From Methylocella sp. (GTDB lineage Bacteria > Pseudomonadota > Alphaproteobacteria > Rhizobiales > Beijerinckiaceae), in the NCBI GenBank assembly GCA_037200525.1, contig JBBCGG010000001.1, positions 1,654,501 to 1,718,500 on the forward strand: DNA of 64,000 nucleotides. Reading direction: 5' to 3'. Shown piece after piece: positions 1-64,000 of the stretch (its first letter is position 1; the number at the start of each line of letters is the position of its first letter). The notes beneath the pieces were generated by a model, which saw only the letters and a list, made by a program, of their open reading frames with translations, searched no databases and was not told the origin of the DNA. The position numbers were made by a program, and so were the translations under genes.

Positions 1-86
1 TCGTAGGTCGGCTCAGCTAGGCCAGCTGTCGTCATGGCGGTCAAAATGAATGCAGCGCCAAGGATGCGTTTCAGGTTTTTCGGCAT
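1..86 (-). CDS. N-terminus of a small secreted protein (runs off the window)
   Basis: Reading the minus strand from the ATG at 86-84 gives MPKNLKRILGAAFILTAMTT followed by AGLAEP. This is a typical Sec signal peptide with a positive N-end, a hydrophobic core and an AxA-like cleavage region. A GGAGG ribosome binding site lies about 10 bases upstream. Only some 28 residues are in the window, so the mature protein is unknown. It is too short for ordinary ORF finding. Its signal peptide resembles those of the other small secreted proteins in this window. Confidence 0.55.
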   Translation of the reverse strand, partial: MPKNLKRILGAAFILTAMTTAGLAEPTY

Positions 87-356
87 TTCTCTTTCAACCT
101 CCAATTCCACGTTGCGCAGTGCGAGCGAAGTCTCAAAACAGATTGGTCAGCACCCATCCGAACTATTGGTCCGGGTTAAGGGTGAGGTCCCGGAGCTTAG
201 CCGCAAGACGCGCTCAGTCAAAGGTCTTGACGAAAAGATGAACCCAAGATTGGACATGCCTTCGTTAGCCTCTGCATTCGGCGGGTCCGCAGCTAAGAGG
301 GAGCTGAACAGCAGGCTGGATCAGTTGAATTGATGGCGAGCATGCCTCGTCGCACT

Positions 357-394
357 CAGCCTGACAAACTATATGCAGCCTGACAAACTATATG
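357..394. repeat. 19-bp perfect tandem duplication
   Basis: CAGCCTGACAAACTATATG occurs twice head to tail (357-375 and 376-394). The second copy covers the stop codon of the small minus-strand gene at 388-600. It looks like a recent slippage or duplication event. No function is evident. Confidence 0.85.
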
Positions 395-600
395 ATGGCG
401 CGGCATGCGTGCGAAATATGCGCCCTGTGCGCCGTCAGGCAAGCGTGAATTCTGCCGTGGTCAGGAATGAAGTGACCGCAAAGGCGTATGGCGTCGCCCT
501 GGCAAGCCTGCTGCTGATGCTGTGTGAAGCCAAAGGCGACCGTTGTCATGGCGCACGAAAAGGCGATCGCGCCCAGCGCGCGTTTCATATTCATCGTCAT
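388..600 (-). CDS. Small cysteine-rich secreted protein
   Basis: About 70 residues beginning MTMNMKRALGAIAFSC, a signal peptide, followed by a mature part with regularly spaced cysteines (ACQGDAIRLC, HACL, HACR). The spacing resembles small Cys-rich repeat periplasmic proteins common in Hyphomicrobiales. The start is placed at 600 because a purine-rich GGGGGGAACAAC tract lies just upstream; ATGs at 594 and 588 are also possible. The function is unknown. The C-terminus ends inside a 19-bp tandem duplication. Confidence 0.55.
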   Translation of the reverse strand: MTMNMKRALGAIAFSCAMTTVAFGFTQHQQQACQGDAIRLCGHFIPDHGRIHACLTAHRAHISHACRAII

Positions 601-789
601 GTTGTTGTTCCCCCCAAACTTAAAATCAGCGCGGTCCCGACGCGGCGGGTTCATCTAGCATGAATCCAAGCCAAAGTAATTGCGCTCGAGGGATATATCG
701 CAACGGGGGCCGCCACCGACTATATTCTCGTGTAGCCGATAGGATTCGCCTGCGATATCAGGCTGCCGGCGCTGAGGAGCTTGGGATCA

Positions 790-1626
790 TTGCGAACGCC
801 GACTGAAGCCATATTCTCGCCTCAAGAAATCGAGCGTTATGCGCGCCATATCGTTTTGCGCGGCGTCGGCGGCCCCGGCCAGCAGAAGTTGAAAGCCGCG
901 CGCGTTCTCGTGATTGGCGCCGGCGGCCTCGGCTCGCCGGCGATCCAGTATCTTGCGGCGGCGGGCGTTGGCGAAATAGGCGTTATCGACGATGACGAAG
1001 TTTCGCTGTCCAATCTGCAGCGTCAGGTTCTGCATGGCGCGGCCGACGTCGGCCGGCCCAAGGTTTCGAGCGCGGCTGCGGCGATCGAAAGGCTGAATCC
1101 GCATGTCAAGGCGACGCAGCATCAAATGAGGCTCACGGAGCAAAACGCGCAGGAAATAGTTGCCGCTTATGACGTAATCGCGGACGGATCGGACAATTTT
1201 GCAACCCGCTATGTCGTCTCAGATGCCTGCTTTTTCGCCAGGCGGCCGCTGGTCACTGCTGCTGTCGGCGCTTTCGACGGTTCGCTGACGGTTTTGCGTC
1301 CCTATGAGCAAAGCGAGGCTGGCGAGCCGAATCCGACATATCGATGCCTGTTTCCAGAGCCCCCGCCCGAAGGCGTCGCCCCTTCTTGCGCCGAAATCGG
1401 CGTTCTTGGCGCCCTGACCGGCGTGCTCGGCGCAATGATGGCGCTGGAGGTCACGCGTGAAATCGTTGGTTTCGGAGAAGGATTGGTCGGCAGACTTGTG
1501 CTTTTCGATGCGCTCGGCATGCGATTCGAAACATTGCGCTACCGGTGGGACCCGGTGAACCCCTTGAACGGCGAAAAAGCCGCTGGCTCTCAAGCGGCGG
1601 AAGCCTTGGCCGGGGCAAAACGTTGA
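790..1626 (+). CDS. MoeB/ThiF/HesA-family adenylyltransferase
   Basis: An E1-like enzyme that adenylates the C-terminus of a small sulfur-carrier protein (MoaD or ThiS type) in molybdopterin or thiamine synthesis. The nucleotide-binding motif VLVIGAGGLGSPAIQYLA is near residue 40, followed by the DDDEVSLSNLQRQ segment and the conserved CAEIGVLG. The zinc cysteines of classical MoeB are largely missing: only the Cys of YRCLFPE remains of the first pair, and the C-terminal CxxC is replaced by WDPVNPLNG. The variant is therefore probably zinc-free. The TTG at 790 is preferred because GAGGAG at 774-779 is 10 bases upstream; the TTG at 781 is too close to it. Confidence 0.85.
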   Translation: MRTPTEAIFSPQEIERYARHIVLRGVGGPGQQKLKAARVLVIGAGGLGSPAIQYLAAAGVGEIGVIDDDEVSLSNLQRQVLHGAADVGRPKVSSAAAAIERLNPHVKATQHQMRLTEQNAQEIVAAYDVIADGSDNFATRYVVSDACFFARRPLVTAAVGAFDGSLTVLRPYEQSEAGEPNPTYRCLFPEPPPEGVAPSCAEIGVLGALTGVLGAMMALEVTREIVGFGEGLVGRLVLFDALGMRFETLRYRWDPVNPLNGEKAAGSQAAEALAGAKR

Positions 1627-1732
1627 CAGCGACCGGGCAAGGAACTAGATCTCCCGACCATTCGCACGCTTTGCAAAGCCCCTGAGGATTTGCCGAACGG
1701 CCTAGCGAAAGCCTCAATCGCGAGAGCTTCGT

Positions 1733-1806
1733 TGGGGGATAGTTCAACGGTAGAACAGCGGACTCTGACTCCGTCAATCTTGGTTCGAATCCAGGTCCCC
1801 CAGCCA
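1733..1806 (+). tRNA. tRNA-Gln (anticodon CTG)
   Basis: Cloverleaf sequence starting TGGGGGAT and ending CCCCCAGCCA, with anticodon loop CTCTGAC giving CTG (reads CAG). The T-arm GGTTCGAATCC and an encoded 3' CCA are visible. It ends well before the tRNA-Arg-like remnant and the IS element downstream. Confidence 0.92.
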
Positions 1807-2371
1807 ATATTCTCAATGACTTAGACGGTCGCGCCAGAGCTAACGAAATCCAGGGCTACCACCCGGCTACCGCGCAGCAAAGGCACATTGGCACGGTCAC
1901 TCTCGCTTGGGGGCGGCGCCGGCAGCGACAGACCGGCGTGGTCCAACGTTCGGCACGCGTTGCGCATGAAATCAGAACGAGGGTCACCTCACCACTCGGG
2001 CAGTAACACCTACAGGTTCCTAAACCGTAGGTCAGCGGTTCGAATTCCTTCCGGAACGCCAACAAAATCAATAGGTTAGATAGCCGCAGCTTCTTTCCCA
2101 TGTTGTGCGTGTCTCAAGCGATTACCATTGATTTCAAATGAGTTTCAAAATGCGGCAGCAGCTCTACGCAACATGAATTGCGACATGAAATGTTCAGAGA
2201 TTCTCATCCCGCTGTCAGGTCGCGCCACCTCGCTGACGCCAGGGATAGAGGGTTTAGAACCACCTGCACGGCATGTTGCAGGAAATCTCTTCCGCCCTTG
2301 ATTTCGCCGCATGCGATATCTCGTTTTTCCTCAAAATCGGATGACCCGTAACCGCCATCATGGGCTGCTAG
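1807..2371. other. Non-coding stretch with tRNA-like debris before an insertion sequence
   Basis: No convincing protein-coding gene. The short frames here lack ribosome binding sites and recognisable composition. The stretch holds the degenerate tRNA-Arg-like 3' half (2011-2061) and ends at the IS5-type insertion. This looks like a scar of earlier integration events next to tRNA-Gln. Confidence 0.5.
2011..2061 (+). pseudogene. Degenerate 3' half of tRNA-Arg (CCT-like)
   Basis: The segment reads as an anticodon loop (GGTTCCTAAACC), a variable region (GTAGGTC), a T-arm (GGTTCGAATTCC) and a 3' end with GCCA. This order matches the 3' half of a bacterial tRNA-Arg(CCT). No 5' half precedes it, and the anticodon and T stems contain mismatches, so it is not functional. 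It is probably a remnant attachment site of an older integrated element. Confidence 0.5.
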
Positions 2372-2454
2372 GCCGTGGTGACGAATTCGGCGTTTGGGGG
2401 ATTCTCGCGAGGATCTTTCCATGATTCAAGGCTGATTTTTGGAGATCAGCCTTG

Positions 2455-2838
2455 ATGATTCGGGATGTCGATGCGCTGCGAGACGATCAATGGGAGCGGC
2501 TTTGTGATCTTGTGCCAGGCGGAAGAGCCGGCCAGCGCGGGCCGCGCTGCGACAATCGACGCTTCGTCGACGCGCTGTTATGGATGGCCCGCTCGGGCGG
2601 CCGCTGGCGCGATCTGCCCGAACGCTTCGGCGACCATCAGGCGGTGAAACGCCGCTACTATCGCTGGATCGAGCGCGGCGCCTTGGACGGATTTCTTGAG
2701 GCATTCACCGCCGAGGCCGATCTCGAATGGCTGATGATCGACTCAACAATCGTGCGCGCCCATCAGCACGCGGCCGGCGCAAGGATCGCCAAAGGGGGGC
2801 GGATGCCCAAGGCCTGGGCCGCTCTCGCGGTGGTTTGA
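2455..2838 (+). CDS. IS5-family transposase, first frame (orfA)
   Basis: This frame encodes the N-terminal DUF4096-like region (WMARSGGRWRDLPERFG) and the first catalytic aspartate region (MIDSTIVRAHQHAAGA). It overlaps orfB, which lies in the -1 frame. A run of three A and six G (2791-2799) sits where the frames should join, just after ARIAKGG. In this IS group the full transposase is normally made by programmed frameshifting between such frames. The start at 2455 follows GGAG at 2441. Confidence 0.85.
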   Translation: MIRDVDALRDDQWERLCDLVPGGRAGQRGPRCDNRRFVDALLWMARSGGRWRDLPERFGDHQAVKRRYYRWIERGALDGFLEAFTAEADLEWLMIDSTIVRAHQHAAGARIAKGGRMPKAWAALAVV

Positions 2839-3221
2839 GCACCAAAATCCACGCCGCGACAGACGCACTCGGCAACCCCGTTCGGCTCCTTCTCGGACCT
2901 GGGCAGCGCAACGACATCACAAAAGCGCACGCCCTGATCGAAGGCTTTGCGGCCGATGCGATCATCGCCGATAAAGGTTATGACGCCAATCACTTGCGCA
3001 AGGCTGTTCTTATGCGTGAGGCTGAGCCGGTGATCCCATCAAAATCCAATCGCCGCGCGCCGCTCCCCTACGACAAGGCGCTCTACAAGGAGCGCAATCT
3101 CGTCGAGCGTTTCTTCAATAAACTGAAGCAGTTCCGGCGCGTCGCAACCCGATACGACAAGCTCCTCGCAAACTACCGAGGCTTCGTATTGCTCGCCGCT
3201 ATTGCTATCATGCTCAGGTAA
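2727..3221 (+). CDS. IS5-family transposase, second frame (orfB)
   Basis: Homologous sequence begins at about 2790 (ADAQGLGRSRGGLSTKIHAA) and carries the second catalytic Asp region (IIADKGYDANHLRK) and the terminal Glu region (NLVERFFNKLKQFRRVATRY). It is read in the -1 frame relative to orfA and is expected to be translated as an orfA-orfB fusion. The first codons of this frame are probably not used on their own. Confidence 0.85.
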   Translation: MADDRLNNRARPSARGRRKDRQRGADAQGLGRSRGGLSTKIHAATDALGNPVRLLLGPGQRNDITKAHALIEGFAADAIIADKGYDANHLRKAVLMREAEPVIPSKSNRRAPLPYDKALYKERNLVERFFNKLKQFRRVATRYDKLLANYRGFVLLAAIAIMLR

Positions 3222-3235
3222 TTCGTCACTACTGC

Positions 3236-3538
3236 CTAGGATTCAAGCGTCTCATTTTTTCCGTAAAATTCTGTCGCCTGCGGGACCGCTGTCATGCGGA
3301 TCTGAAGTCTGGCGTGACAAATAAGTTACATAATTTCGAATTCGCTTTCTTTGCAGCTCTGTTAAATGCCGCGCCGAAGCTCAAATCGGCGAAAGTTTAG
3401 TATGTTCAATTGCTTATATATCTTTATAGACTAAGTAGACAATTGGCGCGTTAGACGCATTATTGGGCAGGGCCAATCGACATCTTCTGAACGAGCGCAA
3501 AGTCGCGTTTGGGACTTTCGGCGGCTGGAGGGCAAATT
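3236..3538. other. AT-rich leader and promoter region of the porin gene
   Basis: No gene. The stretch from about 3310 to 3430 is clearly richer in A and T than the flanks (for example TTGCTTATATATC). It probably contains the promoter and 5' UTR of the porin, whose GGAGGG ribosome binding site is at 3527-3532. The IS element ends at the upstream edge, so it could also influence porin expression. Confidence 0.4.
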
Positions 3539-5287
3539 ATGAAACGACGAGACCGCAATCGGGCCGTGGCGGCCTTGACCTTGGGTGCGCTTGTGGCCTT
3601 CCAGGGCGCTGCGCGCGCAGATGACGCCGCCGAAGAAATTCGCTTGATCAAGGCTCAGCTGAAGAAGCTTGAAGAGAAGGTCAACGACCAGGCTCGCAAG
3701 CAGAAGGAAACCCAGGTTCAGATCCACAATGTAGCGGTGCGGCCGCAAGGATTTCCGGCGGAGCAAGCATCGATACAAGGGCGTCCGACGCCGGGCTCTC
3801 CATACGGGGGTCTCCAGGGAGTGGGAATTGCCCCGCTCGGCGGAACTCCGCTGCCGCCCGGCGGCTATTCGGCGGAGGAGGCGTCAATCCAAGGCCGCCC
3901 GGTGCCGGGCGCCCCGAGCATCTACATCAATGGCGTCACCATTACGCCCGGCGGCTTCCTCGCAGCGGAAAGCGTTTTCCGCAGCCGCAACATTGGCGCG
4001 GACATCACGACGCCGTTCGCAAACATTCCTTACAACAATGTGCGCACCGGCAACGCCAATGAGTACCGCATGAGCGCGCGCGCGAGCCGCGTCTCGCTTC
4101 TCGTGCAGGGCGATGTCAATCCGACGACGCATCTCTCCGGCTGGATGGATCTTGATTTCCTCGGAGCGGCGCAAACCGCCAATAGCAACGAGAGCAATTC
4201 ATTTACGCCGCGCATTCGCAACATCTATTTGACGATGGATCAGGATGATTTCGGCTTTCACGTCCTCGCCGGTCAGAACTGGTCGTTGCTGACGGCGAAT
4301 ACGAGAGGCATCATGCCGCGCACGGAGAACACGCCTCTGACGATCGACACGCAGTTCGTGCCTGGCTTCAATTGGGCGCGTCAGCCGCAGATCCGCGTCG
4401 TCAAGGACTTCGACAAAACCTTGTGGTTCGCTGTGTCGGCGGAAAACCCGCAAACAAACACCTTCGTCGGACCCGGCGCGCAAGCCGGCCCATTTGTCGG
4501 CGGCGTGCCGACGGTCGGATCGACAGCCGCTCTCCCCGGCACCCTCGTCAACACCTTCGTGCCCCCCGGCTCGTCCTTGTTCAATTCGGGAAATTCGATA
4601 TCGCTCAATCATATGCCGGATATCATCGGCAAGGTCGCCTGGGATCCGACTTTCGGCGATCGTCACATCCATGTGGAGGCCTACGGCCTGTTCCGCGATT
4701 TTTATAACCAGGTCAACGGCAGCAATCAGGATGTCGCGGCCGGCAGCTACGGCGGCACCATACTTGTGCCCATCATTCCGCAAAACCTCGAGTTCCAATT
4801 CACCGGCATGAACGGGCGCGGCATCGGCCGCTACGCCACCGGATCGCTTCCCGACGTCAGCGTCAATGCGAACGGCTCGCTTTCGCCTATTCAGGAAACG
4901 ACCTTGCTCGCCGGGTTGATCTGGCGTCCTCAGCCCGGTTTGGACATTTATACCTACGCGGGCGAAGAAATTCAGCAGGCGAGCTTCTCCAACAGCATCA
5001 GCGCGTCCGGCGCCGTCAGCGCTTTCGGCGATGGCAATCCTCTGTACACCAACGCGGGATGCTCGAATGTGCTCAGCACCGCTTGCGTCGGCAACACCCA
5101 TCTGATTCGGAGCATCACAGCCGGTTTCTGGGACACCATCTATTCAGGTCCCTTTGGTCAATTCCGGGCCGGTCTGCAATATGCCTATGTCCAGAAATTT
5201 TCCTTCCAGGGCTTCGGCGGCGGAGCCAAGGCCGAGGAAAATTCAGTTTTCACCAGCCTTCGCTATTATCCGTTCCAATCAAATTGA
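3539..5287 (+). CDS. Outer-membrane porin with N-terminal coiled coil
   Basis: About 582 residues. A signal peptide (MKRRDRNRAVAALTLGAL, cleaved near ARADD) is followed by a short coiled coil (EEIRLIKAQLKKLEEKV), a low-complexity linker with the repeated motif AEQASIQGRPTPG / AEEASIQGRPVPG, and a long beta-rich barrel ending in aromatic residues (FTSLRYYPFQSN). This architecture matches DcaP-like or trimeric porins with a periplasmic coiled coil. The substrate is unknown. Start 3539 is chosen for the GGAGGG ribosome binding site and the signal peptide. Confidence 0.75.
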   Translation: MKRRDRNRAVAALTLGALVAFQGAARADDAAEEIRLIKAQLKKLEEKVNDQARKQKETQVQIHNVAVRPQGFPAEQASIQGRPTPGSPYGGLQGVGIAPLGGTPLPPGGYSAEEASIQGRPVPGAPSIYINGVTITPGGFLAAESVFRSRNIGADITTPFANIPYNNVRTGNANEYRMSARASRVSLLVQGDVNPTTHLSGWMDLDFLGAAQTANSNESNSFTPRIRNIYLTMDQDDFGFHVLAGQNWSLLTANTRGIMPRTENTPLTIDTQFVPGFNWARQPQIRVVKDFDKTLWFAVSAENPQTNTFVGPGAQAGPFVGGVPTVGSTAALPGTLVNTFVPPGSSLFNSGNSISLNHMPDIIGKVAWDPTFGDRHIHVEAYGLFRDFYNQVNGSNQDVAAGSYGGTILVPIIPQNLEFQFTGMNGRGIGRYATGSLPDVSVNANGSLSPIQETTLLAGLIWRPQPGLDIYTYAGEEIQQASFSNSISASGAVSAFGDGNPLYTNAGCSNVLSTACVGNTHLIRSITAGFWDTIYSGPFGQFRAGLQYAYVQKFSFQGFGGGAKAEENSVFTSLRYYPFQSN

Positions 5288-5631
5288 GCTATGAGCGCTC
5301 GCTAGCAGGGCCAACTAACGGAACGGCCTCGATCGAAAGCGGCGCGAGCGATATGTCCCTCGTCGTCGGAGGCCGGTCCAAATAGCGGGCAGGAAAGCGA
5401 TGCGCGCGCCGCCTATGGCGCGCGATGCGACCGGCGGCCCGAGGAAGCGTCCATCTCGCTGCGGCCGAGGGTTTGAACCGCTAGAGAGAGAAGCAAGCTC
5501 ATCCGATCCCTCGCCGATTTTCCGCGTTGATTTTCTCTTGCCCAATCTTCTCCCGCCGATTTTCTCTTGCGAGATTGGTTGCGGCGCCATATTAGCCCTT
5601 GATTGGAATTATTCCAAACTAGGGCGCGCAC
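5288..5631. other. Intergenic region with the mbfA promoter
   Basis: No coding gene recognised. The imperfectly repeated TTTTCTCTTGC (around 5530 and 5562) and the Irr-type palindrome at 5603-5617 lie close to the mbfA start. The remainder shows nothing recognisable. Confidence 0.4.
5603..5617 (+). promoter_or_regulatory. Irr/ICE-like iron-control palindrome
   Basis: TTGGAATTATTCCAA is a perfect 15-bp palindrome of the form TTNGAA-N3-TTCNAA. It matches the spacing of the alphaproteobacterial iron control element bound by Irr. It ends 14 bases before the ATG of mbfA. In Bradyrhizobium and Agrobacterium, mbfA is repressed by Irr under low iron, so placement and target agree. Confidence 0.6.
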
Positions 5632-6588
5632 ATGAAGGGCTTTTCCGAGCTGACTGAACGCGAGATTCTGGCACTGGCAATCAGCAGCGAGGAAGAGGAC
5701 GGCCGCATCTACTCCGACATCGCCGAAATGCTGCGCGATGACTATCCCGACAGCGCAAAAATGTTCGTCGATATGTCTGAAGAGGAAGGCGACCATCGCC
5801 GCTGGCTCATCGACATGTTCACGAACAAATTCGGCAGCCACATCCCGCTCATTCGCCGTCAGGATATTCGCGGATGGATCCAGCGGCGACCGATGTGGCA
5901 GCTGCGCCCGCTCGGCATCGAAATCCTGCGTCGGCAGGCGAGGGTGATGGAGCAGGACGCCGGTCGATTCTACCACCGCGCAATGGAGCGAACGAGCGAC
6001 GCCGAGATTCGCAAGCTGCTCGGCGATCTCGCCGAGGCCGAGGCCGGCCATGAGCGGCGGGCGAGCGCGATTGAGGCCAAACGTCTGCCAGGAGAGAAAC
6101 GCGGGAGGGAGGACGAGAACGCGAGCCGCCGTTTCATACTCCAGATCATCCAACCGGGCCTCGTTGGCCTGATGGACGGATCAGTATCGACTCTGGCCCC
6201 CGTCTTCGCCGCGGCCTTTGCGACGCATAACCCGTGGAATGCGTTTCAGGTCGGCTTGGCGGCCTCGCTTGGGGCCGGCATCTCGATGGGGTTTGCAGAG
6301 GCGCTGGCCGACGACGGAAAGCTGTCCGGCCGCGGCGCGCCGCTTCTTCGGGGGCTCGTGTGCGGGCTCATGACAGTCGCCGGCGGCATCGGCCACACGC
6401 TGCCCTACCTCATTCCAAATTTCTACACCGCCACCGCCATCGCGGCCGTGGTTGTGATGTTCGAGTTGCTCATAATCGCCTATATCCAGTGGCGCTTCAT
6501 GGACATTCCTCCGGTTTCAGCGGCAGCCAAGGTCATGCTTGGGGGAGGCCTCGTCCTTGCGGCCGGCATTTTGATTGGCGGCGCCTGA
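5632..6588 (+). CDS. mbfA: MbfA-type membrane ferritin / Vit1-CCC1 iron exporter
   Basis: 318 residues. The N-terminal half is a rubrerythrin/ferritin-like four-helix domain with carboxylate motifs (SSEEEDGRIY, SEEEGDHRRW, EAEAGHERR) that would form a di-iron site. The C-terminal half is a VIT1/CCC1 transporter domain with several membrane helices (GLVGLMDGSVSTLAPVFAAAFA; ISMGFAEALADDG). The family exports iron across the inner membrane and protects against iron and peroxide stress. An Irr-like box directly upstream implies derepression when iron is sufficient. Confidence 0.88.
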   Translation: MKGFSELTEREILALAISSEEEDGRIYSDIAEMLRDDYPDSAKMFVDMSEEEGDHRRWLIDMFTNKFGSHIPLIRRQDIRGWIQRRPMWQLRPLGIEILRRQARVMEQDAGRFYHRAMERTSDAEIRKLLGDLAEAEAGHERRASAIEAKRLPGEKRGREDENASRRFILQIIQPGLVGLMDGSVSTLAPVFAAAFATHNPWNAFQVGLAASLGAGISMGFAEALADDGKLSGRGAPLLRGLVCGLMTVAGGIGHTLPYLIPNFYTATAIAAVVVMFELLIIAYIQWRFMDIPPVSAAAKVMLGGGLVLAAGILIGGA

Positions 6589-6745
6589 TTAGAGCGGCGC
6601 AAAGGCGACCGCGATGCGGGCGCCGACTTTGACGCGGCCGCCGCAACACGTTACCTCAGGCGGTCGGAAGCGCTAGCGCATGCGTAGCGCTTGATTGGAT
6701 TTGGCTCCGTCGGCAATGTCTGACAAAAGCCAAGGACGGCATGTT

Positions 6746-6831
6746 GCGGACGTGGCGGAATTGGTAGACGCAAGGGACTTAAAATCCCTCGACCTTTGGT
6801 CATACGGGTTCGATTCCCGTCGTCCGCACCA
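6746..6831 (+). tRNA. tRNA-Leu (anticodon TAA)
   Basis: 86-nt class II tRNA beginning GCGGACGTGGCGG. The anticodon loop CTTAAAA gives TAA, followed by a long variable arm (CTCGACCTTTGGTCA), the T-arm GGTTCGATTCC and an encoded CCA. The integrase gene lies immediately downstream and the 3' part is duplicated at 61.7 kb. This tRNA is therefore the integration site, with its 3' end supplied by the element. Confidence 0.95.
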
Positions 6832-6840
6832 CATTGATTT
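6776..6840 (+). repeat. attL: tRNA-Leu 3' direct repeat, left copy
   Basis: The 65-bp segment from within the anticodon stem through CCA and ACATTGATTT is repeated at 61696-61761. The left copy completes a functional tRNA-Leu gene. Integration into the 3' half of a tRNA with restoration of the gene is standard for tyrosine integrases. Confidence 0.9.
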
Positions 6841-6911
6841 TAAAGGTGTATTGGAGGAGTGCGAGATCCCTGGCACCTACTCGTGTTAGACGACGTGTTA
6901 GACGGCCTCGT

Positions 6912-8114
6912 TCAGCCCTCGTTCTTGTCGCCGAATCGCAGTTTGGAAATGCGGTTTGTTGCGGCTATACGGCCGCGCTTATATTTCAGGTTGGTCGCTA
7001 GCTGCTTGTGCGTGCCGAGTTCCATGGCGTCCTCCGATTTCGCCTCTTTGTCATAGGCATCTGAAATCGCACCGGCCCGCGTATCCATGTTCCAGACCTT
7101 GTCAGGAATCCTGGCTGCCTGGGCGATCTTGCGGAAGCGCCGGGCAAACTCGCGCTGAATATACGGCCGGCCGGACCGCTCATCCAGAATCACGGGGCCA
7201 ATCCGGCTTGTAATCGGTACTGTCACAAGTTCCGCCATGACCATTGGCAAGAGACGCAGGTCGAATTCTGCAACTTCATCGAAATTGCTCTTGCTGGTGG
7301 GCTTCTCCAGGTGCCAATCGGCTTTGATGTGCTCGCCCCAGCGTAGACCTACCGTCCAATGTTTGCCATCTGGCTTTCTTAGCCATTCTCCGATCACGTC
7401 CTTTTGGCGGAGGGCGCACGCGAACTGTATCGCGACCGCCCGCGCCATGCTCGGCAACGCGGCAGCGTGAGCCTCGATGATAAACGCCTTGACCTGGTCG
7501 ACAGATATCGTCTGCTTACGCCCCTTACCGGGTGAGAATTCGGTATCCGTGAGGATCCCCGCCAGATCTTTGCATGCCGAATTACGAAGTCCCTTGCCGT
7601 ATTTGACAATGATTCTGAGCATTTGCACGCAGCCATAGGCGCGGCGCGGGTTGGCAAGCTTTCCCTCGTCGTCACACCGCCCCCACTCCTTGTGCCACCT
7701 CCGAACGTCGTTGGACGTGATAGCGTCGATACGGCGAGCGCCGACCGTCTCCTTTAGGATTTTAAGGCTTTTATCGTAGCCCTCCTTTGTGACCGCCCGC
7801 TTGGTCTGGTAGGGGCTTTCCTCATCACGGGTGTACATCTCAGCCAGCCACGCAATGGTGCCAATCGAGGCGCCACCTGGCGTCGTCGCCACACCTCTTA
7901 GAAATTCCAACATCTCTGCCCAATAACGCCGGCACAGCGCTGCGACCGGTGGTGGCGCGTCTGTATCCCCAGGATCGTCCCTGAGAAATAGGGTCTTTGG
8001 CTCGTATCCGGCTTTTACCGCGGCCCTTGACGCAACCCAATAAACGTCACGCCTGCCCGTCTTGCGGAGCATGACCCTACGCCCTGGCGCGTGACTTTCG
8101 TCCAAGATTTCCAT
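6912..8114 (-). CDS. Phage tyrosine integrase
   Basis: 400 residues. The catalytic domain shows a box I arginine region (FACALRQKDVIGEW, near 245) and a box II region with Arg and the C-terminal Tyr (MDTRAGAISDAYDKEA then GTHKQLATNLKYKRGR). The N-terminal half has the core-binding SAM-like helices. It sits 80 bp from tRNA-Leu and points towards it, as usual for tRNA-integrating phages. Start 8114 has GGAGGAG about 9 bases upstream. It overlaps the excisionase-like gene by 38 bp, indicating co-transcription. Confidence 0.9.
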   Translation of the reverse strand: MEILDESHAPGRRVMLRKTGRRDVYWVASRAAVKAGYEPKTLFLRDDPGDTDAPPPVAALCRRYWAEMLEFLRGVATTPGGASIGTIAWLAEMYTRDEESPYQTKRAVTKEGYDKSLKILKETVGARRIDAITSNDVRRWHKEWGRCDDEGKLANPRRAYGCVQMLRIIVKYGKGLRNSACKDLAGILTDTEFSPGKGRKQTISVDQVKAFIIEAHAAALPSMARAVAIQFACALRQKDVIGEWLRKPDGKHWTVGLRWGEHIKADWHLEKPTSKSNFDEVAEFDLRLLPMVMAELVTVPITSRIGPVILDERSGRPYIQREFARRFRKIAQAARIPDKVWNMDTRAGAISDAYDKEAKSEDAMELGTHKQLATNLKYKRGRIAATNRISKLRFGDKNEG

Positions 8115-8358
8115 CCCAATTTTCTCCTCCGTCGCGAGTTAACGACGGAGCATCATTGCCTATCCCGGCGCGCCGGTCCAAAAATGCCTTGACTGCTGGC
8201 CAATATCGGCGGTTGTGAAATACGGGGTCAGGCGTCGGCAAACCATTCTTTTCAAGAACATAGGCCGCCGCCTGCCACTCAAGGCACGTCATCCCGACCC
8301 TGGCGGCAATCTCCCCCTCGGTAAGAAACAAACTATCGGTTAAGCGGGCGCGACTCAT
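8077..8358 (-). CDS. Excisionase-like winged-helix DNA-binding protein
   Basis: 93 residues. The sequence LFLTEGEIAARVGMTCLEWQ followed by a short hydrophilic segment and FHNRRYWPAVKAFLDRRAG resembles small HTH (AlpA/Xis-like) proteins encoded beside integrases in rhizobial prophages. It would bind att DNA and steer the integrase towards excision. This role is inferred from position, size and the HTH-like pattern. It overlaps the integrase start, so the two are probably translated together. Confidence 0.65.
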   Translation of the reverse strand: MSRARLTDSLFLTEGEIAARVGMTCLEWQAAAYVLEKNGLPTPDPVFHNRRYWPAVKAFLDRRAGIGNDAPSLTRDGGENWDGNLGRKSRARA

Positions 8359-8473
8359 GGTTCAGGCTTGGCCTTTCTCCGGCGCGAGCATCGCGGCGAT
8401 GGAGGTGGATTGTGAAGGTAACGGCAGCAGTCGATGGATTTGTAGATTGTTGTGGCGACAGTGCTCCATTGGC

Positions 8474-8845
8474 CTAGGCCGTCCGGCTTACGGTCTTAAT
8501 GGCGATTACGCTTCGATCTATGATGCGATGGAATTGCTTGGATATTTCTTGAGCGCTCCAAGTTCCGATGCGCTCTGGACTGAGCATTATATTTGCGGAG
8601 ATATCTGCGATGCGTTTGATCCGCTGCAATGTTATCTCAAGCTCTAGAATCCTGTCATTCTTCCCGGTGATCGTTTCACACAAAATATTGACGTGGTCCC
8701 GACTGAAGGTCTGTCGCAATTGCTGCTCCAAGGCGCTGATCGTGGCCTGCTGCGCCTTGATCCGCTTCTTTGCGCGTCTCAGCGTCGCCGAGCGTTGTTT
8801 CAATCTTTTCCGCGTTGACGCGAGCTTTTGAAACTCGTCTGGCAT
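8474..8845 (-). CDS. Coiled-coil phage protein of unknown function
   Basis: 123 residues, very basic at the N-end (TRKRLKQRSATLRRAKKRIK). It continues as a heptad-rich helix (ISALEQQLRQTF, LELEITLQRIKRI). No family is recognised. It lies in the leftward early operon between ssb and the excisionase-like gene. The basic coiled coil could bind nucleic acid, but nothing shows this directly. Confidence 0.5.
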   Translation of the reverse strand: MPDEFQKLASTRKRLKQRSATLRRAKKRIKAQQATISALEQQLRQTFSRDHVNILCETITGKNDRILELEITLQRIKRIADISANIMLSPERIGTWSAQEISKQFHRIIDRSVIAIKTVSRTA

Positions 8846-8935
8846 CGCTGCCTCCTCAAGAAAATGTCGGCGTCAATAACGTTGCGTGAGTTGCGGGGCA
8901 GAACGTGACGGCGCCAGACGGGGTGGGGGAAATCC

Positions 8936-9430
8936 TCAGAAAGGAATGTCGTCGTCGATCACGTCGGCGGTGCGTGTAGGGCGATCGCCCATGGCCATGC
9001 GCGGATCATCGTGCTGCTGCGCGGGCCGCGCCGGCCTGTCGCCGACCGTGCCATAGCTGTCGGCCGACGGGCCAGTTCTTTCGCCCTTGTCGAGCAGCGC
9101 GAGCTGACCTCCGAATTGCTCGAGCACGATCTCCGTGGTCCTGCGCTCGGCGCCATCCTTGTCGGTATAGGATCGCGTGCGCAGCTTGCCTTCGACATAG
9201 GCCTGCGAGCCTTTCTTCAAATAGCTCTCGGCGACCTTGCCAAGGTTCTCGTTGAAGATGACGATGTTGTGCCATTCCACGCGCTCTTTGCGCTCGCCGC
9301 TGGCCTTGTCGCGCCAGGTGTCCGACGTCGCGATCGAGAAGGTGGTGACCGCGCCGCCGGCGTTGGTGCGCCGCACCTCGGGATCGCGGCCGAGACGGCC
9401 GATGAGAATGACTTTGTTAACGCCGCTCAT
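8936..9430 (-). CDS. ssb: Single-stranded DNA-binding protein
   Basis: 164 residues. It starts with the canonical OB-fold sequence MSGVNKVILIGRLGRDPEVR and contains WHNIVIFNENLGKVAESYLK. It ends in the acidic tip DDDIPF that recruits replication and repair partners. The length is normal for a bacterial or phage SSB. It binds ssDNA during phage replication. The start at 9430 has GAGG about 6 bases upstream. Confidence 0.95.
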   Translation of the reverse strand: MSGVNKVILIGRLGRDPEVRRTNAGGAVTTFSIATSDTWRDKASGERKERVEWHNIVIFNENLGKVAESYLKKGSQAYVEGKLRTRSYTDKDGAERRTTEIVLEQFGGQLALLDKGERTGPSADSYGTVGDRPARPAQQHDDPRMAMGDRPTRTADVIDDDIPF

Positions 9431-9472
9431 CGTCGGCCTCGCTCAAGAAAGAGCACGCGTGAGACAAAATGT

Positions 9473-9706
9473 TCATGGGTTCTCCGTTAGGAGTTGTTCG
9501 CGCTTGGCGGTTTCGAAGGCTTCGATCGCCGTGATCTGATCGGCGAGCAGCTCGCGCTCGGGCGCGAGTGTGGCGCGATCTTCAACGGCGACCGCGATTT
9601 CGGATTTCGAAAGAACTGCGTTGCGAATAATTTGGTCGCAGCAGCCGATGCGCCGTTCGATGTGCGCCAGGCGAGATTTGAGCTTGTTGAGATGAGGCGA
9701 CATCAT
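9473..9706 (-). CDS. Small helical protein downstream of the ParB-like gene
   Basis: 77 residues, predicted mostly helical (LNKLKSRLAHIERRIG, LLADQITAIEAFETAKREQ). No family is recognised. Its start overlaps the end of the ParB-like gene (ATGA), so the two are translationally coupled. This coupling and the coding-like composition are the main support. Confidence 0.5.
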   Translation of the reverse strand: MMSPHLNKLKSRLAHIERRIGCCDQIIRNAVLSKSEIAVAVEDRATLAPERELLADQITAIEAFETAKREQLLTENP

Positions 9707-11949
9707 GCGGCCTCATCGACCTGCTCGCGCAAAGCGATTCCGAGATAGTGGACGCCGGTTTTGATGCGCTTTTTCTCATAGCCAAGCGCAAGAACGGCGG
9801 CGCTGAAAGCGGTGATAGTCAGCTCGGGAAGGCCGCGCCCGGCGGCGAAGTTCAAATAGGCCTGATGCAGGACGGAGGCTTTGGTTTGCGGCCGTTCGAC
9901 GCCTGTGCTGCAATCCATCACCTCTTCGAGGAAGAAATGTACGGCAGTTTTGTGCGAGGGGATCGCATGGCTGCCCGATGCCTCCTCCGCCGCCTCGTCC
10001 TCATCGGCGTCGATCGCCTCGACCATGGCCTGCGCGAGTGGCCGTTCGTCCTGTTCTTGACGCGGGAGCTCGAGCGACGTCGCCGGCGTTTCGGCCCAGG
10101 CGGCGAGCGGCGCCGGCAACCATTTCTTTTTCGTCGCGTCGGCCGCGACATAGTCGGCGATGGCGCCTTTCTTGTCGGCGCGATTGATCGCCGGCGTGCC
10201 GATCGCGTCGACGACGGCGAGGGCGGCGCCTTTTGTCGCCGCGTCGAAATAGGCCTTGCGATCGAACGCTTGATCGAGCTGGGCAGCTAATGGGGCGCCG
10301 CGCATAGAAAGCGCTGCGGCGAGGGGCGTCAGATCGGATAGCGGGACTTCGCCCCGCAGAGAATCGCCGACAATCCTGATCGAGCGCGCGACGAGTTCCG
10401 TAAAAGCGACCGAGAGATCGACCAGCGGCGCATTGGCGCAAATCGCCAGCGCCTCGTTAAATCTTAGCCGCCCTATTCTCTTAAGGAGCTCCGACCTGGC
10501 CTCGAAGGATTGATTACTTGTGATCGACAGGCCGACGCAGCCATAGGCTTGGCCGTAATCTGTTCCGAGTTTGGCGACGGCGACCATCAGGGCGAGATCG
10601 GGGCGCGAGCGAATGCATTCGGAAAAGGAATTCTCGACGGCTTCGTCGATGACGGCGCGGACGGCCTTTGAGGTTTTGTCGGGCGCGGCCACCGACAGGG
10701 GCGAAAACTCGGCCGCCGCGCCCTTCTCCACGCTCCTTGGTGCGGGGGGCGCGGAATCACGAACTGACAGACCGTCGCTGCGAGTTGCAGGACTAGCCTC
10801 GAAACCCCTGCCGAACATTGGGGTTCCATCGAGCTGGAGGTCAGCGACGAGGCCGAGCGTGGCGCGTTGGGATTGGGGGATGGAGCGGAGCAGGGCGCGA
10901 GTTTCAATGCCATCCCTCTCTGCCCATAATTCATTAATCCGAGCATGGTTGGGTCCATGGGCGGCGATGACTGCGTTTTCTTCATCCTCGATCGCTTCGA
11001 GCCGTTGCTCCTCGGCCGGCAGGAAGTCCACCTCATAGTCTTCGACGAGATAACCGCCGTCGGGCTGATCGCCGCCGGCGACGACAAAGCCCCAGCCCTC
11101 TTTTTCCGCGATTGCCTCCGCCGCGGCCAAAAGCTTCTCGCGCGCGAGACGCTTCAACAGAGAGCCGTCGCGGAAAATGATTTCTTCCTCGAAAAGGTTT
11201 TCCTCGATCCGGCCGCCGGCGGCCACATAGGCGTCGGCGCCGATGTAGAGCGCTTCCTTCGATTGACCTGAAAGCGTGTCGGAGCGCAGCTTTTGCCGGA
11301 TCTGATGTGGATAGTGACCGCCTGTGCTGAGCTGGTCGAAGACGGCCTCTTGCGCCGCGTGCGCATCGCCGGCGGTATAAGCCTGCGCCACGTCGGCGTT
11401 GATCTTGCCTTCCCGCCAGGCGGTCAAAATCTTGGGCGACAAGCGTCCCAGCGCCAGGCGCTGGCGGACGTGACGGAGACCGAGGCCAAAATCTCGCGCA
11501 ATGCGCTCTTCGTCGAAGCCGGCGCGAGCCATGGCCACGAATGCCTCATATTCCTCGACCGGGTGCAGCGGCCGGCGCATTGTATTCGCGGCCAGCGCGA
11601 TCTCGCGAAGAGAAGGCTCGTCGGCGGCAAACACCTCGACGTCAACGGCATAGTGCGCTGCGCCGCCATTCTGGTCGGCGAGCAGCTGCATCGCGCGCCA
11701 GCGGCGTTGCCCGTCGAGAACGACGTAAAAATCGCCGACCCAATTGGCGGGACGACTCGGATGGTCCGTGGTCATTACGAGGAGCGGCTGCAATTGTCCG
11801 CTCGCCAGCAACGAGGCGGCGAGCCCGTCGATGTCCTCGCGATCATCGAAGAAGCGGGGGTTTAGTTCGCTAACGCCGACAATCGCCTGCAGCGAAACGG
11901 TCAATGACTGGCGACCGTTATTTTGTGAGCTTTGGAGGGCGGCGGTCAT
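9703..11949 (-). CDS. Large ParB/RepB/Spo0J-like phage protein
   Basis: 748 residues. The N-terminal ParB nuclease-like fold is visible (LNPRFFDDREDIDGLAASL, then VLDGQRRWRAMQLL and IALAANTMRRPLHPVEEYEA). It is followed by an HTH-like stretch (RIARDFGLGLRHVRQRLALG). The long C-terminal part is Ala-rich and unassigned. This is far larger than a chromosomal ParB (about 300 residues). Such proteins occur in plasmids and plasmid-like prophages; whether it acts in partition, replication or as a DNase is unknown. It is coupled by 4-base overlaps to both neighbours. Confidence 0.8.
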   Translation of the reverse strand: MTAALQSSQNNGRQSLTVSLQAIVGVSELNPRFFDDREDIDGLAASLLASGQLQPLLVMTTDHPSRPANWVGDFYVVLDGQRRWRAMQLLADQNGGAAHYAVDVEVFAADEPSLREIALAANTMRRPLHPVEEYEAFVAMARAGFDEERIARDFGLGLRHVRQRLALGRLSPKILTAWREGKINADVAQAYTAGDAHAAQEAVFDQLSTGGHYPHQIRQKLRSDTLSGQSKEALYIGADAYVAAGGRIEENLFEEEIIFRDGSLLKRLAREKLLAAAEAIAEKEGWGFVVAGGDQPDGGYLVEDYEVDFLPAEEQRLEAIEDEENAVIAAHGPNHARINELWAERDGIETRALLRSIPQSQRATLGLVADLQLDGTPMFGRGFEASPATRSDGLSVRDSAPPAPRSVEKGAAAEFSPLSVAAPDKTSKAVRAVIDEAVENSFSECIRSRPDLALMVAVAKLGTDYGQAYGCVGLSITSNQSFEARSELLKRIGRLRFNEALAICANAPLVDLSVAFTELVARSIRIVGDSLRGEVPLSDLTPLAAALSMRGAPLAAQLDQAFDRKAYFDAATKGAALAVVDAIGTPAINRADKKGAIADYVAADATKKKWLPAPLAAWAETPATSLELPRQEQDERPLAQAMVEAIDADEDEAAEEASGSHAIPSHKTAVHFFLEEVMDCSTGVERPQTKASVLHQAYLNFAAGRGLPELTITAFSAAVLALGYEKKRIKTGVHYLGIALREQVDEAA

Positions 11950-12182
11950 TCTGCGGCCTCGTTCAGCAACAGGTCGGCGGCGCGCATGATCATGCGATAG
12001 GCGGTGCGGGGCGCACCGTTCAGGACGGCGATTTTGGCGCGGCTGAAATGCGGCAGCGTCTTCATCGCGACTCCCTTGTCCCGCGGCGCGCCTTCTGCCG
12101 CTTCCGTGACCAGAAGGTCGATAAATTCATTGCAATCGTCCTCAGTGACGGATTGCGGCGTAGGGCTGATCGAAGGGCTCAT
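11946..12182 (-). CDS. Small hypothetical protein upstream of the ParB-like gene
   Basis: 78 residues (starts MSPSISPTPQSVTEDDC, ends RMIMRAADLLLNEAAE). Its stop overlaps the ParB-like start by 4 bases, indicating one operon. The C-terminal half is helical. No homologous family is recognised. Confidence 0.5.
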   Translation of the reverse strand: MSPSISPTPQSVTEDDCNEFIDLLVTEAAEGAPRDKGVAMKTLPHFSRAKIAVLNGAPRTAYRMIMRAADLLLNEAAE

Positions 12183-12349
12183 AACGGCCTGTCCTCCTCA
12201 ACGGCGGGTTGACGCGGATCTATTGGCGAATTCCCATCGCTGGGCATTCCGCGAATCATGAAAGTGGCCCGATCCGCCAGCACGCGGATCGGGCCTCGCA
12301 ACCACCAACCACCAACCGATTGGAGATCACGAATAGAAAGGGTTGAACA

Positions 12350-12964
12350 ATGGGCAACAAACAAGACTGGGCAGACGCCCACGCCTCCGACAAAGCCGCT
12401 ACAGAAGGAGTGGCCCCGGACGCGTCCAGCGGCTCCTCCGCCACAGCCGAAGCCGGCTCCGAAGCCGACGTCGTCACGCTGAACACGGAAGCCGCAGATC
12501 TCGAATTTTATCTCGCGGTAGACGTGCATTATCATCGCGCGAGGCAGGCCTGGTTTACCGGCCTGCATCGTTGGACGATGTTCTTTACAATCCTGCTTGG
12601 AACTGCCGCGGCCGGAGAAGTGTTCGTGGCTTGGCTTTCTGGACTTTTGATCGCGGCTTTCGGAGCCGCAGATCTCTGCTTCGATTTTAGCGGACGGGCG
12701 GCGCTGCATTCCGATCTGGCGCGAGGGTATATCGCCCTTGCGCGAGAGCTCGCCGCGGGAAAGGACGATCCGGATAGGCGCAGCGCTGTATTGGAATCTT
12801 GGATCGAGATGAGCGGCGACGCGCCGCCAGTCTATCGTGCAGCCAGAGATATGGCGCACAACCTCGCCATTCAATCGCTCGGCCGGGACGCCGGCGCGAG
12901 AGCAATTCTTTCGTTCCGCAAGCGCATTCTGGCGCATGTCTGGCGCTTTGAGGGAGCGGCGTAA
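12350..12964 (+). CDS. Two-TM SLATT-like membrane protein
   Basis: 204 residues. A charged, low-complexity N-terminus of about 50 residues precedes VDVHYHRARQAWFTGLHRWT, two adjacent hydrophobic segments (MFFTILLGTAAAGEVFVAWL and SGLLIAAFGAADL), and a helical cytoplasmic tail (ALHSDLARGYIALARELAAG). This order resembles the SLATT fold, a two-helix pore-forming effector seen in bacterial conflict systems. It is the only rightward gene within the leftward early operon, so it has its own promoter. A role in superinfection exclusion or membrane depolarisation is inference. Confidence 0.6.
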   Translation: MGNKQDWADAHASDKAATEGVAPDASSGSSATAEAGSEADVVTLNTEAADLEFYLAVDVHYHRARQAWFTGLHRWTMFFTILLGTAAAGEVFVAWLSGLLIAAFGAADLCFDFSGRAALHSDLARGYIALARELAAGKDDPDRRSAVLESWIEMSGDAPPVYRAARDMAHNLAIQSLGRDAGARAILSFRKRILAHVWRFEGAA

Positions 12965-13016
12965 AATAGTCATCAAGCCACCTCTCTGAACGAGCCGACG
13001 AAATATTCGTCAAGCG

Positions 13017-13376
13017 TCATGGCTGGCTCCAAAATGGTGCGATGAGGATTGGATCGATTTGAGAAAAGACCCGGCCCGCGCTGGGGGAAAACACGCGGGC
13101 CGGGCTCTGCTGCAAGGAGCTTTGCTCCGGCGCGGAGGGGCATGAAATGGAATGCATTGCATCGCTGACGATGCGCGGGGCGACGATGCCGAACATTGCA
13201 AGGGCAAGTAGGCAGGCGGTCGCAACGACGGCGTAAATAACGATCATCGCTGCTTCGATCAGCGCGTTAGGTTTCGGGTCGTCCGGCTTGCAGCAACAGC
13301 CCTCGGTCCGACTGCCTTCGTCGATCTGGGAGCCGATTGGACTTTGCGGCGGATCGTAGAACAGGCCGCTCATCAC
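13017..13376 (-). CDS. Small membrane protein with a CCC motif
   Basis: 119 residues with one clear membrane segment (AAMIVIYAVVATACLLALAMF) and a preceding cysteine cluster (EGCCCKPDDPKP). Its start overlaps the stop of the upstream gene (ATGA), so it belongs to the operator-controlled leftward operon. No known family. Confidence 0.45.
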   Translation of the reverse strand: MMSGLFYDPPQSPIGSQIDEGSRTEGCCCKPDDPKPNALIEAAMIVIYAVVATACLLALAMFGIVAPRIVSDAMHSISCPSAPEQSSLQQSPARVFSPSAGRVFSQIDPILIAPFWSQP

Positions 13377-13630
13377 GCCGCCTCGCCGAAGACGGCGCCG
13401 GGCACATCGCCCATGGCGCGTCGGCGAATATGCTCGACGGCGAGGGCCGCCTCGTCGAAGCGCATGATGAAGCGCGAAGGAATGCCGGCGGTGAGATAGG
13501 CGAAAACGCGATGCTCGAAGAGATTGAGCTCATTCCACGACAGATTTTCGATGGCGCCGTGCATGACGGCGATTGCCTGCTCGTCCGCCACCGCTTTAGC
13601 GTGGATCGGCGGCTGAAAGGTTTGGGCCAT
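13373..13630 (-). CDS. First gene of the leftward early operon, hypothetical
   Basis: 85 residues starting MAQTFQPPIHAKAVADEQAI. Start 13630 is chosen because GGAG lies about 8 bases upstream and the ATG falls some 21 bases after the predicted transcription start. The longer frame to 13678 would begin inside the operator. The protein is helical and has no recognised domain. As the first gene under the repressed promoter it may have an early regulatory role. Confidence 0.55.
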   Translation of the reverse strand: MAQTFQPPIHAKAVADEQAIAVMHGAIENLSWNELNLFEHRVFAYLTAGIPSRFIMRFDEAALAVEHIRRRAMGDVPGAVFGEAA

Positions 13631-13657
13631 GTCGGCGCTCCATCGGTGTGATGAAGC

Positions 13658-13686
13658 AATATTGGACAAATCGTCCAACTAGTCAA
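13658..13686 (-). promoter_or_regulatory. Leftward early promoter (PL-like)
   Basis: On the minus strand, TTGACT (-35, complement of 13681-13686) is followed by exactly 17 bases and then AATATT (-10, 13658-13663). One operator fills the spacer and another abuts the -35, so repressor binding would occlude RNA polymerase. Transcription would start near 13651, leaving a short leader with a GGAG site for the gene starting at 13630. Confidence 0.7.
13662..13678. promoter_or_regulatory. Repressor operator OL1
   Basis: TTGGACAAATCGTCCAA, a 17-bp near-perfect palindrome lying in the -35/-10 spacer of the leftward promoter. The same motif recurs at 13685, 16055 and 16099. Confidence 0.75.
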
Positions 13687-13701
13687 GGACAAATTGTCCA
13701 A
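13685..13701. promoter_or_regulatory. Repressor operator OL2
   Basis: AAGGACAAATTGTCCAA, overlapping the upstream edge of the leftward -35 box. Its centre is 23 bp from that of OL1, about two helical turns, which would allow cooperative binding on one DNA face. Confidence 0.7.
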
Positions 13702-13860
13702 GTTTTTCCTGCAAGCGCACGCCATTTGCCATCCTGCGCATAAAAGCCCGGAGCAAGGCCGGGCTGAGCCGGTTCAAGAGTCGTGAGCGTTGCCACCCGA
13801 AGCAAGACAACGCCTCAGCCCAAGCGGCTAGACTTTCACGCTGGAGGGGGTGAACTCTAT

Positions 13861-14982
13861 TCAGTTAGATACAACCAGTCGAATCCCTGGCTTTCCCCCG
13901 AAGTAAACGCGCTCGACATCCTCTGGCCGGGCAGCGAGCATTTTTGCCAGGTCATCAGTCGAATACCCTAAAGTCGTTCGGTGGTAGGTAACTATGTTTT
14001 TGAGACGAAGGGGTATCTCCGGCTTTAACTCAACCGGCTCAACCCCTTTAAAAGACTTTACATACTGTATGTTTAGCGATTTATATTGGCCAGGAGTTAT
14101 TAACTCCAAATCAAAAGCTCTCTTAATCAATGATTTTATCGATACTTTCCAGTATGCTTTGACACGCCCCAACGCATTCAATTTGGGAGAAACCAAATAT
14201 GGTTTGATATCGCTCGCCGGCATTAAAAACGCGGCTGCAAAGCGATGAGCTTCTGATTCCATTTTTTCGTCATCATCCGGCAGGCTGTGCATGACCATGT
14301 GGCCAAGCTCGTGCGCTAACGAAAACCGAAAGCGATCGTTTGGCATCTCCCGATTCATGAAAAACAAAGGAGGCAATCCCTCCGTTCGAAAACTGAGGCC
14401 ATCCAAAAGGTTCGTGCCAAATCGAGCAGAAGTAACAATACCACCCGCCTCCTCGATTAATTCGACGAGGTTCGAGACGGGCCCACGAGGCATCATCCAA
14501 TAAGCTCTCAACCGCTCAGCAAGTTGTTCCGGCGTAGCTCCGGATTGGTCAAGATCAATTTGCGGAATTGGTTTCGCGACCGGCGCTTCATAGGAACGCA
14601 AGAGCTTAACCACGTGCTGCCGACGAATATTTATCAAAGCTCCAATTCTGGCCAGCGGCTTTGCGCCAAGCTTCGCTCGTTTGCGAAAATGAAAATGCGG
14701 GAATCCAATCGCTCGCTCTCTCTGGAAGAAGAAATGCTCGGGAAAGCGAAGTTCCTCGGCAATTAGTCGGAGAGCTTCTTCGCCGGGTTGAGCAATCAGA
14801 CCATGCTCAAGCTTAGACATAAACGCCTGCGTCATGCCGGTATTAGTGGCCAGTTCGGCTTGGGTAAGTTCTCGCGCGTCACGAGCGAGCCGAAGCATAT
14901 CGGGGTTAAAAATATCATCTGCCACGGCCGCGACGGCTCCTTGCCCGGTCAGCATCGAAATCAATACTTTCTGTCGCATCAA
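13861..14982 (-). CDS. Xre-ImmA/IrrE metallopeptidase fusion (candidate RosmerTA-like or ImmA-like protein)
   Basis: 373 residues. The N-terminal Xre HTH (ARELTQAELATNTGMTQAFM, about residues 35-90) is followed by a COG2856 zinc peptidase domain with the HELGH motif (FSLAHELGHMVMH, about residue 230) and a distal Glu (ESEAHRFAAAFLMP). Family members either cleave phage/ICE repressors (ImmA) or form two-gene toxin-antitoxin defence pairs (RosmerTA). It overlaps the upstream 200-residue gene by 68 bp. The local AT content is higher than in the neighbours, suggesting acquisition. Its true start may be internal to the overlap. Confidence 0.8.
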   Translation of the reverse strand: MMRQKVLISMLTGQGAVAAVADDIFNPDMLRLARDARELTQAELATNTGMTQAFMSKLEHGLIAQPGEEALRLIAEELRFPEHFFFQRERAIGFPHFHFRKRAKLGAKPLARIGALINIRRQHVVKLLRSYEAPVAKPIPQIDLDQSGATPEQLAERLRAYWMMPRGPVSNLVELIEEAGGIVTSARFGTNLLDGLSFRTEGLPPLFFMNREMPNDRFRFSLAHELGHMVMHSLPDDDEKMESEAHRFAAAFLMPASDIKPYLVSPKLNALGRVKAYWKVSIKSLIKRAFDLELITPGQYKSLNIQYVKSFKGVEPVELKPEIPLRLKNIVTYHRTTLGYSTDDLAKMLAARPEDVERVYFGGKPGIRLVVSN

Positions 14983-15517
14983 AACGTCGCGGTGTAATGT
15001 CTTCCCATCGTGCGACCTCTGCCTCCATCATCACCTGAGCAGTCCATAAAATGCTTCGTCCAATCGGTCTCGCGATCATGATCCGCTTTAGCCCAGCACC
15101 AGACGCATCCAGTTCGTAACCGACGGTGAGACGGACCGCAGGAGCGGGGAAATCCGCAAAAGTTTTTTGGTCGTCATAGTCTTGCTGTTGCTTTGTCTGA
15201 TAGTTGCTATGCTTGCCGTTCGCTTTGACCTTTTTGAAGCGAAACAGCCCTTGATCCAAATAATTAGCTACTATCAATGAGTGAGAGTTGATGACGTTCA
15301 GGCCGGGTGTACCTTCGGCAAAGGTCACGACCCGTTTTTCAGCGTGTGAATAGATATTGTTCGCCACGGCCCGGTCATTGTGCTCAGCGCGCGCGGCGTT
15401 CGAATAATTCGCATCATCGAAATAAAACGCGACCGCTTCGTTCAAGATCGCATAAAGGCCCGCCAGTATGGGCTCGGCAATCGCCATCGCGTTGTTCTGG
15501 TCTTCCTCACGGTCCAT
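14915..15517 (-). CDS. Partner protein of the Xre-ImmA/IrrE gene, unknown fold
   Basis: 200 residues, no recognised domain. Features are an acidic helical N-terminus (DREEDQNNAMAIAEPILAG), a beta-rich central part and a basic tail (ARSRRGRGR). Start 15517 has AGGAG upstream. The 68-bp overlap with the metallopeptidase gene shows obligate co-expression, typical of toxin-antitoxin or protease-substrate pairs. Which partner would be toxic cannot be read from sequence. Confidence 0.65.
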   Translation of the reverse strand: MDREEDQNNAMAIAEPILAGLYAILNEAVAFYFDDANYSNAARAEHNDRAVANNIYSHAEKRVVTFAEGTPGLNVINSHSLIVANYLDQGLFRFKKVKANGKHSNYQTKQQQDYDDQKTFADFPAPAVRLTVGYELDASGAGLKRIMIARPIGRSILWTAQVMMEAEVARWEDITPRRFDATESIDFDADRARSRRGRGR

Positions 15518-15761
15518 GTCCGGCTCCTATCCAAGAAGCAAAAATCGTCCACGAGCCGTACAAAGTCAATCTAAAATATAACCAAAAATATAACCGCAGG
15601 TCGAGAGGGCTGGTTTTTCCCCTGATTTCACGCCTGTGCTTCAGCCAAATCCGGGCGCGCATTCCCTTTGGCTGCCGTGGATTGAACCGGTATAGACGGC
15701 TTCTACCGGTGCGCCTCGATCTCTCTTTTGTATTTTTGGGTCCTTTCCGATCCGGGCGGAT
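15518..15761 (-). promoter_or_regulatory. Control region of the Xre-ImmA/IrrE cassette
   Basis: Non-coding. On the minus strand it holds a tandem AT-rich 12-mer (GGTTATATTTTT, GGTTATATTTTA) and then TTGACT about 50 bases before the 200-residue gene. Further upstream is a hairpin with arms ACCGGTA/TACCGGT (15686-15710). The latter could end repressor transcription or act as an operator; it has no T-run. Confidence 0.4.
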
Positions 15762-16040
15762 CTACGCGCGCATTCGCTTCTTTACCGGATGACGGACAGT
15801 CTGTGACTTAACCTCCATTCCCGTCACAATGTATTCGATGGAGCGGTCCACGATCGCAGCAAACCTGGGAAGGAGATACTGTGGCAGCGGGCTTCTAACC
15901 TCGTATTTGCGATATCGCTCTGAGGGTATGCCCAGGGCTATGGCCATTTGCTCTGCTGTCCAATTCTTTGCTTCCCGCAGTTCTTTGACGCGGCTGCAAA
16001 AAGCGGTGTTGAACGTTAGCTCTTCGTTTGATTCTGCCAT
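15762..16040 (-). CDS. Xre-family prophage repressor (CI-like)
   Basis: About 92 residues with a single HTH_XRE domain (FCSRVKELREAKNWTAEQMA then IALGIPSERYRKYE) and a short basic tail. It is divergent from the Cro-like gene, with 17-bp operators between them, the classic position of a temperate-phage repressor. It lacks a LexA-type cleavage domain, so induction must come by another route, possibly the adjacent ImmA/IrrE protein. The start is uncertain; 16040 fits the usual domain start, and a longer frame reaches into the operators. Confidence 0.75.
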   Translation of the reverse strand: MAESNEELTFNTAFCSRVKELREAKNWTAEQMAIALGIPSERYRKYEVRSPLPQYLLPRFAAIVDRSIEYIVTGMEVKSQTVRHPVKKRMRA

Positions 16041-16054
16041 GCTCCGCATGATGC

Positions 16055-16071
16055 TAGACGATTTGTCCAAG
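16055..16071. promoter_or_regulatory. Repressor operator OR2
   Basis: CTAGACGATTTGTCCAA, three mismatches from OR1, located just upstream of the repressor start and overlapping its likely transcription start (minus-strand -10 TCTAAT at 16080-16075). Suits autoregulation. Confidence 0.6.
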
Positions 16072-16090
16072 AGCATTAGACATCGTGTCC

Positions 16091-16119
16091 TTGACAAATT
16101 GGACGAATTGTCCAATTTT
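16091..16119 (+). promoter_or_regulatory. Rightward promoter (PR-like)
   Basis: A perfect TTGACA (16091-16096), 17-base spacer and AATTTT (16114-16119). The OR1 operator lies in the spacer. The expected start of transcription, near 16126-16127, coincides with the ATG of the Cro-like gene, implying a leaderless or nearly leaderless mRNA. Confidence 0.65.
16099..16115. promoter_or_regulatory. Repressor operator OR1
   Basis: TTGGACGAATTGTCCAA, a palindrome inside the rightward promoter spacer, in the same position relative to -35/-10 as OL1 in the leftward promoter. Confidence 0.75.
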
Positions 16120-16126
16120 AATGTGC

Positions 16127-16345
16127 ATGCAAGAGACCTCTCCCACGAAGCAGGAAATTGAACGGCGAGCCTTGGAGCTGGGTGCGTCGCAGGCCGCTAT
16201 ATTCAAATGGCGAAAGCGCGGCATCCCTGCTCATTGGCAGATAAAGTTGTTTACCGAATTTGGCGGGTCTCTCGATCTCGCGGACCTGAAGCGTTTCTCA
16301 TACGGCCACGAAAACTCACCTTCGAGGCAGGAGGTGACGCCATGA
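16127..16345 (+). CDS. Cro/YdaS-like transcriptional regulator
   Basis: 72 residues. An HTH (ALELGASQAAIFKWRKRGIP, then AHWQIKLFTEFGG) is typical of phage Cro/YdaS proteins. It is first in the rightward operon and divergent from the repressor. The ATG at 16127 is the predicted transcription start, so it may be translated without a leader; an ATG at 16121 is in the same frame. It would switch the circuit to lytic genes by binding the same operators, as inferred from position. Confidence 0.75.
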   Translation: MQETSPTKQEIERRALELGASQAAIFKWRKRGIPAHWQIKLFTEFGGSLDLADLKRFSYGHENSPSRQEVTP

Positions 16346-16441
16346 CCATTGCTCTTTCATCGCTAAATCACGGAGCAGGAAACGCCGAATTCATGATTCG
16401 GCAACCTTGCCCAACTCTGAAAATCGCCACGCGCCGCGGCA

Positions 16442-16732
16442 TCAACTCTTCGGGCAAATCGCCAAGGCGCCCTGATCGAGCGCCTGCAGAATTCCGCCGA
16501 GGCGATCTTCGGCCTCGTGCATCGCTGCCTCGCCTAACGGCGGCTGATCTGCCCAGCATTCATGCTCCGTGCGCAGTGCGACCAGATACGCCGCGAGCCA
16601 ATCGCCGTGGCGCCGCGCGTCGCGCGCGCAGCACCACACCAATTTTCCGAGCGCCGTCTCCACAACAAGGAGATGGCCTTTCAGTCTTTCGATCTCCTCG
16701 CTCGTCGAGGCGATCGTGATCTCGTTGCTCAT
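16442..16732 (-). CDS. Hypothetical protein opposite to the rightward operon
   Basis: About 96 residues from MSNEITIASTSEEIERLKGH to the end at 16442, with plausible helical, charged composition (AALGKLVW-like core, EAEDRLGGILQALDQG). It runs against the surrounding rightward genes and has only a weak ribosome binding site. A rightward frame with a strong GGAGGTG site begins at 16342 but decays into arginine-rich sequence, so it is not called. Either could be the real gene here. Confidence 0.35.
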   Translation of the reverse strand: MSNEITIASTSEEIERLKGHLLVVETALGKLVWCCARDARRHGDWLAAYLVALRTEHECWADQPPLGEAAMHEAEDRLGGILQALDQGALAICPKS

Positions 16733-16869
16733 GCTTTGCCTTTGATGCGTTCCGACCTTTGAGCGTTCCAGCGCCCGCGGGTCATTCTGGGATAATTGCA
16801 ATGCGCGTCTCAAACTATTCCATCGCCTCCTTTCCGGAACCCCCGATGTCCCAAGCATCGGAGGGTTTT

Positions 16870-17199
16870 ATGCGGAAGTCTGGGTCTTTCTTCCCCAAGT
16901 TTGGGGGAATCGACACCCAAGTTTGGGGTGTCTTTTTTGCAACACGCCATCCTGTCAAGACGGCGCAGTGCGTCGCGGCAAATATTGGCGCGTCTGAGCG
17001 CACCGTCGAGAAGTGGCTGGACGGAACCTCAACCCCGAACATGCATGCGTTTGGTCGGCTGGTCGCCGCCTATGGTCCCGAATTCCTCGCCGCCTGTTTC
17101 CCAGGATGCGATTGGCTGAGCACTGCGTCGCGCGCTGCGCGTCGCGAGAATTTGAGCGCCGAGCTGGCGCGGCTCGAACGCGAGATCGGCCAGCTTTAG
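16870..17199 (+). CDS. Small HTH-like early protein
   Basis: 109 residues. The central part (VAANIGASERTVEKWLDGTS, then MHAFGRLVAAYGPEFLAACFP) looks like a helix-turn-helix regulator. The start at 16870 is chosen for GGAGGG at 16860-16865; an upstream ATG at 16801 has no good site. Its 5' end contains two copies of CCCAAGTTTGGGG and a hairpin followed by six T, so expression may be controlled inside the coding region. Confidence 0.5.
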   Translation: MRKSGSFFPKFGGIDTQVWGVFFATRHPVKTAQCVAANIGASERTVEKWLDGTSTPNMHAFGRLVAAYGPEFLAACFPGCDWLSTASRAARRENLSAELARLEREIGQL

Positions 17200-17210
17200 G
17201 GGCGGTTTTT

Positions 17211-17333
17211 ATGCGGATTGTTGCTGCCGAGATTGTGCGCCTTTGCGCAAAGGCGATTGGCGTCGGAGCCAGGGCCGATCTCGCTATCGCGAAATGGCTT
17301 TTCGCTGTAGCCGACCGAATTGAGAGGGCGTGA
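17211..17333 (+). CDS. Very small early protein
   Basis: 40 residues, helical and amphipathic (MRIVAAEIVRLCAKAIGVGA and onwards to VADRIERA). It fills the gap between the HTH-like and ParB-like genes and overlaps the GTG upstream of the latter. A GGGGCGG tract precedes the ATG. No family recognised. Confidence 0.4.
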   Translation: MRIVAAEIVRLCAKAIGVGARADLAIAKWLFAVADRIERA

Positions 17334-17335
17334 TC

Positions 17336-18166
17336 ATGAGGCAAATTGAGCCCCTGGCCGACGTTCATGGCCCGGAAGACTACGGCCCCGTGCCCGAGCT
17401 GCGGTGGCTGCCGATCGGCAAATTGATCGTCGACGACGCCTATCAACGCGAGATCACTCCAGCCGGCCAACGCAACATTCGCGCGATTGCAGATGCGTTC
17501 TCCTGGAGGAAATTTGCGCCCGTCGTCGTCAGCCCTGTCGCCGGCGGTGCTTATGCGATCGTCGATGGCCAGCACCGCACCACGGCCGCAGCGACGATCG
17601 GCGTCGACTCAGTGCCGTGCCTGATCATCCAGGCCGATCGCAAACAACAGGCGCAAGCCTTCCGGGCGATCAACGGCCAGGTGACGCGGATGAACCGGCT
17701 GATGATCTACAAGAGCGCGCTGGCCGCCGGCGCTCCGGAGGCCCTGGCGGTCGAGGCCGTCGCGCGCAAGGCCGGCGTCACGATCGTCACCCATTGCATC
17801 GCCGGCAAGGATCTGAAGCCGGGCCATACGATTGCTTGCGGCACGATCGGCATATGCCTCGCGAGATATGGCGAGGCGTTGACGATCCTGACGCTGCAGG
17901 CTGTCGGGGCCTCGGAGGGCAAACGCGGCGGCTCGTTGCTGTCTCGAATCATCTTTGCTGTCGCCACCGTGCTTTCGGACCATGCCGAATGGCGGACTGA
18001 CAAACGCCTTATCGAGGTGTTCGCATCTGTAGACCTCTGCAAAGCATACAAGATCGCGACCATCGAAGCGGCAAAGCATCCGAAGCTGAAAAGCTCCGAT
18101 CTGCTTGAAGCCGCGATCATTGATCATCTGACCCGCCTTCTATCCAAACGAAAGGCGCTGGCATGA
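17336..18166 (+). CDS. ParB/sulfiredoxin-like nuclease-fold protein
   Basis: 276 residues. It has the ParB N-terminal signature (LPIGKLIVDDAYQREITPAG, then YAIVDGQHRTTAAATIG), in which DGQHR is the nucleotide-binding and catalytic motif. The C-terminal half is helical without recognised domains. It is a second ParB-fold protein in the element, unrelated in size to the 748-residue one. Its stop overlaps the next gene by 4 bases. A DNA-binding or nicking role in replication is inferred. Confidence 0.75.
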   Translation: MRQIEPLADVHGPEDYGPVPELRWLPIGKLIVDDAYQREITPAGQRNIRAIADAFSWRKFAPVVVSPVAGGAYAIVDGQHRTTAAATIGVDSVPCLIIQADRKQQAQAFRAINGQVTRMNRLMIYKSALAAGAPEALAVEAVARKAGVTIVTHCIAGKDLKPGHTIACGTIGICLARYGEALTILTLQAVGASEGKRGGSLLSRIIFAVATVLSDHAEWRTDKRLIEVFASVDLCKAYKIATIEAAKHPKLKSSDLLEAAIIDHLTRLLSKRKALA

Positions 18167-18357
18167 GACGTCTCAAGTGGACCGTCGATGCGGAAAAGCG
18201 ACTGATTGAAGCCTGGAACGCCGGCGTCGGCCCGACCGATCTCGCCGCCCGCTTCGCGACCAGCCGCGGCGCGATCAACGAAAAGATACGCGAGCTGCGT
18301 GGCGCCGGCGTCGCATTGCGATGGGCACGGATGCGGAGGGCGGCATCCTATGGCTGA
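18163..18357 (+). CDS. GcrA-like helix-turn-helix protein
   Basis: 64 residues: KWTVDAEKRLIEAWNAGVGP then TDLAARFATSRGAINEKIRE. This matches the N-terminal HTH of the alphaproteobacterial cell-cycle regulator GcrA (W-T-x-E...I-A...SR-x-A-I-x-x-K). The C-terminal GcrA domain is missing, so it may act as a small competitor or phage regulator. GcrA acts on methylated promoters, and a DNA methyltransferase gene follows two genes later. Confidence 0.55.
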   Translation: MRRLKWTVDAEKRLIEAWNAGVGPTDLAARFATSRGAINEKIRELRGAGVALRWARMRRAASYG

Positions 18358-18598
18358 TGACAACGCCTTCGGCGTCGCGGAATCATCCATTCTTATCGAT
18401 TCGCACGCTGTGCCGTTTATCCCAGAACGGGATATCGGATCGAGCTCGAAGTATGTCTCGACCTGTGGCCCTGTGCTGCGCGCAAGCGGTCGCCTGCTCG
18501 CCACGAGCGGCCTTTTCGCCTGGGTCTTGTTTGACGGATGCGACGAGCCGCGCACGTGGCCGCTCGCCTTCCTAAAACTCGCCGGGGAATGCCGATGA
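18350..18598 (+). CDS. Hypothetical early protein
   Basis: 82 residues (begins MADDNAFGVAESSILIDSHA, contains CGPVLRASGRLLATSGLFAW). It overlaps the preceding gene by 8 bases and the following methyltransferase by 4 bases, which supports expression. No domain recognised. Confidence 0.5.
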   Translation: MADDNAFGVAESSILIDSHAVPFIPERDIGSSSKYVSTCGPVLRASGRLLATSGLFAWVLFDGCDEPRTWPLAFLKLAGECR

Positions 18599-19389
18599 CG
18601 GAAGGGAAGGGCCACAGCGCCGTGCGGGCGATGAAGCGGCCCCGGCTATCCGACGGTCAGCCCTGGCAAAAGCTCGAGCTGTTTCCGACGCCGCCCTGGG
18701 CGACGCGGGCGTTGTTCGAGCATGTTTTGCCGATGATCCCTGGCTTTGGCTGGAACGCCAGGGAGTGCATTGAAGATCCCTGCGCCGGGCTCGGCCATAT
18801 GTCGTCTGTGCTGGCCGAGTATTCGCAGCACGTCATCGCCAGCGATGTGATGATCTACAAATTGGCCGGAGGAGGAACCACCTCCGCTTTCGGAATCCAC
18901 CAGCGCGACTTTCTCAATTCCCCGCGGCGGCCTGGTGTCGATTGGATCATCGCCAATCCGCCGTTTGAAGGCGCCGCCGGCTTCTTTGAGGTGGCTATAC
19001 ACGAGGCGCGCGTCGGCGTCGCCCTGTTCGAACGTATCCAATGGCTCGAGAGCGATGGGCGCTTTGAGGAGATATTTTCGCCGCATCCGCCGGCGCTGTT
19101 TGCGCCGTTTGTAGAGCGCGTCCCGATCTGCGAGGGCGGCTATGACCCTGAAGGATCGACGGCGACCATGTACGCCTGGTTCGTATGGACCGTCGAGCCC
19201 TGCCGCTCGCCGTACATTCCGGGAGCCTTCCCCACCGCTCTGATCCCACCAGGGCGTCGTGCGGCGCTGACGAAGCCTTCCGACGCCATTCTAGCCCAGC
19301 GTTCCGTGCCCGGCTTCATTCCGCCGTCACAGCGCAGGAAAACGAGCCGACCAAAGACGTCAATCCAAATTGATGGAGATGCTGCATGA
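18595..19389 (+). CDS. Class I SAM-dependent DNA methyltransferase (N6-adenine type)
   Basis: 264 residues. Motif I (EDPCAGLGHMSSVLAEY) for AdoMet binding and motif IV NPPF (VDWIIANPPFEGAAGFFEVA) for catalysis are both present, so it should methylate an exocyclic amino group, most likely adenine. There is no restriction partner nearby, so it is an orphan that may protect phage DNA or alter regulation. Start 18595 has GGGGA 6 bases upstream and overlaps the prior stop. Confidence 0.75.
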   Translation: MTEGKGHSAVRAMKRPRLSDGQPWQKLELFPTPPWATRALFEHVLPMIPGFGWNARECIEDPCAGLGHMSSVLAEYSQHVIASDVMIYKLAGGGTTSAFGIHQRDFLNSPRRPGVDWIIANPPFEGAAGFFEVAIHEARVGVALFERIQWLESDGRFEEIFSPHPPALFAPFVERVPICEGGYDPEGSTATMYAWFVWTVEPCRSPYIPGAFPTALIPPGRRAALTKPSDAILAQRSVPGFIPPSQRRKTSRPKTSIQIDGDAA

Positions 19390-20099
19390 GCCTTATCGAT
19401 CGGCGCAGCGCACCCTTGCCTGGATCCGTGCGCTCAGCCTGCCGCGTCAAAGACATACTCCGGCATGCGGTTCCTCTGGATCATCCAGATGCGGCAATTG
19501 CCCGCCGCTATCTCGATTCGCTTGGGCTCTTGCCGCTCAGTCCTTTGCTCCTCTACGGCCGGGTTCTTTTCCGTCCGCATCTCGATTATGTCGCCCGTCT
19601 CGGCGCTGGATCTTATCCCGCGCTGATCGGACGTTTCAGTACTTATGTCGACGAGTCACGCTCAGTCGAATGTACATTTCTGCGCGAGGATGGATCGGCG
19701 ATCGCCGATCTTAAACCTCCACACTCTCCGCGGCTGTATTTTGGACTGGCCGGCGGCTATTTCTTGCCGTTGAGCCATGGGCAAACCGGCCGGCCGCTGA
19801 GCGAGGCGCGTAGGCCCGAGCACATAATCATAACGCAAAGGCTCGAGACAGGCCTCAAGATCATCCGGGATATGCCGGAAGCGCGGGTGTGGGTCGGCAT
19901 CAGCCTCCGCAACATCGGCGGCTTGCCGCTCGAAATGCCGCAGATCGGGCGGCTGACGTTCGTTTTCGACGAACTGCCATTGGCCGACCATACCGGCAGC
20001 CTGCGCGCCCTCATCGCCCGCAAGGGCAAACCGGTCCAGATGACGAGCGGCGAAACCTTCCTGCGAGGCGTGACCGCCAAGAGCTTTGAGGCCGCCTGA
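19386..20099 (+). CDS. Toprim/DUF7146-like primase paralog, probably inactive
   Basis: 237 residues that follow the same order as the Toprim part of the primase two genes downstream: AIARRYLDSLGLLPL, VLFRPHLDY, SYPALIGRF, CTFLREDGSAIADL, then PEHIIITQRLETGLKIIRDM. In active Toprim proteins this last stretch begins GEGIET; here it is TQRLET, so the first catalytic glutamate is missing. It has no zinc finger. It may be a structural or regulatory subunit of the primase, or a decayed copy. It is coupled by overlaps to both neighbours. Confidence 0.6.
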   Translation: MSLIDRRSAPLPGSVRSACRVKDILRHAVPLDHPDAAIARRYLDSLGLLPLSPLLLYGRVLFRPHLDYVARLGAGSYPALIGRFSTYVDESRSVECTFLREDGSAIADLKPPHSPRLYFGLAGGYFLPLSHGQTGRPLSEARRPEHIIITQRLETGLKIIRDMPEARVWVGISLRNIGGLPLEMPQIGRLTFVFDELPLADHTGSLRALIARKGKPVQMTSGETFLRGVTAKSFEAA

Positions 20100-20440
20100 T
20101 GACTCGCAGTTTATTCCCGAAGCGGCGCACCGCGTTCACGGTCGAGTTTTTCTATCGCCAAAGCGGCTTCAAGGTCTCGTTTTCGGTCTTCGATTTTGTG
20201 ACCTTTCGGGTCGGCGAGATCTTTCTGGCGACCGACAAGACCTCGAACGATCTCGAGGCCGAGGCGCGCGACGCCATGATCCTCGCCAGCTTCGCTCTGC
20301 AGCATGGCGCCACGATTGAAGAGATCCGCTCCGCCATGACCCGCGACCACGCTGGCGAATGCTCCTCGGTCGCCGGTTATGCGATCGATACAGTCTGGAA
20401 TGCGATCGAAGATTTGAAAAAGAATGCCGATCATGCGTGA
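20099..20440 (+). CDS. TSCPD-domain protein
   Basis: 113 residues. The pattern GEIFLATDKTSNDLEAEARD followed by AMILASFALQHGATIEEIRS resembles the TSCPD domain found at the C-terminus of B12-dependent ribonucleotide reductases and as small stand-alone proteins in rhizobial phages. The cysteines expected for zinc are not obvious (only GECSS). It overlaps the upstream stop by one base and the primase start by 8 bases. A link to dNTP supply is possible but unproven. Confidence 0.55.
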   Translation: MTRSLFPKRRTAFTVEFFYRQSGFKVSFSVFDFVTFRVGEIFLATDKTSNDLEAEARDAMILASFALQHGATIEEIRSAMTRDHAGECSSVAGYAIDTVWNAIEDLKKNADHA

Positions 20441-21680
20441 CCAGGCCTCTGACGATTGGATTGCGCGAGCGCGGGCGGTCACGGTGAAAGCCGAACTGGA
20501 GCGGCGCGGTCTTTGGTCGAAAGCCATGGCCGGAGACAACGGCGTGCCGTGCCCCGGCTGTGGCGGCCGCGATCGATTTGGCGTCAACGTTCGCAAGAAT
20601 GTCTGGAACTGCCGCGCGTCCGGCGCCGCCGGCGACGCGATCGCCCTGGCGCAGCATATTGACGGAACCGAGTTTCTGGCGGCGGTCGAGACCGTGACCG
20701 GCGAGCCGCCGCCTCGTGGAGCGTCCGCACTGACCGAGGCAGAGAAGCGCGCCATCAATGAGCGCGCGGCGAAGGCTCACGCGGCCGACGAGGCGAAGCG
20801 CCATGAGCAAGAGGCGGCGAGCTTTCGTTTTCGCGAGCGCGAGCGGCGTGCGGCGTTCGAGCTCTGGACCGGCGCGCGAGGTTTGCGGGGCACGCTGGGA
20901 GAAGCCTATTTATCTCGCCGCGGCCTGACGGCGCCGCCCGAGGCGCGGCTGCGATTCCACGAAAAGGTCGTCTATTGGGACAAGCCGCGCGAGCAGGGCG
21001 GCCGGGTAATTCACGAAGGTCCGGCGTTGCTCGGCGCTATAGGCGGCCCGGATGGCCGCTTTCGCGGCGTGCAGCGAACCTGGATTGATCTCGAGCGTCC
21101 GAACGGCAAAGCCTTTATCGTCAACCCGTACACCGGCGAGATTCTCTCGTCCAAAAAAGCGCGCGGCTCGATCAAAGGCGGCACGATCCTGTTGCGTTCG
21201 GGCGGCGTCAAGGCGGCGTTTCCCGGCGATCGGCGCGGCCCCTCGCGGCTGTTTCTCGGCGAGGGCATTGAGACGGTGCTTTCGGTCTATTGCGCTCTGG
21301 CGGCGTCGGCGTCGGCCCTGCTCGAGGGCGCTGAATTCCGCACCTCGGTCGATCTCGGCAATCTTTGCGGTAAAGCCGGAGGCCGCATCAAGCATCCAAC
21401 GCTGACCCGAGACGACAAGAACGGCAAGAGCCGGCCGGTTCTCGTGCCCGACAATGAGCCGCGCGATGATCCGGAGTTCCCGCTGATCAGGATCCCCGCC
21501 GGCGTGCTTGAGCTCTGTCTGTTGGGCGATGGCGATAGCGAGCCGTTCTATACGCGGATGGCGCTGGAGCGCGCGGCGAAGCGGTTTTCCGCTGCGCATC
21601 CGCAATTGATGGTTCGGCTGGCCATGGCCGCGCCCGGCGTCGATTTCAACGATATGTGGCAGGAAGGGAAAGCGGCATGA
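20433..21680 (+). CDS. DNA primase with zinc finger and Toprim domain
   Basis: 415 residues. The N-terminal CHC2-like zinc finger (CPGCGGRDRFGVNVRKNVWN then CRASGAAGDAIALAQ) has Ser where the fourth Cys is usual, so zinc may be held by three Cys or not at all. The DUF7146/Toprim region contains FRGVQRTWIDLERPNGKA and FLGEGIETVLSVYCALAASA with the catalytic Glu. It synthesises primers for phage replication together with the helicase downstream. Start 20433 (MRDQAS) overlaps the TSCPD gene. Confidence 0.85.
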   Translation: MRDQASDDWIARARAVTVKAELERRGLWSKAMAGDNGVPCPGCGGRDRFGVNVRKNVWNCRASGAAGDAIALAQHIDGTEFLAAVETVTGEPPPRGASALTEAEKRAINERAAKAHAADEAKRHEQEAASFRFRERERRAAFELWTGARGLRGTLGEAYLSRRGLTAPPEARLRFHEKVVYWDKPREQGGRVIHEGPALLGAIGGPDGRFRGVQRTWIDLERPNGKAFIVNPYTGEILSSKKARGSIKGGTILLRSGGVKAAFPGDRRGPSRLFLGEGIETVLSVYCALAASASALLEGAEFRTSVDLGNLCGKAGGRIKHPTLTRDDKNGKSRPVLVPDNEPRDDPEFPLIRIPAGVLELCLLGDGDSEPFYTRMALERAAKRFSAAHPQLMVRLAMAAPGVDFNDMWQEGKAA

Positions 21681-21691
21681 GCAGGCGACGC

Positions 21692-22060
21692 CTATTCCTC
21701 GGCGACCAGATCCTCGATCCGCACGCCCAGCGCCTCGGCGACGCGCTTGAGGACGGCAACCGTCCCAACGCGCGCGCCACGCTCCATGTCGGCGATGGCG
21801 CTTTGCGAAACGCCGGCGCGCGTGGAGAGCTCGCCCTGCGTCATCACGCGCTTATTCCGCCAAAACGCGAGCGGCGTTTTAGCTTCAGCCAGCGCCAGCG
21901 CCTCCTTCGCCGTCAACCGCTCATCTTCGCCCCGCGCCAGCGCATCCATCGCCCTTGCGTGGTCGGCCGCATCCGCAGCGTCGCGCAGCGCTTCGAATTC
22001 GGCGAGCGGCAAAATCACCAGCGTTTCCCCGCCTGGCGTCCTGATGGTCTGATGGCTCAT
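21692..22060 (-). CDS. HigA-like Xre antitoxin
   Basis: 122 residues. The N-terminal segment (TLVILPLAEFEALRDAADAA) resembles Phd/YefM-type dimerisation sequence. The C-terminal HTH_XRE is clear (MTQGELSTRAGVSQSAIADM then ERGARVGTVAVLKRVAEALG). It follows the RelE-like toxin gene after 12 bases, the toxin-first order of HigBA loci. It should neutralise the toxin and repress the pair through the palindrome upstream. Confidence 0.8.
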   Translation of the reverse strand: MSHQTIRTPGGETLVILPLAEFEALRDAADAADHARAMDALARGEDERLTAKEALALAEAKTPLAFWRNKRVMTQGELSTRAGVSQSAIADMERGARVGTVAVLKRVAEALGVRIEDLVAEE

Positions 22061-22072
22061 TGTGCTTTCCCT

Positions 22073-22312
22073 TCAATCATAGACATCGCCGCGCGGTCCG
22101 ATTTTCGTCACGATGATCTCGGCTTCGGTTTCCTCAAAAATCACGCGGAAATCGCCAACCCGCAGGCGCAGCCCCGTCGAGCCCACAAGCTGCTTCACGT
22201 CTCCCGCCCCGGTCTGCGCATAGCGCTCGATCTTGGCCACGATGCGATTGGCGTCCGAGCGATGGACGCGGAGGTCGGCAGCCGCGGCGCGAGTGAAGGA
22301 GACCGTTTTCAC
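22073..22312 (-). CDS. RelE/HigB-family toxin
   Basis: 79 residues with the RelE/ParE fold pattern: KTVSFTRAAAADLRVHRSDA, then VKQLVGSTGLRLRVGDFRVIF and IVTKIGPRGDVYD. It is the first gene of a two-gene module on the minus strand, inserted between primase and helicase. Family members cleave ribosome-bound mRNA; the ParE subgroup instead targets gyrase, and this cannot be told apart here. It may stabilise the prophage. Confidence 0.8.
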   Translation of the reverse strand: MKTVSFTRAAAADLRVHRSDANRIVAKIERYAQTGAGDVKQLVGSTGLRLRVGDFRVIFEETEAEIIVTKIGPRGDVYD

Positions 22313-22351
22313 AGGCCGACTATCTCATATCGCGATGCTAATTGCCAGCGC

Positions 22352-22376
22352 ATAATATCTCAATATGCGATATTAT
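22352..22376. promoter_or_regulatory. Palindrome between toxin-antitoxin and helicase genes
   Basis: ATAATATC and GATATTAT form 8-bp arms separated by 9 bases, in the AT-rich 80-bp gap between the divergent toxin and helicase starts. Related CATATCGCGATG lies at 22327. A likely operator for the Xre antitoxin that could also affect the helicase promoter. Confidence 0.5.
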
Positions 22377-22392
22377 GCGAGGATTGACGCTC

Positions 22393-24027
22393 ATGAACGA
22401 TCCAACCGCAATCGTCGCTGCCGTCGAAACGGCGGAGATCCTCGCATTTCCGGCGAATGCCTCCCTCGCTGGCGATAGCGGAGGCGATCCTCCGCGCACG
22501 CCGCCGGTGGATCCCCCTGACGATCAAGATGGCTCCGGTGACGACGGTGGCGGCATTGACGGCATCGTCGAGAAGCTCAACGCGGAATATTGTCTAGTGT
22601 TGATGGGATCTCGCGCCATCATCATGCGCGAGACGCCCGACGCGCCGATCGAGGACCGCACCCGGGTGTTGTCGATCGAGGCCTTCAGGGCCTATTTCTC
22701 CAATCGAAGCTCAGCGGTCAAAAAGCGCGAGCGGCGTGAAGACGCCAACGGCACGGTGACCTGGGTCGACGTTAAACGCTGGGTCAAATGGGCGCCACAT
22801 TGGCTGAATGCAAAGAATCGCCGCACCTATGACGGCATCGAATTCTTTCCGGATCCTGACAATGCGCCGGGCACGAAAAACTATTTCAACGTATGGCGCG
22901 GCTTTTCCGTCAAGCCGGACTTCGATACGCCGGCCGCGGAACGTCCGCTGAAGTATAAAACCTTTCGCGACCATCTGCTGACGAACATCGCCAACGGCGA
23001 CCGAAAGCTCTTCGATTGGATTTTCGCCTGGTGCGCGCACATCGTCCAGCGCCCGCGCGATCGCGCCGGAACGGCGATCGTGCTGCGCGGCAAGATGGGC
23101 AGCGGCAAAACCAAGGTCGGCGAGATCTTCGGTTCGCTTTTCCAGTCGCACTATTTCCTCGTTGATGATCCGCGCTATCTCGTCGGGCAATTCAACGCGC
23201 ATATGGCCTCGTGCCTGCTGTTGCAGGTGGACGAAGGCTTTTGGGCCGGCGACAAGGCGGCCGAGGGCCGGCTGAAAGGCCTGGCGACAGCGCCCAAGCA
23301 AATGATCGAAGCTAAGGGCGTCGATCCGATCCGGCTCGATAATTACGTGCGGCTGATGTTTTCCTCGAATGAGGATTGGGTGATTCCGGCCGGCCTTGAG
23401 GAACGCCGCTTTTGCGTGCTCGATGTCGCGCCCCATGTTGCGCAAAACCACGCCTATTTCGCCGAGATGGACGCTGAAATGAATGCGGGCGGCCGCGAGG
23501 CGCTGCTCGCCGATTTGCTGGCCTACGACCTTGACGCGCCGAACGCGCCGAACGTGCGCATCATTCCGAAAACCGCGGCGCTGCTCGAGCAAAAATTGCG
23601 GTCGCTGGATCCGGTGACGAGCTGGTGGTTCGAACGATTGTGCGATGGCACGACGACCAGGCGCGGCGGCAGCTGGAAGCGACAGGTTCCGGTTGACACC
23701 ATGTTCGACGATTACGTGCACAACGCCGAGAAAGTTGGCGTGCGGCGCAAGGCTGAAAAGATCAGCCTCGGCATGAAGCTGCGCAGGCTCGTGCCGACCG
23801 TTTCGACCCGCAAGCAGAGCATGTCGGTCGAACTTGCAGACGGGTCGACGGTCATACGCCGCGTGCCCTGCTTTTTATTCCCAACGCTGAAGGAGTGTCG
23901 CGCCGCATTTCAATCGGCCGTCGCCCAGGCCGTCGATTGGGGATCGTTTGGCGTGCCGAGCGACGAAGAGGATTCGGCTGAAAATGAGGATGGCGTGGGG
24001 GAAGGAGAACACGATGCGCAGTTCTAG
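22393..24027 (+). CDS. Phage replicative helicase, primase-helicase SF3/DUF5906-like
   Basis: 544 residues. The Walker A motif (AIVLRGKMGSGKTKVGEIFG, about residue 230), Walker B-like region (CLLLQVDEGFWAGDKAAEGR) and sensor-like MFSSNEDWVIPAGLEERRF match DUF5906-type virus helicases. The acidic N-terminal 60 residues are low complexity. It should unwind phage DNA at the origin. A 9-bp repeat array starts right at its 3' end. The start at 22393 has GAGG upstream; two earlier in-frame ATGs exist. Confidence 0.85.
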   Translation: MNDPTAIVAAVETAEILAFPANASLAGDSGGDPPRTPPVDPPDDQDGSGDDGGGIDGIVEKLNAEYCLVLMGSRAIIMRETPDAPIEDRTRVLSIEAFRAYFSNRSSAVKKRERREDANGTVTWVDVKRWVKWAPHWLNAKNRRTYDGIEFFPDPDNAPGTKNYFNVWRGFSVKPDFDTPAAERPLKYKTFRDHLLTNIANGDRKLFDWIFAWCAHIVQRPRDRAGTAIVLRGKMGSGKTKVGEIFGSLFQSHYFLVDDPRYLVGQFNAHMASCLLLQVDEGFWAGDKAAEGRLKGLATAPKQMIEAKGVDPIRLDNYVRLMFSSNEDWVIPAGLEERRFCVLDVAPHVAQNHAYFAEMDAEMNAGGREALLADLLAYDLDAPNAPNVRIIPKTAALLEQKLRSLDPVTSWWFERLCDGTTTRRGGSWKRQVPVDTMFDDYVHNAEKVGVRRKAEKISLGMKLRRLVPTVSTRKQSMSVELADGSTVIRRVPCFLFPTLKECRAAFQSAVAQAVDWGSFGVPSDEEDSAENEDGVGEGEHDAQF

Positions 24028-24028
24028 C

Positions 24029-24313
24029 TGTCCGAACTGTCCGATCTTCTCGGACGAAGACGAAAAGATAGGACGCGAAATTCCCTTTTGAGTTCAAAGC
24101 GCTGTCCTACCTGGCCGACCTGTCCGACCTTTTTCTCACGTGCGCGCGAGCGATGCGCAAATCCAGCGAAGGTCTTTCGCTCCCTGCGATTGAGATCGGA
24201 GCAGCCAAAAAAGGTCGGACAGGTCGGCCAGGTCGGACAAGCGTTTGATGTTGCATCGGTATTAGCTGTCCTACCTTTTATTTTATTTATCAAAAGGTAG
24301 GACAGGTAGGACA
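24029..24313. repeat. Array of ~11 nine-base repeats in nested inverted orientation (candidate origin)
   Basis: The unit TGTCCKACC occurs as two copies at 24029-24046, three at 24103-24129, three reversed at 24213-24239, one at 24267-24275 and two reversed at 24296-24313, some with one or two changes. They form a perfect 25-bp inverted repeat (24110-24134 with 24208-24232) and a perfect 14-bp hairpin around an AT-only loop (24266-24279 with 24292-24305). It is non-coding, lies between helicase and NusG-like genes, and resembles iterons of a replication origin or P4 crr-type sites. Confidence 0.7.
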
Positions 24314-24372
24314 GGGCGTTGATTTAATTCGTGAAAATCGTTTGTGACAAAGTTGGCCAGCGAGGTGGGAAG

Positions 24373-24981
24373 ATGGGTGCAAGAGCGACGAAGGTGAGCG
24401 ATGGCGAACGCGATTGGTATGCCGCCTATATGAACGCGAGAACGGTTGAGGAGCATCGCTTGAGCCTCGTCACGGACGAGATCTATGAGCCGAAATGGTA
24501 TGTCGCCTATACGAACGTCAAATCGGAAAAGCGCGCGGCGGACGGCTTGCAGCGAAAGGGCTTCCTGACGTTTTCTCCGGCCGGCGCAAAGCAGATCAAG
24601 CTGCGGAGGAAGCGGGTGCGCGTTATGCGCTTCTTGTTTCCGCGATATGTTTTCGTTGGCTTTGTTCCGGGCTGCTCATGGTATGCGCTCCGCCATACCG
24701 ATGGAGTTGAAGCGATACTGGCCAATGATGGCGCTCCAGTCGTCGTGCCAACGAAATTGATTGAGGACATGCGGAAAGAGCAGGCTACGGGCGTTTACGA
24801 CGAACGCGAGCCATCACCGATTGTCGCCGGCGCAGTCGTCAAGTTTGCGCGCGGCGCTTTGCAGGGTCGACGTGGAGAGTGCCTCAGGATCGTTGGCACT
24901 CAAGCCGCGGTCATGATCGATATGTTGAACCGCGCGGTATTAGTGAAAATAGGGGTTGACGAGCTGATTAGCGTGACTTGA
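24373..24981 (+). CDS. NusG/RfaH-like transcription antiterminator
   Basis: 202 residues. The NGN domain is clear (KWYVAYTNVKSEKRAADGL, then VMRFLFPRYVFVGFVPGCSW), followed by a KOW-like C-terminus (VVKFARGALQGRRGECLRIV). It has a 40-residue N-terminal extension. Specialised NusG paralogs let RNA polymerase read through terminators in long operons. Its place just before the late genes, which contain several intrinsic terminators, fits a late antiterminator. GAGGTGGGA precedes the ATG at 24373. Confidence 0.85.
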   Translation: MGARATKVSDGERDWYAAYMNARTVEEHRLSLVTDEIYEPKWYVAYTNVKSEKRAADGLQRKGFLTFSPAGAKQIKLRRKRVRVMRFLFPRYVFVGFVPGCSWYALRHTDGVEAILANDGAPVVVPTKLIEDMRKEQATGVYDEREPSPIVAGAVVKFARGALQGRRGECLRIVGTQAAVMIDMLNRAVLVKIGVDELISVT

Positions 24982-25137
24982 TCTGCTGCTCAGGACCTGC
25001 GGTTTAACGTGTCGTTTCGATACGGCGACACTTATGTGGAACCGATGATCACCCCGCAGGGATAACTGCGTCGTGAGTTTCAGTCCAGCGCCGCAAGGTT
25101 GCTGGGCTTCTCTTTGTGCGAAGGCCCAATCGTGAAG

Positions 25138-25431
25138 ATGATCAAGCCGCTTCGCGTGGCGAAGGATCGCACGATCGCTGCAATGCAGCCGAAGAGAGTT
25201 GATCCGTTCTATTCATCGCCATTGTGGGCCAAGACGCGTCAGAAGGTGTTTGAGCGCGACTGCTACACATGCACGGTCAAGGGATGCGGCAGGCCAGCGA
25301 AGTTCGTCGATCATGGCCGAGCTCGACGCTGGGGCGGCGCAGATGACATGTCGAACCTGCGATCTCTTTGCGATTGTCACGATCGCATGTTCAAGGAGCG
25401 GCCAGACGGATCGCGCAAGACCGAAGGGTAG
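25138..25431 (+). CDS. HNH endonuclease (packaging-associated)
   Basis: 97 residues with the HNH motif: YSSPLWAKTRQKVFERDCYT, then the zinc pair CTVKGC, VDHGRARRWGGADDMSNLRS and LCDCHDR. HNH proteins directly upstream of terminase genes are needed for DNA cleavage during packaging in HK97-type phages. The 155-bp gap before it contains a short imperfect hairpin but no gene. Confidence 0.85.
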   Translation: MIKPLRVAKDRTIAAMQPKRVDPFYSSPLWAKTRQKVFERDCYTCTVKGCGRPAKFVDHGRARRWGGADDMSNLRSLCDCHDRMFKERPDGSRKTEG

Positions 25432-25551
25432 GGGGTTTGAAAACTCTGACCTCCTCGTCTAGCCACCGCACATTCCCCAACGGAGAGATTTTTTTGGGAA
25501 TAATTTCAGGGGCTTGCAATCAAGTAATCAAGTTTTCAAGAGATAGGTAAA

Positions 25552-25977
25552 ATGGCCGGAAAGCATGGCGGCGCGCGGCCTGGCGCTGGGCGTAAATCAT
25601 CGAGATCCACGGCGTCGAAGGTGAAGTCCGCTTCGGCCGCGGCGCCGGAAGCGACCGTTTCCCCGGAGAAGCTGCCGCAGGAGCCGATGCCGCTCGAGCA
25701 GGTCGAGGGCGTCGCCTCCGAGAAAGAGATCGCCATCCTCGCCAGGTCCTACTCGCCGGCGGCCATCAAGCGCCTGGCGTTTATCTCCCAGTACGGCAAC
25801 AGCGAAGCCGCGGCGGTCGCTGCCTCCAATGCCCTGCTCGATCGCGGCTTCGGTCGCCGCGCCGCCTTCGTCGATCCGCCGCCGCCGCCGCAACCGCCCT
25901 CGCCGGATGCGGAGAATCCAACCTCGAAAAAAGGCGAGCAGCTTGATCTCAATGAGTGGGCGGGCATTCTTAATTGA
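25552..25977 (+). CDS. Terminase small subunit
   Basis: 141 residues. It begins MAGKHGGARPGAGRKS, a motif frequent in small terminases, continues with helical DNA-binding sequence (YSPAAIKRLAFISQYGNSEA) and ends in a proline-rich tail. It recognises the packaging site and recruits the large subunit. Its stop overlaps the TTG start of the large subunit. Confidence 0.75.
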   Translation: MAGKHGGARPGAGRKSSRSTASKVKSASAAAPEATVSPEKLPQEPMPLEQVEGVASEKEIAILARSYSPAAIKRLAFISQYGNSEAAAVAASNALLDRGFGRRAAFVDPPPPPQPPSPDAENPTSKKGEQLDLNEWAGILN

Positions 25978-27646
25978 GCGGCGCATGGTCTTTCGCCTGC
26001 CCAGATTGGCAGGATCGCTTGCGGTCAGGTCGCTCTCTCGTGCCGACCCTGCCGCTGGACGAAGCGGCGGCCGCCCGCGCTATCACGGTGTTCGGGCGCC
26101 TGCGCATACCGGACGTCGTCGGCACGCCGCTTATGCGCGATGCTTCAGGGGACTGGATCCGCGACATCGTCGGCGCGCTGTTCGGGTCGATCGACCCGAC
26201 GAACGGCCGCCGGCGGGTTCGGGAGCCGTTCCTGCTGTCCCGAAGAAGAACGCCAAGACCACTGGCGGCGCGGCCATCCTGCTGACCGCGCTGTTGATTA
26301 ACGAGAGGCCCTACGCCGAGTTCCTGCTCGTCGCCCCAACCCAGCAGATCGCCGAGCTCGCCTTCCGCCAGGTCGAGGGCATGATCGCGACCGACAAGTT
26401 TCTGCGCAGCCTGTTGCACGTGCAACCTCACCTCAAAAAGATCACGCATCAGCGCAATAGCGCGACCCTGCAGATCAAATCGTTTTCGACCGACATTCTC
26501 ACCGGCGTGAAACCCTCCGGCATTCTCGTCGACGAATTGCATGTCGTCTCCAACAACCCCAACGCCGACCGCGTCATCGGGCAGCTCCGCGGCGGCCTCA
26601 TCTCTCAGCCGGAAGGGTTTCTGTTTTTCATCACAACGCAGTCTGAGCGGCCGCCCGCGGGCGTTTTCAAGACCGAGCTCGCCAAGGCCCGCGCCATCCG
26701 CGACGGCCTCATCGGCGGCGCCATGCTGCCCATTCTTTACGAGTTTCCGGAAGATGTTGCCTGGAACGATTCCGCCAATTGGTGGATGGTCACGCCCAAT
26801 CTCGACCGGTCGGTCACGCTCGATCGGCTGATCGAAGAATATCAGACGGCGGTCGACAGCGGCGATGGCCAGCTGCGGCGCTGGGCGTCGCAGCACCTCA
26901 ACGTCGAGATCGGCCTCGCGCTCCGCGCCGATCGCTGGCCTGGCGCCGAGTTTTGGGAGGCCAATGTCGAATTTGGCCTCACGCTCCGTGAGATCATCAG
27001 GCGTTCGGACGTCGTGACCATGGGCGTCGACGGCGGCGGCCTTGACGATCTCCTCGGCGTCGGCGTCGTGGGTCGGGACAGGATCACGCGCAAGTGGTTG
27101 TCATGGGGCCACGCCTTCGCGCATGTCTCGGTGCTCGAGCGGCGCAAGAGCGAGGCCTCGAAACTGCGCGATTTTGCCGAGCATGGCGATCTCACCATCG
27201 TCGACCGCATGTCGATCGCCTTCGAATCAGTGGCCGACATCGCGGAGGAGATCGACCAGGCCGGAACTCTCGCCTCCGTCGGGCTTGACCCTTACGGCGT
27301 CGCGGAGATCGTCGAGGCCATGGCGCTGCGCGACATTTCGGGCGACGATCGCATCGTCGGCGTGTCGCAGGGCTACAAGCTGACCGGCACGATCAAGATG
27401 ACTGAAGTTAAACTGGCCGACGGCAACCTCGTCCATTGCGGATCAGGGATGATGGCATGGTGCGTCAGCAACGCGAAAGTCGAACCGAAAGGCAACTCGA
27501 TCGTCGTGACCAAGCAGGCCTCCGGCTCCGCCAAGATCGACCCATTGATGGCCCTCTTCAACGCCGTTGCGCTGATGAGCCAGAATCCTAAGCCGCTTGG
27601 AGGTCGCTCGGTCTATGAGGATGGCCACAACCTTCTTGTAATTTAG
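25974..27646 (+). pseudogene. Terminase large subunit, frameshifted
   Basis: The N-terminal frame (TTG at 25974) encodes WSFACPDWQDRLRSGRSLVP up to VREPFLL. The homologous sequence then continues one frame back from 26237 (VPKKNAKTTGGAAILL). One G appears to be missing in CTGCTGTCCCG at 26232-26242, exactly at the Walker A motif. Downstream all expected motifs are intact: Walker B-like ILVDELHVV and nuclease aspartates in MGVDGGGLDDLLG and KIDPLMALFNAVAL. The site is not a classic slippery heptamer. Without correction, no ATPase-nuclease fusion is made. A sequencing error remains possible. Confidence 0.8.
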
Positions 27647-27655
27647 ATCGGAGAA

Positions 27656-28729
27656 TCATTTTGCTTGTGGCTGCCGCGATGTGAAGGTTGCCCGCGTGAT
27701 TGATACGCTCATGCCTGCGGGGCCGCTAACGACTTGGGTTCGAGCTTCGAGTTGATTGGCTAGAGCGTTAACGATGGCCGTTCCCAATCCGCCGCCTACA
27801 CTCATACTGCCGTCGGCTCTTCCGACGCCGTTGTCTGAGACGGTCAATTTCCAATCTGCCTCCTCGGCCTCGTAAGTGACGAGAACCAGGGCGCCGGCTT
27901 TGTTGGCTGGAAAAGCATATTTAATCGCGTTGATCAAAAGTTCTGTGACAATGAGACCAATGCTCACCGCCTTAGCCGATTCGATGGTCCCCTCATCCGC
28001 CACCACTTTAATCGTGATAGGCTGGCCGTCTCCGATCATCGATGAGGCTAGACTGCCGCAAAGCTTCTCCAAGTAGGAACGAGCTTCAATCTGTCGAATG
28101 CCCTCGGATGCATGCAAGTGCTGTTGGACTGCGGCGATCGACATGACACGTTGATGGGCGTCGCGCAGATGAAGCCGCGTTTCCTCTGACGTGACGGCCC
28201 GCGCTTTCAATAGCAGGATGCTCGCGATCATCTGGAGGCTGTTTGCGACGCGATGCTCCATTTCCTGAAGCAAAACCTGTTTCTGGCGCAACAGCTCTTT
28301 GGTTTGCGTTAGAAGTTCCTCCTTCTCGCGCTCATTTACGCGTCGAGCCGTAACATCAGTGAAACCGAGCAGAATCATCGAGCTTGAGCTGTCTTTGTAA
28401 AGCATCTTTCGCGCGTTCAGATGCATGGTCCGGCGGCCGAGGTCAGGAAAATCGTGCTCGACCTCGAAGCCGTCCATCGCCGCGTGTTCCGGGATGATGG
28501 TTTCAAGCAGCACGCGAAGCGCCGGGATGTCCCATTGGCCTTCGCCCAGAGCGTAGAACAGACAGCCGATTGTGTCCTCGGCGTCGACGTTGAAAGTGCG
28601 GTAAAAGGAACGACTGGCTCCCAGCACGCGAAACTGGTTATCCAAAACGATAAACGGCTCCGGGATCGTATCGATGATCGCCAGCGCAATCGCGTGCGCG
28701 TCGGCCATGTTCTGGCTTGGGTTCAACAT
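27656..28729 (-). CDS. PAS-HisKA_2 sensor histidine kinase, cargo in the late operon
   Basis: About 357 residues from MLNPSQNMADAHAIALAI. A PAS domain (residues ~15-130; IPEPFIVLDNQFRVLGASRS) is followed by a coiled linker, the HisKA_2 phospho-acceptor (LLQEMEHRVANSLQMIASIL, His ~159) and an HATPase with ELLINAIKYAFPANKAG and VSDNGVGRADGS. No membrane segment, so it is a soluble sensor. It lies between terminase and portal on the opposite strand. There is no receiver partner nearby. Members of this class often feed the general stress response. The frame extends upstream into the portal start; the true start is uncertain. Confidence 0.85.
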   Translation of the reverse strand: MLNPSQNMADAHAIALAIIDTIPEPFIVLDNQFRVLGASRSFYRTFNVDAEDTIGCLFYALGEGQWDIPALRVLLETIIPEHAAMDGFEVEHDFPDLGRRTMHLNARKMLYKDSSSSMILLGFTDVTARRVNEREKEELLTQTKELLRQKQVLLQEMEHRVANSLQMIASILLLKARAVTSEETRLHLRDAHQRVMSIAAVQQHLHASEGIRQIEARSYLEKLCGSLASSMIGDGQPITIKVVADEGTIESAKAVSIGLIVTELLINAIKYAFPANKAGALVLVTYEAEEADWKLTVSDNGVGRADGSMSVGGGLGTAIVNALANQLEARTQVVSGPAGMSVSITRATFTSRQPQAK

Positions 28730-28940
28730 TGGGAAAACGCTAGTCCGATCTGGAGCTGTACGGCGCGCGGATGGCCTTAAAAATAGCGTGCGGTTGATCC
28801 GATCAGACAATACGCCCTCCGAAGACAAATGTCTGCCGATCACGCTAATTCGTTTATCGTGCTCAGGTCCCGTTGGATGATCCCTGGCGTCGTCGTTTAC
28901 CGCGGCTGGCTCAAAATCTGGAACATGAGATGAATTCCGC

Positions 28941-30302
28941 ATGAGCCTCGTCTCCCGCATCCGCCAGGCCTTCGCGCCAAAGGAGAAAAGCGTCGGCGCC
29001 GCGCTCCCGGCGATGGGATATCTGCCGACGCTGGGCGCGACGCCGTCGACGACGGGGCTGAACATCAGCCAGGGCACGGCGATGGCGGTCTCTACCGTCT
29101 ACGCCTGCGTCACCATCCGCTCGCAGGATACCGCCCGCTGCACGCCGCGCCTGTTCACGCGTCGGTCCGACGGCTCTCGCGCGGAGAACACCACGCATCC
29201 GCTATGCAAGGTCTTTCGCCGGCCCAACCGGGTCCAGACCTGGTTCGAGTTTATGGAGCAAATGAACGCCGCCTATCTTCTGCGCGGCAATGCCTATGCG
29301 GCCATCAAGCGCGACGGGCGCGGCGTTGTCTCCGAGCTCATTCCGATCAATCCGGACGCCGTTTTGGTCCTTGAGGGCTTCGACGGCCAGATCTTCTACA
29401 ACGTCAATCGGCTCGGTCTGTGGCAGATCGCCATGCTGCGCGAGTTTCCGTCCTCGATCGCCTCGGAGGATATTTTTCATCTGCGCGGCCTGAGCTTGAA
29501 CGCGCTCATGGCGCTTTCGACGATCGGCATCGCGCGCGATTCCATCGGCGTCGCCATGGGCCTCGAGCAGCAAACGGCGCGGCAAATGGCCAATGGCGCC
29601 CGGCCTAGCATGGTGCTCGAGGCTCCTCATAAACTGTCCGAGGACACCGGGAAGCGTCTCAGTCAGCAGTTCCGCGACGCCTTCGCCGGCATTCAAAACG
29701 TCGGCGGCGTGCCGGTGCTCGAACAAGGCATCAAGGCAAACCAATTGCAGCTCACCTCGGTCGACATGGAGTTCATGGCCCAGCGCGCCTACCAGGTGCA
29801 AGACATCGCCCGCTTTTACCGCATCCCGCCGCATAAGCTCGGCACGGATCAGCTGCGCGGCGTCAACATCGTCCAGATGGATCAGGATTACGTCAACAAT
29901 ACTGTCATGCCTGATTTGCATCGCTGGGAGCAAAAGTTTGATCAGGTCTTCGGCCTCTCTGACGAGGGCCTTGAGATCGACATGGACGAAACCGTGTTGC
30001 TCCGCGCCGACATCACGACCCGTTACAATTCGGCCCGCGTCGGCATGCTGACCGGCTTCCTTTCGCCAAACGAAGTGCGCGCCGGCGAGAATCTTCCGCC
30101 AGTCGAAGGCGGCGACGAGGTATATCGCCCGCTTAACATGGCCGCGCTGGGCAGCGACGCCACCGGTACGGCGCCGGACGGGGCGGGGCATCCGACCGCG
30201 GCCGAAGGCGATGCGCCAGCGGCTGACAATGTGCCGACCCATATCTCAAACGATAACGCAATGACAAACGGCGCGCCGCCGCCACTGAATGACGGTTCAT
30301 AA
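28941..30302 (+). CDS. Phage portal protein (HK97 family)
   Basis: 453 residues. Recognisable are AMAVSTVYACVTIRSQDTAR, RRPNRVQTWFEFMEQMNAAY, LLRGNAYAAIKRDGRG and FYRIPPHKLGTDQLRGVN, in the order of HK97 portal proteins. It forms the dodecameric DNA channel at the capsid vertex. It is separated from the terminase gene by the PAS-HisKA_2 kinase. The ribosome binding site is weak. Confidence 0.92.
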   Translation: MSLVSRIRQAFAPKEKSVGAALPAMGYLPTLGATPSTTGLNISQGTAMAVSTVYACVTIRSQDTARCTPRLFTRRSDGSRAENTTHPLCKVFRRPNRVQTWFEFMEQMNAAYLLRGNAYAAIKRDGRGVVSELIPINPDAVLVLEGFDGQIFYNVNRLGLWQIAMLREFPSSIASEDIFHLRGLSLNALMALSTIGIARDSIGVAMGLEQQTARQMANGARPSMVLEAPHKLSEDTGKRLSQQFRDAFAGIQNVGGVPVLEQGIKANQLQLTSVDMEFMAQRAYQVQDIARFYRIPPHKLGTDQLRGVNIVQMDQDYVNNTVMPDLHRWEQKFDQVFGLSDEGLEIDMDETVLLRADITTRYNSARVGMLTGFLSPNEVRAGENLPPVEGGDEVYRPLNMAALGSDATGTAPDGAGHPTAAEGDAPAADNVPTHISNDNAMTNGAPPPLNDGS

Positions 30303-30457
30303 AACTCGGGCGACGTTCGGCGCGCGCGGACGAACAGAGCTTCGCGCCCACGCCGGCCGTGGGCGGGTATCTCGCTTAGGCCCAAAAGCGGACCTTGCAG
30401 ATGCAAGAGTTCAGGCGGATAGACTTCTGCACCTGGTGGAAATCGGACATTGGGGTT

Positions 30458-32566
30458 TTAGGCGTTGATCATCTCCTTGATCCGGCTAGCCAACACTTCC
30501 ATTGGAAACGGCTTGATCAGGATAGACATGCCGGGCTTCAAGTTCTCGCGGCTGAACACCGCACTGTCGGCGTAACCGGTAATGAAAAGCACCTTCAGCT
30601 CGGGCCTGACCTGGCGCGCTGCATCGGCCACTTGCCGCCCGTTTAAGGCGCCAGGTAAGCCAACATCGGTCACGAGCAAGTCGATCCTTACGTCGGATTG
30701 CAGTATTCTCAGCCCAGCAGCGCCATCGGCCGCCTCGATCGCGATGTAGCCCAGATCCTCAAGCACTTCGGCCACCAGCATCCGCACGGTCGGCTCGTCG
30801 TCTACGACAAGTACCGCCTCGCCATGTTCGGCACGGGAGACGACATCATCGAGCCCTGCTGGACTTTGCACCTTCGCTTCCTCACCATCGTGCCGCGGCA
30901 GGTAGAGGCAGATCGTCGTGCCCGCTCCTACCTCGGATTGGATGCGAATCTGCCCGCCAGATTGCCGCGCAAAGCCGTAGATCATGGAGAGGCCAAGGCC
31001 GGTGCCTTGTCCGAGCGGCTTGGTGGTGTAGAAGGGGTCGAAGGCGCGGGCAATCACCTCGGGCGGCATGCCGGTGCCGGTATCGATGACGCAAAGGGAC
31101 AGGTAGTCGCCAGGGGGCAGGTCACGCGCGCGGGCCTTCCGCTCATCCAGGCGGTTGTTGGCCGTCGCGATGGTAATTCGGCCGCCGTCAGGCATGGCAT
31201 CGCGTGCGTTGATACACAGATTCAGCAGCGCATTCTCAAGTTGGTTGGGATCCACCAAGGCGGTCCATAATTCAGCCGCGCCCACGACCTCGATTTCGAT
31301 CGCGGGTCCGACCGTGCGCCGGACCATCTCCTCCATCCCCGCTACAAGTCGGTTGACGTCGGTTGCGATCGGGGCGAGCGTCTGCTGGCGCGAGAACACC
31401 AGTAGCCGGTGGGTCAGTGCCGCCGCCCGTGTAGCGGCTCCCTGCGCCGCGCCGATGTAGCGGTCGACATCTTTGAGGCGCCCCTGTCTGACACGGGTTC
31501 CTAGCAGTTCCAGGCTACCTGTGATGCCGGTCAGAAGGTTGTTGAAATCGTGCGCAAGGCCACCCGTCAGCTGCCCCACTGCTTCCATTTTCTGCGACTG
31601 ACGCAGCTGTTCCTCAAGCTGCTTACGATCATCGATATCACGCCCGGCCGCATAGAACTCGCCATCTTCGGGTATGCAGGTCCAGCTGCGCCAATTATAT
31701 GAGCCGTCACGAGCTCGCATCTGAACGTCAAGGTCGTGCACCACTGTGCCTTGAACCAGCCGCTCGAATGCGCCGCGCAGGGCGGTTAGCTGTTCCGGAT
31801 GAACCAAGTGCTCAAAGCGCGCGCCGATGAGGTCCTCGCGAGGGTATCCCAGCGATTCAGTCCAGGCTGGATTAACGCTACGGCAACACCCATCAAGACC
31901 GCACAATACGAAAAGGTCTGGGCTGACCCGCCAAATCTGATCCCGCTCGCGCGTACGTTCCGTGACCTGCTTCTCCAGCGTCTCATTCAATTCGCGCAAA
32001 GCGGCCTCGCTCTCTCGCAAAGCCGCTTGCGCGTCGCGCATCTCACCAGCGACGCGGAGGCGGTCCACCGCCGCTGCAAGCAAATTTGCATAGCCGCGGA
32101 GAAACTTGGTGTCTTGTTCATTAAAGTTTCGGGGGGTTCGGCTGTCGACCTGTAATATGCCGTAAGGAGACTTGCCGTCCGCGCCTAATATGATGACGCT
32201 GACGATCGCCTTTACGCCGTTGTCTTTAATGAAGTCCGCGTATTTGAACCTTGTTTCTTGGTCAATGTCGTCCGACATCACTGGCAGGCCGGTCTGTAGG
32301 GCATAACCCTCGGACGAGCCCCTCACGGCCGTGACTGTTATTTTACCTACGACATAGGACTTCCACCCCACGCCAGCCCGAACCAGGAGCGTGACGCCGT
32401 CCTCCTGCATCTCCATGACCTTCGCCAAGTCCGTATCCAGGGCCTCGCCTACCAGGCGGCAAGCTTCGGTAAGGATTTCATCCAAGTTGTCCGAGCGCAG
32501 GGCCAACTCGCCGAACTCGGCTAGTACCTCCTGTTGCCTTTGAAGCCGACTTTCACCGTTGATCAA
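30458..32566 (-). CDS. Hybrid histidine kinase: GAF-PAS-HisKA-HATPase-REC, cargo in the late operon
   Basis: About 702 residues. A GAF domain (LTEACRLVGEALDTDLAKV onward, ~20-165), coiled linker (LRELNETLEKQVTERTRERD), PAS (RVSPDLFVLCGLDGCCRSVN), HisKA with GGLAHDFNNLLTGITG, HATPase (NALLNLCINARDAMPDGG; GQGTGLGLSMIYGFARQSGG) and a C-terminal receiver (VLVVDDEPTVRMLVAEVL; phospho-Asp in LLVTDVGLPG). Soluble, no DNA-binding output. The TTG at 32566 is preferred for GGGAGG 6 bases upstream; the frame opens at a GTG at 32587. It sits between portal and protease on the opposite strand. Confidence 0.88.
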   Translation of the reverse strand: MINGESRLQRQQEVLAEFGELALRSDNLDEILTEACRLVGEALDTDLAKVMEMQEDGVTLLVRAGVGWKSYVVGKITVTAVRGSSEGYALQTGLPVMSDDIDQETRFKYADFIKDNGVKAIVSVIILGADGKSPYGILQVDSRTPRNFNEQDTKFLRGYANLLAAAVDRLRVAGEMRDAQAALRESEAALRELNETLEKQVTERTRERDQIWRVSPDLFVLCGLDGCCRSVNPAWTESLGYPREDLIGARFEHLVHPEQLTALRGAFERLVQGTVVHDLDVQMRARDGSYNWRSWTCIPEDGEFYAAGRDIDDRKQLEEQLRQSQKMEAVGQLTGGLAHDFNNLLTGITGSLELLGTRVRQGRLKDVDRYIGAAQGAATRAAALTHRLLVFSRQQTLAPIATDVNRLVAGMEEMVRRTVGPAIEIEVVGAAELWTALVDPNQLENALLNLCINARDAMPDGGRITIATANNRLDERKARARDLPPGDYLSLCVIDTGTGMPPEVIARAFDPFYTTKPLGQGTGLGLSMIYGFARQSGGQIRIQSEVGAGTTICLYLPRHDGEEAKVQSPAGLDDVVSRAEHGEAVLVVDDEPTVRMLVAEVLEDLGYIAIEAADGAAGLRILQSDVRIDLLVTDVGLPGALNGRQVADAARQVRPELKVLFITGYADSAVFSRENLKPGMSILIKPFPMEVLASRIKEMINA

Positions 32567-32587
32567 AACGACCCTCCCTGCGTCCAC

Positions 32588-32900
32588 GTCCGATTCATCC
32601 CGTCAGCTACCCTCGGAGTGAGCCGATGAAGCAGGCTCAGCTCTAACTCGGGAGCACACACAATGGTTGCTGGACTGCCTTGAAGTCTGCTTTGGGGAAC
32701 AGTAGCGACCGTAGCCGCCCTCCGACGTTGGCGTCCGATTTGCCGGGTTGCTCGCCCGAAAGCCGACAGGCTGCCACTTCGGCCGAGACCGGCCCTGCGC
32801 GAGATTTTCACGATGTCCGCGAGCGGCCGTAATGCAGACCAATTTAGATCGACCGAACGCCTAATAGGGCGGCGGTCGGAGTCCCTTGGAATCCGTGACC
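32588..32900. other. Non-coding gap between hybrid kinase and protease genes
   Basis: Divergent spacer. It should hold the kinase promoter and the restart of the late operon. I see no recognisable sigma-70 boxes with confidence and no gene. Short frames here lack ribosome binding sites. Confidence 0.35.
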
Positions 32901-34274
32901 ATGCAGAACAAACTCTTCGCCGGCTCGGTCGTTTCCGACGCGGCGCTCGGCGATCGGCAGATCCGCGTCGTCGCCAACAGCGGCAAAAGCGATCGCGTCA
33001 GGGACGTCCTCGTCGCCAAGGGCTGCAAGCTCGACAACTATTTGTCGAACAATATCGTCCTGGCCGATCACAATCCGCAGTGCCCGGTCGGCAATTTCGC
33101 GCCCGAGATCAAGGATGATCGCGTCGAAGGCGTCATCACCTTCGCGCCGGCTGGAGCTTCGGCCAAGGCAGACGAATATTGCGCCTTGTACAAAGCCGGC
33201 GTCATGAAAACAGTCAGCGTCGGCTTTCGCGAGATCGCCGCAGAGCCAATCAAGGGCGGGGGCTGGCTCTACAAGGAGTGGGAGCTCATGGAGCTATCAT
33301 GCGTCGCGGTCCCTTGCGATCCTGGCGCCGTCGTCACGGCCCGTTCGCTGCCAGGCGACCGCTGCAATTGGAAATGCGGCGCCTCGCTCAATTTGCCGAT
33401 CGCGGAAAAAAGCGATTGGGACGCCTCAGAGGCTGCTGAACGCATTTTCGCGAAGGCCGGTTTCGATGGTGATAATCCCGACGTCGCCTGGGCGCGCAAA
33501 GGCTTCCTCGCCTATGACGACGCCAATCCGAGGCTGAAAAGCTCCTACAGACTGCCCTTCGCCGACGTGATCGACGGAAGGCTGACGGCCATCAAAGACG
33601 CGGCCGATGCCGATGACATGATTGGCGCGGAGGTTCCGTCCGAGGTGTTGAAAAAGGCCCGTGCGGTGCTCGACGACTACGAGGCAAAAATGAAAGACGG
33701 AAAGAACGCGCCAGCATCAAAGACCAAAGCGATCAAGCCCAAAATCAAAGGCCTCTACGATGTCGCCTGTCTGGCGCGCCTGCTAGGCGAACTCGGCTGC
33801 CTGCAAGACAGTTCAGTTTGGGAGGCTGAGTGGGAGCAGGATGGCAGCAAAGTCCCGGCGATGCTCGCCGACGCGCTGCAGTCCCTCGCAGACGTCTTCC
33901 TGGCCATGACGGCGGAGGAGACCGCCGAGCTGCTCGCTGGCCGCGACGTCGAGGTCATTCCGGTCGATCTCGCCTCTGACGACTCGCTGACTGACGCGAC
34001 CAAACGCATGCGCGCCGCATTCCGCAAGTCAGGCCGCATGCTCAGCGCCGAAAACGCCAAATGCCTCGAAAAAGCGATGGACTGTATGTCCAAGGCCGCA
34101 GGCCATATTGAAACCGCCTGCGGCCACGTCAAGGATATCCAGGACCGCGCTGGATCGTCGGATGGCTCCAATGAGCCGGGTGATTCCGACGAGCTTGCAG
34201 ACGTGGAGCTCGCTGGCGAGATCGAGCATCGCAAGCGTCTGGCAATGGCGCTGGCTTTGTCTCCAGCGCCATAG
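32901..34274 (+). CDS. HK97-type prohead protease with long C-terminal extension
   Basis: 457 residues. The U35 protease region has the catalytic His (NNIVLADHNPQCPVGNF) and Ser (AGVMKTVSVGFREIAAE). After ~residue 160 comes a second region (ARKGFLAYDDANPRLKSSYR, then LPFADVIDGRLTAIKDAADA) known from larger head-maturation proteases. The tail is helical and acidic and could serve as a scaffold. A TTG at 32886 with GGAG 5 bases upstream is an alternative start. It cleaves the delta domain of the capsid protein. Confidence 0.88.
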   Translation: MQNKLFAGSVVSDAALGDRQIRVVANSGKSDRVRDVLVAKGCKLDNYLSNNIVLADHNPQCPVGNFAPEIKDDRVEGVITFAPAGASAKADEYCALYKAGVMKTVSVGFREIAAEPIKGGGWLYKEWELMELSCVAVPCDPGAVVTARSLPGDRCNWKCGASLNLPIAEKSDWDASEAAERIFAKAGFDGDNPDVAWARKGFLAYDDANPRLKSSYRLPFADVIDGRLTAIKDAADADDMIGAEVPSEVLKKARAVLDDYEAKMKDGKNAPASKTKAIKPKIKGLYDVACLARLLGELGCLQDSSVWEAEWEQDGSKVPAMLADALQSLADVFLAMTAEETAELLAGRDVEVIPVDLASDDSLTDATKRMRAAFRKSGRMLSAENAKCLEKAMDCMSKAAGHIETACGHVKDIQDRAGSSDGSNEPGDSDELADVELAGEIEHRKRLAMALALSPAP

Positions 34275-34285
34275 CAACCTCGCGT

Positions 34286-34582
34286 CTATTGGTTGCAGGT
34301 GGTCGGCGGAACGCAACCCGTCCCGTTTCCATTCGAATGAACGGCGAGGCCATCAGAGCCGCCAACGCTACGTCCTTCGGAGCCGGCGCCCGGGGCGCGT
34401 ATGCCCGTTCCGGCCTCCCCTATAGCAGGGTGTCCGCCGGTCATAGCGCCTCCGCTCGGGCCGCCGGCGGCGCCTGCGCCCGAACCGGCTCCGCCAGTGT
34501 TTCCCGCCGCTAGTGCCGCGCCGCTACACATAACCGCCGCGCTAAGCGCAATGGCGCTAGCAAATATGCCAAGTCTTTTCAT
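34286..34582 (-). CDS. Small secreted Gly/Ala-rich protein, cargo
   Basis: 98 residues. A signal peptide (MKRLGIFASAIALSAAVMCS, cleavage near ALAAGN) precedes a Gly/Ala/Ser-rich mature part ending CVPPTTCNQ, with two cysteines. AGGAGG lies 5 bases before the ATG at 34582. It is paralogous at the signal peptide to the next minus-strand gene. It lies between protease and capsid genes on the opposite strand. Function unknown. Confidence 0.65.
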   Translation of the reverse strand: MKRLGIFASAIALSAAVMCSGAALAAGNTGGAGSGAGAAGGPSGGAMTGGHPAIGEAGTGIRAPGAGSEGRSVGGSDGLAVHSNGNGTGCVPPTTCNQ

Positions 34583-34694
34583 GAGTCCTCCTGGTATTGC
34601 TTTTTTCAAGCAACTCGGATTCAGGCCCGGTTCCAAAGGGTCGCCTCTGGAGGGGTGCTCAAAATGCCGGAAGTGGGTTTACCTGCGTGGAAGG

Positions 34695-35009
34695 TTAGTA
34701 AAAGCCACACGCGCCATAAGGGTAAGGATAGCCATAATAGCCGTAGCCATAGCATGGGCCATATCCGAAGCCCCCGCCGAAGAACGCGCGTCTGTTAAAA
34801 CCGCGGTTGCCGAAGCCGCGGTTGAATCCCACGCTGCGCCCTTCAAAACCGCCTCCTCGGAAGCCCCCGCCGCCGAAGCCGCTGTGGAAACCGCCGCCGC
34901 CAAAACCGCCGCCGCCGTGCGCTCCGCCTCCGCGCGCTAAGACAGGACCACTAGAAATTATCGCAATTCCGAGCGCAGCGGCGCTCGCCAAAACACCTAA
35001 TCTTTTCAT
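34695..35009 (-). CDS. Small secreted Gly-rich protein, cargo
   Basis: 104 residues. A signal peptide (MKRLGVLASAAALGIAIISS, cleavage near VLARGG) is followed by glycine/phenylalanine repeats (GGGGFHSGFGGGGFRGGGFE) and a tyrosine-rich C-terminus (GYGYYGYPYPYGACGFY). AGGAG precedes the start. It resembles secreted Gly-rich proteins that respond to stress in alphaproteobacteria. A sequence like an ECF (EcfG-type) promoter is found 30-57 bases upstream. Confidence 0.7.
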   Translation of the reverse strand: MKRLGVLASAAALGIAIISSGPVLARGGGAHGGGGFGGGGFHSGFGGGGFRGGGFEGRSVGFNRGFGNRGFNRRAFFGGGFGYGPCYGYGYYGYPYPYGACGFY

Positions 35010-35039
35010 GAGTTAGTTCTCCTAACATCGCTGGCGGGG

Positions 35040-35066
35040 AAACTCGCCTTCTGCAGGCCAAGTTCC
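35040..35066 (-). promoter_or_regulatory. Possible EcfG-type promoter of the Gly-rich gene
   Basis: On the minus strand GGAAC (35066-35062) is followed by 18 bases and GTTT (35043-35040). This is close to the general-stress consensus GGAAC-N16/17-CGTT, with A in place of the C. It lies at a plausible distance from the start at 35009. Short motifs of this kind can occur by chance. Confidence 0.35.
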
Positions 35067-35232
35067 TCAAATGAACCCGATGTGAAGAGACGACCGGGCT
35101 ACGATTGTAGCTTGTTGGTCAGCCCAGGATTCCACTCCTGCGACATGCGGAGCGCCGCCTTTCTCATTGTGGGCTTAGGCAACCCCCAACCGCCGCGTCG
35201 GACGACGCCGCATCCCTTAGATGGAGCCTCTT

Positions 35233-36642
35233 ATGTCTATACATGAGCTGCGCGCGAGGCGCGCCACAGTCTATGATGAGTTCAAGGCGCTCGCCGAAAA
35301 GCCTGACTTTAAAATCCTGGTCGATCAGCCGAAGTTCGAAAAACTTCAAGGCGAGATCAAAGAGCTCGACGCCTCGATTGAGCGCCTGAAAACCTCTCAG
35401 GAGCTGAGCGCCCAAACCGCGCTTCCGGTCGCTGGCCAGGACGAGCGACGCGTGCCCGCCGCCGTCAAAGACGATCCCTGGACCGATGACGCCGCGGCCG
35501 AGCGTAAGGGATTTGGCTCGTCCAAGGGCCTTATCCTCGGCGGCTTGGCGAAGATGATCGGCGCCGCCGGCGGCAACCCTTATCACGCTCGCCAGATCGC
35601 CCAGGATCTTTACGGCGAACGTCATCTCGTCACCAAGGCTCTCGTGGCCGGCATCGGCAGCTCCGGCGGCTTCATTGTGCCGCCGGAATATGTCAACGAG
35701 ATCATCGAACTCCTGCGCCCGATCGCTGTAGTTCGCGCCTCCAACCCGCGCGTGCTGCCCATGCCCCGCGGCACGATGACTCTGCCATCGCAGACCAGCG
35801 CATCGGTCGCCACCTACGGGTCCGAGCATTCGCCGATCGGCACGACGCAACCTGGCCTCGGCCAGATCGTCGCGACTTATAAGAAGCTCCGCGCCCTCAT
35901 CCCCGTCTCCAACGACCTGATGCGCTTTGCCGATCCCGCGGCCGACGCCTTTGTCCGCGACGATCTCGTCAAGGTCTGTGCCCTGCGCGAAGATCTGGCC
36001 TTCCTGGTCGGCGACGGCACGCAGGATTCGCCGCGCGGCTTCCTGAGCTTCGCCAACCAGTGGGCGGCGGTCAACGGCGGCTCCGTCGGCGTGTTTCTTT
36101 CGACGGCGCCTTCGACGGCCGCTGTCGGTGGCAACTTCATCACCTCAAATGAAAATTTCACCTTCGCTACGGCTGCTTCCGAGCTCGGCGGCCTCGTCAA
36201 CAAGCTCGACACCGCCAACGTCTCCGACATGCGCCGCATGTGGTTCATGCATCCGCGATCGTTCAACTATCTGAACAACGTGCAGAACTCGCTCGGCGAA
36301 TACATCTACCGCGAGGAACTGTCCGAAGGGAAACTTCTAAATTACCCCTTCAAAAAGTCGACGCAGATTCCGATCAACATCCAGGACGCGACGGGCGCCA
36401 ATAAGGACTGCTCCTTCGTCATGCTGGTCGAGATGACCGACGCCATGATCCTCGACTCCATGACCCTGGAGCTCGCTGTGTCTCGCGAGGGCACATACGT
36501 CGATATGGCCGGCGTCACGCAAAGCGCATTCTCGAACGATGAGACCCTGATCCGCGGCATCATGGAGCATGATTTCCAGATGCGTCACCCGGCCTCGATC
36601 GCCATCGCACAATTCGTCCGCTGGTTCCCGGCGATCCAGTAA
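35233..36642 (+). CDS. Major capsid protein (HK97 fold)
   Basis: 469 residues. The N-terminal ~110 residues are helical (ATVYDEFKALAEKPDFKILV, LQGEIKELDASIERLKTSQE), the delta/scaffold domain removed by the protease. The body contains the typical SSGGFIVPPEYVNEIIELLR and LIPVSNDLMRFADPAADAFV, and ends QFVRWFPAIQ. Start 35233 follows GGAG at 35224. It is the building block of the icosahedral head. Confidence 0.93.
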   Translation: MSIHELRARRATVYDEFKALAEKPDFKILVDQPKFEKLQGEIKELDASIERLKTSQELSAQTALPVAGQDERRVPAAVKDDPWTDDAAAERKGFGSSKGLILGGLAKMIGAAGGNPYHARQIAQDLYGERHLVTKALVAGIGSSGGFIVPPEYVNEIIELLRPIAVVRASNPRVLPMPRGTMTLPSQTSASVATYGSEHSPIGTTQPGLGQIVATYKKLRALIPVSNDLMRFADPAADAFVRDDLVKVCALREDLAFLVGDGTQDSPRGFLSFANQWAAVNGGSVGVFLSTAPSTAAVGGNFITSNENFTFATAASELGGLVNKLDTANVSDMRRMWFMHPRSFNYLNNVQNSLGEYIYREELSEGKLLNYPFKKSTQIPINIQDATGANKDCSFVMLVEMTDAMILDSMTLELAVSREGTYVDMAGVTQSAFSNDETLIRGIMEHDFQMRHPASIAIAQFVRWFPAIQ

Positions 36643-36700
36643 TCCTCGCGGCCGGTTGACCGGCCCTCTCCATTTCACATTTTTTTGAGGAGGCACGCAC

Positions 36701-37252
36701 GTGTCTGCTTTTTCCGACCGCAAACATATCGGCGACCTGATCGACATCAAGGCGCTGTCAAAATCCCTGTCCTGGACCGCCGGCTCGGCGCAGGACAACG
36801 TGCCCTTGGTTGGCAACGTCATCGACCGCCTGGGCTTCCCAACGGGAAGCCTGCCGCAGACACTCGACGTCGGGGTCCTGCTGGATGCGACTTTAGCGGC
36901 CGGTGCGACCTTGTCGGTCGCCTTCGACGTTCAGGACTCGGCCGACGGCGTCAACTTCGCGGATTACGCCACCGTTCCTTCGGCGCCCTATCTGACGGGG
37001 CCGACTGGCGGCGGCCACATCCAGGGCGTCGCGCGCCTGACGCTCGTCAACGCGGATAATCCCAATATTCCGGGACAGGGGTTTAACCTTCCCGGCAATC
37101 TCGCTTCGCCGAGCATTCAGCTCGACAGCGCGCGGCGCTTCATCCGGCTTACCGTCACGCCGCATCTCTCGAGCGCCACGACGGACACTGCCGTCATCTT
37201 CCCAAGTGGAGTATTTGCCGGCTTCGACACCCTCGAAGCGCCGGTCGGCTAG
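36701..37252 (+). CDS. Head decoration-like protein
   Basis: 183 residues, beta-rich (LSVAFDVQDSADGVNFADYA, RRFIRLTVTPHLSS), starting with GTG after a strong GAGGAGG. Directly downstream of the capsid gene, the usual place for decoration or cement proteins, and followed by a strong terminator. The assignment rests on position and fold impression; no family is named. Confidence 0.55.
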   Translation: MSAFSDRKHIGDLIDIKALSKSLSWTAGSAQDNVPLVGNVIDRLGFPTGSLPQTLDVGVLLDATLAAGATLSVAFDVQDSADGVNFADYATVPSAPYLTGPTGGGHIQGVARLTLVNADNPNIPGQGFNLPGNLASPSIQLDSARRFIRLTVTPHLSSATTDTAVIFPSGVFAGFDTLEAPVG

Positions 37253-37277
37253 AGCATTGTTCCGGACAAAAATAAAA

Positions 37278-37298
37278 AGGCGGGACTGATTCCCGCCT
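37278..37298. terminator. Bidirectional intrinsic terminator
   Basis: AGGCGGGA and TCCCGCCT form an 8-bp stem with loop CTGAT, followed by CTTTAAT on the plus strand and by TTTTTATTTT when read on the minus strand. It separates the capsid genes from the convergent secreted-protein gene. Confidence 0.8.
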
Positions 37299-37325
37299 CT
37301 TTAATCACTGGTAGCTTGTCACGAT

Positions 37326-37571
37326 CTAATAGCGCTGATAGGGGCCGCGGGCTGGGGGCAGCGCTTCAAACGAGCTGCCCGCTGAGGGCAACTGCTCCAC
37401 TCCGCCACGCGATAGGCTCTGGGGGTCGGCCCCGACGGAGCGCCCCATGGTGACGCCCTCTTCTTGAGCCGGACGCTGATCATCAAAATGGGAACTCGCC
37501 TGCTTTGCTTCAGCGAAACCCGTGGAGCCTGCAATGATCGTGGCTACGGCTAACATCTTGAAGATGTTCAT
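37326..37571 (-). CDS. Small secreted protein, cargo
   Basis: 81 residues. The signal peptide MNIFKMLAVATIIAGSTGFA is followed by a hydrophilic mature part (QASSHFDDQRPAQEEGVTMG). AGGAG lies 8 bases upstream of the ATG. It is the fourth opposite-strand insertion among the head genes. No family recognised. Confidence 0.6.
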   Translation of the reverse strand: MNIFKMLAVATIIAGSTGFAEAKQASSHFDDQRPAQEEGVTMGRSVGADPQSLSRGGVEQLPSAGSSFEALPPARGPYQRY

Positions 37572-37758
37572 AGTGTGAACTCCTGAAAATCGCGGCCGGC
37601 GGTAGTCATCACTACAGCGACCGTTCGACTAATAAACGCTCCCACTCAGTTCGAATCAGTGAGCAATATTTGAGCGCTTCGCCGCAGAATTAATCAGCAA
37701 TCGCCTAAGTGGCAAGCAAATATCGGTGCGGCGCGGAGACGCAGCAGGGATAAAACAA

Positions 37759-37980
37759 ATGAAGCTCGTCGAATTTACACGTGACGTCCTGCCGCACCGT
37801 ATTGGCGAAAGGCGGGTGTTGCCGGATGACGTCGCGGCGCGCCTCGAGGCGTCCGGCGAAATTGCGGCCAATCCGCCGGATCATGGGAAAAAGCCATTTC
37901 CCACTCAGCAGAGTCAGCCGGACTCCGCGTCACCGAAGGCGGCCAAGCATAACCGCCGCCAAACCTATCTCACCAAATAG
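37759..37980 (+). CDS. Small head-module protein
   Basis: 73 residues beginning MKLVEFTRDVLPHRIGERRV and ending in a basic tail (AAKHNRRQTYLTK). Small proteins of this pattern (LPDDVAARLEASGE) often lie before head-tail connector genes in rhizobial siphophages. Role unknown. Confidence 0.5.
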   Translation: MKLVEFTRDVLPHRIGERRVLPDDVAARLEASGEIAANPPDHGKKPFPTQQSQPDSASPKAAKHNRRQTYLTK

Positions 37981-37991
37981 CAAGGATCGAC

Positions 37992-38264
37992 ATGACCGAT
38001 CTGTTTCAGGGCATGGGCCCGGACCTGGTGAGCCCGCCGACGAATCTGGCCGTCATCGCCCCGAGCGACGCAACCGATCTGCCTTTCGTGACCAAGGCGA
38101 TTTATTTCGGAAAAGCCGGCAACATCACCATCACCGCAATGGGCCAGGCTGGCTCCCCCGGCGTCACCCTCTCCAATGTCCCGGTCGGAACCGTGCTGAG
38201 CATCCGAGCGCAGCGCGTCTGGGCCACCGGAACCACGGCCTCCGGCCTTGTGGCGCTGTACTGA
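37992..38264 (+). CDS. Spike-base-like protein (RCAP_Rcc01079-type)
   Basis: 90 residues: DATDLPFVTKAIYFGKAGNI then ITAMGQAGSPGVTLSNVPVG and QRVWATGTTASGLVALY. This matches the small beta-barrel proteins that form the head-spike base of gene transfer agents. It would sit at capsid vertices and help attachment to surface polysaccharide. Its stop overlaps the next start (ATGA-type). Confidence 0.55.
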   Translation: MTDLFQGMGPDLVSPPTNLAVIAPSDATDLPFVTKAIYFGKAGNITITAMGQAGSPGVTLSNVPVGTVLSIRAQRVWATGTTASGLVALY

Positions 38265-39349
38265 TGGCCTCGTCCCCGACGATCCTATCGAGGGTGCTGA
38301 TCCCCGCCGTTCCCGCCTTTCAGGGCGGTGCGCCGCTCGACCTGATTTCCCTCGCCGACATCAAGCTGGAGCTCAAAATCGCCTCGGGCGCTGATGACGT
38401 TTGGCTCAAAGACGTCATCACGCGGCAGTCGCGCGCCGTCGCCAAGTTCTGCAACCGCGTTTTCCAGGTGCAAACCTATCAGGATCAATTTTGGGCGCGG
38501 CGCGAGGCGCATCCCTGGCAGATCCACGGCGGTTTCCTGCCGCTGCAACTCGCGCATTGGCCGATCGTCGCGCGGATTTCGCCAGCGGGGATCGCGCCGC
38601 CGCATGCGCCTTTTCTGTCGGCGGACGCCGGCGGCGCGCTCGCGGCGAGCATCTATTATGTCCGCATCACCTATGTGACCGCGGAAGGCGAGACGGCGCC
38701 ATCGCTCGAGACGCGGCTTGTGGTCGGCGCCGGTAATCTGCTGCAGGTCGCCGGGCCGCCGCTCGACAAGAATGCCCTGGCGATCGGCTGGAACGTCTAC
38801 GCCTCGACGACAAGTTTTGGCGAGAAGCTGCAGAACGCCGCGCCGATGCCGATCGGCGAGGCCTGGACCTTGCCCGCCACAGGTCTCGTCACGGCCACGC
38901 AGTCGCCGCCGAACAGCGTGACGGTCGTGGAGAATGTGCACTCGCCGATTTCGCCGGTGAGCGTGCCGCCACGCACTTTTCCATCGCAAAGCGCCTTGCA
39001 TCCGGAATCAGTGGCGGAAGGCGTCGGCTTCCTGGTCGATCACACGAGCGGCCAGCTGGCGCGGCTTTCGTTCGATGGCAACGTCCGCCAATGGCCGGCG
39101 CTGCCAATCATCGTGCAGTACCAGGCGGGTTACGTCGAGATCCCGGACGATCTGCGCGAGGCGGTCATTCGTCTCGTGAAAATGCGCTGGTTTTCGCGCG
39201 AGCGCGATCCGCTGATCCGCTCTGAGAACGCCGCCGGCGTCTATGAAGCGCAATATTTCTACGGCTCCGGGCCTGGCGCGGCGGAAGATATGCCAGCCGA
39301 CATCGGCGCCATGCTCGATCGCAACTATCGCGTGCCCGTGATCGCCTAG
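38264..39349 (+). CDS. Head-tail connector (gp6-like) with inserted beta domain
   Basis: 361 residues. The N-terminus (LADIKLELKIASGADDVWLK, DVITRQSRAVAKFCNRVF) and C-terminus (IPDDLREAVIRLVKMRWFSR, RVPVIA) are those of HK97 gp6-type connectors, normally ~100-200 residues. Between them is an extra Ig/FN3-like stretch (YYVRITYVTAEGETAPSLET). It forms the ring joining portal and tail. Confidence 0.75.
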   Translation: MASSPTILSRVLIPAVPAFQGGAPLDLISLADIKLELKIASGADDVWLKDVITRQSRAVAKFCNRVFQVQTYQDQFWARREAHPWQIHGGFLPLQLAHWPIVARISPAGIAPPHAPFLSADAGGALAASIYYVRITYVTAEGETAPSLETRLVVGAGNLLQVAGPPLDKNALAIGWNVYASTTSFGEKLQNAAPMPIGEAWTLPATGLVTATQSPPNSVTVVENVHSPISPVSVPPRTFPSQSALHPESVAEGVGFLVDHTSGQLARLSFDGNVRQWPALPIIVQYQAGYVEIPDDLREAVIRLVKMRWFSRERDPLIRSENAAGVYEAQYFYGSGPGAAEDMPADIGAMLDRNYRVPVIA

Positions 39350-39387
39350 TCAGCGCGTCCGCGAAGAGAAGCAGCAAAGAAAATCAC

Positions 39388-39810
39388 ATGGATAATCCCG
39401 GTCCTATACAGCTCACATTCAACGGCGGCGCGTTCCAAATTACCGGCGCCGGAACCTTCGTCGGCGACTGGATCACTGGCCTCGCGGGGATGCTCTCGGC
39501 ATCGCTGCAGGCGCAGTTCCTTTACGGCTCCGGCGGCGAGAATTGCACGGTCTACATCCAGACCTCGATCGACCAGGGCCAGACGGCGATCGACATCGCC
39601 GCAATCGAGTTCGCGCAGGCGAGCGGCACGGAGATCGTCAATCTCTCCGCCCTGACGCCAAAGACGACGCCGGCCGAGCCGACGCAGCAATCGTTGGCGC
39701 CCAATTCCAGCGTTGACGGCGTCCTCGGCGATCGGCTGCGGGCCGTCGTCGTGGTCGCGGGGACCTACAATAATTCGACGTTGCTCAACGCGACGGCGAT
39801 GGTGCGATAA
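39388..39810 (+). CDS. Beta-rich structural protein of the head-tail region
   Basis: 140 residues (GDWITGLAGMLSASLQAQFL, YIQTSIDQGQTAIDIAAIEF, RLRAVVVVAGTYNNSTLLNA). The last pattern is shared in style with the decoration-like protein at 36701. Probably a second capsid-associated protein. It does not resemble a major tail tube protein. Confidence 0.5.
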   Translation: MDNPGPIQLTFNGGAFQITGAGTFVGDWITGLAGMLSASLQAQFLYGSGGENCTVYIQTSIDQGQTAIDIAAIEFAQASGTEIVNLSALTPKTTPAEPTQQSLAPNSSVDGVLGDRLRAVVVVAGTYNNSTLLNATAMVR

Positions 39811-39822
39811 ATGGAGAGGGCT

Positions 39823-40059
39823 ATGGCTGAAGGCGAATCCGTAGGGACATGCCTCCTCGACGAAATCGAACGCGTTTCAGCTAAGCGCGAACGCTGGCGC
39901 GAGTACGCCAAGGATGCGGGTCCGCAGGCAAACTTACAATTTGCGATCGCTATGATGACCGTCGCTATAGACGCTGCAAAGACCGCGCTCGCCAATAGCG
40001 ACACGGTGGCATGCATTGCCGCGCTTGAGAGTTTGCGAGGCTTCGACAGCGATGATTAG
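39823..40059 (+). CDS. Small helical protein in the connector module
   Basis: 78 residues, helical (LLDEIERVSAKRERWREYAK; FAIAMMTVAIDAAKTALANS). GGAGAGG precedes the ATG at 39823. It overlaps the next gene by 8 bases. No family recognised. Confidence 0.5.
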   Translation: MAEGESVGTCLLDEIERVSAKRERWREYAKDAGPQANLQFAIAMMTVAIDAAKTALANSDTVACIAALESLRGFDSDD

Positions 40060-40441
40060 CCTCAGCGCCCAAGCGGCGCATCGGCGTGGCATTGCCCAGC
40101 GAGGTGAGGAGGTCATCTTCCAAAGGATCTCTGGCGTCGCGCCGCGCACGGTGACTTTCTCCGCTGTCGTTTCTGCCATGGTCGCCAATTACCAGCCCGA
40201 CGGCCAGGACCCGGCGCGGGCCGGCTATGGCGCCAGTCAGCCCGGTTCGATCACCCAAGGCGACCGCCAGGTCATCGTCATGATCGAGGATCTGGCGCAG
40301 GCGCGTTTCCCGCTGCCCGTGCAAAAGAACGACAATATCATCCTGTCCTCGACCGGCGAAAAATTGAACGTGACGCGCGTCGACATGCAAAAACGCGCTT
40401 TCGCTGGCGCCATCGAGCTCGGTGCCGCGGGAGTCGCCTGA
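40052..40441 (+). CDS. Head-tail joining / stopper-like protein
   Basis: 129 residues with beta-rich composition (VTFSAVVSAMVANYQPDGQD; IIIL-like strands DNIILSSTGEKLNVTRVDMQ). Position between gp6-like connector and gp10-like protein fits a stopper. It overlaps both neighbours, so the module is tightly coupled. Confidence 0.55.
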   Translation: MISLSAQAAHRRGIAQRGEEVIFQRISGVAPRTVTFSAVVSAMVANYQPDGQDPARAGYGASQPGSITQGDRQVIVMIEDLAQARFPLPVQKNDNIILSSTGEKLNVTRVDMQKRAFAGAIELGAAGVA

Positions 40442-40908
40442 TGGCGTTGGGCGTTTCCGTCGAAATCGACGACAGGGATGCGCTCGTTTATCTCGACGAG
40501 ATGAACGGCCGCATCCGCGCCGCTCTGCTCACGGCGGAGCAGGCGCTCGAGGCCGAGCTCGTCGATCGCGTGCGCCGCCGCGCGCACGTCCGCACCGCCG
40601 CCTATCGCGCCAGCATCGATGGCGACGTGGCCGCGACTGCGACGGGCGTCATCGCTTCGGTTTGGGCCGGCGTCTTCTACGCGCATATCCTCGAGGACGG
40701 CGCGACGCTGCCGGCGCGAACGATCCTGCCGAATGTCGAGCAAGCCCTGCACTTCATGGATGACGCGCATGAGGTCTTCGCCAAAGCCGTGCATTGGCCG
40801 GGGGCGAAGATCAAGCCGGAGCATATCCTCAGCGGCGCGCTGGCTGAGATGGACGATGAGATCGTCGATGCCCTCGAGGCCGCGATCAACAATGCGACGG
40901 GGGCATGA
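40441..40908 (+). CDS. HK97 gp10-like minor tail/neck protein
   Basis: 155 residues. VEIDDRDALVYLDEMNGRIR, then RRRAHVRTAAYRASIDGDVA and AGVFYAHILEDGATLPARTI are the hallmarks of HK97-gp10-like proteins (a G-x-x-YA-x-x-x-E-x-G-like motif). It links tail terminator and head. Overlaps on both sides by 1-4 bases. Confidence 0.7.
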   Translation: MALGVSVEIDDRDALVYLDEMNGRIRAALLTAEQALEAELVDRVRRRAHVRTAAYRASIDGDVAATATGVIASVWAGVFYAHILEDGATLPARTILPNVEQALHFMDDAHEVFAKAVHWPGAKIKPEHILSGALAEMDDEIVDALEAAINNATGA

Positions 40909-41396
40909 TGGCCGCGAGCCGCGAACAGATCATGACTGCGCTGCTTTCCCGTCTCGCCGGATCGGGCGAGTTCGCAACGATAGGGCGACGCAACCGCAGG
41001 CCGGAATCGATCGCCGCGATCAACACGCCGGCGCTGATGCTGGTCGAGCATTCCGAGACATATGAGCGGCCGTCGCCAAACCAACCGCCAATTCGGACCC
41101 TTGAAGTCCGCGCCATCGTCTATTGCGACGTCGGCCAGGACGAAAACGCCATTCCATCCAGCATCGTCAACCAGCTGCTTGATGGCATAGACAGCGTCAT
41201 GGTTCCCGACAGCCGAATGTTGGGCCGCTGCACGCTCGGCGGCCTTGTCTACTCCGCGATGATCGACGGAGACGTCATCAAGGCTCCCGGCGATGTCACA
41301 GGCAAGAGCCTCGCCGTTGTTCAGCAATCCGCCTGGGGGGAAGCCGAAGCGCCGACGACCGGCGCAGCACCTGGGCTTGGATCCGGAGCCGCCTAA
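40905..41396 (+). CDS. Tail terminator / completion protein
   Basis: 163 residues: ALLSRLAGSGEFATIGRRNR, IAAINTPALMLVEHSETYER, then IKAPGDVTGKSLAVV. This is the tail-completion (gpU/gp11-like) pattern. The last ~24 residues (QQSAWGEAEAPTTGAAPGLG) are unusual, because such proteins normally end soon after a final strand. The next frame continues without a start codon, suggesting that DNA is missing here. Confidence 0.65.
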   Translation: MMAASREQIMTALLSRLAGSGEFATIGRRNRRPESIAAINTPALMLVEHSETYERPSPNQPPIRTLEVRAIVYCDVGQDENAIPSSIVNQLLDGIDSVMVPDSRMLGRCTLGGLVYSAMIDGDVIKAPGDVTGKSLAVVQQSAWGEAEAPTTGAAPGLGSGAA

Positions 41397-41449
41397 AGAC
41401 GGCCCTGGGCTGGACGTCAGCCCAGATTGACGACGAGCCCTGGCTCGAG

Positions 41450-41653
41450 GTGCGCGACCTGCTCGACTATTGGACCGAAAATCCGCCGGTCCATGAAATT
41501 CTGAAGGCGGTTCATCGCATCGAGAGGCCCAAAAAGCCGGGCGAGCTCGTAGACGATAGTCGGGAAATCGCCCGGATAAAAGACAGTAAAAGCTTCAAAG
41601 AAGTCCAAGCTGTCTTCAAAAAGCTTCGGCATATGTCCGCGCAAAAACTCTGA
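41450..41653 (+). pseudogene. Tail assembly chaperone-like reading frame without a proper start
   Basis: The frame is open from upstream of 41393 and reads TALGWTSAQIDDEPWLEVRD, then LLDYWTENPPVHEILKAVHR. This looks like a phage tail assembly chaperone. The only usual start codon is GTG at 41450, inside the conserved part. It is in the -1 frame relative to the tail terminator gene, with six G near the junction (41335-41340). It could be expressed by frameshift, from CTG, or be truncated by a deletion. No major tail protein gene lies between terminator and tape measure. Confidence 0.45.
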
Positions 41654-41762
41654 AGCGCTGATATCCGGCGCCACTCGTTCGGACGCTGGTCGCCATACAT
41701 TTCCAAATAGTTTGCTCTGCTGAGGCTGCTTTTTAGGCGGCCCTTTCTCTGTTGGACAAATC

Positions 41763-44700
41763 ATGGCCGCAAGGGACGTTACGTTAAAATTCGGCGCTGA
41801 CGTTTCGGGCGTCGGGACCGCGATGCTCCAGGCGTCGCGGTCGGTCAACGAATTTGCGGGCAACGTCCGATCCTCGGTCGAGAACGCCAATAGCGCTTTT
41901 CAGCAAATCGGCAGCATCGTCTCCGACGCCGCAAAGGTCGCGGCGGGCATCGTCGCCGCCAATGCCGCCGTTAAAGTCTTCGCCCTCAGTGACGCCGGAC
42001 TGGCGGCCTCGACCGCGCTGAGCGCCTCGGCCATGGGCCGCGCCGCGATCAGCGCGGGGACGTACGCGTCGAGCCTTTTGTCCGCGGCCTCGGGCGCCGT
42101 CGTGACCACCGTCGCGGCGAACGCGCTGGGCTATGCCCTGGTCGCCGCTCCGCTCGTCGGCGCGGCGGCCTTCGCCTATCTCGAGGCCAAGGCTTTGGAA
42201 ACCGCAGCCTCGATCGCGCAGGTCGGCCGTCAGATGGCTTTCGCCGGCAATGTGACGGCGATCGAGGCCGCCGCCAATGGCTTTGTGTTCACCGGCAAGG
42301 TGATCGGCGACTATATCAATGAGCTGCAGAAAATACCCGGCGTCACCCAAGGCGACGCCACCGCCATCCAGGGCCTGTTCGGGTCGATCCATAATTATTC
42401 ATCGACCGTCAATGACGCCCTGGTCGATCTGCTGGCCAAATATGCCGGCTCCTCCGACCAGGCCAAAGCCGCCGCCAAGGAATGGGCGGCGGTCTTCGAC
42501 GACCCAAATGCGCGCGGACAGGCGTTTCTGCAGAGCCTCGCCGGCGTGACCAACGCGGAAGTCGAGCAGTTCCGCGCGGCGCAGCAGACCGGCAACGTCA
42601 ACCGGATGAACGCCGCCATCTATGACGTGATCGTCAACAGATTCCAGGCTCTCGGCCAGGAAGCGACGCGCGCCACCGCCGAGCAGCTGCAGAATGCCCA
42701 AGCCTTTGGGACCAGCCAAAAATTCGTCGACAGCCTGACCGAAAGCCTGCGGCAGCAGAACGAGGCGCTAGCCAGCAACGTCGCGGCGCTGCGCGCGCGG
42801 GGCGCGGCCGTCTCGGCCCAACCTTTGACGCTCGAGCAATCGGCGCGCGCCATCAACAGCGTCCTGCAATCGGATAATCCGCTCACTGCGCAACTCGACG
42901 CCGTCAACGCCAGGATCGCCACGCTGCGCTCCGGCCTGCAGGGATCGACGACCGACGCGGGCAAGCTGGTCGCAGGCTTTGAGAGCTTTTCGGCGAATGC
43001 CAAGGTCGATAGCGACGGCAGGTTCCGCGCCGGCTTTGGCTCGGACACGACGACCTCGGCGTCCGGCCAGGTCAGCCCGGTGACCAGCAGCACTGTGGTG
43101 ACGATGGAGGACGCCTGGCGCGATCTCAATCGTCGCATTCCCGAATTCACCGCCGAAGCGGCCAAGGAGATCGGCGCCCAATTTAATAATCTGTCGGCCG
43201 CCGCCAAAGCGTCGATCGCCTCGGTTGCCTATAATTACGGTCATGTCCCGGACTCCGTCATCGCCGCCGCGCGCACCGGCAGCGACCAAAACGTCGCCAG
43301 CGCGATCGGCGGCCTTACGTCGAACCCCATGCGCCGGCAGCAGGAAGCGGCCAATATCACCAATGCGCCCGGCGGCGTCGGCAATCAGGCGGCGATTACG
43401 GCGGATATGCGGGCGCAGCTCGATCTGCGTCAGCAGCTGCTCGACAAGCAGGCGGGCGGCAACGCGCTCGACCAGGCCAATTTGGCGATCGCTGCGCGCA
43501 ACGCTGCCGGGGCCCGCAATGACGTCGCCGACCAGGAACAGCGCAACGCCGCGCTCGAGCGGCAGCTGGCGCTGACCAACGACCTCAGCGCCAGGAGCGC
43601 CCTGCAGCTGCAGCTCGAGCAGGGGCGCGCTGCGCTCGCCGATCGACAGCTCGCAGTGGTCAAGGCGCAGGATCAACTCGCCATCACCCGGGCCGATACG
43701 CCGGCGGCAAAGCGCGACGCGCAAGTCGCGGCCGGACAGCATGTGCAGGCGGCGTTCCCCGATCGGAGTTCTGAGCAGTTTATCGCGGCGCAGAATCAGA
43801 TCGAGCAGGCGAACAAGACGTTCCAGGCGGCGCAGGCGGCCGACGACGCAGCAGTGGAAGAGGCCAAATATCAGACGGCGCTGAATGGCTTTAATGAGCG
43901 CATCACGCTGATCAAATCGGAGACGCAGGAACGCGAGATCGCCGCCCAGGAAGGGCTTGCGCGGCAGGTCGCGGTCAATGCCCAAATCGAGGCGCTCCAG
44001 ATCGCGCACCAAAAGCGCTTGCAGGAGATCTATGGCGAAGGCACGCCGCAATTTCGCGCGGCGGCGACGCAGATCCAGACGATTCCGAGCGCTACGGCGG
44101 ACGCCAACGCCAAAGCGCAGGCGGAAGCGGCAAAGCAGGTGCAGGCGAGCTGGAAAAGCGCTTTCGACGCCATCGGCTCGAACGTCACCACCTCGCTCGA
44201 GGGCATGATCCAGCGCACCACGACGTTCGGCCAGGCGGCCAAGAGCCTGGCGACGTCGATTGAAGACACTTTTCTGCAGGCGGGCGTCAAGATCGTCGAG
44301 AATTGGGCGCTGCAGATGGCCAAAATGGCCTTGCCAAGCATCTTCGGAGCGCCGGCACAGGGAACGACCGGCGCTGCGGGCGCGGGCGGCGGTGCTGTGG
44401 CTGGCGCCGCGAGCCCAGGCGGCGCGGCCGCGAGCGGGGTCGAAGGCGGGGTTACTTCGGCGATCGGAGCGGGGATAGCCCCGCTCTTCGGCGGCTTCGT
44501 CAAGCAGGGCATCAATCTGATTCCCGGCGGAAGCATCCTAACCGGTCTCCTCAGCGCGCTGCACCTTCCTGGCTTTGCGACCGGCGCCTGGGAGCTGCCG
44601 AGCGACACGATTGCGCAGGTGCATCAGGGCGAAATGATCGTCCCGGCCGGACCGGCGGCGGCGATGCGCAGCGCGCTCTCCGGTGGCGGCGCCTCGCCGA

Positions 44701-44873
44701 CCGGCGCCAGCGGCGCGGGCGGCGGCAACGGCGGCACGCATTTCCATTTCAACACGCCAGATGCTCAAGGCGTGCAGCGGCTGTTTCAGAACAACGACAA
44801 GGCGCTGATCAAAACGATTCATCGCGCCATGTCCCGCGGCGTCCAGCATGGCATTGGCCCGGCTCGGCGATAG
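41763..44873 (+). CDS. Tail tape measure protein with lysozyme-like domain
   Basis: 1036 residues. Hydrophobic segments near 65-145 (AAKVAAGIVAANAAVKVFAL; ALGYALVAAPLVGAAAFAYL) and long Ala/Gln-rich coiled coils are typical of tape measures. Around residues 450-540 (AWRDLNRRIPEFTAEAAKEI; AAAKASIASVAYNYGHVPDS) the sequence resembles the C-terminal part of phage lysozymes and may degrade peptidoglycan during DNA entry. The Gly-rich C-terminus ends in AMSRGVQHGIG. It sets tail length. Confidence 0.88.
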   Translation: MAARDVTLKFGADVSGVGTAMLQASRSVNEFAGNVRSSVENANSAFQQIGSIVSDAAKVAAGIVAANAAVKVFALSDAGLAASTALSASAMGRAAISAGTYASSLLSAASGAVVTTVAANALGYALVAAPLVGAAAFAYLEAKALETAASIAQVGRQMAFAGNVTAIEAAANGFVFTGKVIGDYINELQKIPGVTQGDATAIQGLFGSIHNYSSTVNDALVDLLAKYAGSSDQAKAAAKEWAAVFDDPNARGQAFLQSLAGVTNAEVEQFRAAQQTGNVNRMNAAIYDVIVNRFQALGQEATRATAEQLQNAQAFGTSQKFVDSLTESLRQQNEALASNVAALRARGAAVSAQPLTLEQSARAINSVLQSDNPLTAQLDAVNARIATLRSGLQGSTTDAGKLVAGFESFSANAKVDSDGRFRAGFGSDTTTSASGQVSPVTSSTVVTMEDAWRDLNRRIPEFTAEAAKEIGAQFNNLSAAAKASIASVAYNYGHVPDSVIAAARTGSDQNVASAIGGLTSNPMRRQQEAANITNAPGGVGNQAAITADMRAQLDLRQQLLDKQAGGNALDQANLAIAARNAAGARNDVADQEQRNAALERQLALTNDLSARSALQLQLEQGRAALADRQLAVVKAQDQLAITRADTPAAKRDAQVAAGQHVQAAFPDRSSEQFIAAQNQIEQANKTFQAAQAADDAAVEEAKYQTALNGFNERITLIKSETQEREIAAQEGLARQVAVNAQIEALQIAHQKRLQEIYGEGTPQFRAAATQIQTIPSATADANAKAQAEAAKQVQASWKSAFDAIGSNVTTSLEGMIQRTTTFGQAAKSLATSIEDTFLQAGVKIVENWALQMAKMALPSIFGAPAQGTTGAAGAGGGAVAGAASPGGAAASGVEGGVTSAIGAGIAPLFGGFVKQGINLIPGGSILTGLLSALHLPGFATGAWELPSDTIAQVHQGEMIVPAGPAAAMRSALSGGGASPTGASGAGGGNGGTHFHFNTPDAQGVQRLFQNNDKALIKTIHRAMSRGVQHGIGPARR

Positions 44874-44899
44874 GACATAGTTTTTAGAAAGACCTCGGC

Positions 44900-46534
44900 T
44901 TGACGATTCCTCCCTTATTTCCAGTGCTCGGCGGCCAAGGATGGTCCGTTCATAAACGGCCGTCCTGGAGCACGCGCATCGCCAGTCACGTTTCGGGCCG
45001 CGAAGTTCGCGCGCCCTATTATGTGAATCCGCTGTACGAGTTCGAGCTTACTTACGACGGGCTGGATTCAGACGGACAATTCCCCGGCGTCACGCCAAAC
45101 AGCCTGCAGAGCCTCATGGGCCTCTATAACCATGTCCAGGGGCAGTTCGGCACCTTCCTCTACACCGACCCGACCGACAATGCCGCCGCCAATCAGCAAA
45201 TAGCCATTCCGGACGGGGTGTCCGACTCGTTCACGTTCATGCGCAACCTCGGGCCGTCGACGGGCGCGGTGAGCTGGGTGACGCGGGTCTCAAACGTCTT
45301 CTTGAACGGGATACAGCAACCGTCGATCTGGTCCTTGCAAGATCCGAACACGACCGGGACTCTGAGTCCTGTGCAAAAATTCGCGGAGGATGGATCGGCT
45401 AACCAGCACGTCGCGGAGCAAGCAGTCCCGGGAGTTCCGGTCGGAACTTCATTCACTTTCACAGTATATGCGAAGGCGGCAGAGGAAAGCCAGATTGTCC
45501 TTTTTATTGGGGATACAGTAACGGGAGTCGACTGTAACTTTGATTTGAAAGCGGGGACATCACTAGGTCCTTCTCCTGGTAACCTGGTTCCAATCTCGCA
45601 ATCTATAACGCCGATTGGCGGAGGATGGTTTAGGTTATCAATCACCTCTAAACCAGCTTTAAACGTAGAGCTTACCCTCGCTCTTTTTTTAGATGGGGCT
45701 CTTGCGATTGCCGGAACATCTGGAGGCGGAGTTTATATTTTCGGATCGAACGTGGCGGTCGGAAACGAAACTCCCAACTTCCTTCCTGCTTGGGTATCAG
45801 TGGCAAATGGAACTCTAACATCACCAAATGTGGCCAATCCTTCGTCATGGATTCTCTTACAGCCTAACCAACTTGTCTTCACGCTAGGCCCCCCTATCAA
45901 GATTCCAACAGCCTCCAACTTCGTTGCAGAGGATGGGTCTAACGGCCAGCATCTTGCGCAAACGGCGGTTTCTGCTCCCCTGCCTGTTGGAACTGAAGTG
46001 ACGTTCTTTTTTTATGCCGCTCCGGCACAAAGAACTTCTTTCGTAATGTTTGTATCGGACAGCGTCGTAGGGTTTCAGGCTGTGTACAACATGGCGACTG
46101 GACAAGTTCAACCTGGAACGACATCAAGCAACGTTATGTCGACTTCAATGGTTCCCGCCGGCAACGGGTTTTTTCTTTGCTCAATGACTTTTCTTACGAC
46201 ATCAGGTCTAGGAGTCCAGGGAGATATTGCTCTTTTAGAAGCTCCAAACGGAATCACTTCATATCAAGGAGTTCCAGGCGCCGGAGCGTTCTTTACGCAA
46301 ATAGAATTCACATTGGGTAGCGCTGCCCCCGCCAATTTTGGGATAGGCCCTTCTCAAGTTATCGGCGCGACTCTAGTTGGAGGCGCGCAGCCCTCTCCAG
46401 CCCCGTCTGGCATCGTTGCAGACTTCACTTACGCCTTCCAGTGCAGATTCACCGACGATCAGGAGGACTTTGAGAACTTCATGTCCGGCCTGTGGAAGGT
46501 CAGTTCATTGAAATTCCGGAGCGTCAAACCTTGA
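44900..46534 (+). CDS. DUF2460 distal tail protein (GTA-like) carrying two inserted jelly-roll-like modules
   Basis: 544 residues from a TTG. The DUF2460 ends are clear: PSWSTRIASHVSGREVRAPY, ELTYDGLDSDGQFPG and, at the C-terminus, FTYAFQCRFTDDQEDFENFM. Ordinary members have ~200 residues. Between the halves are two related modules at ~159-297 (KFAEDGSANQHVAEQAV) and ~339-482 (NFVAEDGSNGQHLAQTAV). Both continue with an aromatic strand and end G-V-P-G-like. The module DNA is visibly more AT-rich than the core. They may bind surface glycans. Confidence 0.8.
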   Translation: MTIPPLFPVLGGQGWSVHKRPSWSTRIASHVSGREVRAPYYVNPLYEFELTYDGLDSDGQFPGVTPNSLQSLMGLYNHVQGQFGTFLYTDPTDNAAANQQIAIPDGVSDSFTFMRNLGPSTGAVSWVTRVSNVFLNGIQQPSIWSLQDPNTTGTLSPVQKFAEDGSANQHVAEQAVPGVPVGTSFTFTVYAKAAEESQIVLFIGDTVTGVDCNFDLKAGTSLGPSPGNLVPISQSITPIGGGWFRLSITSKPALNVELTLALFLDGALAIAGTSGGGVYIFGSNVAVGNETPNFLPAWVSVANGTLTSPNVANPSSWILLQPNQLVFTLGPPIKIPTASNFVAEDGSNGQHLAQTAVSAPLPVGTEVTFFFYAAPAQRTSFVMFVSDSVVGFQAVYNMATGQVQPGTTSSNVMSTSMVPAGNGFFLCSMTFLTTSGLGVQGDIALLEAPNGITSYQGVPGAGAFFTQIEFTLGSAAPANFGIGPSQVIGATLVGGAQPSPAPSGIVADFTYAFQCRFTDDQEDFENFMSGLWKVSSLKFRSVKP

Positions 46535-47409
46535 AAGCGGCAACACCTCAACTGATCGAATTTCTCAACGCCGTGCGCGCGAGCAAAGACGGGCTGGTGC
46601 TCATGGCCGACTGCTTCCTGATCACGACGATGGCCGGGCTGACGCTCGCCTACACGAATATCGAGGTCCCGGTCGTCATCAACGGTCTCGTCTATGTCGC
46701 AAACTCGGTCCTGGTCAACGGCCTCAAATACAAGTCCGAGGTCGGACTGAGCGTCGACGAGCAGCAGATTACGATCGAGGCCCTGCCGACTGAAACGGTC
46801 GGCGGAATCCCGCTGATGCAGGCCATCCAAAACGGCCTCTTCGACGGCGCCGAAGTTGTGCGCCAGCGCGCCTTCCTAAATTCTTTTGCGCTGATCGACG
46901 CCGCGAACCCGATTGGCAGCGTTATCCTGTTCAAGGGCCGCGTCGGCGCGGTCGATAGCATCGGGCGCACCACGGCGCAGATCACCGTCAATTCGGACCT
47001 GGTTCTGCTCGACGTCGATATGCCGCGCAACCTCTATTCGCCCAACTGCCAGCACGCCTTGTTTGATTCCGGATGCACCTTGCTCAAGGCCAATTTCACG
47101 ACAAACGGGAGCGTCGGCGCGGGATCGACATTTTCGGTCATCAATTGGTCCGGCGCGCTGCCGGCGTTCGCGCAGGGCTCGATCGTCTTCTTGAGCGGCC
47201 CGAACACCGGGACCACGGCGAACGTCAAGAGCGCAACGAATACGCAACTGGCCCTGTCGTTTCCGCTGCTGAACCAGCCGACGGCCGGCGACACGTTCCA
47301 AGTGTCGCAGGGCTGCGACCATTCGTTTTCGACTTGCCAGAACAAATTCAACAATCTGGTCAACTTTCGCGGGTTTCCGTTCGTCCCCCCGCCAAGCTTT
47401 GCGCTCTGA
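46531..47409 (+). CDS. DUF2163 baseplate hub protein (GTA ORFg13-like)
   Basis: 292 residues. The N-terminus KAATPQLIEFLNAVRASKDG and the Cys-rich C-terminus (HALFDSGCTLLKANFTTNGS, CDHSFSTCQNKFNNLVNFRG then FPFVP) are diagnostic. In GTAs the homologous hub binds an iron-sulfur cluster through such cysteines. The TTG at 46531 overlaps the previous stop (TTGA) and has GGAG 9 bases upstream, so it is preferred over the ATG at 46492. An extra beta segment (NTGTTANVKSATNTQLALSF) lies before the last cysteines. Confidence 0.85.
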   Translation: MKAATPQLIEFLNAVRASKDGLVLMADCFLITTMAGLTLAYTNIEVPVVINGLVYVANSVLVNGLKYKSEVGLSVDEQQITIEALPTETVGGIPLMQAIQNGLFDGAEVVRQRAFLNSFALIDAANPIGSVILFKGRVGAVDSIGRTTAQITVNSDLVLLDVDMPRNLYSPNCQHALFDSGCTLLKANFTTNGSVGAGSTFSVINWSGALPAFAQGSIVFLSGPNTGTTANVKSATNTQLALSFPLLNQPTAGDTFQVSQGCDHSFSTCQNKFNNLVNFRGFPFVPPPSFAL

Positions 47410-47410
47410 C

Positions 47411-47869
47411 ATGGTTTTGACCGAACTGGAGACCAGAGCGCTGATCGTCGCCGAGGCGCGCAAGTGGATCGGCACGCCCTACCATCCCTGCGCCGACGTG
47501 CGCGGCGCCGGCGTCGACTGCGGCATGCTGATCGTTCGCGTGTTCGTCGACACCGGCCTCGTCGCGCCGTTCGACCCGCGTCCCTATCCGCCCGATTGGC
47601 ATTTGCACCGCAGCGCCGAGAGATATCTCGGGTTTGTCACTGAGCGCTGCGAGCAGGTCGAACAGCCCGGCCTCGGCGACATCGTCGTATTCCGCTACGG
47701 CCGCTGCTACAGCCATGGCGGGGTGGTGACCTCGACCGACCCGCTTCGCCTCGTCCACGCCTACCACCCCTATCGGACCACGTTCGAAGAGGGGTTGGAC
47801 GCCAACATTCAACTGTCAGATCCGGCTCGCCAGCGTCGCTATTATAGCCTCTGGGAAAGGATAAAATGA
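47411..47869 (+). CDS. NlpC/P60 tail-tip peptidase (GTA ORFg14-like)
   Basis: 152 residues. The catalytic Cys is in WIGTPYHPCADVRGAGVDCG and the His in YGRCYSHGGVVTS, with a third polar residue likely in HAYHPYRTT. This cysteine peptidase cuts peptidoglycan peptides during tail penetration. It begins one base after the DUF2163 stop and overlaps the tail-tip gene by 4 bases. Confidence 0.9.
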   Translation: MVLTELETRALIVAEARKWIGTPYHPCADVRGAGVDCGMLIVRVFVDTGLVAPFDPRPYPPDWHLHRSAERYLGFVTERCEQVEQPGLGDIVVFRYGRCYSHGGVVTSTDPLRLVHAYHPYRTTFEEGLDANIQLSDPARQRRYYSLWERIK

Positions 47870-50800
47870 GCTTTCTTAACCACAGGGCTCCGACGGCTCC
47901 GGCATACACCGGCCTGCAGCTTCAAACGTCATGCAACGCGCTTCCGATCGCTATTGTTTGGGGCGCGGTCCGCATCGCCCCGAACATCATCGAGACAGGC
48001 AACTTTCATTCGTTCCCGCAAAGCGTCGGATCCGTTGGGCATTCCAGCGGCGGCAAAGGCGGCATTTCTTCCGGCAACGCCTTCAGCGGCAGCTTTGACT
48101 ATACGAGCGGCTTCTATCTGGCGATCTGCGAAGGCCAGATCAACGGCGTCGGCGGCGTCTGGGACAATCAGTCGACGCCGAGCTTTACCGCGCCGCAGGC
48201 GTTCAACGGCGCGGCCAACACCGGCCTCGGCGCGATCGGCTTCGGCATTCAAACCGGCGGCCCGACGCAGGGGCCGCTGTCTCCCGTCTTAAACAATCCG
48301 GCTCTGTCCTATCGCGGCACCGCTTACGCGAATAATTTTTCCTTCGATCTCGGCGGCTCGCCGTCGCTGCCCGCCTTGTCGTTCGAGGTTTTCGCCGCGT
48401 CGAAGTTCAATTCGCCGGTGGCCGGCGCCATCGATGGCGATCCGGCGCTGATCATTCAGGACTTTTTGTCCAATCCGCAATATGGCGTGCTTGGCGACCT
48501 CACGATCGATTTGCCGACGCTGCTCGGATCGTCCGGGGACTCGTCCTATCAGACCTATTGCAAGGCGGTCGGCCTTGCGATGTCTCCGGCGCTCGTCAAC
48601 GCGGAGCAGGGGTCCAGCATTCTCGCGCGCTGGCTTCAGATCACCAACACCGCGGCCGTCTGGTCTGGCGGCCAACTCAAATTCATCCCCTACGGCGACG
48701 CCGAGGTCGCGGGCCAGTTCGCGACGTATATTCCAAATGTGACGCCGGTCTATAATCTGACCGACGATGATTTTATCGCGGAGCAGGGCGCCGATCCGGT
48801 TCAGATTCAGCGCACCGATCCGTTCAATGCGAAAAACTGGCTTTCGCTGGAGTTCCTGGATCGAGCCGGCAACGCTTACGCGCCGGTTCCCGTCGATGTG
48901 TTCGATCAAGCCTCGATCGATCTTTTCGGAACGCAAAAAGCTTCGATGGTCACGGCGCACGAGTTCTGCGTCTCGTCGTGCGCGCAGATATCCGCGCAGC
49001 TCATTTTGCAGCGGATGCTCTACATCCGGAACACCTATTCCTTTAAGCTGTCCTACGAGTATTGCCTGCTCGAGCCCATGGATCTCGTGACCCTCACCGA
49101 TGTGGACATCGGTTTGAATAACACCGTGGTCCGGATCACCTCGATTGAAGAGGACGATCAGGGGCTGCTGAGCGTGACGGCCGAGGAGTTCCCGCAAGGG
49201 GCCGCTACGGCGGTCGAATATCCTGTGCAGCTCAGCAGCGGCGCATCGACGGTGTTCAACGCCGCAGCCATTCCCTCTCAGGTCAACACGCCGATCATTT
49301 TCGAGCCGCCGTTCCAACTGACCAACGGCGCTGCGGCGGTCTGGGTGGCCATATCCGGCGGCGTCGCTCCGGTCTTTAAGCTGGAAGAAAATTCGACCAC
49401 TACCACCAATTTTGCAGCCGCTCTTATCACGCCGCCTCAGCCAAAAGGAACGCTGGTCACTTTTTCGGTCAACATCAAGCCGGCAGAGCGAACAGCAGGA
49501 TTCCTTCAGCTATTGGACGTCGTGCAGACTGTTGCAAATCTAGAGTTCGATCTTGTCGCTGGCACGATCAACACCCTGGGAACCGCGACGGTCGATGCCA
49601 ACATCATAAACCAGGGGAACGGATGGTTCACGATCACTGCCTCGCTTGTCATACAAGCGGAGGGAGATCAAGAGCTAGTCATCTTTCTTTCGAACACCCC
49701 TGGTAACGTCACCTACGAAGGCGTGCCTGGATCGGGATTCTTCTTTTGGGGCGCGGCATATTCTGCTGGCAACGAGCCTCTCGCCTTCCTTCCGGCCTTT
49801 GCCCCCAATAGCCCTGCTGCTGCGATAATCGAGGAAGCGATCGCCACTCCATCGGGCGCGATAGGGGGAACCGCCGACCCGAACTGGGGCGGCGCGAACA
49901 TCTTCCTGTCGACCGACAACAACACCTATTCGCAGGTCGGCCGGATCACGGGCGCATCCCGCATGGGCGTGCTCAGCGTCGGATTTGGAATCGGCGCGCA
50001 GAATCCCGATCCCGTCAACCAGATGCCGGTGAGCTTGCTCGAAAGCGGCGGCGCGCTGCAGTCCGGTACGGACGCTGACGCCGAGAGCGGCGTCACCCTT
50101 TGCATCGTTGACGATGAGATGTTCGCCTACGCAACGGCGACGCTCACAGGTCCGAACGCTTACGAACTAGGCTTTCTGCAACGCGGATTGTTCGGAACGA
50201 CGGTAGCATCGCACAATTTGGGCGCTCCATTCGCACGCCTCGACAACGCGATCTTCGAATTTCCGCTGCCCACCGCGATGATCGGCAAAACGATCTTCAT
50301 GAAGTTCCAAAGCTTCAACGTTTTTGGAAATTCGGTTCAGGATCTCTCCACCTGCGCGGTGTTCGAGTTCACGCCCTCAGGCAAGGGATTCACGCCGCCG
50401 TCAATCGCGCGCGAGCTCATCGGCGCAGCCGCCTCTGGTCCCAACTCGGACATTTCGAGCATCAACGGCCTAACGACGCCCCTTTCGATTGACCAGGGCG
50501 GCCATGGCTCTACGACCGCCGCCGGCGCGCTCGCCAATCTCGGCGCGGCCGAGGCGGGCGAAAACTCGAACATAACGAGCATCAACGGCCTGACGACGCC
50601 GCTTTCGATTGATCAGGGCGGCCACGGCGCCACGACGGCCGCCGGCGCGCGGAGCAATTTGGGATCTGCGGCATCAGGCAATAACCAGGACATCACGAAC
50701 CTCGGCGTCCCGAATTCCGTCACGACGTCGGCGATTGCCCCTAATTCCATTACGACGATTGCGTCAGCAAATGGAATTCAGAACATAACTATTAATATGT

Positions 50801-51111
50801 CCCTAAAGGGAGGATTGCCTTTCTTTATAATTGGAACGTATGCGGGAGGAAATGCAGCCCAACTTACTTCAGGCTCACCTCAACCTGGGACGCTTACATT
50901 AGAGATAGATGGAGCAGTTGTTCAACAGGTAGATATTGCTCTGTGTGGTTCATCTTCAATTAACACGATATTTAATGCAACAACTGCGCAGTTCACTTTA
51001 TTGTCTTCCAAAGCTGGAACCCATAGTGTAAATATAAATGTAGTGGGTCCAGATGGCGAGCCGTTAAATACTGGCGTCGTTTCACTTATTGCAATCGAAT
51101 ATGCGAGGTAA
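47866..51111 (+). CDS. Tail-tip host-specificity protein with jelly-roll module and fibre repeats
   Basis: 1081 residues. The N-terminal ~480 residues form the hub/phage-tail_3-like part (NALPIAIVWGAVRIAPNIIE; DGDPALIIQDFLSNPQYGVL; HEFCVSSCAQISAQLILQRM). A third jelly-roll-like module lies at ~503-645 (FKLEENSTTTTNFAAAL to YEGVPGSGFFFWGAA). After a beta region come two 42-residue repeats (SINGLTTPLSIDQGGHG), a fibre motif, and an AT-rich terminal domain (~965-1081) that is probably the receptor-binding tip. GTA ORFg15-related. Confidence 0.82.
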   Translation: MSFLNHRAPTAPAYTGLQLQTSCNALPIAIVWGAVRIAPNIIETGNFHSFPQSVGSVGHSSGGKGGISSGNAFSGSFDYTSGFYLAICEGQINGVGGVWDNQSTPSFTAPQAFNGAANTGLGAIGFGIQTGGPTQGPLSPVLNNPALSYRGTAYANNFSFDLGGSPSLPALSFEVFAASKFNSPVAGAIDGDPALIIQDFLSNPQYGVLGDLTIDLPTLLGSSGDSSYQTYCKAVGLAMSPALVNAEQGSSILARWLQITNTAAVWSGGQLKFIPYGDAEVAGQFATYIPNVTPVYNLTDDDFIAEQGADPVQIQRTDPFNAKNWLSLEFLDRAGNAYAPVPVDVFDQASIDLFGTQKASMVTAHEFCVSSCAQISAQLILQRMLYIRNTYSFKLSYEYCLLEPMDLVTLTDVDIGLNNTVVRITSIEEDDQGLLSVTAEEFPQGAATAVEYPVQLSSGASTVFNAAAIPSQVNTPIIFEPPFQLTNGAAAVWVAISGGVAPVFKLEENSTTTTNFAAALITPPQPKGTLVTFSVNIKPAERTAGFLQLLDVVQTVANLEFDLVAGTINTLGTATVDANIINQGNGWFTITASLVIQAEGDQELVIFLSNTPGNVTYEGVPGSGFFFWGAAYSAGNEPLAFLPAFAPNSPAAAIIEEAIATPSGAIGGTADPNWGGANIFLSTDNNTYSQVGRITGASRMGVLSVGFGIGAQNPDPVNQMPVSLLESGGALQSGTDADAESGVTLCIVDDEMFAYATATLTGPNAYELGFLQRGLFGTTVASHNLGAPFARLDNAIFEFPLPTAMIGKTIFMKFQSFNVFGNSVQDLSTCAVFEFTPSGKGFTPPSIARELIGAAASGPNSDISSINGLTTPLSIDQGGHGSTTAAGALANLGAAEAGENSNITSINGLTTPLSIDQGGHGATTAAGARSNLGSAASGNNQDITNLGVPNSVTTSAIAPNSITTIASANGIQNITINMSLKGGLPFFIIGTYAGGNAAQLTSGSPQPGTLTLEIDGAVVQQVDIALCGSSSINTIFNATTAQFTLLSSKAGTHSVNINVVGPDGEPLNTGVVSLIAIEYAR
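50449..50700 (+). repeat. Two 126-bp tandem repeats in the tail fibre region
   Basis: Two 42-codon units each encode ITSINGLTTPLSIDQGGHG-like sequence followed by TTAAGA and NLG. This fibre-shaft repeat is seen in many phage tail proteins. Copy number can change by recombination, adjusting fibre length. Confidence 0.75.
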
Positions 51112-51113
51112 TA

Positions 51114-51551
51114 ATGGCGGAGTTTATAAGATACGACGTAAATACAGGAAAAATTCTAAGCTTTGGAACCATGCAAGACGAATGCCTGGACGCAGAAATT
51201 GAGTCTGGAACTGCTACGATACGGGGATTTGTTCCATCCCTCGGATCGCACTTTGTCGATCTCAAGACGCTGGCAATCGTCGAGAAGCCGGCGCCAACCG
51301 TCGAGGAATTGCGCGCGGCAAAACTGCGCGATCTTGAGCGGCGTCACTCGTCCGCGCAGCACACCTCGCTCACCCCCTCTTGGCTCGCGCAGCTGCCGGA
51401 CAGCGTGACGCCGCAGCAAGCCGCCCGCGCTCATCTTGAAGCCTGCGCAAGCCACGCCGACGCCCTCAAAGCCGCAATAGCCGCCGCGCCCGATCCCTCG
51501 GCGGTCGATATCCATTCCGGATGGCCGTCGCTGCATCCTTCCGCGCCCTGA
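51114..51551 (+). CDS. Tail fibre assembly/chaperone-like protein
   Basis: 145 residues: EFIRYDVNTGKILSFGTMQD at the N-terminus, then helical sequence (TVEELRAAKLRDLERRHSSA). It starts 3 bases after the tail-tip gene. Its 5' third is AT-rich like the end of that gene, so the two may have been exchanged together as a receptor-binding cassette. Its chaperone role is inferred from position. Confidence 0.5.
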   Translation: MAEFIRYDVNTGKILSFGTMQDECLDAEIESGTATIRGFVPSLGSHFVDLKTLAIVEKPAPTVEELRAAKLRDLERRHSSAQHTSLTPSWLAQLPDSVTPQQAARAHLEACASHADALKAAIAAAPDPSAVDIHSGWPSLHPSAP

Positions 51552-51583
51552 CCCGATTTCACTTTCGTTCAAACCGAGCTCCA

Positions 51584-51605
51584 GCCGCCCTTTGGGCGGC
51601 TTTTT
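51584..51605 (+). terminator. Intrinsic terminator before the RlpA-like gene
   Basis: GCCGCCC-TTT-GGGCGGC followed by five T. It lies between the tail fibre module and the lysis module, only a few bases before the next ribosome binding site (GGAGAG at 51610). Read-through by the NusG-like antiterminator would be needed for lysis genes. Confidence 0.8.
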
Positions 51606-51621
51606 CATTGGAGAGATCATC

Positions 51622-51969
51622 CTGTCAAAGCTCTTGTTGCTTGGGCTGCTCACGATCCTCGCGTGGGCTGGCCTGGCCATGGACGCCCGATCCGAAACAT
51701 GCCGGGCCTCCTATTACGGATATGAGAGCGGATCGATCACCGCCAGCGGCGAGAGCTTCAATCCGCATCGGATCAGCGTCGCGATGCCCACGCACAGGTG
51801 GGGGAGGGTGAAAGTGTCCTATCGCGGCCGCTCGGTCGTCGCGCGCCTCAATGATTACGGCCCCGCCGCTTGGACAGGCCGATGCATCGACCTCAGCCTT
51901 GGCGCCGCTCGCGCGCTCGGCATGACGCAGGTCGGAGTGGCCCTGGTTCAGATCTCGCGGGTCGATTGA
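51622..51969 (+). CDS. RlpA-like double-psi beta-barrel protein, probable CTG start
   Basis: 115 residues. A signal peptide (SKLLLLGLLTILAWAGLAMD, cleavage near ARS) is followed by an RlpA-like domain: CRASYYGYESGSITASGESF, VSYRGRSVVARLNDYGPAAW and CIDLSLGAARALGMTQVG. No ATG is available. CTG at 51622 is 6 bases after GGAGAG and gives a normal signal peptide; TTG at 51634 is the alternative. RlpA proteins bind or cleave denuded peptidoglycan, so it may assist lysis. Confidence 0.7.
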   Translation: MSKLLLLGLLTILAWAGLAMDARSETCRASYYGYESGSITASGESFNPHRISVAMPTHRWGRVKVSYRGRSVVARLNDYGPAAWTGRCIDLSLGAARALGMTQVGVALVQISRVD

Positions 51970-52013
51970 ACGGATCTGCGCCCGACGCCCTCTCATTTTG
52001 AAAGGAAATTAAG

Positions 52014-52427
52014 ATGGCAACCACGACAGATCCACTCGCGGCCGCCGTCGCAGCTCTGGAGACCGCTGTCGCCGCCGCGCAGGCCGCTATCCCAGCTGCG
52101 GTAGCCGCCGCGCAGGCCGCCGACGCCGCAACGATCTCGGGGCTCCAAGCCCAGATCACCGCGCTTCAAGCTCAGGTCGCGGCGCTGCAGACGGCGCCTT
52201 CTTCCCGCACCAGCGTAAGCACGGCGATCACCACCCTGACAACTCTGGCTTCGACCATCATGTCGAAGATCCCGCCGGTACCGACCTCGCCGCCGGCGCC
52301 ATCTCTTGCGACGCCGCTGAGCATGGCGGCAAAGAGCGCGCCGGCTGGCCCGGCGACGCCGCCCCCGATCATTCCGATCACCCCAACGACCCCGCCGGTC
52401 ATCAATCTGAGCCGCCCGGCGAGCTAA
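52014..52427 (+). CDS. Ala-rich coiled-coil and proline-rich protein
   Basis: 137 residues. An alanine-rich coiled coil (LETAVAAAQAAIPAAVAAAQ; ISGLQAQITALQAQVAALQ) is followed by a proline-rich tail (PPVPTSPPAPSLATPLSMAA). AAAGGAA precedes the ATG. No family recognised; perhaps a fibre-associated or lysis-accessory protein. Confidence 0.55.
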   Translation: MATTTDPLAAAVAALETAVAAAQAAIPAAVAAAQAADAATISGLQAQITALQAQVAALQTAPSSRTSVSTAITTLTTLASTIMSKIPPVPTSPPAPSLATPLSMAAKSAPAGPATPPPIIPITPTTPPVINLSRPAS

Positions 52428-52527
52428 AATTCAGAAGGACGGCGCGCCCATTTAGGGCGGCCGTCTCTGCCGTGCGCATCGAGCGCCTGAACTCGGTTTC
52501 CTTCTCACAAAATATCGTCGTTCCCCG

Positions 52528-52548
52528 CCGCCCCATGGGCGGTTTTTT
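52528..52548 (+). terminator. Intrinsic terminator before the endolysin gene
   Basis: CCGCCC-CAT-GGGCGG followed by six T, placed just before the endolysin ribosome binding site (GGAGG at 52556). A second hairpin without a T-run lies at 52438-52465. The pattern repeats that at 51584. Confidence 0.75.
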
Positions 52549-52566
52549 ATTGCCTGGAGGGTTCTG

Positions 52567-53136
52567 ATGGCCTCTGCAAATTTCTCTCCCTGTTTAGCCT
52601 TTGAGCTTCGGCGCGAAGGCGGGAAAGTCGACGATCCTCGCGATCCGGGCGGACGCACGGACGAAGGGATCACGCAGCGCACCTACAATGCCTGGCGCAA
52701 AGCGCGCCGCTTGCCGTTGCGCAGCGTCTATCTGATGGCGCCATCCGAACGCGACGCCATTTATCGCCGCGAATATTGGGACGCGATTGGCGGCGATGAT
52801 TTGCGCGCAGGCGAAGATCTCGTGGTCTTGGATTACGCGGTCAATTCCGGTCCGGCAAAAGCGCTTTCGGAATGGCGCGCGGCCGGCGGCGCCAAGGCCG
52901 ACGTCGACGCCGTGATCCGCGCCCTTTGCGCGAGGCGCCTCACCTTCCTGCATCGACTGTCGAACTGGACCCGCTTCGGCAAGGGCTGGGACGCGCGCGT
53001 TGCGGCATGCCAGGCGCTCGCGCTGCAGATGGCCGCCAAGCAACGCCAGTTGGACTCGGTTGCGCGTGCTGTCGAAGCCGAGCTGAGCCGCTCGATGCTC
53101 GCCGCCGCCCCTACAATGAAAGGAACGCAAGCATGA
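52567..53136 (+). CDS. Endolysin, glycoside hydrolase family 108-like muramidase
   Basis: 189 residues. The family signature is present: LAFELRREGGKVDDPRDPGG (catalytic Glu before GG) and RTDEGITQRTYNAWRKARRL, with YRREYWDAIGG. The C-terminal part (KADVDAVIRALCARRLTFLH; NWTRFGKGWDARVAACQALA) is the PG-binding-3-like half. It lyses the cell wall at the end of infection. No signal peptide, so it relies on the holin. Confidence 0.88.
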   Translation: MASANFSPCLAFELRREGGKVDDPRDPGGRTDEGITQRTYNAWRKARRLPLRSVYLMAPSERDAIYRREYWDAIGGDDLRAGEDLVVLDYAVNSGPAKALSEWRAAGGAKADVDAVIRALCARRLTFLHRLSNWTRFGKGWDARVAACQALALQMAAKQRQLDSVARAVEAELSRSMLAAAPTMKGTQA

Positions 53137-53393
53137 GCTTTTTTATCGAGGCCTATCGCAACATCAAAACGACCCTTGGCGGCATCGGTTCTATCGCCGC
53201 CGGCGTCGCACTCATCGCGGGCGTCGTCGCTGAGGCGACCCAAGCGCTCGCCGCCGGCCATGCGCCGAACTGGAATTCTGACGGCGCACAGCTTGCGATG
53301 GGCGCTGGCCTGATCAGCGCCGGTTATACCGGGCTAGCCGCGAAAGACGGCAACAAGACCGGCACGGTCGCAAATCCGGACGCGGGCAAATGA
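53133..53393 (+). CDS. Holin-like membrane protein
   Basis: 86 residues with two hydrophobic stretches (GGIGSIAAGVALIAGVVAEA; LAMGAGLISAGYTGLAA). Its ATG overlaps the endolysin stop. Size, hydrophobicity and position fit a holin. The family is not recognised by name. Confidence 0.6.
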   Translation: MSFFIEAYRNIKTTLGGIGSIAAGVALIAGVVAEATQALAAGHAPNWNSDGAQLAMGAGLISAGYTGLAAKDGNKTGTVANPDAGK

Positions 53394-53860
53394 GCCTTCT
53401 CAGCTCGATCCTCGGCTTTTTCACCAAGGCCGAAACGACCGTCGCGGCGGCAGTCCCGGCGGTCGAAAAAGACGTCGCTGCGGTTCCGACCGCCATCTCG
53501 ACGGGCGTCTCCGACGTTTCCGAAGTCCTTGCCGCGCTGACGCCGATCAGCCCGGACTTCGCGGCTCTCGAAGCCGCGTGGAGATCGAAGAACCTGCAAG
53601 CCGAGCTCGCGGCCGGCCTCCCCATCGTCGAGGGCCTGCTCAAGGCCATCGCCGTCATCTATCCGCCGGCGGCGGTCGCTGAGGAGGGCGTTGCGGTGGT
53701 CGGTGCGGTCCTGACCGTCATTCTGCCGGTGCTGGTCGCTTGGGCGTCAAAACTTCAGCCCGACGGACGCGGCGGCTTTATCTCGCAGGCCTGGGCCGCA
53801 GATCCCGCCAATCGAATCAATCCCGACGGCACGTTCGAGATTGGGCCGTTTAGCCACTGA
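53390..53860 (+). CDS. Lysis-module membrane protein
   Basis: 156 residues, an Ala/Val-rich helical N-terminus (TTVAAAVPAVEKDVAAVPTA) and one membrane segment (VVGAVLTVILPVLVAWASKL), ending in a hydrophilic tail. It overlaps the holin-like gene by 4 bases. It could be a holin regulator or a second holin. Confidence 0.5.
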   Translation: MSLLSSILGFFTKAETTVAAAVPAVEKDVAAVPTAISTGVSDVSEVLAALTPISPDFAALEAAWRSKNLQAELAAGLPIVEGLLKAIAVIYPPAAVAEEGVAVVGAVLTVILPVLVAWASKLQPDGRGGFISQAWAADPANRINPDGTFEIGPFSH

Positions 53861-53959
53861 TCCAAAAGAAATCGCAGCACTTTTCCGCCGCGGCGTCCGT
53901 CGACGCCGCGCGCCATGGCGGCTGCGTCCGCAGCTGCCGCATCACTGGAGACTGTTAAA

Positions 53960-54340
53960 ATGATCAAGAAATATGTCGCCCTCATCGGTATCCTCTGTAT
54001 CGGATCCTGGCTTGCGGGCTGCGCCAAAGAGATCGCAGAGGCGACCGGAGCGGTTAACACGGTCGCGACTCAAGTCGCCTCCGACGTGCCGACCGCTTGC
54101 GCCTTGCTTCAAGGTGCGGACGCCAGTTTCCAAACGATTGCCGCTACACAAGCGGGTGTTGGAAAACCTCTCGCAGCTAGCGTCATCTCGGACGAGTCGG
54201 CCGCCGTCGCCGGCGTCGACCAGCTCTGTGCGAACCCCGCCGCCTTCACGTCCGTCGCCGGCACGCTTTCGACCGCTTTGTCGGCCTACGCTGCCGTCAT
54301 GAAGGCTCTCGCGGCCGCGCAGACCGCCGCCGGAAAATGA
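53960..54340 (+). CDS. Small lipoprotein of the lysis region
   Basis: 126 residues with a lipoprotein signal (MIKKYVALIGILCIGSWLAG then Cys). The mature part is Ala-rich and helical. GGAG precedes the ATG at 53960. Lipoproteins here may act in the outer membrane during lysis, but it lacks the usual proline-rich o-spanin look. Confidence 0.6.
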   Translation: MIKKYVALIGILCIGSWLAGCAKEIAEATGAVNTVATQVASDVPTACALLQGADASFQTIAATQAGVGKPLAASVISDESAAVAGVDQLCANPAAFTSVAGTLSTALSAYAAVMKALAAAQTAAGK

Positions 54341-54540
54341 TGGTCCTCGTCAAAGCGGCGATCGCCTTTTCGATCCTCGAGGGCGGGGCGCCGCATCAGC
54401 ATTGGAAAGAGGTCAATCGGCAGAACGTTGAGATCGAGCGGCGATTCTGCGGCGCCTCAAGCGCCGCGGCGGTCACTCCGCCTCAAATGAGCCGGATCGA
54501 AGGGCGCATCCAAATCCTCTGCGAACCGCTGAGGAAATAG
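54337..54540 (+). CDS. Small hypothetical protein
   Basis: 67 residues (VKAAIAFSILEGGAPHQHWK; MSRIEGRIQILCEPLRK). The start overlaps the lipoprotein stop. No signal or domain recognised. The downstream 119 bases carry no gene. Confidence 0.4.
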   Translation: MMVLVKAAIAFSILEGGAPHQHWKEVNRQNVEIERRFCGASSAAAVTPPQMSRIEGRIQILCEPLRK

Positions 54541-54659
54541 AAATTCACCTTCGGCGCCCACGATCGCTTACGGCATCTTCCCGACTTTCATCGCTCCACT
54601 CGTCATCCCTTGACGCGCCGGCCTGTGCGCCGAGCCGCAATCATCCGAGCGAGGTCATA

Positions 54660-54890
54660 GTGATCCCAGCCCTGATTTTATTTTGCTCCGCAGCGTTGAG
54701 CCCGGACGCCTGTACCGAGCAAACGGCCTTCGACGCTGTCAGCCGCGAAGTGTCTCCGTTCGAATGCGCAGTCGGCGGCCTGAACGCGCAGATGGAGCTA
54801 GCGGCCGGCCCGCGCGGCTTTGACGGAGTTTTTGTGAAACTGATTTGCACCAGACACTCGGAAGGGAGGGCCGATCGTGGCGACCAATGA
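54660..54890 (+). CDS. Small cysteine-containing exported protein
   Basis: 76 residues from GTG after GAGG. A short hydrophobic N-terminus (IPALILFCSAALSPDACTEQ) and conserved-looking Cys (PFECAVGGLNAQMELA; LICTRHSEG) suggest a periplasmic or envelope protein. It overlaps the spanin-like gene by 14 bases, an arrangement often seen for nested spanin genes. Confidence 0.5.
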   Translation: MIPALILFCSAALSPDACTEQTAFDAVSREVSPFECAVGGLNAQMELAAGPRGFDGVFVKLICTRHSEGRADRGDQ

Positions 54891-55212
54891 GAACGATCTT
54901 CTCAACGCGGTGACCGGCAGCCTCGGGCAATTGCTGGGCGCTGGGAGCATCGGCGCCGTCGTCGGCGCCATCGCCATCGTCGTCGTGGCTCTGATCAAGC
55001 GCCAGCCGCCGATGGCCGTTCTGATCGACGCGCGGATGAAAATTTTGATCGATAGTTATCAAAAGCACATCGATGCCTGCGAGAAAATCATCACTGGGTA
55101 TATGGAGCAAGTCGACGATTTGAAGCACCAGGTCGACGAACTGGCGGCGACGATCGATCGTCTGAACAACGAGCTTGATAAAGCGCGGGAGCAACGCGGG
55201 TTTCGAGTATGA
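54877..55212 (+). CDS. Inner-membrane coiled-coil protein (i-spanin-like)
   Basis: 111 residues: one membrane helix (GSIGAVVGAIAIVVVALIKR) followed by a long coiled coil (YMEQVDDLKHQVDELAATID; RLNNELDKAREQRG). This is the Rz-type layout. GTG start after GGGAGG. With the upstream gene it may complete membrane disruption. Confidence 0.6.
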   Translation: MATNENDLLNAVTGSLGQLLGAGSIGAVVGAIAIVVVALIKRQPPMAVLIDARMKILIDSYQKHIDACEKIITGYMEQVDDLKHQVDELAATIDRLNNELDKAREQRGFRV

Positions 55213-55221
55213 AAAGCTGAT

Positions 55222-55866
55222 ATGATCAAGATCATCAAGGCGGTCAATTTCGCGGTCATGGTCATGATGCCGGCCGCGGCTCATGCGCAAATGCGTGCGT
55301 TCGTTGTCACCTCATGCGACTCTCTGCCGGCGATCTACAGTCCTGGTACCCAGGGCATCCCGCTTGCACTGGCGGCGGCGGGGGAAGGTGGCGGCGGCGC
55401 GATCAGCGCGCCTCTGGGCGGCACCACGCCGCTGGCTCAGGCCGTGGCTGTCACCATCGTCCCCAACGTCAAGACGCTGACGGACCGCAGCGGCGCGGTG
55501 ACTACGGGCGGCACATCGCAGACGCTCGTTGCGTCGGCTTCGACGCGCATGACGATTTTTATTGAAAATCCGTGCACAGGCGCATCGCAGTTTGGAGGCA
55601 CCACGCCGCCTGCCGCAGAAAGCTTGTTTATCAACTTCACAGCCGCCGCCTCTGCTACCGCAGGCGGATCAATCGAGTTGTCGCCGTGCGGAGTTTATAG
55701 CACGGGGACGGGACCGGTTTCGACCGAGGCCATCACCGTCACAGCGACGACGACCGGGCACAGATGGACCGCGAAGATCGAGTTTAGTGGTGCTGGTCCA
55801 TGGAAGGACAAATTTGCAACCATCACGATAATTGGCATTCCTGTTTCGGGGTTTTGCTGGTCGTGA
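55222..55866 (+). CDS. Secreted beta-rich phage protein
   Basis: 214 residues. A signal peptide (NFAVMVMMPAAAHAQ) is followed by Ala/Thr-rich beta strands and several cysteines (VTSCDSLPAIYSPG; ENPCTGASQFGG; SGFCWS). It is the last gene of the late operon, before a strong terminator. Function unknown; envelope modification is one possibility. Confidence 0.5.
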   Translation: MIKIIKAVNFAVMVMMPAAAHAQMRAFVVTSCDSLPAIYSPGTQGIPLALAAAGEGGGGAISAPLGGTTPLAQAVAVTIVPNVKTLTDRSGAVTTGGTSQTLVASASTRMTIFIENPCTGASQFGGTTPPAAESLFINFTAAASATAGGSIELSPCGVYSTGTGPVSTEAITVTATTTGHRWTAKIEFSGAGPWKDKFATITIIGIPVSGFCWS

Positions 55867-56262
55867 TTTGACCCACAAATGTGGCGGACCGAGTGTTGCA
55901 ACATTTAAGAACGCGACAATTTGTTATGGAGTGGGGGCGATTGGTTGGCCGCGATCGCCCCCATTTTCCGACAATCCTCGATTTGCGGCGACTTTTTTCG
56001 AAGGTGAAATCACGTCGTAACATCGCTGTTCCATAATCGTTGATCGACTAGGCTGGAGGGCTGCGATGAGCTCCAGCCTGGTCAAAAGTGCGGGGTTGCG
56101 CCCCCGCGGGAGCCGGGCCGTTTCGCCTCCCGCAGAAGGCCCAACAATCGTGTCCCGGTAGTGAGAAGAACTGCCCCCGCCGCTGTTTAGACCCTGCGAG
56201 CGGGGGTTCCTTATCAAAAGCCAGGGGCCCGATTACGTATGTGATCCAGCCGGTTGAAGCCG
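55867..56262. other. End of the late operon and boundary to cargo
   Basis: No gene. It holds the strong terminator at 55932-55967 and a second GC-rich hairpin (CCCCCGC...GCGGGGG, ~56172-56206) facing the convergent aldehyde dehydrogenase gene. No copy of the att core was seen here. Confidence 0.45.
55932..55967 (+). terminator. Intrinsic terminator of the late operon
   Basis: TGGGGGCGAT (55932-55941) pairs with ATCGCCCCCA (55954-55963), a 10-bp GC-rich stem with a 12-base loop, followed by TTTT. Confidence 0.85.
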
Positions 56263-57666
56263 TCACTTCGCCATGTTGATGATCTTGGCTTGGGTAAACT
56301 CCTCAAGTCCTTCTTGCCCTAGCTCCACGCCGAAGCCCGACTGCTTGGCGCCGCCCCTCGGGACGTCGGGCGAATAGGCCATGTGCTGGTTAATCCAGAC
56401 CATTCCGGAATTGATCTTCGAGGCCACCTCGAACGCCCTATCGGAATCTTTCGACCATACGGTGCCGCCAAGCCCGTAGTCAGTGTCGTTGGCGCGTGCG
56501 ATCGCGTCATCGATCTCGGAGTAGCGCAGCACCGGGAGCACCGGCCCGAATTGCTCCTCCCTCACCAATCGCGCATCGTCGGGAATGTCCCTGACGATGG
56601 TCGGCTGGATGAAATAGCCCTTGCGGTCGAGCGCTGCGCCCCCAGCGACGATTGTCCCGTTCTGCTTCGCGTCTTCGAGAAAGCCCTTGACCTTTTCGAA
56701 CTGGGCTTTGTTCTGCAGCGGCCCCATCTGCGTGCCCTGCTTCAGACCGTCATCGACCACGGCTTCCCGCGCGAGCCGACCGAGCTCGTCGCAAATCTCG
56801 TCATATTGCGAGTCATGGACGTACAATCGCTTGATCGCGAGACAGACCTGCCCAGCATTGAGCATAGCGCCGGCATAGACTTTGGACGCCACGTCTTTCA
56901 CATCGACGTCGTCGAGAACAATAGCGGCGTCGTTCCCGCCAAGTTCGAGGGTCAGCCGCTTCAACGTGCCCGCGGCGTTCTCCATCACCTTCTTGCCTGT
57001 CGCCGTGGAGCCGGTGAAGGCGACCTTGGCGACGTCGGGATGGCTGGTTAGCGCGCCGCCCAGATCATTCGCATCGACGATAATATTCATCACGCCAGGC
57101 GGCAGAATTTTGGCGCAGATCTCGCCGAATTTGAGCGTCGTAAGCGGCGTCGTAGGCGCGGGCTTCGCCACGACCGTGTTGCCGGCCAGCAGCGCCGGCG
57201 CCACCTTTACCATCAGAAGGGCCATCGGGTAGTTCCACGGCGTGATGGCGGCGACGACGCCCAGCGGCGACTGCTGCTGCAGCACTTTTTGCGTTGCGTC
57301 CTCATTGAGCACTTTCAAGGGGAGATCGAGCGACGCGAAATAGCGGATCAGGGCGATCGATCCGGCAATTTCATATGTCGCCTGCAGCAGCGGCTTGCCT
57401 TGTTCTTCTGTGAGAAGCCGGGCGAAGTCGCCTTGCTGCGTTTCGAGGGCATCGGCCAGAGCGATTAACAGCGCGCCACGCTCCCGGATCGGCTTCGCCG
57501 CCCATGCGGGGAAGGCCGCTTTGGCGGCCGACACGGCTTGATCGAGCTGTGCTCGGTCGGCGCGCGGTGCGACCGCCAGCACTTCCCCAGTCGCGGGATT
57601 AATAACGTCCAAAGTGGTGAAGCCCGCTGTCAGCCGTCCGCCGATCAATAACTTAAATTCGTTCAT
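56263..57666 (-). CDS. NAD(P)-dependent aldehyde dehydrogenase (succinate-semialdehyde type)
   Basis: 467 residues. Family motifs: VVAAITPWNYPMALLMVKVA, the cofactor loop VAFTGSTATGKKVM, general base Glu in RLTLELGGNDAAIVLDD and catalytic Cys in NAGQVCLAIKRLYV. Closest in style to GabD-like enzymes oxidising succinate semialdehyde or related aldehydes. It lies between the last phage gene and attR, so it is either lysogenic cargo or part of an older island. AGAT-like weak ribosome site. Confidence 0.85.
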   Translation of the reverse strand: MNEFKLLIGGRLTAGFTTLDVINPATGEVLAVAPRADRAQLDQAVSAAKAAFPAWAAKPIRERGALLIALADALETQQGDFARLLTEEQGKPLLQATYEIAGSIALIRYFASLDLPLKVLNEDATQKVLQQQSPLGVVAAITPWNYPMALLMVKVAPALLAGNTVVAKPAPTTPLTTLKFGEICAKILPPGVMNIIVDANDLGGALTSHPDVAKVAFTGSTATGKKVMENAAGTLKRLTLELGGNDAAIVLDDVDVKDVASKVYAGAMLNAGQVCLAIKRLYVHDSQYDEICDELGRLAREAVVDDGLKQGTQMGPLQNKAQFEKVKGFLEDAKQNGTIVAGGAALDRKGYFIQPTIVRDIPDDARLVREEQFGPVLPVLRYSEIDDAIARANDTDYGLGGTVWSKDSDRAFEVASKINSGMVWINQHMAYSPDVPRGGAKQSGFGVELGQEGLEEFTQAKIINMAK

Positions 57667-57809
57667 CTTATGGTCCTCGATGCTTTCCTTCGCCAGACCG
57701 CGTCAAGCGAAGTCTCTTCCGCTGGCGGTTGGCGCCACATTTATGCTGCGCGCCTTGGCATTGCCGTCCTTTTCGCCTCGTGATCCTGCCGCTTCCGCTA
57801 AGAAGTTTG

Positions 57810-58016
57810 TTAGACGGAGGATTCTCGCAGAGCCATGTTACAACGCAATTTCAGAGCAGAAAGCGTGCAATCCGTTTGGCTGCCCCCGAGGGTTGCCGCA
57901 TCTGAAGCCACGCGAACGACCGGCATCAGCGGCAGATTGCCCGCCAAAGCGCGCCGGAACCTGAACAATCGCCGGATCGCGTCTTGATTGCGGGTCATCG
58001 AGTAGAGATTACACAT
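57810..58016 (-). pseudogene. Truncated SRAP (YedK/HMCES) peptidase
   Basis: The frame starts MCNLYSMTRNQDAIRRLFRF then RRALAGNLPLMP, the exact N-terminus of SRAP proteins with catalytic Cys2 that crosslinks to abasic sites in ssDNA. After ~32 residues homology fades and the frame stops; the remaining ~190 residues of the enzyme are absent. A decayed fragment. Confidence 0.7.
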
Positions 58017-58120
58017 CAGGCGTCGTGACCATCCCCGAGAACTGCCAAAGCCTCACTTATCATAAGACCGTTTCCGGTCGGCTCAACTGGAACGGCGGGG
58101 CCAAGCGGCGCCTGCGGCCG

Positions 58121-58324
58121 TTAGTTTGACCATGGACCCCTCCAGCCCTGTTCGACCGCGAAGTCTATCCCGGCCTTGTATGCCTCGGCATCGTATCCGG
58201 CCTTCATAAACTGAGAAACGACAGCGGCCGCCATCATCCTGGCCTCGTCGACACCCGTGTCGTGAGCTTTGAGAATCGTCAAGATAAGCCTTGCGTGCTC
58301 CTCGGCCGTTGGGAACGTAGCCAT
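58121..58324 (-). CDS. Small hypothetical protein
   Basis: 67 residues (MATFPTAEEHARLILTILKA; AEAYKAGIDFAVEQGWRGPW). GGGGGAA precedes the ATG at 58324. The helical pattern recurs in small Hyphomicrobiales proteins of unknown function, to my impression. Confidence 0.5.
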   Translation of the reverse strand: MATFPTAEEHARLILTILKAHDTGVDEARMMAAAVVSQFMKAGYDAEAYKAGIDFAVEQGWRGPWSN

Positions 58325-58496
58325 GATTTCCCCCATAATTGAACGACTCAGGTCATGCTACATCCTACTATTGTCAAGTTCGTGCCTTGCATCGGCGGGC
58401 TATTTGTTAAATGTAAAGTGTTATCCCAAACGTCACAAAGCCCGCTGGCGGAAGGCAACACAGGAAGCGACAAAGTCCATGGCCGCCATCGTCACG

Positions 58497-58745
58497 TCAG
58501 CCTAGCAAAGCCTCCACATCCGGCGTATCGCCGAAGCGTTTAATCACAACGGCGTCCTGAAACTCTCCCGACGCAGGGTCGCCAGTCCTTGAGAAGGCGA
58601 CGGCACCGGCCGCTGTAAGCGCCATGCGTTGAGCCTCGCGTACGGCGGCTCCAGTCGTCTGTCGCTCTTGCGCCTCTCCAGCTACAAGCTCACCGTCGTC
58701 GGTCCTGACGAATGGCAGCGCCACAAAATAGGTCACGTTCGCCAC
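58497..58745 (-). CDS. Small hypothetical protein
   Basis: 82 residues (VTYFVALPFVRTDDGELVAG; ALTAAGAVAFSRTGDPASGE). GTG start 7 bases after GAGGAGA. It looks like a compact alpha/beta protein. No function known. Confidence 0.55.
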   Translation of the reverse strand: MANVTYFVALPFVRTDDGELVAGEAQERQTTGAAVREAQRMALTAAGAVAFSRTGDPASGEFQDAVVIKRFGDTPDVEALLG

Positions 58746-58899
58746 TGCACTTCTCCTCGTTAGCGGGTGGCTCTTGAGTTCTGCGTTTGTTCTAAAACAG
58801 AAGGTTCGACCTGTCTAGGACCGGAATGGTCGGGTGTGCGCGAGTTGCGCTGGATTAAGCCTCTCTTGATTCCCTCAGCGTTCTCGTTATGTTCTGAGT

Positions 58900-59295
58900 A
58901 TGAAGTGCGATACGCTTGTCACCGATCCATACGTTAAGGTTCGGCTGGCTTGCCGCAAATGCAATCGGACGGGCAGCTATAGCCTTGCGCGGCTGGCGGC
59001 TAAATACGGTCCTGACATCGCCATGACGGACCTGCTCGCCCAGCTGGCGGACGACTGCGCTGTGTGGGAGCGCAGACAGGCGTTGCAGAGTCGTTGCGGC
59101 GCATTTTTCATTGATCTTGACTGGCCGCCGCGGCCGCCCGATCTCCCGACCCAAGGCCAGCGCCGACTGAAGGTGATCAAGGGCGATAAAAGCGCGGCTT
59201 CTTCCGACCGCTTTCGGAACCGGTTGCGATCCAGACTGTTCGACTCACGCCTCTCCGATATCGGTCAAGGCTTTCTCTATATTGAAGGAGCACCT
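58900..59295 (+). CDS. Zinc-ribbon-like protein, reading frame open into the next gene
   Basis: The frame starts MKCDTLVTDPYVKVRLACRK, with a CxxC (CRKC) and later C and C (ADDC, SRCGAFF), like a small zinc-ribbon protein. After ~97 residues the sequence becomes unconvincing (FRNRLRSRLFDSRLSDIGQG). It runs without a stop straight into the downstream DUF4142 gene. Either a stop has been lost or the C-terminus has decayed. A read-through fusion of 307 residues is formally possible. Confidence 0.45.
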
Positions 59296-59823
59296 ATGAA
59301 ACGCGCGATCATCCTGGGAGCCATGGTTCTTTGCATTCCGGCGGCTGTTGTCGCCCAGTCTGCCGCCGAGAAAATGGGCGTAAACTCGGTTCTGGGCGTC
59401 AGCCCGAGTACGCCTGATTTCGTCAAAGAAGTAGCCATCAGCGACATGTTCGAAATCAAATCGAGTGAACTGGCAAAAGCGCGTGCGGACGGAGCTGCGG
59501 CGACATTTGCCGGACGCATGATTTCCGATCACGAAAAGACCTCAAGCGAACTGAAGGGGCTCGTCGCGAGTGGAGCGGTGAAGGCCGATATTCCCAGCAG
59601 TCTGGATAAAGCACACCAAGACAAGCTCGACAGACTGGGCGCTTCCAGTGGCGCGAATTTTGCCGAAGCATACGATGACGATCAGATTAACGCCCATAAA
59701 AGCGCTGTCGATCTTTTCGAACGTTATGCAAAGGGCGGCGATAATGAGGCTCTGAAGGAGTGGGCTTCCAAAACGCTTCCGACGCTTAAGTCACACTTGG
59801 AAATGGCGGAAGCTTTGAAATGA
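59296..59823 (+). CDS. DUF4142 periplasmic protein
   Basis: 175 residues. A signal peptide (MKRAIILGAMVLCIPAAVVA, cleavage after VAQ) is followed by the DUF4142 helical bundle (VKEVAISDMFEIKSSELAKA, FAGRMISDHEKTSSELKGLV, DDQINAHKSAVDLFERYAKG). GAAGGAG lies before the ATG at 59296. The family is linked to stress and redox conditions in alphaproteobacteria; its activity is unknown. Confidence 0.8.
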   Translation: MKRAIILGAMVLCIPAAVVAQSAAEKMGVNSVLGVSPSTPDFVKEVAISDMFEIKSSELAKARADGAAATFAGRMISDHEKTSSELKGLVASGAVKADIPSSLDKAHQDKLDRLGASSGANFAEAYDDDQINAHKSAVDLFERYAKGGDNEALKEWASKTLPTLKSHLEMAEALK

Positions 59824-60080
59824 GCCCAACGCTGCGATCACGGCGCTCCGAAAAATAAGAAATCCGTGACAGCGCGACGACCAAGAGACGATAATAGGAG
59901 TAAGGTATCTCACCGTCTGCCGTTTCTCCGGGCGCAGCGGTTGAGAGATGCCACTGCTCTTGCCCATGATGGGAAGAGCCATGCAAGTAGATCCGTGCGT
60001 CCGTCCGACTCGCCATCGTATCCTCTCGCGCCTTTCACGAGACGACTTCGGCATGTTCGAAGGCCAATTTGAGCCGTCGA

Positions 60081-60409
60081 TTTCCCCGTGCAGACCGCAA
60101 CGCCGCTGAGACTTATATGCAGCTCGGAGGAGCCGGTCTGCGCATCAGCGCCGCCACGCTGCGGCGGGCATGGAGCAAAGCCCAACGCGGCGGCGCTCTT
60201 TCCTGAATTACGGGCATGCTTTCTTCATGCAGACGGCTGATACAGCAGTGGCGAACGGACGCAGCAAGATTGAGGAGCGATTAGCGCGCTGGCTTTTGAT
60301 GGCCCATGACCGCGTCGATGGCGACAATTTGCACCTAACGCATGAGTTAGCCTTCCTGCTTCGCTTCTGGAGCGCAACATCACACGCTCGAATCTACGTC
60401 CCATTCTAG
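60081..60409 (+). pseudogene. Decayed Crp/Fnr-family regulator fragment
   Basis: Two frames together resemble the C-terminal half of a Crp/Fnr regulator. The first (60081 to ~60178) reads YMQLGGAGLRISAATLRRAW. The second (~60178 to 60409) reads NGRSKIEERLARWLLMAHDR then VDGDNLHLTHEL, after which homology is lost before the recognition helix is complete. The effector domain is missing. A frameshifted, truncated remnant. Confidence 0.65.
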
Positions 60410-60423
60410 AGTCGTTTTCAGCC

Positions 60424-61404
60424 TCAGGCTACGCCTGCGACCGCGTTGATCGCTTTCATGACTTCGGTTTTCGCGCCGTGATGCACCATATGACCCATCC
60501 CCGAAATCACATCAATCGAGCTTCCGGAAATCTCGCCATGCAATCGGATCGACTGCGATTGAGGGTCTATCAGCTGATCGTTTGCCCCAACGACTATGCC
60601 GACCGGCATAGAGAGCTCCCCGTATCGAGCCCGCATCTTGACGGCGGTGGGCACCATGAGAGCAGCGTCGGCGGCGCTTGACCGTAGTTGTGAAGGACGG
60701 AGCGCCATCTCCTTGACGGCCGCCGAGAAGGATCGCGAGCAGGCCGCCGGGAAAAAGATCTTCCGCATTAAAGCAGGCCACCCAAGGCGCCCCAATAAGG
60801 GCGCAAGCGTATGACACAGGACGTCGCCGAGGATGGGCGACGCCTGGGCGATCTGGAAGCCTGAGTCGAAGCGCTCTGTCGGATAATAATATCCAGATAC
60901 AAGAACCAGCGCTTTAACCGAAGACGGGTGTCGCAGCGCGAGCGCCGTCGCGACCGAGGCACCCAAGGAGTGCCCCAGCAAAATGCAGCGTTCAACGCCC
61001 AGCTGCACTAATGCCTTGTGTATAAGATCGGCCTGGGCGGAAGGCGTCCAGATTGTGCCCCTAGGCCGAGAACTATATCCAAAGCCCGGACGATCGAAGG
61101 CAATGACGCGGAATGTTTGGGCTGCGAGGTCGATGAGGCCGCTCGTTTCAAAATCCTGAATCTGCGTGCCATTTCCATGAATAAGTACAAGAGGCTCCCC
61201 AACCCCCCATTCGACGTAGTGCAGGCGCACCCCGTCAACATCAAGAAACCTGCCCGCCGCCGGATGGTTCTGAGTGGCGTTGCTCGCTTGCCGACGGGCG
61301 ATAAGCGCAAGCCCACCGAGGGCGGCCCCTCCAACAGCGGCTGCTACGGCGTAGTTTCGTGCATTTGAAGTTGGGCGGGTCGCCCGCGTCATGGGGAGTT
61401 TCAT
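60424..61404 (-). CDS. Alpha/beta hydrolase
   Basis: 326 residues. A membrane-anchor-like N-terminus (NYAVAAAVGGAALGGLALIA) precedes the hydrolase fold: oxyanion HGNGTQIQDF, nucleophile elbow CILLGHSLGASVATAL (Ser), acid in VVGANDQLIDPQ and His in GMGHMVHHGAK. Substrate unknown; esterase or haloperoxidase-like. It lies inside the att-bounded element near attR. Confidence 0.82.
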   Translation of the reverse strand: MKLPMTRATRPTSNARNYAVAAAVGGAALGGLALIARRQASNATQNHPAAGRFLDVDGVRLHYVEWGVGEPLVLIHGNGTQIQDFETSGLIDLAAQTFRVIAFDRPGFGYSSRPRGTIWTPSAQADLIHKALVQLGVERCILLGHSLGASVATALALRHPSSVKALVLVSGYYYPTERFDSGFQIAQASPILGDVLCHTLAPLLGRLGWPALMRKIFFPAACSRSFSAAVKEMALRPSQLRSSAADAALMVPTAVKMRARYGELSMPVGIVVGANDQLIDPQSQSIRLHGEISGSSIDVISGMGHMVHHGAKTEVMKAINAVAGVA

Positions 61405-61695
61405 ATTTGAAATCCATAAGCACCGGCATCCGGCGCGAGAGGCGATTGCTCCCCTGCGAACAAGCCGTTGGGCTGAAAGTTCCTAGGATTAGCGGATCGT
61501 GACCGGCCGCAGCGTGTATTGATAACGCTTTCCTGACGCACCTCGGAATGAAAAAGAGAGGATTGCGGCGCTGACCATTCGGTCAGTGTTCGCATTGCGT
61601 GCTTCCAGGTCAATAGCGCCATAAAAATCGTAACACGCCGCTCCCGAGCAAAGATATGGCGTAACAAACTCCAATAAAATCAACGTGGGACGGCT
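61405..61695. other. Non-coding stretch before attR
   Basis: No gene recognised. It contains scattered AT-rich sequence but no long repeat apart from the att copy that follows. Confidence 0.35.
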
Positions 61696-61761
61696 GACTT
61701 AAAATCCCTCGACCTTTTGGTCATACGGGTTCGATTCCCGTCGTCCGCACCACATTGATTT
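61696..61761 (+). repeat. attR: tRNA-Leu 3' direct repeat, right copy
   Basis: 66 bases matching 6776-6840 except for one extra T in the variable arm (CCTTTTGG versus CCTTTGG). No 5' tRNA half precedes it. Its last bases overlap the stop codon of the DUF2252 gene. Confidence 0.9.
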
Positions 61762-63004
61762 ATGAAGAGGCTTCGGTTTTCGCGGTCGCGCCGGCGCTGT
61801 TCGCCAAAGCATATTTGCGACAATGTTCGAGATATCCGCGCTCATGACTGACGAGAAGGTCGACAATGCTCGACCAAAGCCACGATGGCGCGTCGAGGGT
61901 TTTTGAGTGCTTCTTGCTCAACTCGTTGCGCCAGCCGGTCCGGGTTGCTTCATCCATCTGACGCGCATGCGCTTTCCCGACTACCGCCGCGAGAAAACCG
62001 GCGGTCTTCTTCGCTTCCTCATGAGACATTGCGCTAATTTCGATCTTCAGATCTTGCGGCAGAAGTTCGCGGATGAATACGGAGCGGCCGAGCAAATGGT
62101 CGGCGCGCATGCGCTCGCCCAGAAAAGGCGACAGATGACGCGCTCCTTCGACAACGCGCTGCGCGTCGTCGGAAGGCATGGTGGCTTTGGCGCTCCGGGG
62201 AGCCGCCGCCTTCGCCGCCTCCTTGATGTCCATCAGGCACATATCCATGTCGGACAAGGATTTCCCGTCGACCCCGAGCAGCGCGCAATAGCGCAACAGG
62301 CCAAGGGAGCTGCATCCCTTCATCCAATAGGCCGCGTCGAGAAGCTGCACCGCCGCATCATCGTCGCGCGATTTCAGCATCGTGGCTAATTGGTGAACGC
62401 CCTCGGTCTCAAAGAGCCGAACGATGTCCTGCTTTTCCACGTCGGAAAGCGGCCAGAACCGCTTGCCGAGCGGGATGATCGGATCGGTGTCCGCGATGCG
62501 CTCCCGCGCCAAATGCTTCCACGATCGTTTTGCCGCTTGCTTCATCGCGAAATGCACTGTCAGAGGCCGGTCTTCCCCCACCCGCCCTTCAGGCGCATCG
62601 AAAGCGCGCTGATAGCCTTCAATCATCTGCTCCAGCATTTGCGCCGTCGCGACGCCTGGTAGATCGGAGCCGCGCGCCGCGGAGGCCAGCGACAGACCAA
62701 GACGAATGAGATCATGCGCGGGGTTGCCGATCACCGTTTGATCCAGGTCGCGGATCTCTATTTCGATCCGCCCGTTGGCGTCCGCGACGGGACCGAGATT
62801 GCCGACATGGCAATCGCCGCAGATCCATACGGCAGGCCCCTCCGGAAGGGCTCCAACGCTTAGAGAGTCGATCCATTCATAGAACTGGATCGTGTTGCCG
62901 CGCACATAGGCGTGCGCGGATCGAGCCATTTTCAGATTGCGCACGCCATTCAGTATGAGCTCGCGCTCTTCGACCGTCGGGCTCCCTGTGAATTTCGATT
63001 GCAT
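61760..63004 (-). CDS. DUF2252 family protein
   Basis: 414 residues. Kinase-like motifs of DUF2252: RNLKMARSAHAYVRGNTIQF, AVWICGDCHVGNLGPVADAN, IEIRDLDQTVIGNPAHDLIR. The fold is thought to resemble aminoglycoside phosphotransferases. Its stop codon lies in the att repeat, so integration occurs at the very end of this host gene. Confidence 0.85.
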   Translation of the reverse strand: MQSKFTGSPTVEERELILNGVRNLKMARSAHAYVRGNTIQFYEWIDSLSVGALPEGPAVWICGDCHVGNLGPVADANGRIEIEIRDLDQTVIGNPAHDLIRLGLSLASAARGSDLPGVATAQMLEQMIEGYQRAFDAPEGRVGEDRPLTVHFAMKQAAKRSWKHLARERIADTDPIIPLGKRFWPLSDVEKQDIVRLFETEGVHQLATMLKSRDDDAAVQLLDAAYWMKGCSSLGLLRYCALLGVDGKSLSDMDMCLMDIKEAAKAAAPRSAKATMPSDDAQRVVEGARHLSPFLGERMRADHLLGRSVFIRELLPQDLKIEISAMSHEEAKKTAGFLAAVVGKAHARQMDEATRTGWRNELSKKHSKTLDAPSWLWSSIVDLLVSHERGYLEHCRKYALANSAGATAKTEASS

Positions 63005-63133
63005 GCCGCATCCTATCGCGTCTAAGCAGTGCGGGGACGCCAGACCGGAGATCGAAGCTCTGGGATTCCACTTAACCGAGGTCGCGTCGAAGGAGCGAAA
63101 ACGCGCTCCCGGAGAGCTGGGAGCAGGGGGCGA

Positions 63134-63358
63134 TCAACGCCTCTCCAACCCCTGCTCGCCAATCGTCATCGTCTCAGGAAAAGACAGAACAATCCGCTGC
63201 CGCTTGACGTCGATCACGCGGACGAACGTCGCGTCTATTTGCTTTTTGCGAACTTCAAAGCCATCGATCGCACTCATCCGGGCGGAGGCTAGGTCGCCGC
63301 GCCAGAACGTCGAATCAACGATATCTCCGCCCTTTAGAAACTCGATCCAAAACGACAT
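63134..63358 (-). CDS. Small hypothetical protein
   Basis: 74 residues from MSFWIEFLKGGDIVDSTFWR, with a beta-rich end (RVIDVKRQRIVLSFPETMTI). GAGG is 6 bases upstream of the ATG at 63358. Function unknown. Confidence 0.5.
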   Translation of the reverse strand: MSFWIEFLKGGDIVDSTFWRGDLASARMSAIDGFEVRKKQIDATFVRVIDVKRQRIVLSFPETMTIGEQGLERR

Positions 63359-64000
63359 GACGCCTCGCTGAAGCGCAGTCTCGAAGCCGCCCGATAGGCT
63401 CGATGGCTGCGAACCATTTCCTAGCGGCCCAACCACCTTGCAAAGAAGAAGTTCCGCAGGGGATCGATCATGCGTGAAGCGGAGATGCTCCTGCGTCCGC
63501 CGCGCAGGGGCGCAAGGACCGCGGAATCTCTGTCGGAGCGTCGCGGCAAGACCCGGCTTGGAGTCAGTGAGGGGCGTCAACTTGCGCTGCGTCGCGACCT
63601 GACCTTCCGCACCGGGATTGGATCAGCTGACTTCCGGCGATGGAGCCGAGAGGTCTGGATCGGGTCGCGGAATCACGCTCCGCCGCTTGCCTGCGAGACA
63701 GTTCACCTTGTGCGGCGGTTGAACGCGCGGGCCGGAACCTCAACCACGGAGCCTCCGCCGATGGATCTACGGGGTGACGAAACAAAAGCCTTGTCGCCGC
63801 GATCAGCCCGCTCCGCCGCAACGATCAGCCATTGGCCGATCCAACGCGCCGTATCCGGTCTCAATCGAACGTTTAAGAACCGCGCTAACTTCAAGCTGAC
63901 GTATTGGTCGCGACTTCTGACGGAGTAGTGCCGAACGTATCCGGTGGGCCGCATTGTGCGAAAGAAGTCTTGGAATAGACCGGTTATTCCTCCAGAGGAC
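63359..64000. other. Right end of the window, no gene recognised
   Basis: Several frames are open on both strands, but none has a good ribosome binding site or recognisable sequence. The composition is arginine/serine-rich, as expected for non-coding GC-rich DNA or decayed genes. I call nothing here. Confidence 0.35.

Follow-up and report, generated by a model that had tools for sequence, protein, structure and literature searches.

A prophage of Methylocella sp. carries genes on the opposite strand within its head operon, two of them encoding histidine kinases, which raises the question of what these genes are and what they may do for the phage or its host. The DNA analysed is a window of 64,000 nt (contig JBBCGG010000001.1 of assembly GCA_037200525.1, positions 1,654,501-1,718,500 of the forward strand), to which the nucleotide coordinates below refer. 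The prophage is bordered by attL (6776..6840), which overlaps a tRNA-Leu(TAA) and contains direct repeats of 22 and 46 bp that overlap each other, and by the direct repeats of attR (61696..61761). An integrase candidate at 6912-8114 looked tyrosine-recombinase-like by eye and had no PHROG or Pfam match. We found an open HK97-type head operon with all major genes present as intact plus strand ORFs, namely terL for the terminase large subunit (26003..27646, start codon approximate; Pfam TerL_ATPase/TerL_nuclease, PHROG 9), the portal (28941..30302; Phage_portal, 3e-81), an S78-like prohead protease (32901..34274, within an ORF open from the TTG at 32886; PHROG 617/80, with Pfam Peptidase_S78 below the cut-off), the major capsid protein (35221..36642; Phage_capsid, 5e-36) and the head-tail connector (38261..39349; PHROG 442, with Phage_connect_1 just below the cut-off). 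The plus strand gene at 36701..37252 is termed decoration-like after the original prediction and matches PHROG 5707, of unknown function, at 1.1e-5.

Five minus strand ORFs, with starts refined by eye, were observed in four junctions of this operon. HK1 (27656..28729), a PAS-HisKA_2-HATPase histidine kinase of 357 aa, lies between terL and portal, and HK2 (30458..32566), a GAF-PAS-HisKA-HATPase-REC hybrid kinase, between portal and protease. The protease-capsid junction holds gly1 (34286..34582) and gly2 (34695..35009), both encoding Gly-rich proteins with signal-peptide-like N-termini, and the decoration-connector junction holds sec3 (37326..37571), encoding 81 aa with a signal-peptide-like N-terminus and a GRSVG motif. 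These ORFs and the Pfam and PHROG profile searches bear out the gene order and strands originally predicted, and an origin of the cargo in a contig join, the assembly objection raised at the time, is unlikely since the assembly consists of a single contig of 5.24 Mb and is 99.81% complete. Each cargo gene had also been credited with its own ribosome site, which is true for four of the five, as Shine-Dalgarno-like sites were visible by eye for HK2 (AGGGAGG ahead of a TTG start; a longer GTG reading extends to 32587), gly1 (AGGAGG before the ATG), gly2 and sec3, but not for HK1. A strong intrinsic terminator follows sec3 (37273..37303, minus strand), and no convincing one was found for the other four genes. 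Scans for sigma-70-like and EcfG-like sites gave no promoter candidate for HK1, HK2, gly1 or sec3. Over the whole region neither terminator-like sites (19 vs 13.8 +/- 4.0 in shuffles) nor sigma-70-like sites (3 vs 3.5) were in clear excess. Codon scores, which separate genes poorly, were 0.146 for HK1, 0.183 for HK2, and 0.31 for portal; an antisense frame within portal scored 0.107, and neither gly1 nor gly2 scored above zero.

Four filled junctions had been called unusual, and comparison with related phages upheld this for the first three taken together. Counting a junction as filled at 600 bp or more, and basing the counts on the closer relatives (the best 80 of 127), we found none of 34 deduplicated relatives with measurable early junctions to have all three filled, while three had two filled and 28 had none. 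Going by these sequences, joint filling of the three would be beyond chance. Two of the 96 chosen loci, L175 and L176, were excluded for lack of a portal match, and 21 capsid relatives stand outside the counts. The decoration-connector junction was filled in 19 of 25 relative groups, so its filling alone is not unusual. The syntenic phages to which the original prediction had pointed do include cargo-free junctions: in the same-genus G144 prophage the terL stop is followed by two bases and then ATGAGCCTC, with no cargo before portal save a short sense ORF, and in L052 and L016 the terL-portal and portal-protease junctions are both compact. The window thus has extra genes where related phages have none. 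Viral contigs of IMG/VR with the usual gene order were also observed to carry junction cargo. Among 16 filled group-junctions of the first three, cargo was called sense in 12, antisense in two, mixed in one and not callable in one, although the codon-score gene caller is weak and overlooked a sense phosphatase in L104-L108, so that the strand calls are incomplete. Antisense cargo appears not to be the rule among relatives. Antisense PIN-domain genes (Pfam) were observed at the portal-protease junction of L116 and L118, and L165 has an antisense gene there whose opening residues are identical to those of L118.

Morons are additional genes of host type that lie among conserved phage genes and are missing in relatives, some with their own promoter or terminator. 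The window cargo resembles them, being host-type extras between phage genes that relatives lack, and judged from sequence is best read as morons. It differs from known morons and prophage accessory loci (PMC7067206, PMC6814406) in that three successive early head-gene junctions and the decoration-connector junction are filled at once, all cargo is antisense and two of the five genes encode sensor kinases. Comparison with relatives supported the reading as morons as well as the rarity and the antisense arrangement of the cargo. We lean towards the five minus strand genes being moron cassettes that are expressed in the lysogen and feed host stress signalling. Such moron (lysogenic-conversion) cassettes would have landed in the gaps between the stop codon of one head gene and the start codon of the next, and since they sit there, no late gene is disrupted.

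At least two regions of the same genome contain decayed sister remnants: A and D, perhaps parts of a single prophage, map to 3.04-3.07 Mb, and B maps to about 4.57 Mb. The match of the window portal to sister copies A, B1 and B2 begins at the ATG or no more than two bases away, with the upstream sequence unmatched, and in remnant A an antisense alpha/beta hydrolase gene stands tail-to-tail with a terL fragment, as HK1 does in the window; different cargo is therefore shown at the same borders. Antisense sec3 occupies the decoration-connector junction of the window and of remnants B and D, with the hairpin core of its terminator identical in both remnants, so that the sec3 cassette is at least older than the divergence of the three copies (the sec3 comparison set is without L204). 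In the remnants, pieces of head genes are separated by host-type genes and IS elements, and this decay, together with an HK1 homologue of 82% nucleotide identity elsewhere on the chromosome (region C, about 2550-2557 kb), would suit an alternative that we consider unlikely, in which host genes were inserted after integration into an early-decaying prophage and are passengers without phage function. Against it, the window retains its att repeats and an open reading frame for every head gene, the inserts interrupt no gene, and both the age of the sec3 cassette and the junction cargo of IMG/VR contigs argue the same way. That the antisense genes act chiefly as transcription units interfering with late transcription that leaks through in the lysogen is improbable. 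The opposition of all five to the head operon and the strong sec3 terminator fit such a role, but the kinase domains are near-complete, dN/dS between HK1 and its own-genome homologue is 0.17, and cargo of related phages at these junctions is mostly sense. The last alternative, that some of gly1, gly2 and sec3 are spurious GC-rich open frames, has the low codon scores of gly1 and gly2 in its favour and is very improbable given that gly2 and sec3 belong to multi-copy own-genome families with matches in other genus members, that gly1 is partially matched at about 3228 kb and about 4604 kb, and that the ORFs show Shine-Dalgarno-like sites and signal-peptide-like N-termini.

For the moron cassettes the remaining question is how they may reach host signalling. 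HK1 had a near-full-length match to HisKA_2 (Pfam, 3e-20), a HWE_HK match below the cut-off and the box HRVAN, and so combines a HisKA_2/HWE domain with the HRXXN box of HRXXN kinases, which govern PhyR phosphorylation (as outlined in PMC4814048). The host has the corresponding partners: nepR was found with PF18557 (over the cut-off), the adjacent ecfG and phyR were named by eye, and a strict EcfG site lies between nepR and phyR. HK1 is thus like the alphaproteobacterial HRXXN (HWE/HisKA_2) stress kinases in domain, box, PAS sensor and host phyR-nepR-ecfG locus, and unlike them in being prophage-borne and unlinked to phyR, with a putative PhyR partnership; the 15 kb around phyR gave no HK1 match beyond a marginal one of 56 residues (E 0.034). 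The predicted rewiring of host signalling is therefore backed by the HRXXN box and the host locus and not by linkage, and it is plausible on sequence grounds that the prophage taps the host general stress response. The predicted rewiring of the cell surface would have the signal-peptide-like N-termini, seen by eye, as its sole basis. HK1 also appears to be soluble. HK1 matches were found in 6 of 14 other genus genomes, while in viral_contigs six pattern matches included no true relative and named phages gave two weak matches only. Because all sequences in the HK1 tree come from the genus, the direction of transfer is not readable from it; a motif filter removed three of its ten intended rows (L070, L071, L006), L068 is also absent and two rows are shortened. 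An origin of HK1 and the secreted genes in the host lineage is consistent with our observations. The idea that region C supplied HK1 together with the Gly-rich genes in one capture event was dropped as unsupported, since the Gly-rich genes reach only about 68-80% nucleotide identity there over short pieces, next to 82% for HK1.

An EcfG-like promoter had been predicted for one cargo gene, and we located it as GGAAC-N17-AGTT at 35041..35066 (minus strand), beginning 57 nt before the gly2 ATG. The published consensus has GAAC at -35, a spacer of 16-17 nt and C/GGTT at -10 (PMC4814048); the gly2 site agrees in -35 element and spacer but has AGTT at -10, and for this reason we term it EcfG-like and do not class it as an EcfG promoter. 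The GGAAC upstream of gly1 has N14 spacing, so gly1 has no EcfG-type site. The gly2 family has eight matches in its own genome, itself included, and further matches in other genus members. With an A at -10 permitted only after the family sequences had been inspected, EcfG-like sites lay within 150 nt upstream of seven of the eight own-genome matches, prophage gly2 included, and of two of the four checked genes of other genus genomes, over a background of 8 in 3020 tiles; a strict CGTT was observed in four of the 12 checked genes. Three of 15 matches were excluded from this count (L180 and L185 had no start, and L179 had an extended, uncertain one). EcfG-like sites before gly2-family genes, including the prophage copy, are a new observation.

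HK2 is a hybrid histidine kinase, a single polypeptide that combines HisKA, HATPase and receiver domains (Pfam GAF, PAS_4, HisKA, HATPase_c, Response_reg). It appears soluble from its sequence. It resembles known phage hybrid kinases at the sequence level, matching PHROG 5982 (4.7e-188) and having relatives encoded at 16 IMG/VR loci, so hybrid kinases on viral contigs are already catalogued; among 37 records of named phages no match spans 80% of HK2. Its best relative of solved structure is CckA, and we found no closer HK2-CtrA link than this resemblance. A CckA-type input to CtrA was dropped as a role for HK2; its own-genome homologue of 48% identity (L085) differs N-terminally by eye.

With late transcription off in the lysogen, the cassettes would be transcribed from their own promoters, and gly2 would be induced by host EcfG under stress. 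HK1 may serve as an extra input raising or lowering PhyR phosphorylation, and HK2 as a second input into some phosphorelay, so that a lysogen would enter the general stress response and change the proteins that it secretes in response to phage-chosen cues. A bolder, doubtful extension is that the head operon offers exchangeable cargo slots bordered by gene ends, and that the prophage both steers the host stress response, through the HRXXN kinase, and reads it, through EcfG-driven secreted proteins. If HK1 feeds PhyR, lysogeny would act through a kinase to change how well an environmental alphaproteobacterium tolerates stress. Filled and unfilled junctions also offer a natural comparison of how insertions build up in a conserved phage operon that stays unbroken. 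CtrA-controlled alphaproteobacterial phages, which read a host regulator via binding sites (described in PMC9437464), are likewise tied to a global regulatory pathway of the host, a tie that is putative here; the window prophage differs in bringing its own kinases and in the suggested pathway, the general stress response. A partner-switching system affects the gene transfer agent of Rhodobacter capsulatus (reported in PMC3999984). In titles and abstract openings of the open-access literature, neither a prophage-encoded regulator acting on the general stress response of alphaproteobacteria nor any direct precedent was apparent. Phage-borne kinases are already known, and what is unusual is so many cargo genes in a head block together with apparent ties to the stress response. 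The alphaproteobacterial Paracoccus phage vB_PyeM_Pyei1 (MK291445) has a GAF-HisKA_2/HWE kinase beside its packaging genes, like HK1, but on the sense strand, upstream of terS and with a GAF sensor in place of PAS; the two kinases share 33% identity over half of the HK1 length. We also observed, in a deleted stretch of a same-genus prophage remnant, an antisense gene for a BLUF-cyclase protein beside late genes, which would be another case of sensor cargo in this phage group.

We observed five minus-strand genes within four junctions of the HK97-type prophage head operon. The kinase gene HK1 (27656-28729, minus strand; PAS-HisKA_2-HATPase) lies between terL and portal, and a second kinase gene, HK2 (30458-32566, minus strand; GAF-PAS-HisKA-HATPase-REC; PHROG 5982 match at 4.7e-188), between portal and protease. 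The Gly-rich genes gly1 and gly2 occupy the protease-capsid junction and sec3 the decoration-connector junction. Around this cargo, each of the head genes terL, portal, protease, capsid and connector has an open reading frame (26.0-39.3 kb). No Pfam match was found for gly1, gly2 or sec3; their signal-peptide-like N-termini, recognized by eye, suggest that the products may be secreted. The Gly-rich and sec3 families (window 34286-35009 and 37326-37571; loci L177-L205) have a GRS motif in common, mostly GRSV or GRSA, with an identical start position in 8 of 8 extracted sec3-family proteins. Each cargo gene had been expected to carry its own ribosome site, and Shine-Dalgarno-like sequences do precede HK2 (TTG start), gly1, gly2 and sec3, but not HK1. 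At the 3' end of sec3, a T run follows a hairpin of 13 pairs. Across the whole region, sites resembling promoters or terminators showed no clear excess over shuffles.

The window (G000:C1:1654501-1718500) belongs to a genome of a single 5.24 Mb contig. An IS element elsewhere in this genome matched a Methylocapsa polymorpha plasmid at 86.6% identity across 63% of the query, which makes a Beijerinckiaceae-type alphaproteobacterial host probable. The prophage ends at overlapping direct repeats of 22 and 46 bp at a tRNA-Leu (6776-6840 and 61696-61761). Adjoining attL is an integrase candidate (6912-8114), tyrosine-recombinase-like by eye and lacking a Pfam or PHROG match. A gene combining an HTH with an IrrE-like peptidase (13861-14982, minus strand) could, as a guess, be a regulator of the lysis-lysogeny switch.

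Filling of the junctions was compared across 96 loci. Of these, 82 were IMG/VR viral contigs, including 77 drawn from the best 80 of 127 relatives; a further 12 came from genomes and two were capsid loci. Portals were matched in 94 loci, which clustered at 90% portal identity into 75 groups, not counting the window. A junction of at least 600 bp was considered filled. The terL-portal junction was filled in 2 of 44 groups, portal-protease in 9 of 73, protease-capsid in 5 of 62, capsid-decoration in 0 of 36 and decoration-connector in 19 of 25. All of the first three were measured in 34 groups, of which 28 had none filled, three had one, three had two and none had three; since these junctions span 1294, 2583 and 946 bp in the window, its combination of the first three insertions is a rare one. 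The original prediction that filling four junctions is unusual therefore stands for these three jointly, but the fourth is a common variable site. Counted by group, the first three junctions were filled in 16 cases; by our reading, 12 of these contain sense ORFs, two antisense ORFs, one a mixture and one none callable, and the all-antisense layout is peculiar to the window.

Unfilled sites and exchanged cargo were also found in closer relatives. In G144, a genome of the same genus, the terL stop is followed by two bases, then ATGAGCCTC and a short sense ORF, beyond which the terL-portal interval holds no cargo; this prophage is itself deleted further on. Portal copies in the decayed own-genome sister remnants (A, B1, B2) match the window portal at 86-92% identity. 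The match begins at the start codon or two bases upstream, and nothing further upstream matches the window; all three copies are broken. Preceding the portal of remnant A are two sense genes, one catalase-like and one for cytochrome b561, plus an antisense alpha/beta hydrolase gene whose 3' end faces that of a second C-terminal terL piece. In the sister remnant L007 (G000:C1:3036117-3041966), the catalase-like/cytochrome b561 pair lies between two terL C-terminal copies of differing identities, as would be expected from recombination between two phage junctions. In remnants D and B, sec3 recurs antisense beside decoration-gene sequence with an identical hairpin core; D is located some 25 kb away from A, and both may be parts of one remnant. 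In more distant relatives, the portal-protease junction contains a PIN-domain gene in antisense orientation (L116, L118 and, by its matching start, L165), accompanied in L118 and L165 by a small partner ORF without Pfam match, or a dual-specificity phosphatase ORF in sense orientation (L104-L108; domain scanned in L104, the others being of the same group). Other junction cargo in these relatives included ferritin-like (L162), DnaJ (L100) and D12 methyltransferase-like (L019) genes. Within the deleted G144 prophage, an antisense BLUF and adenylate/guanylate cyclase gene (L210, G144:C3, 11256-12293) is flanked by a portal fragment on one side and the tape-measure gene on the other.

An HK1 homologue with 82% nucleotide identity is present in the own genome (2554079-2555174), and six of the 14 other genomes of the genus contain matches at E <= 1e-60. 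The HK1 pair has a low dN/dS of 0.17 (357 codons). In a tree of seven genus sequences, HK1, its own-genome copy and two further copies from the genus formed one group (support 100/100, inner order open); because all sequences come from within the genus, it gives no transfer direction. Two Gly-rich paralogues adjoin the homologue (L013, G000:C1:2550133-2556800), as does a terminase-large-subunit-like gene, named by eye and lacking a Pfam match. The closest own-genome homologue of HK2 shows 51% identity over part of its length. There are eight own-genome matches to gly2, itself counted, and seven to sec3, and sec3-like and gly1-like sequences are neighbours near 4602-4604 kb. These homologies are consistent with, and do not prove, a host-lineage origin of the cargo.

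The predicted EcfG-like promoter for one cargo gene was recovered before gly2 (GGAAC-N17-AGTT). The pattern GGAAC-N16/17-[C/A]GTT occurs within 150 nt upstream of 7 of the 8 gly2 matches in the own genome. Of four matches examined from other genomes of the genus, two have it (three further gly2 matches were left out). It occurs in 8 of 3020 non-overlapping background tiles, a tiling that gives a somewhat low background. The A was admitted post hoc after inspecting sequences; strict CGTT precedes 4 of the 12 checked genes. No such site was found before gly1 (outside the eight gly2 matches), HK1, HK2 or sec3; among 8 extracted genes of the sec3 family, 2 carry the site. Seven sites in the whole window match the looser pattern, and only that of gly2 directly precedes an identifiable gene. 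Published work (PMC4814048) gives the EcfG consensus as GAAC-N16,17-C/GGTT and places PhyR under control of HRXXN kinases. The host NepR was matched by PF18557, flanking ORFs were named EcfG and PhyR by eye, and a strict EcfG site lies between nepR and phyR. The HK1 H-box carries HRVAN. Among solved structures, matches to HK1 at E <= 0.001 were limited to chains 4r39 and 4r3a of a blue-light-activated histidine kinase. Control of gly2 by EcfG is probable, and we suggest more tentatively that HK1 might act on PhyR. The cargo may be expressed in the lysogen, phosphotransfer may link HK1 and PhyR, and phage or host might benefit.

Phage morons are already known, and phage-encoded histidine kinases already exist (PHROG 5982; HK2 relatives at 16 viral loci; Paracoccus phage Pyei1, whose GAF-HisKA_2 kinase is placed upstream of terS). 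A pattern search of the viral contig collection, which reaches close relatives only, found no HK1 relative. Searches of the open-access literature, at the level of titles and abstract openings, brought up no prophage connected to the general stress response. Further host-type genes were observed in the prophage right arm (55.9-61.7 kb): an aldehyde dehydrogenase (56263-57666, minus strand), a DUF4142 gene (58900-59823, plus strand) and an alpha/beta hydrolase (60424-61404, minus strand).
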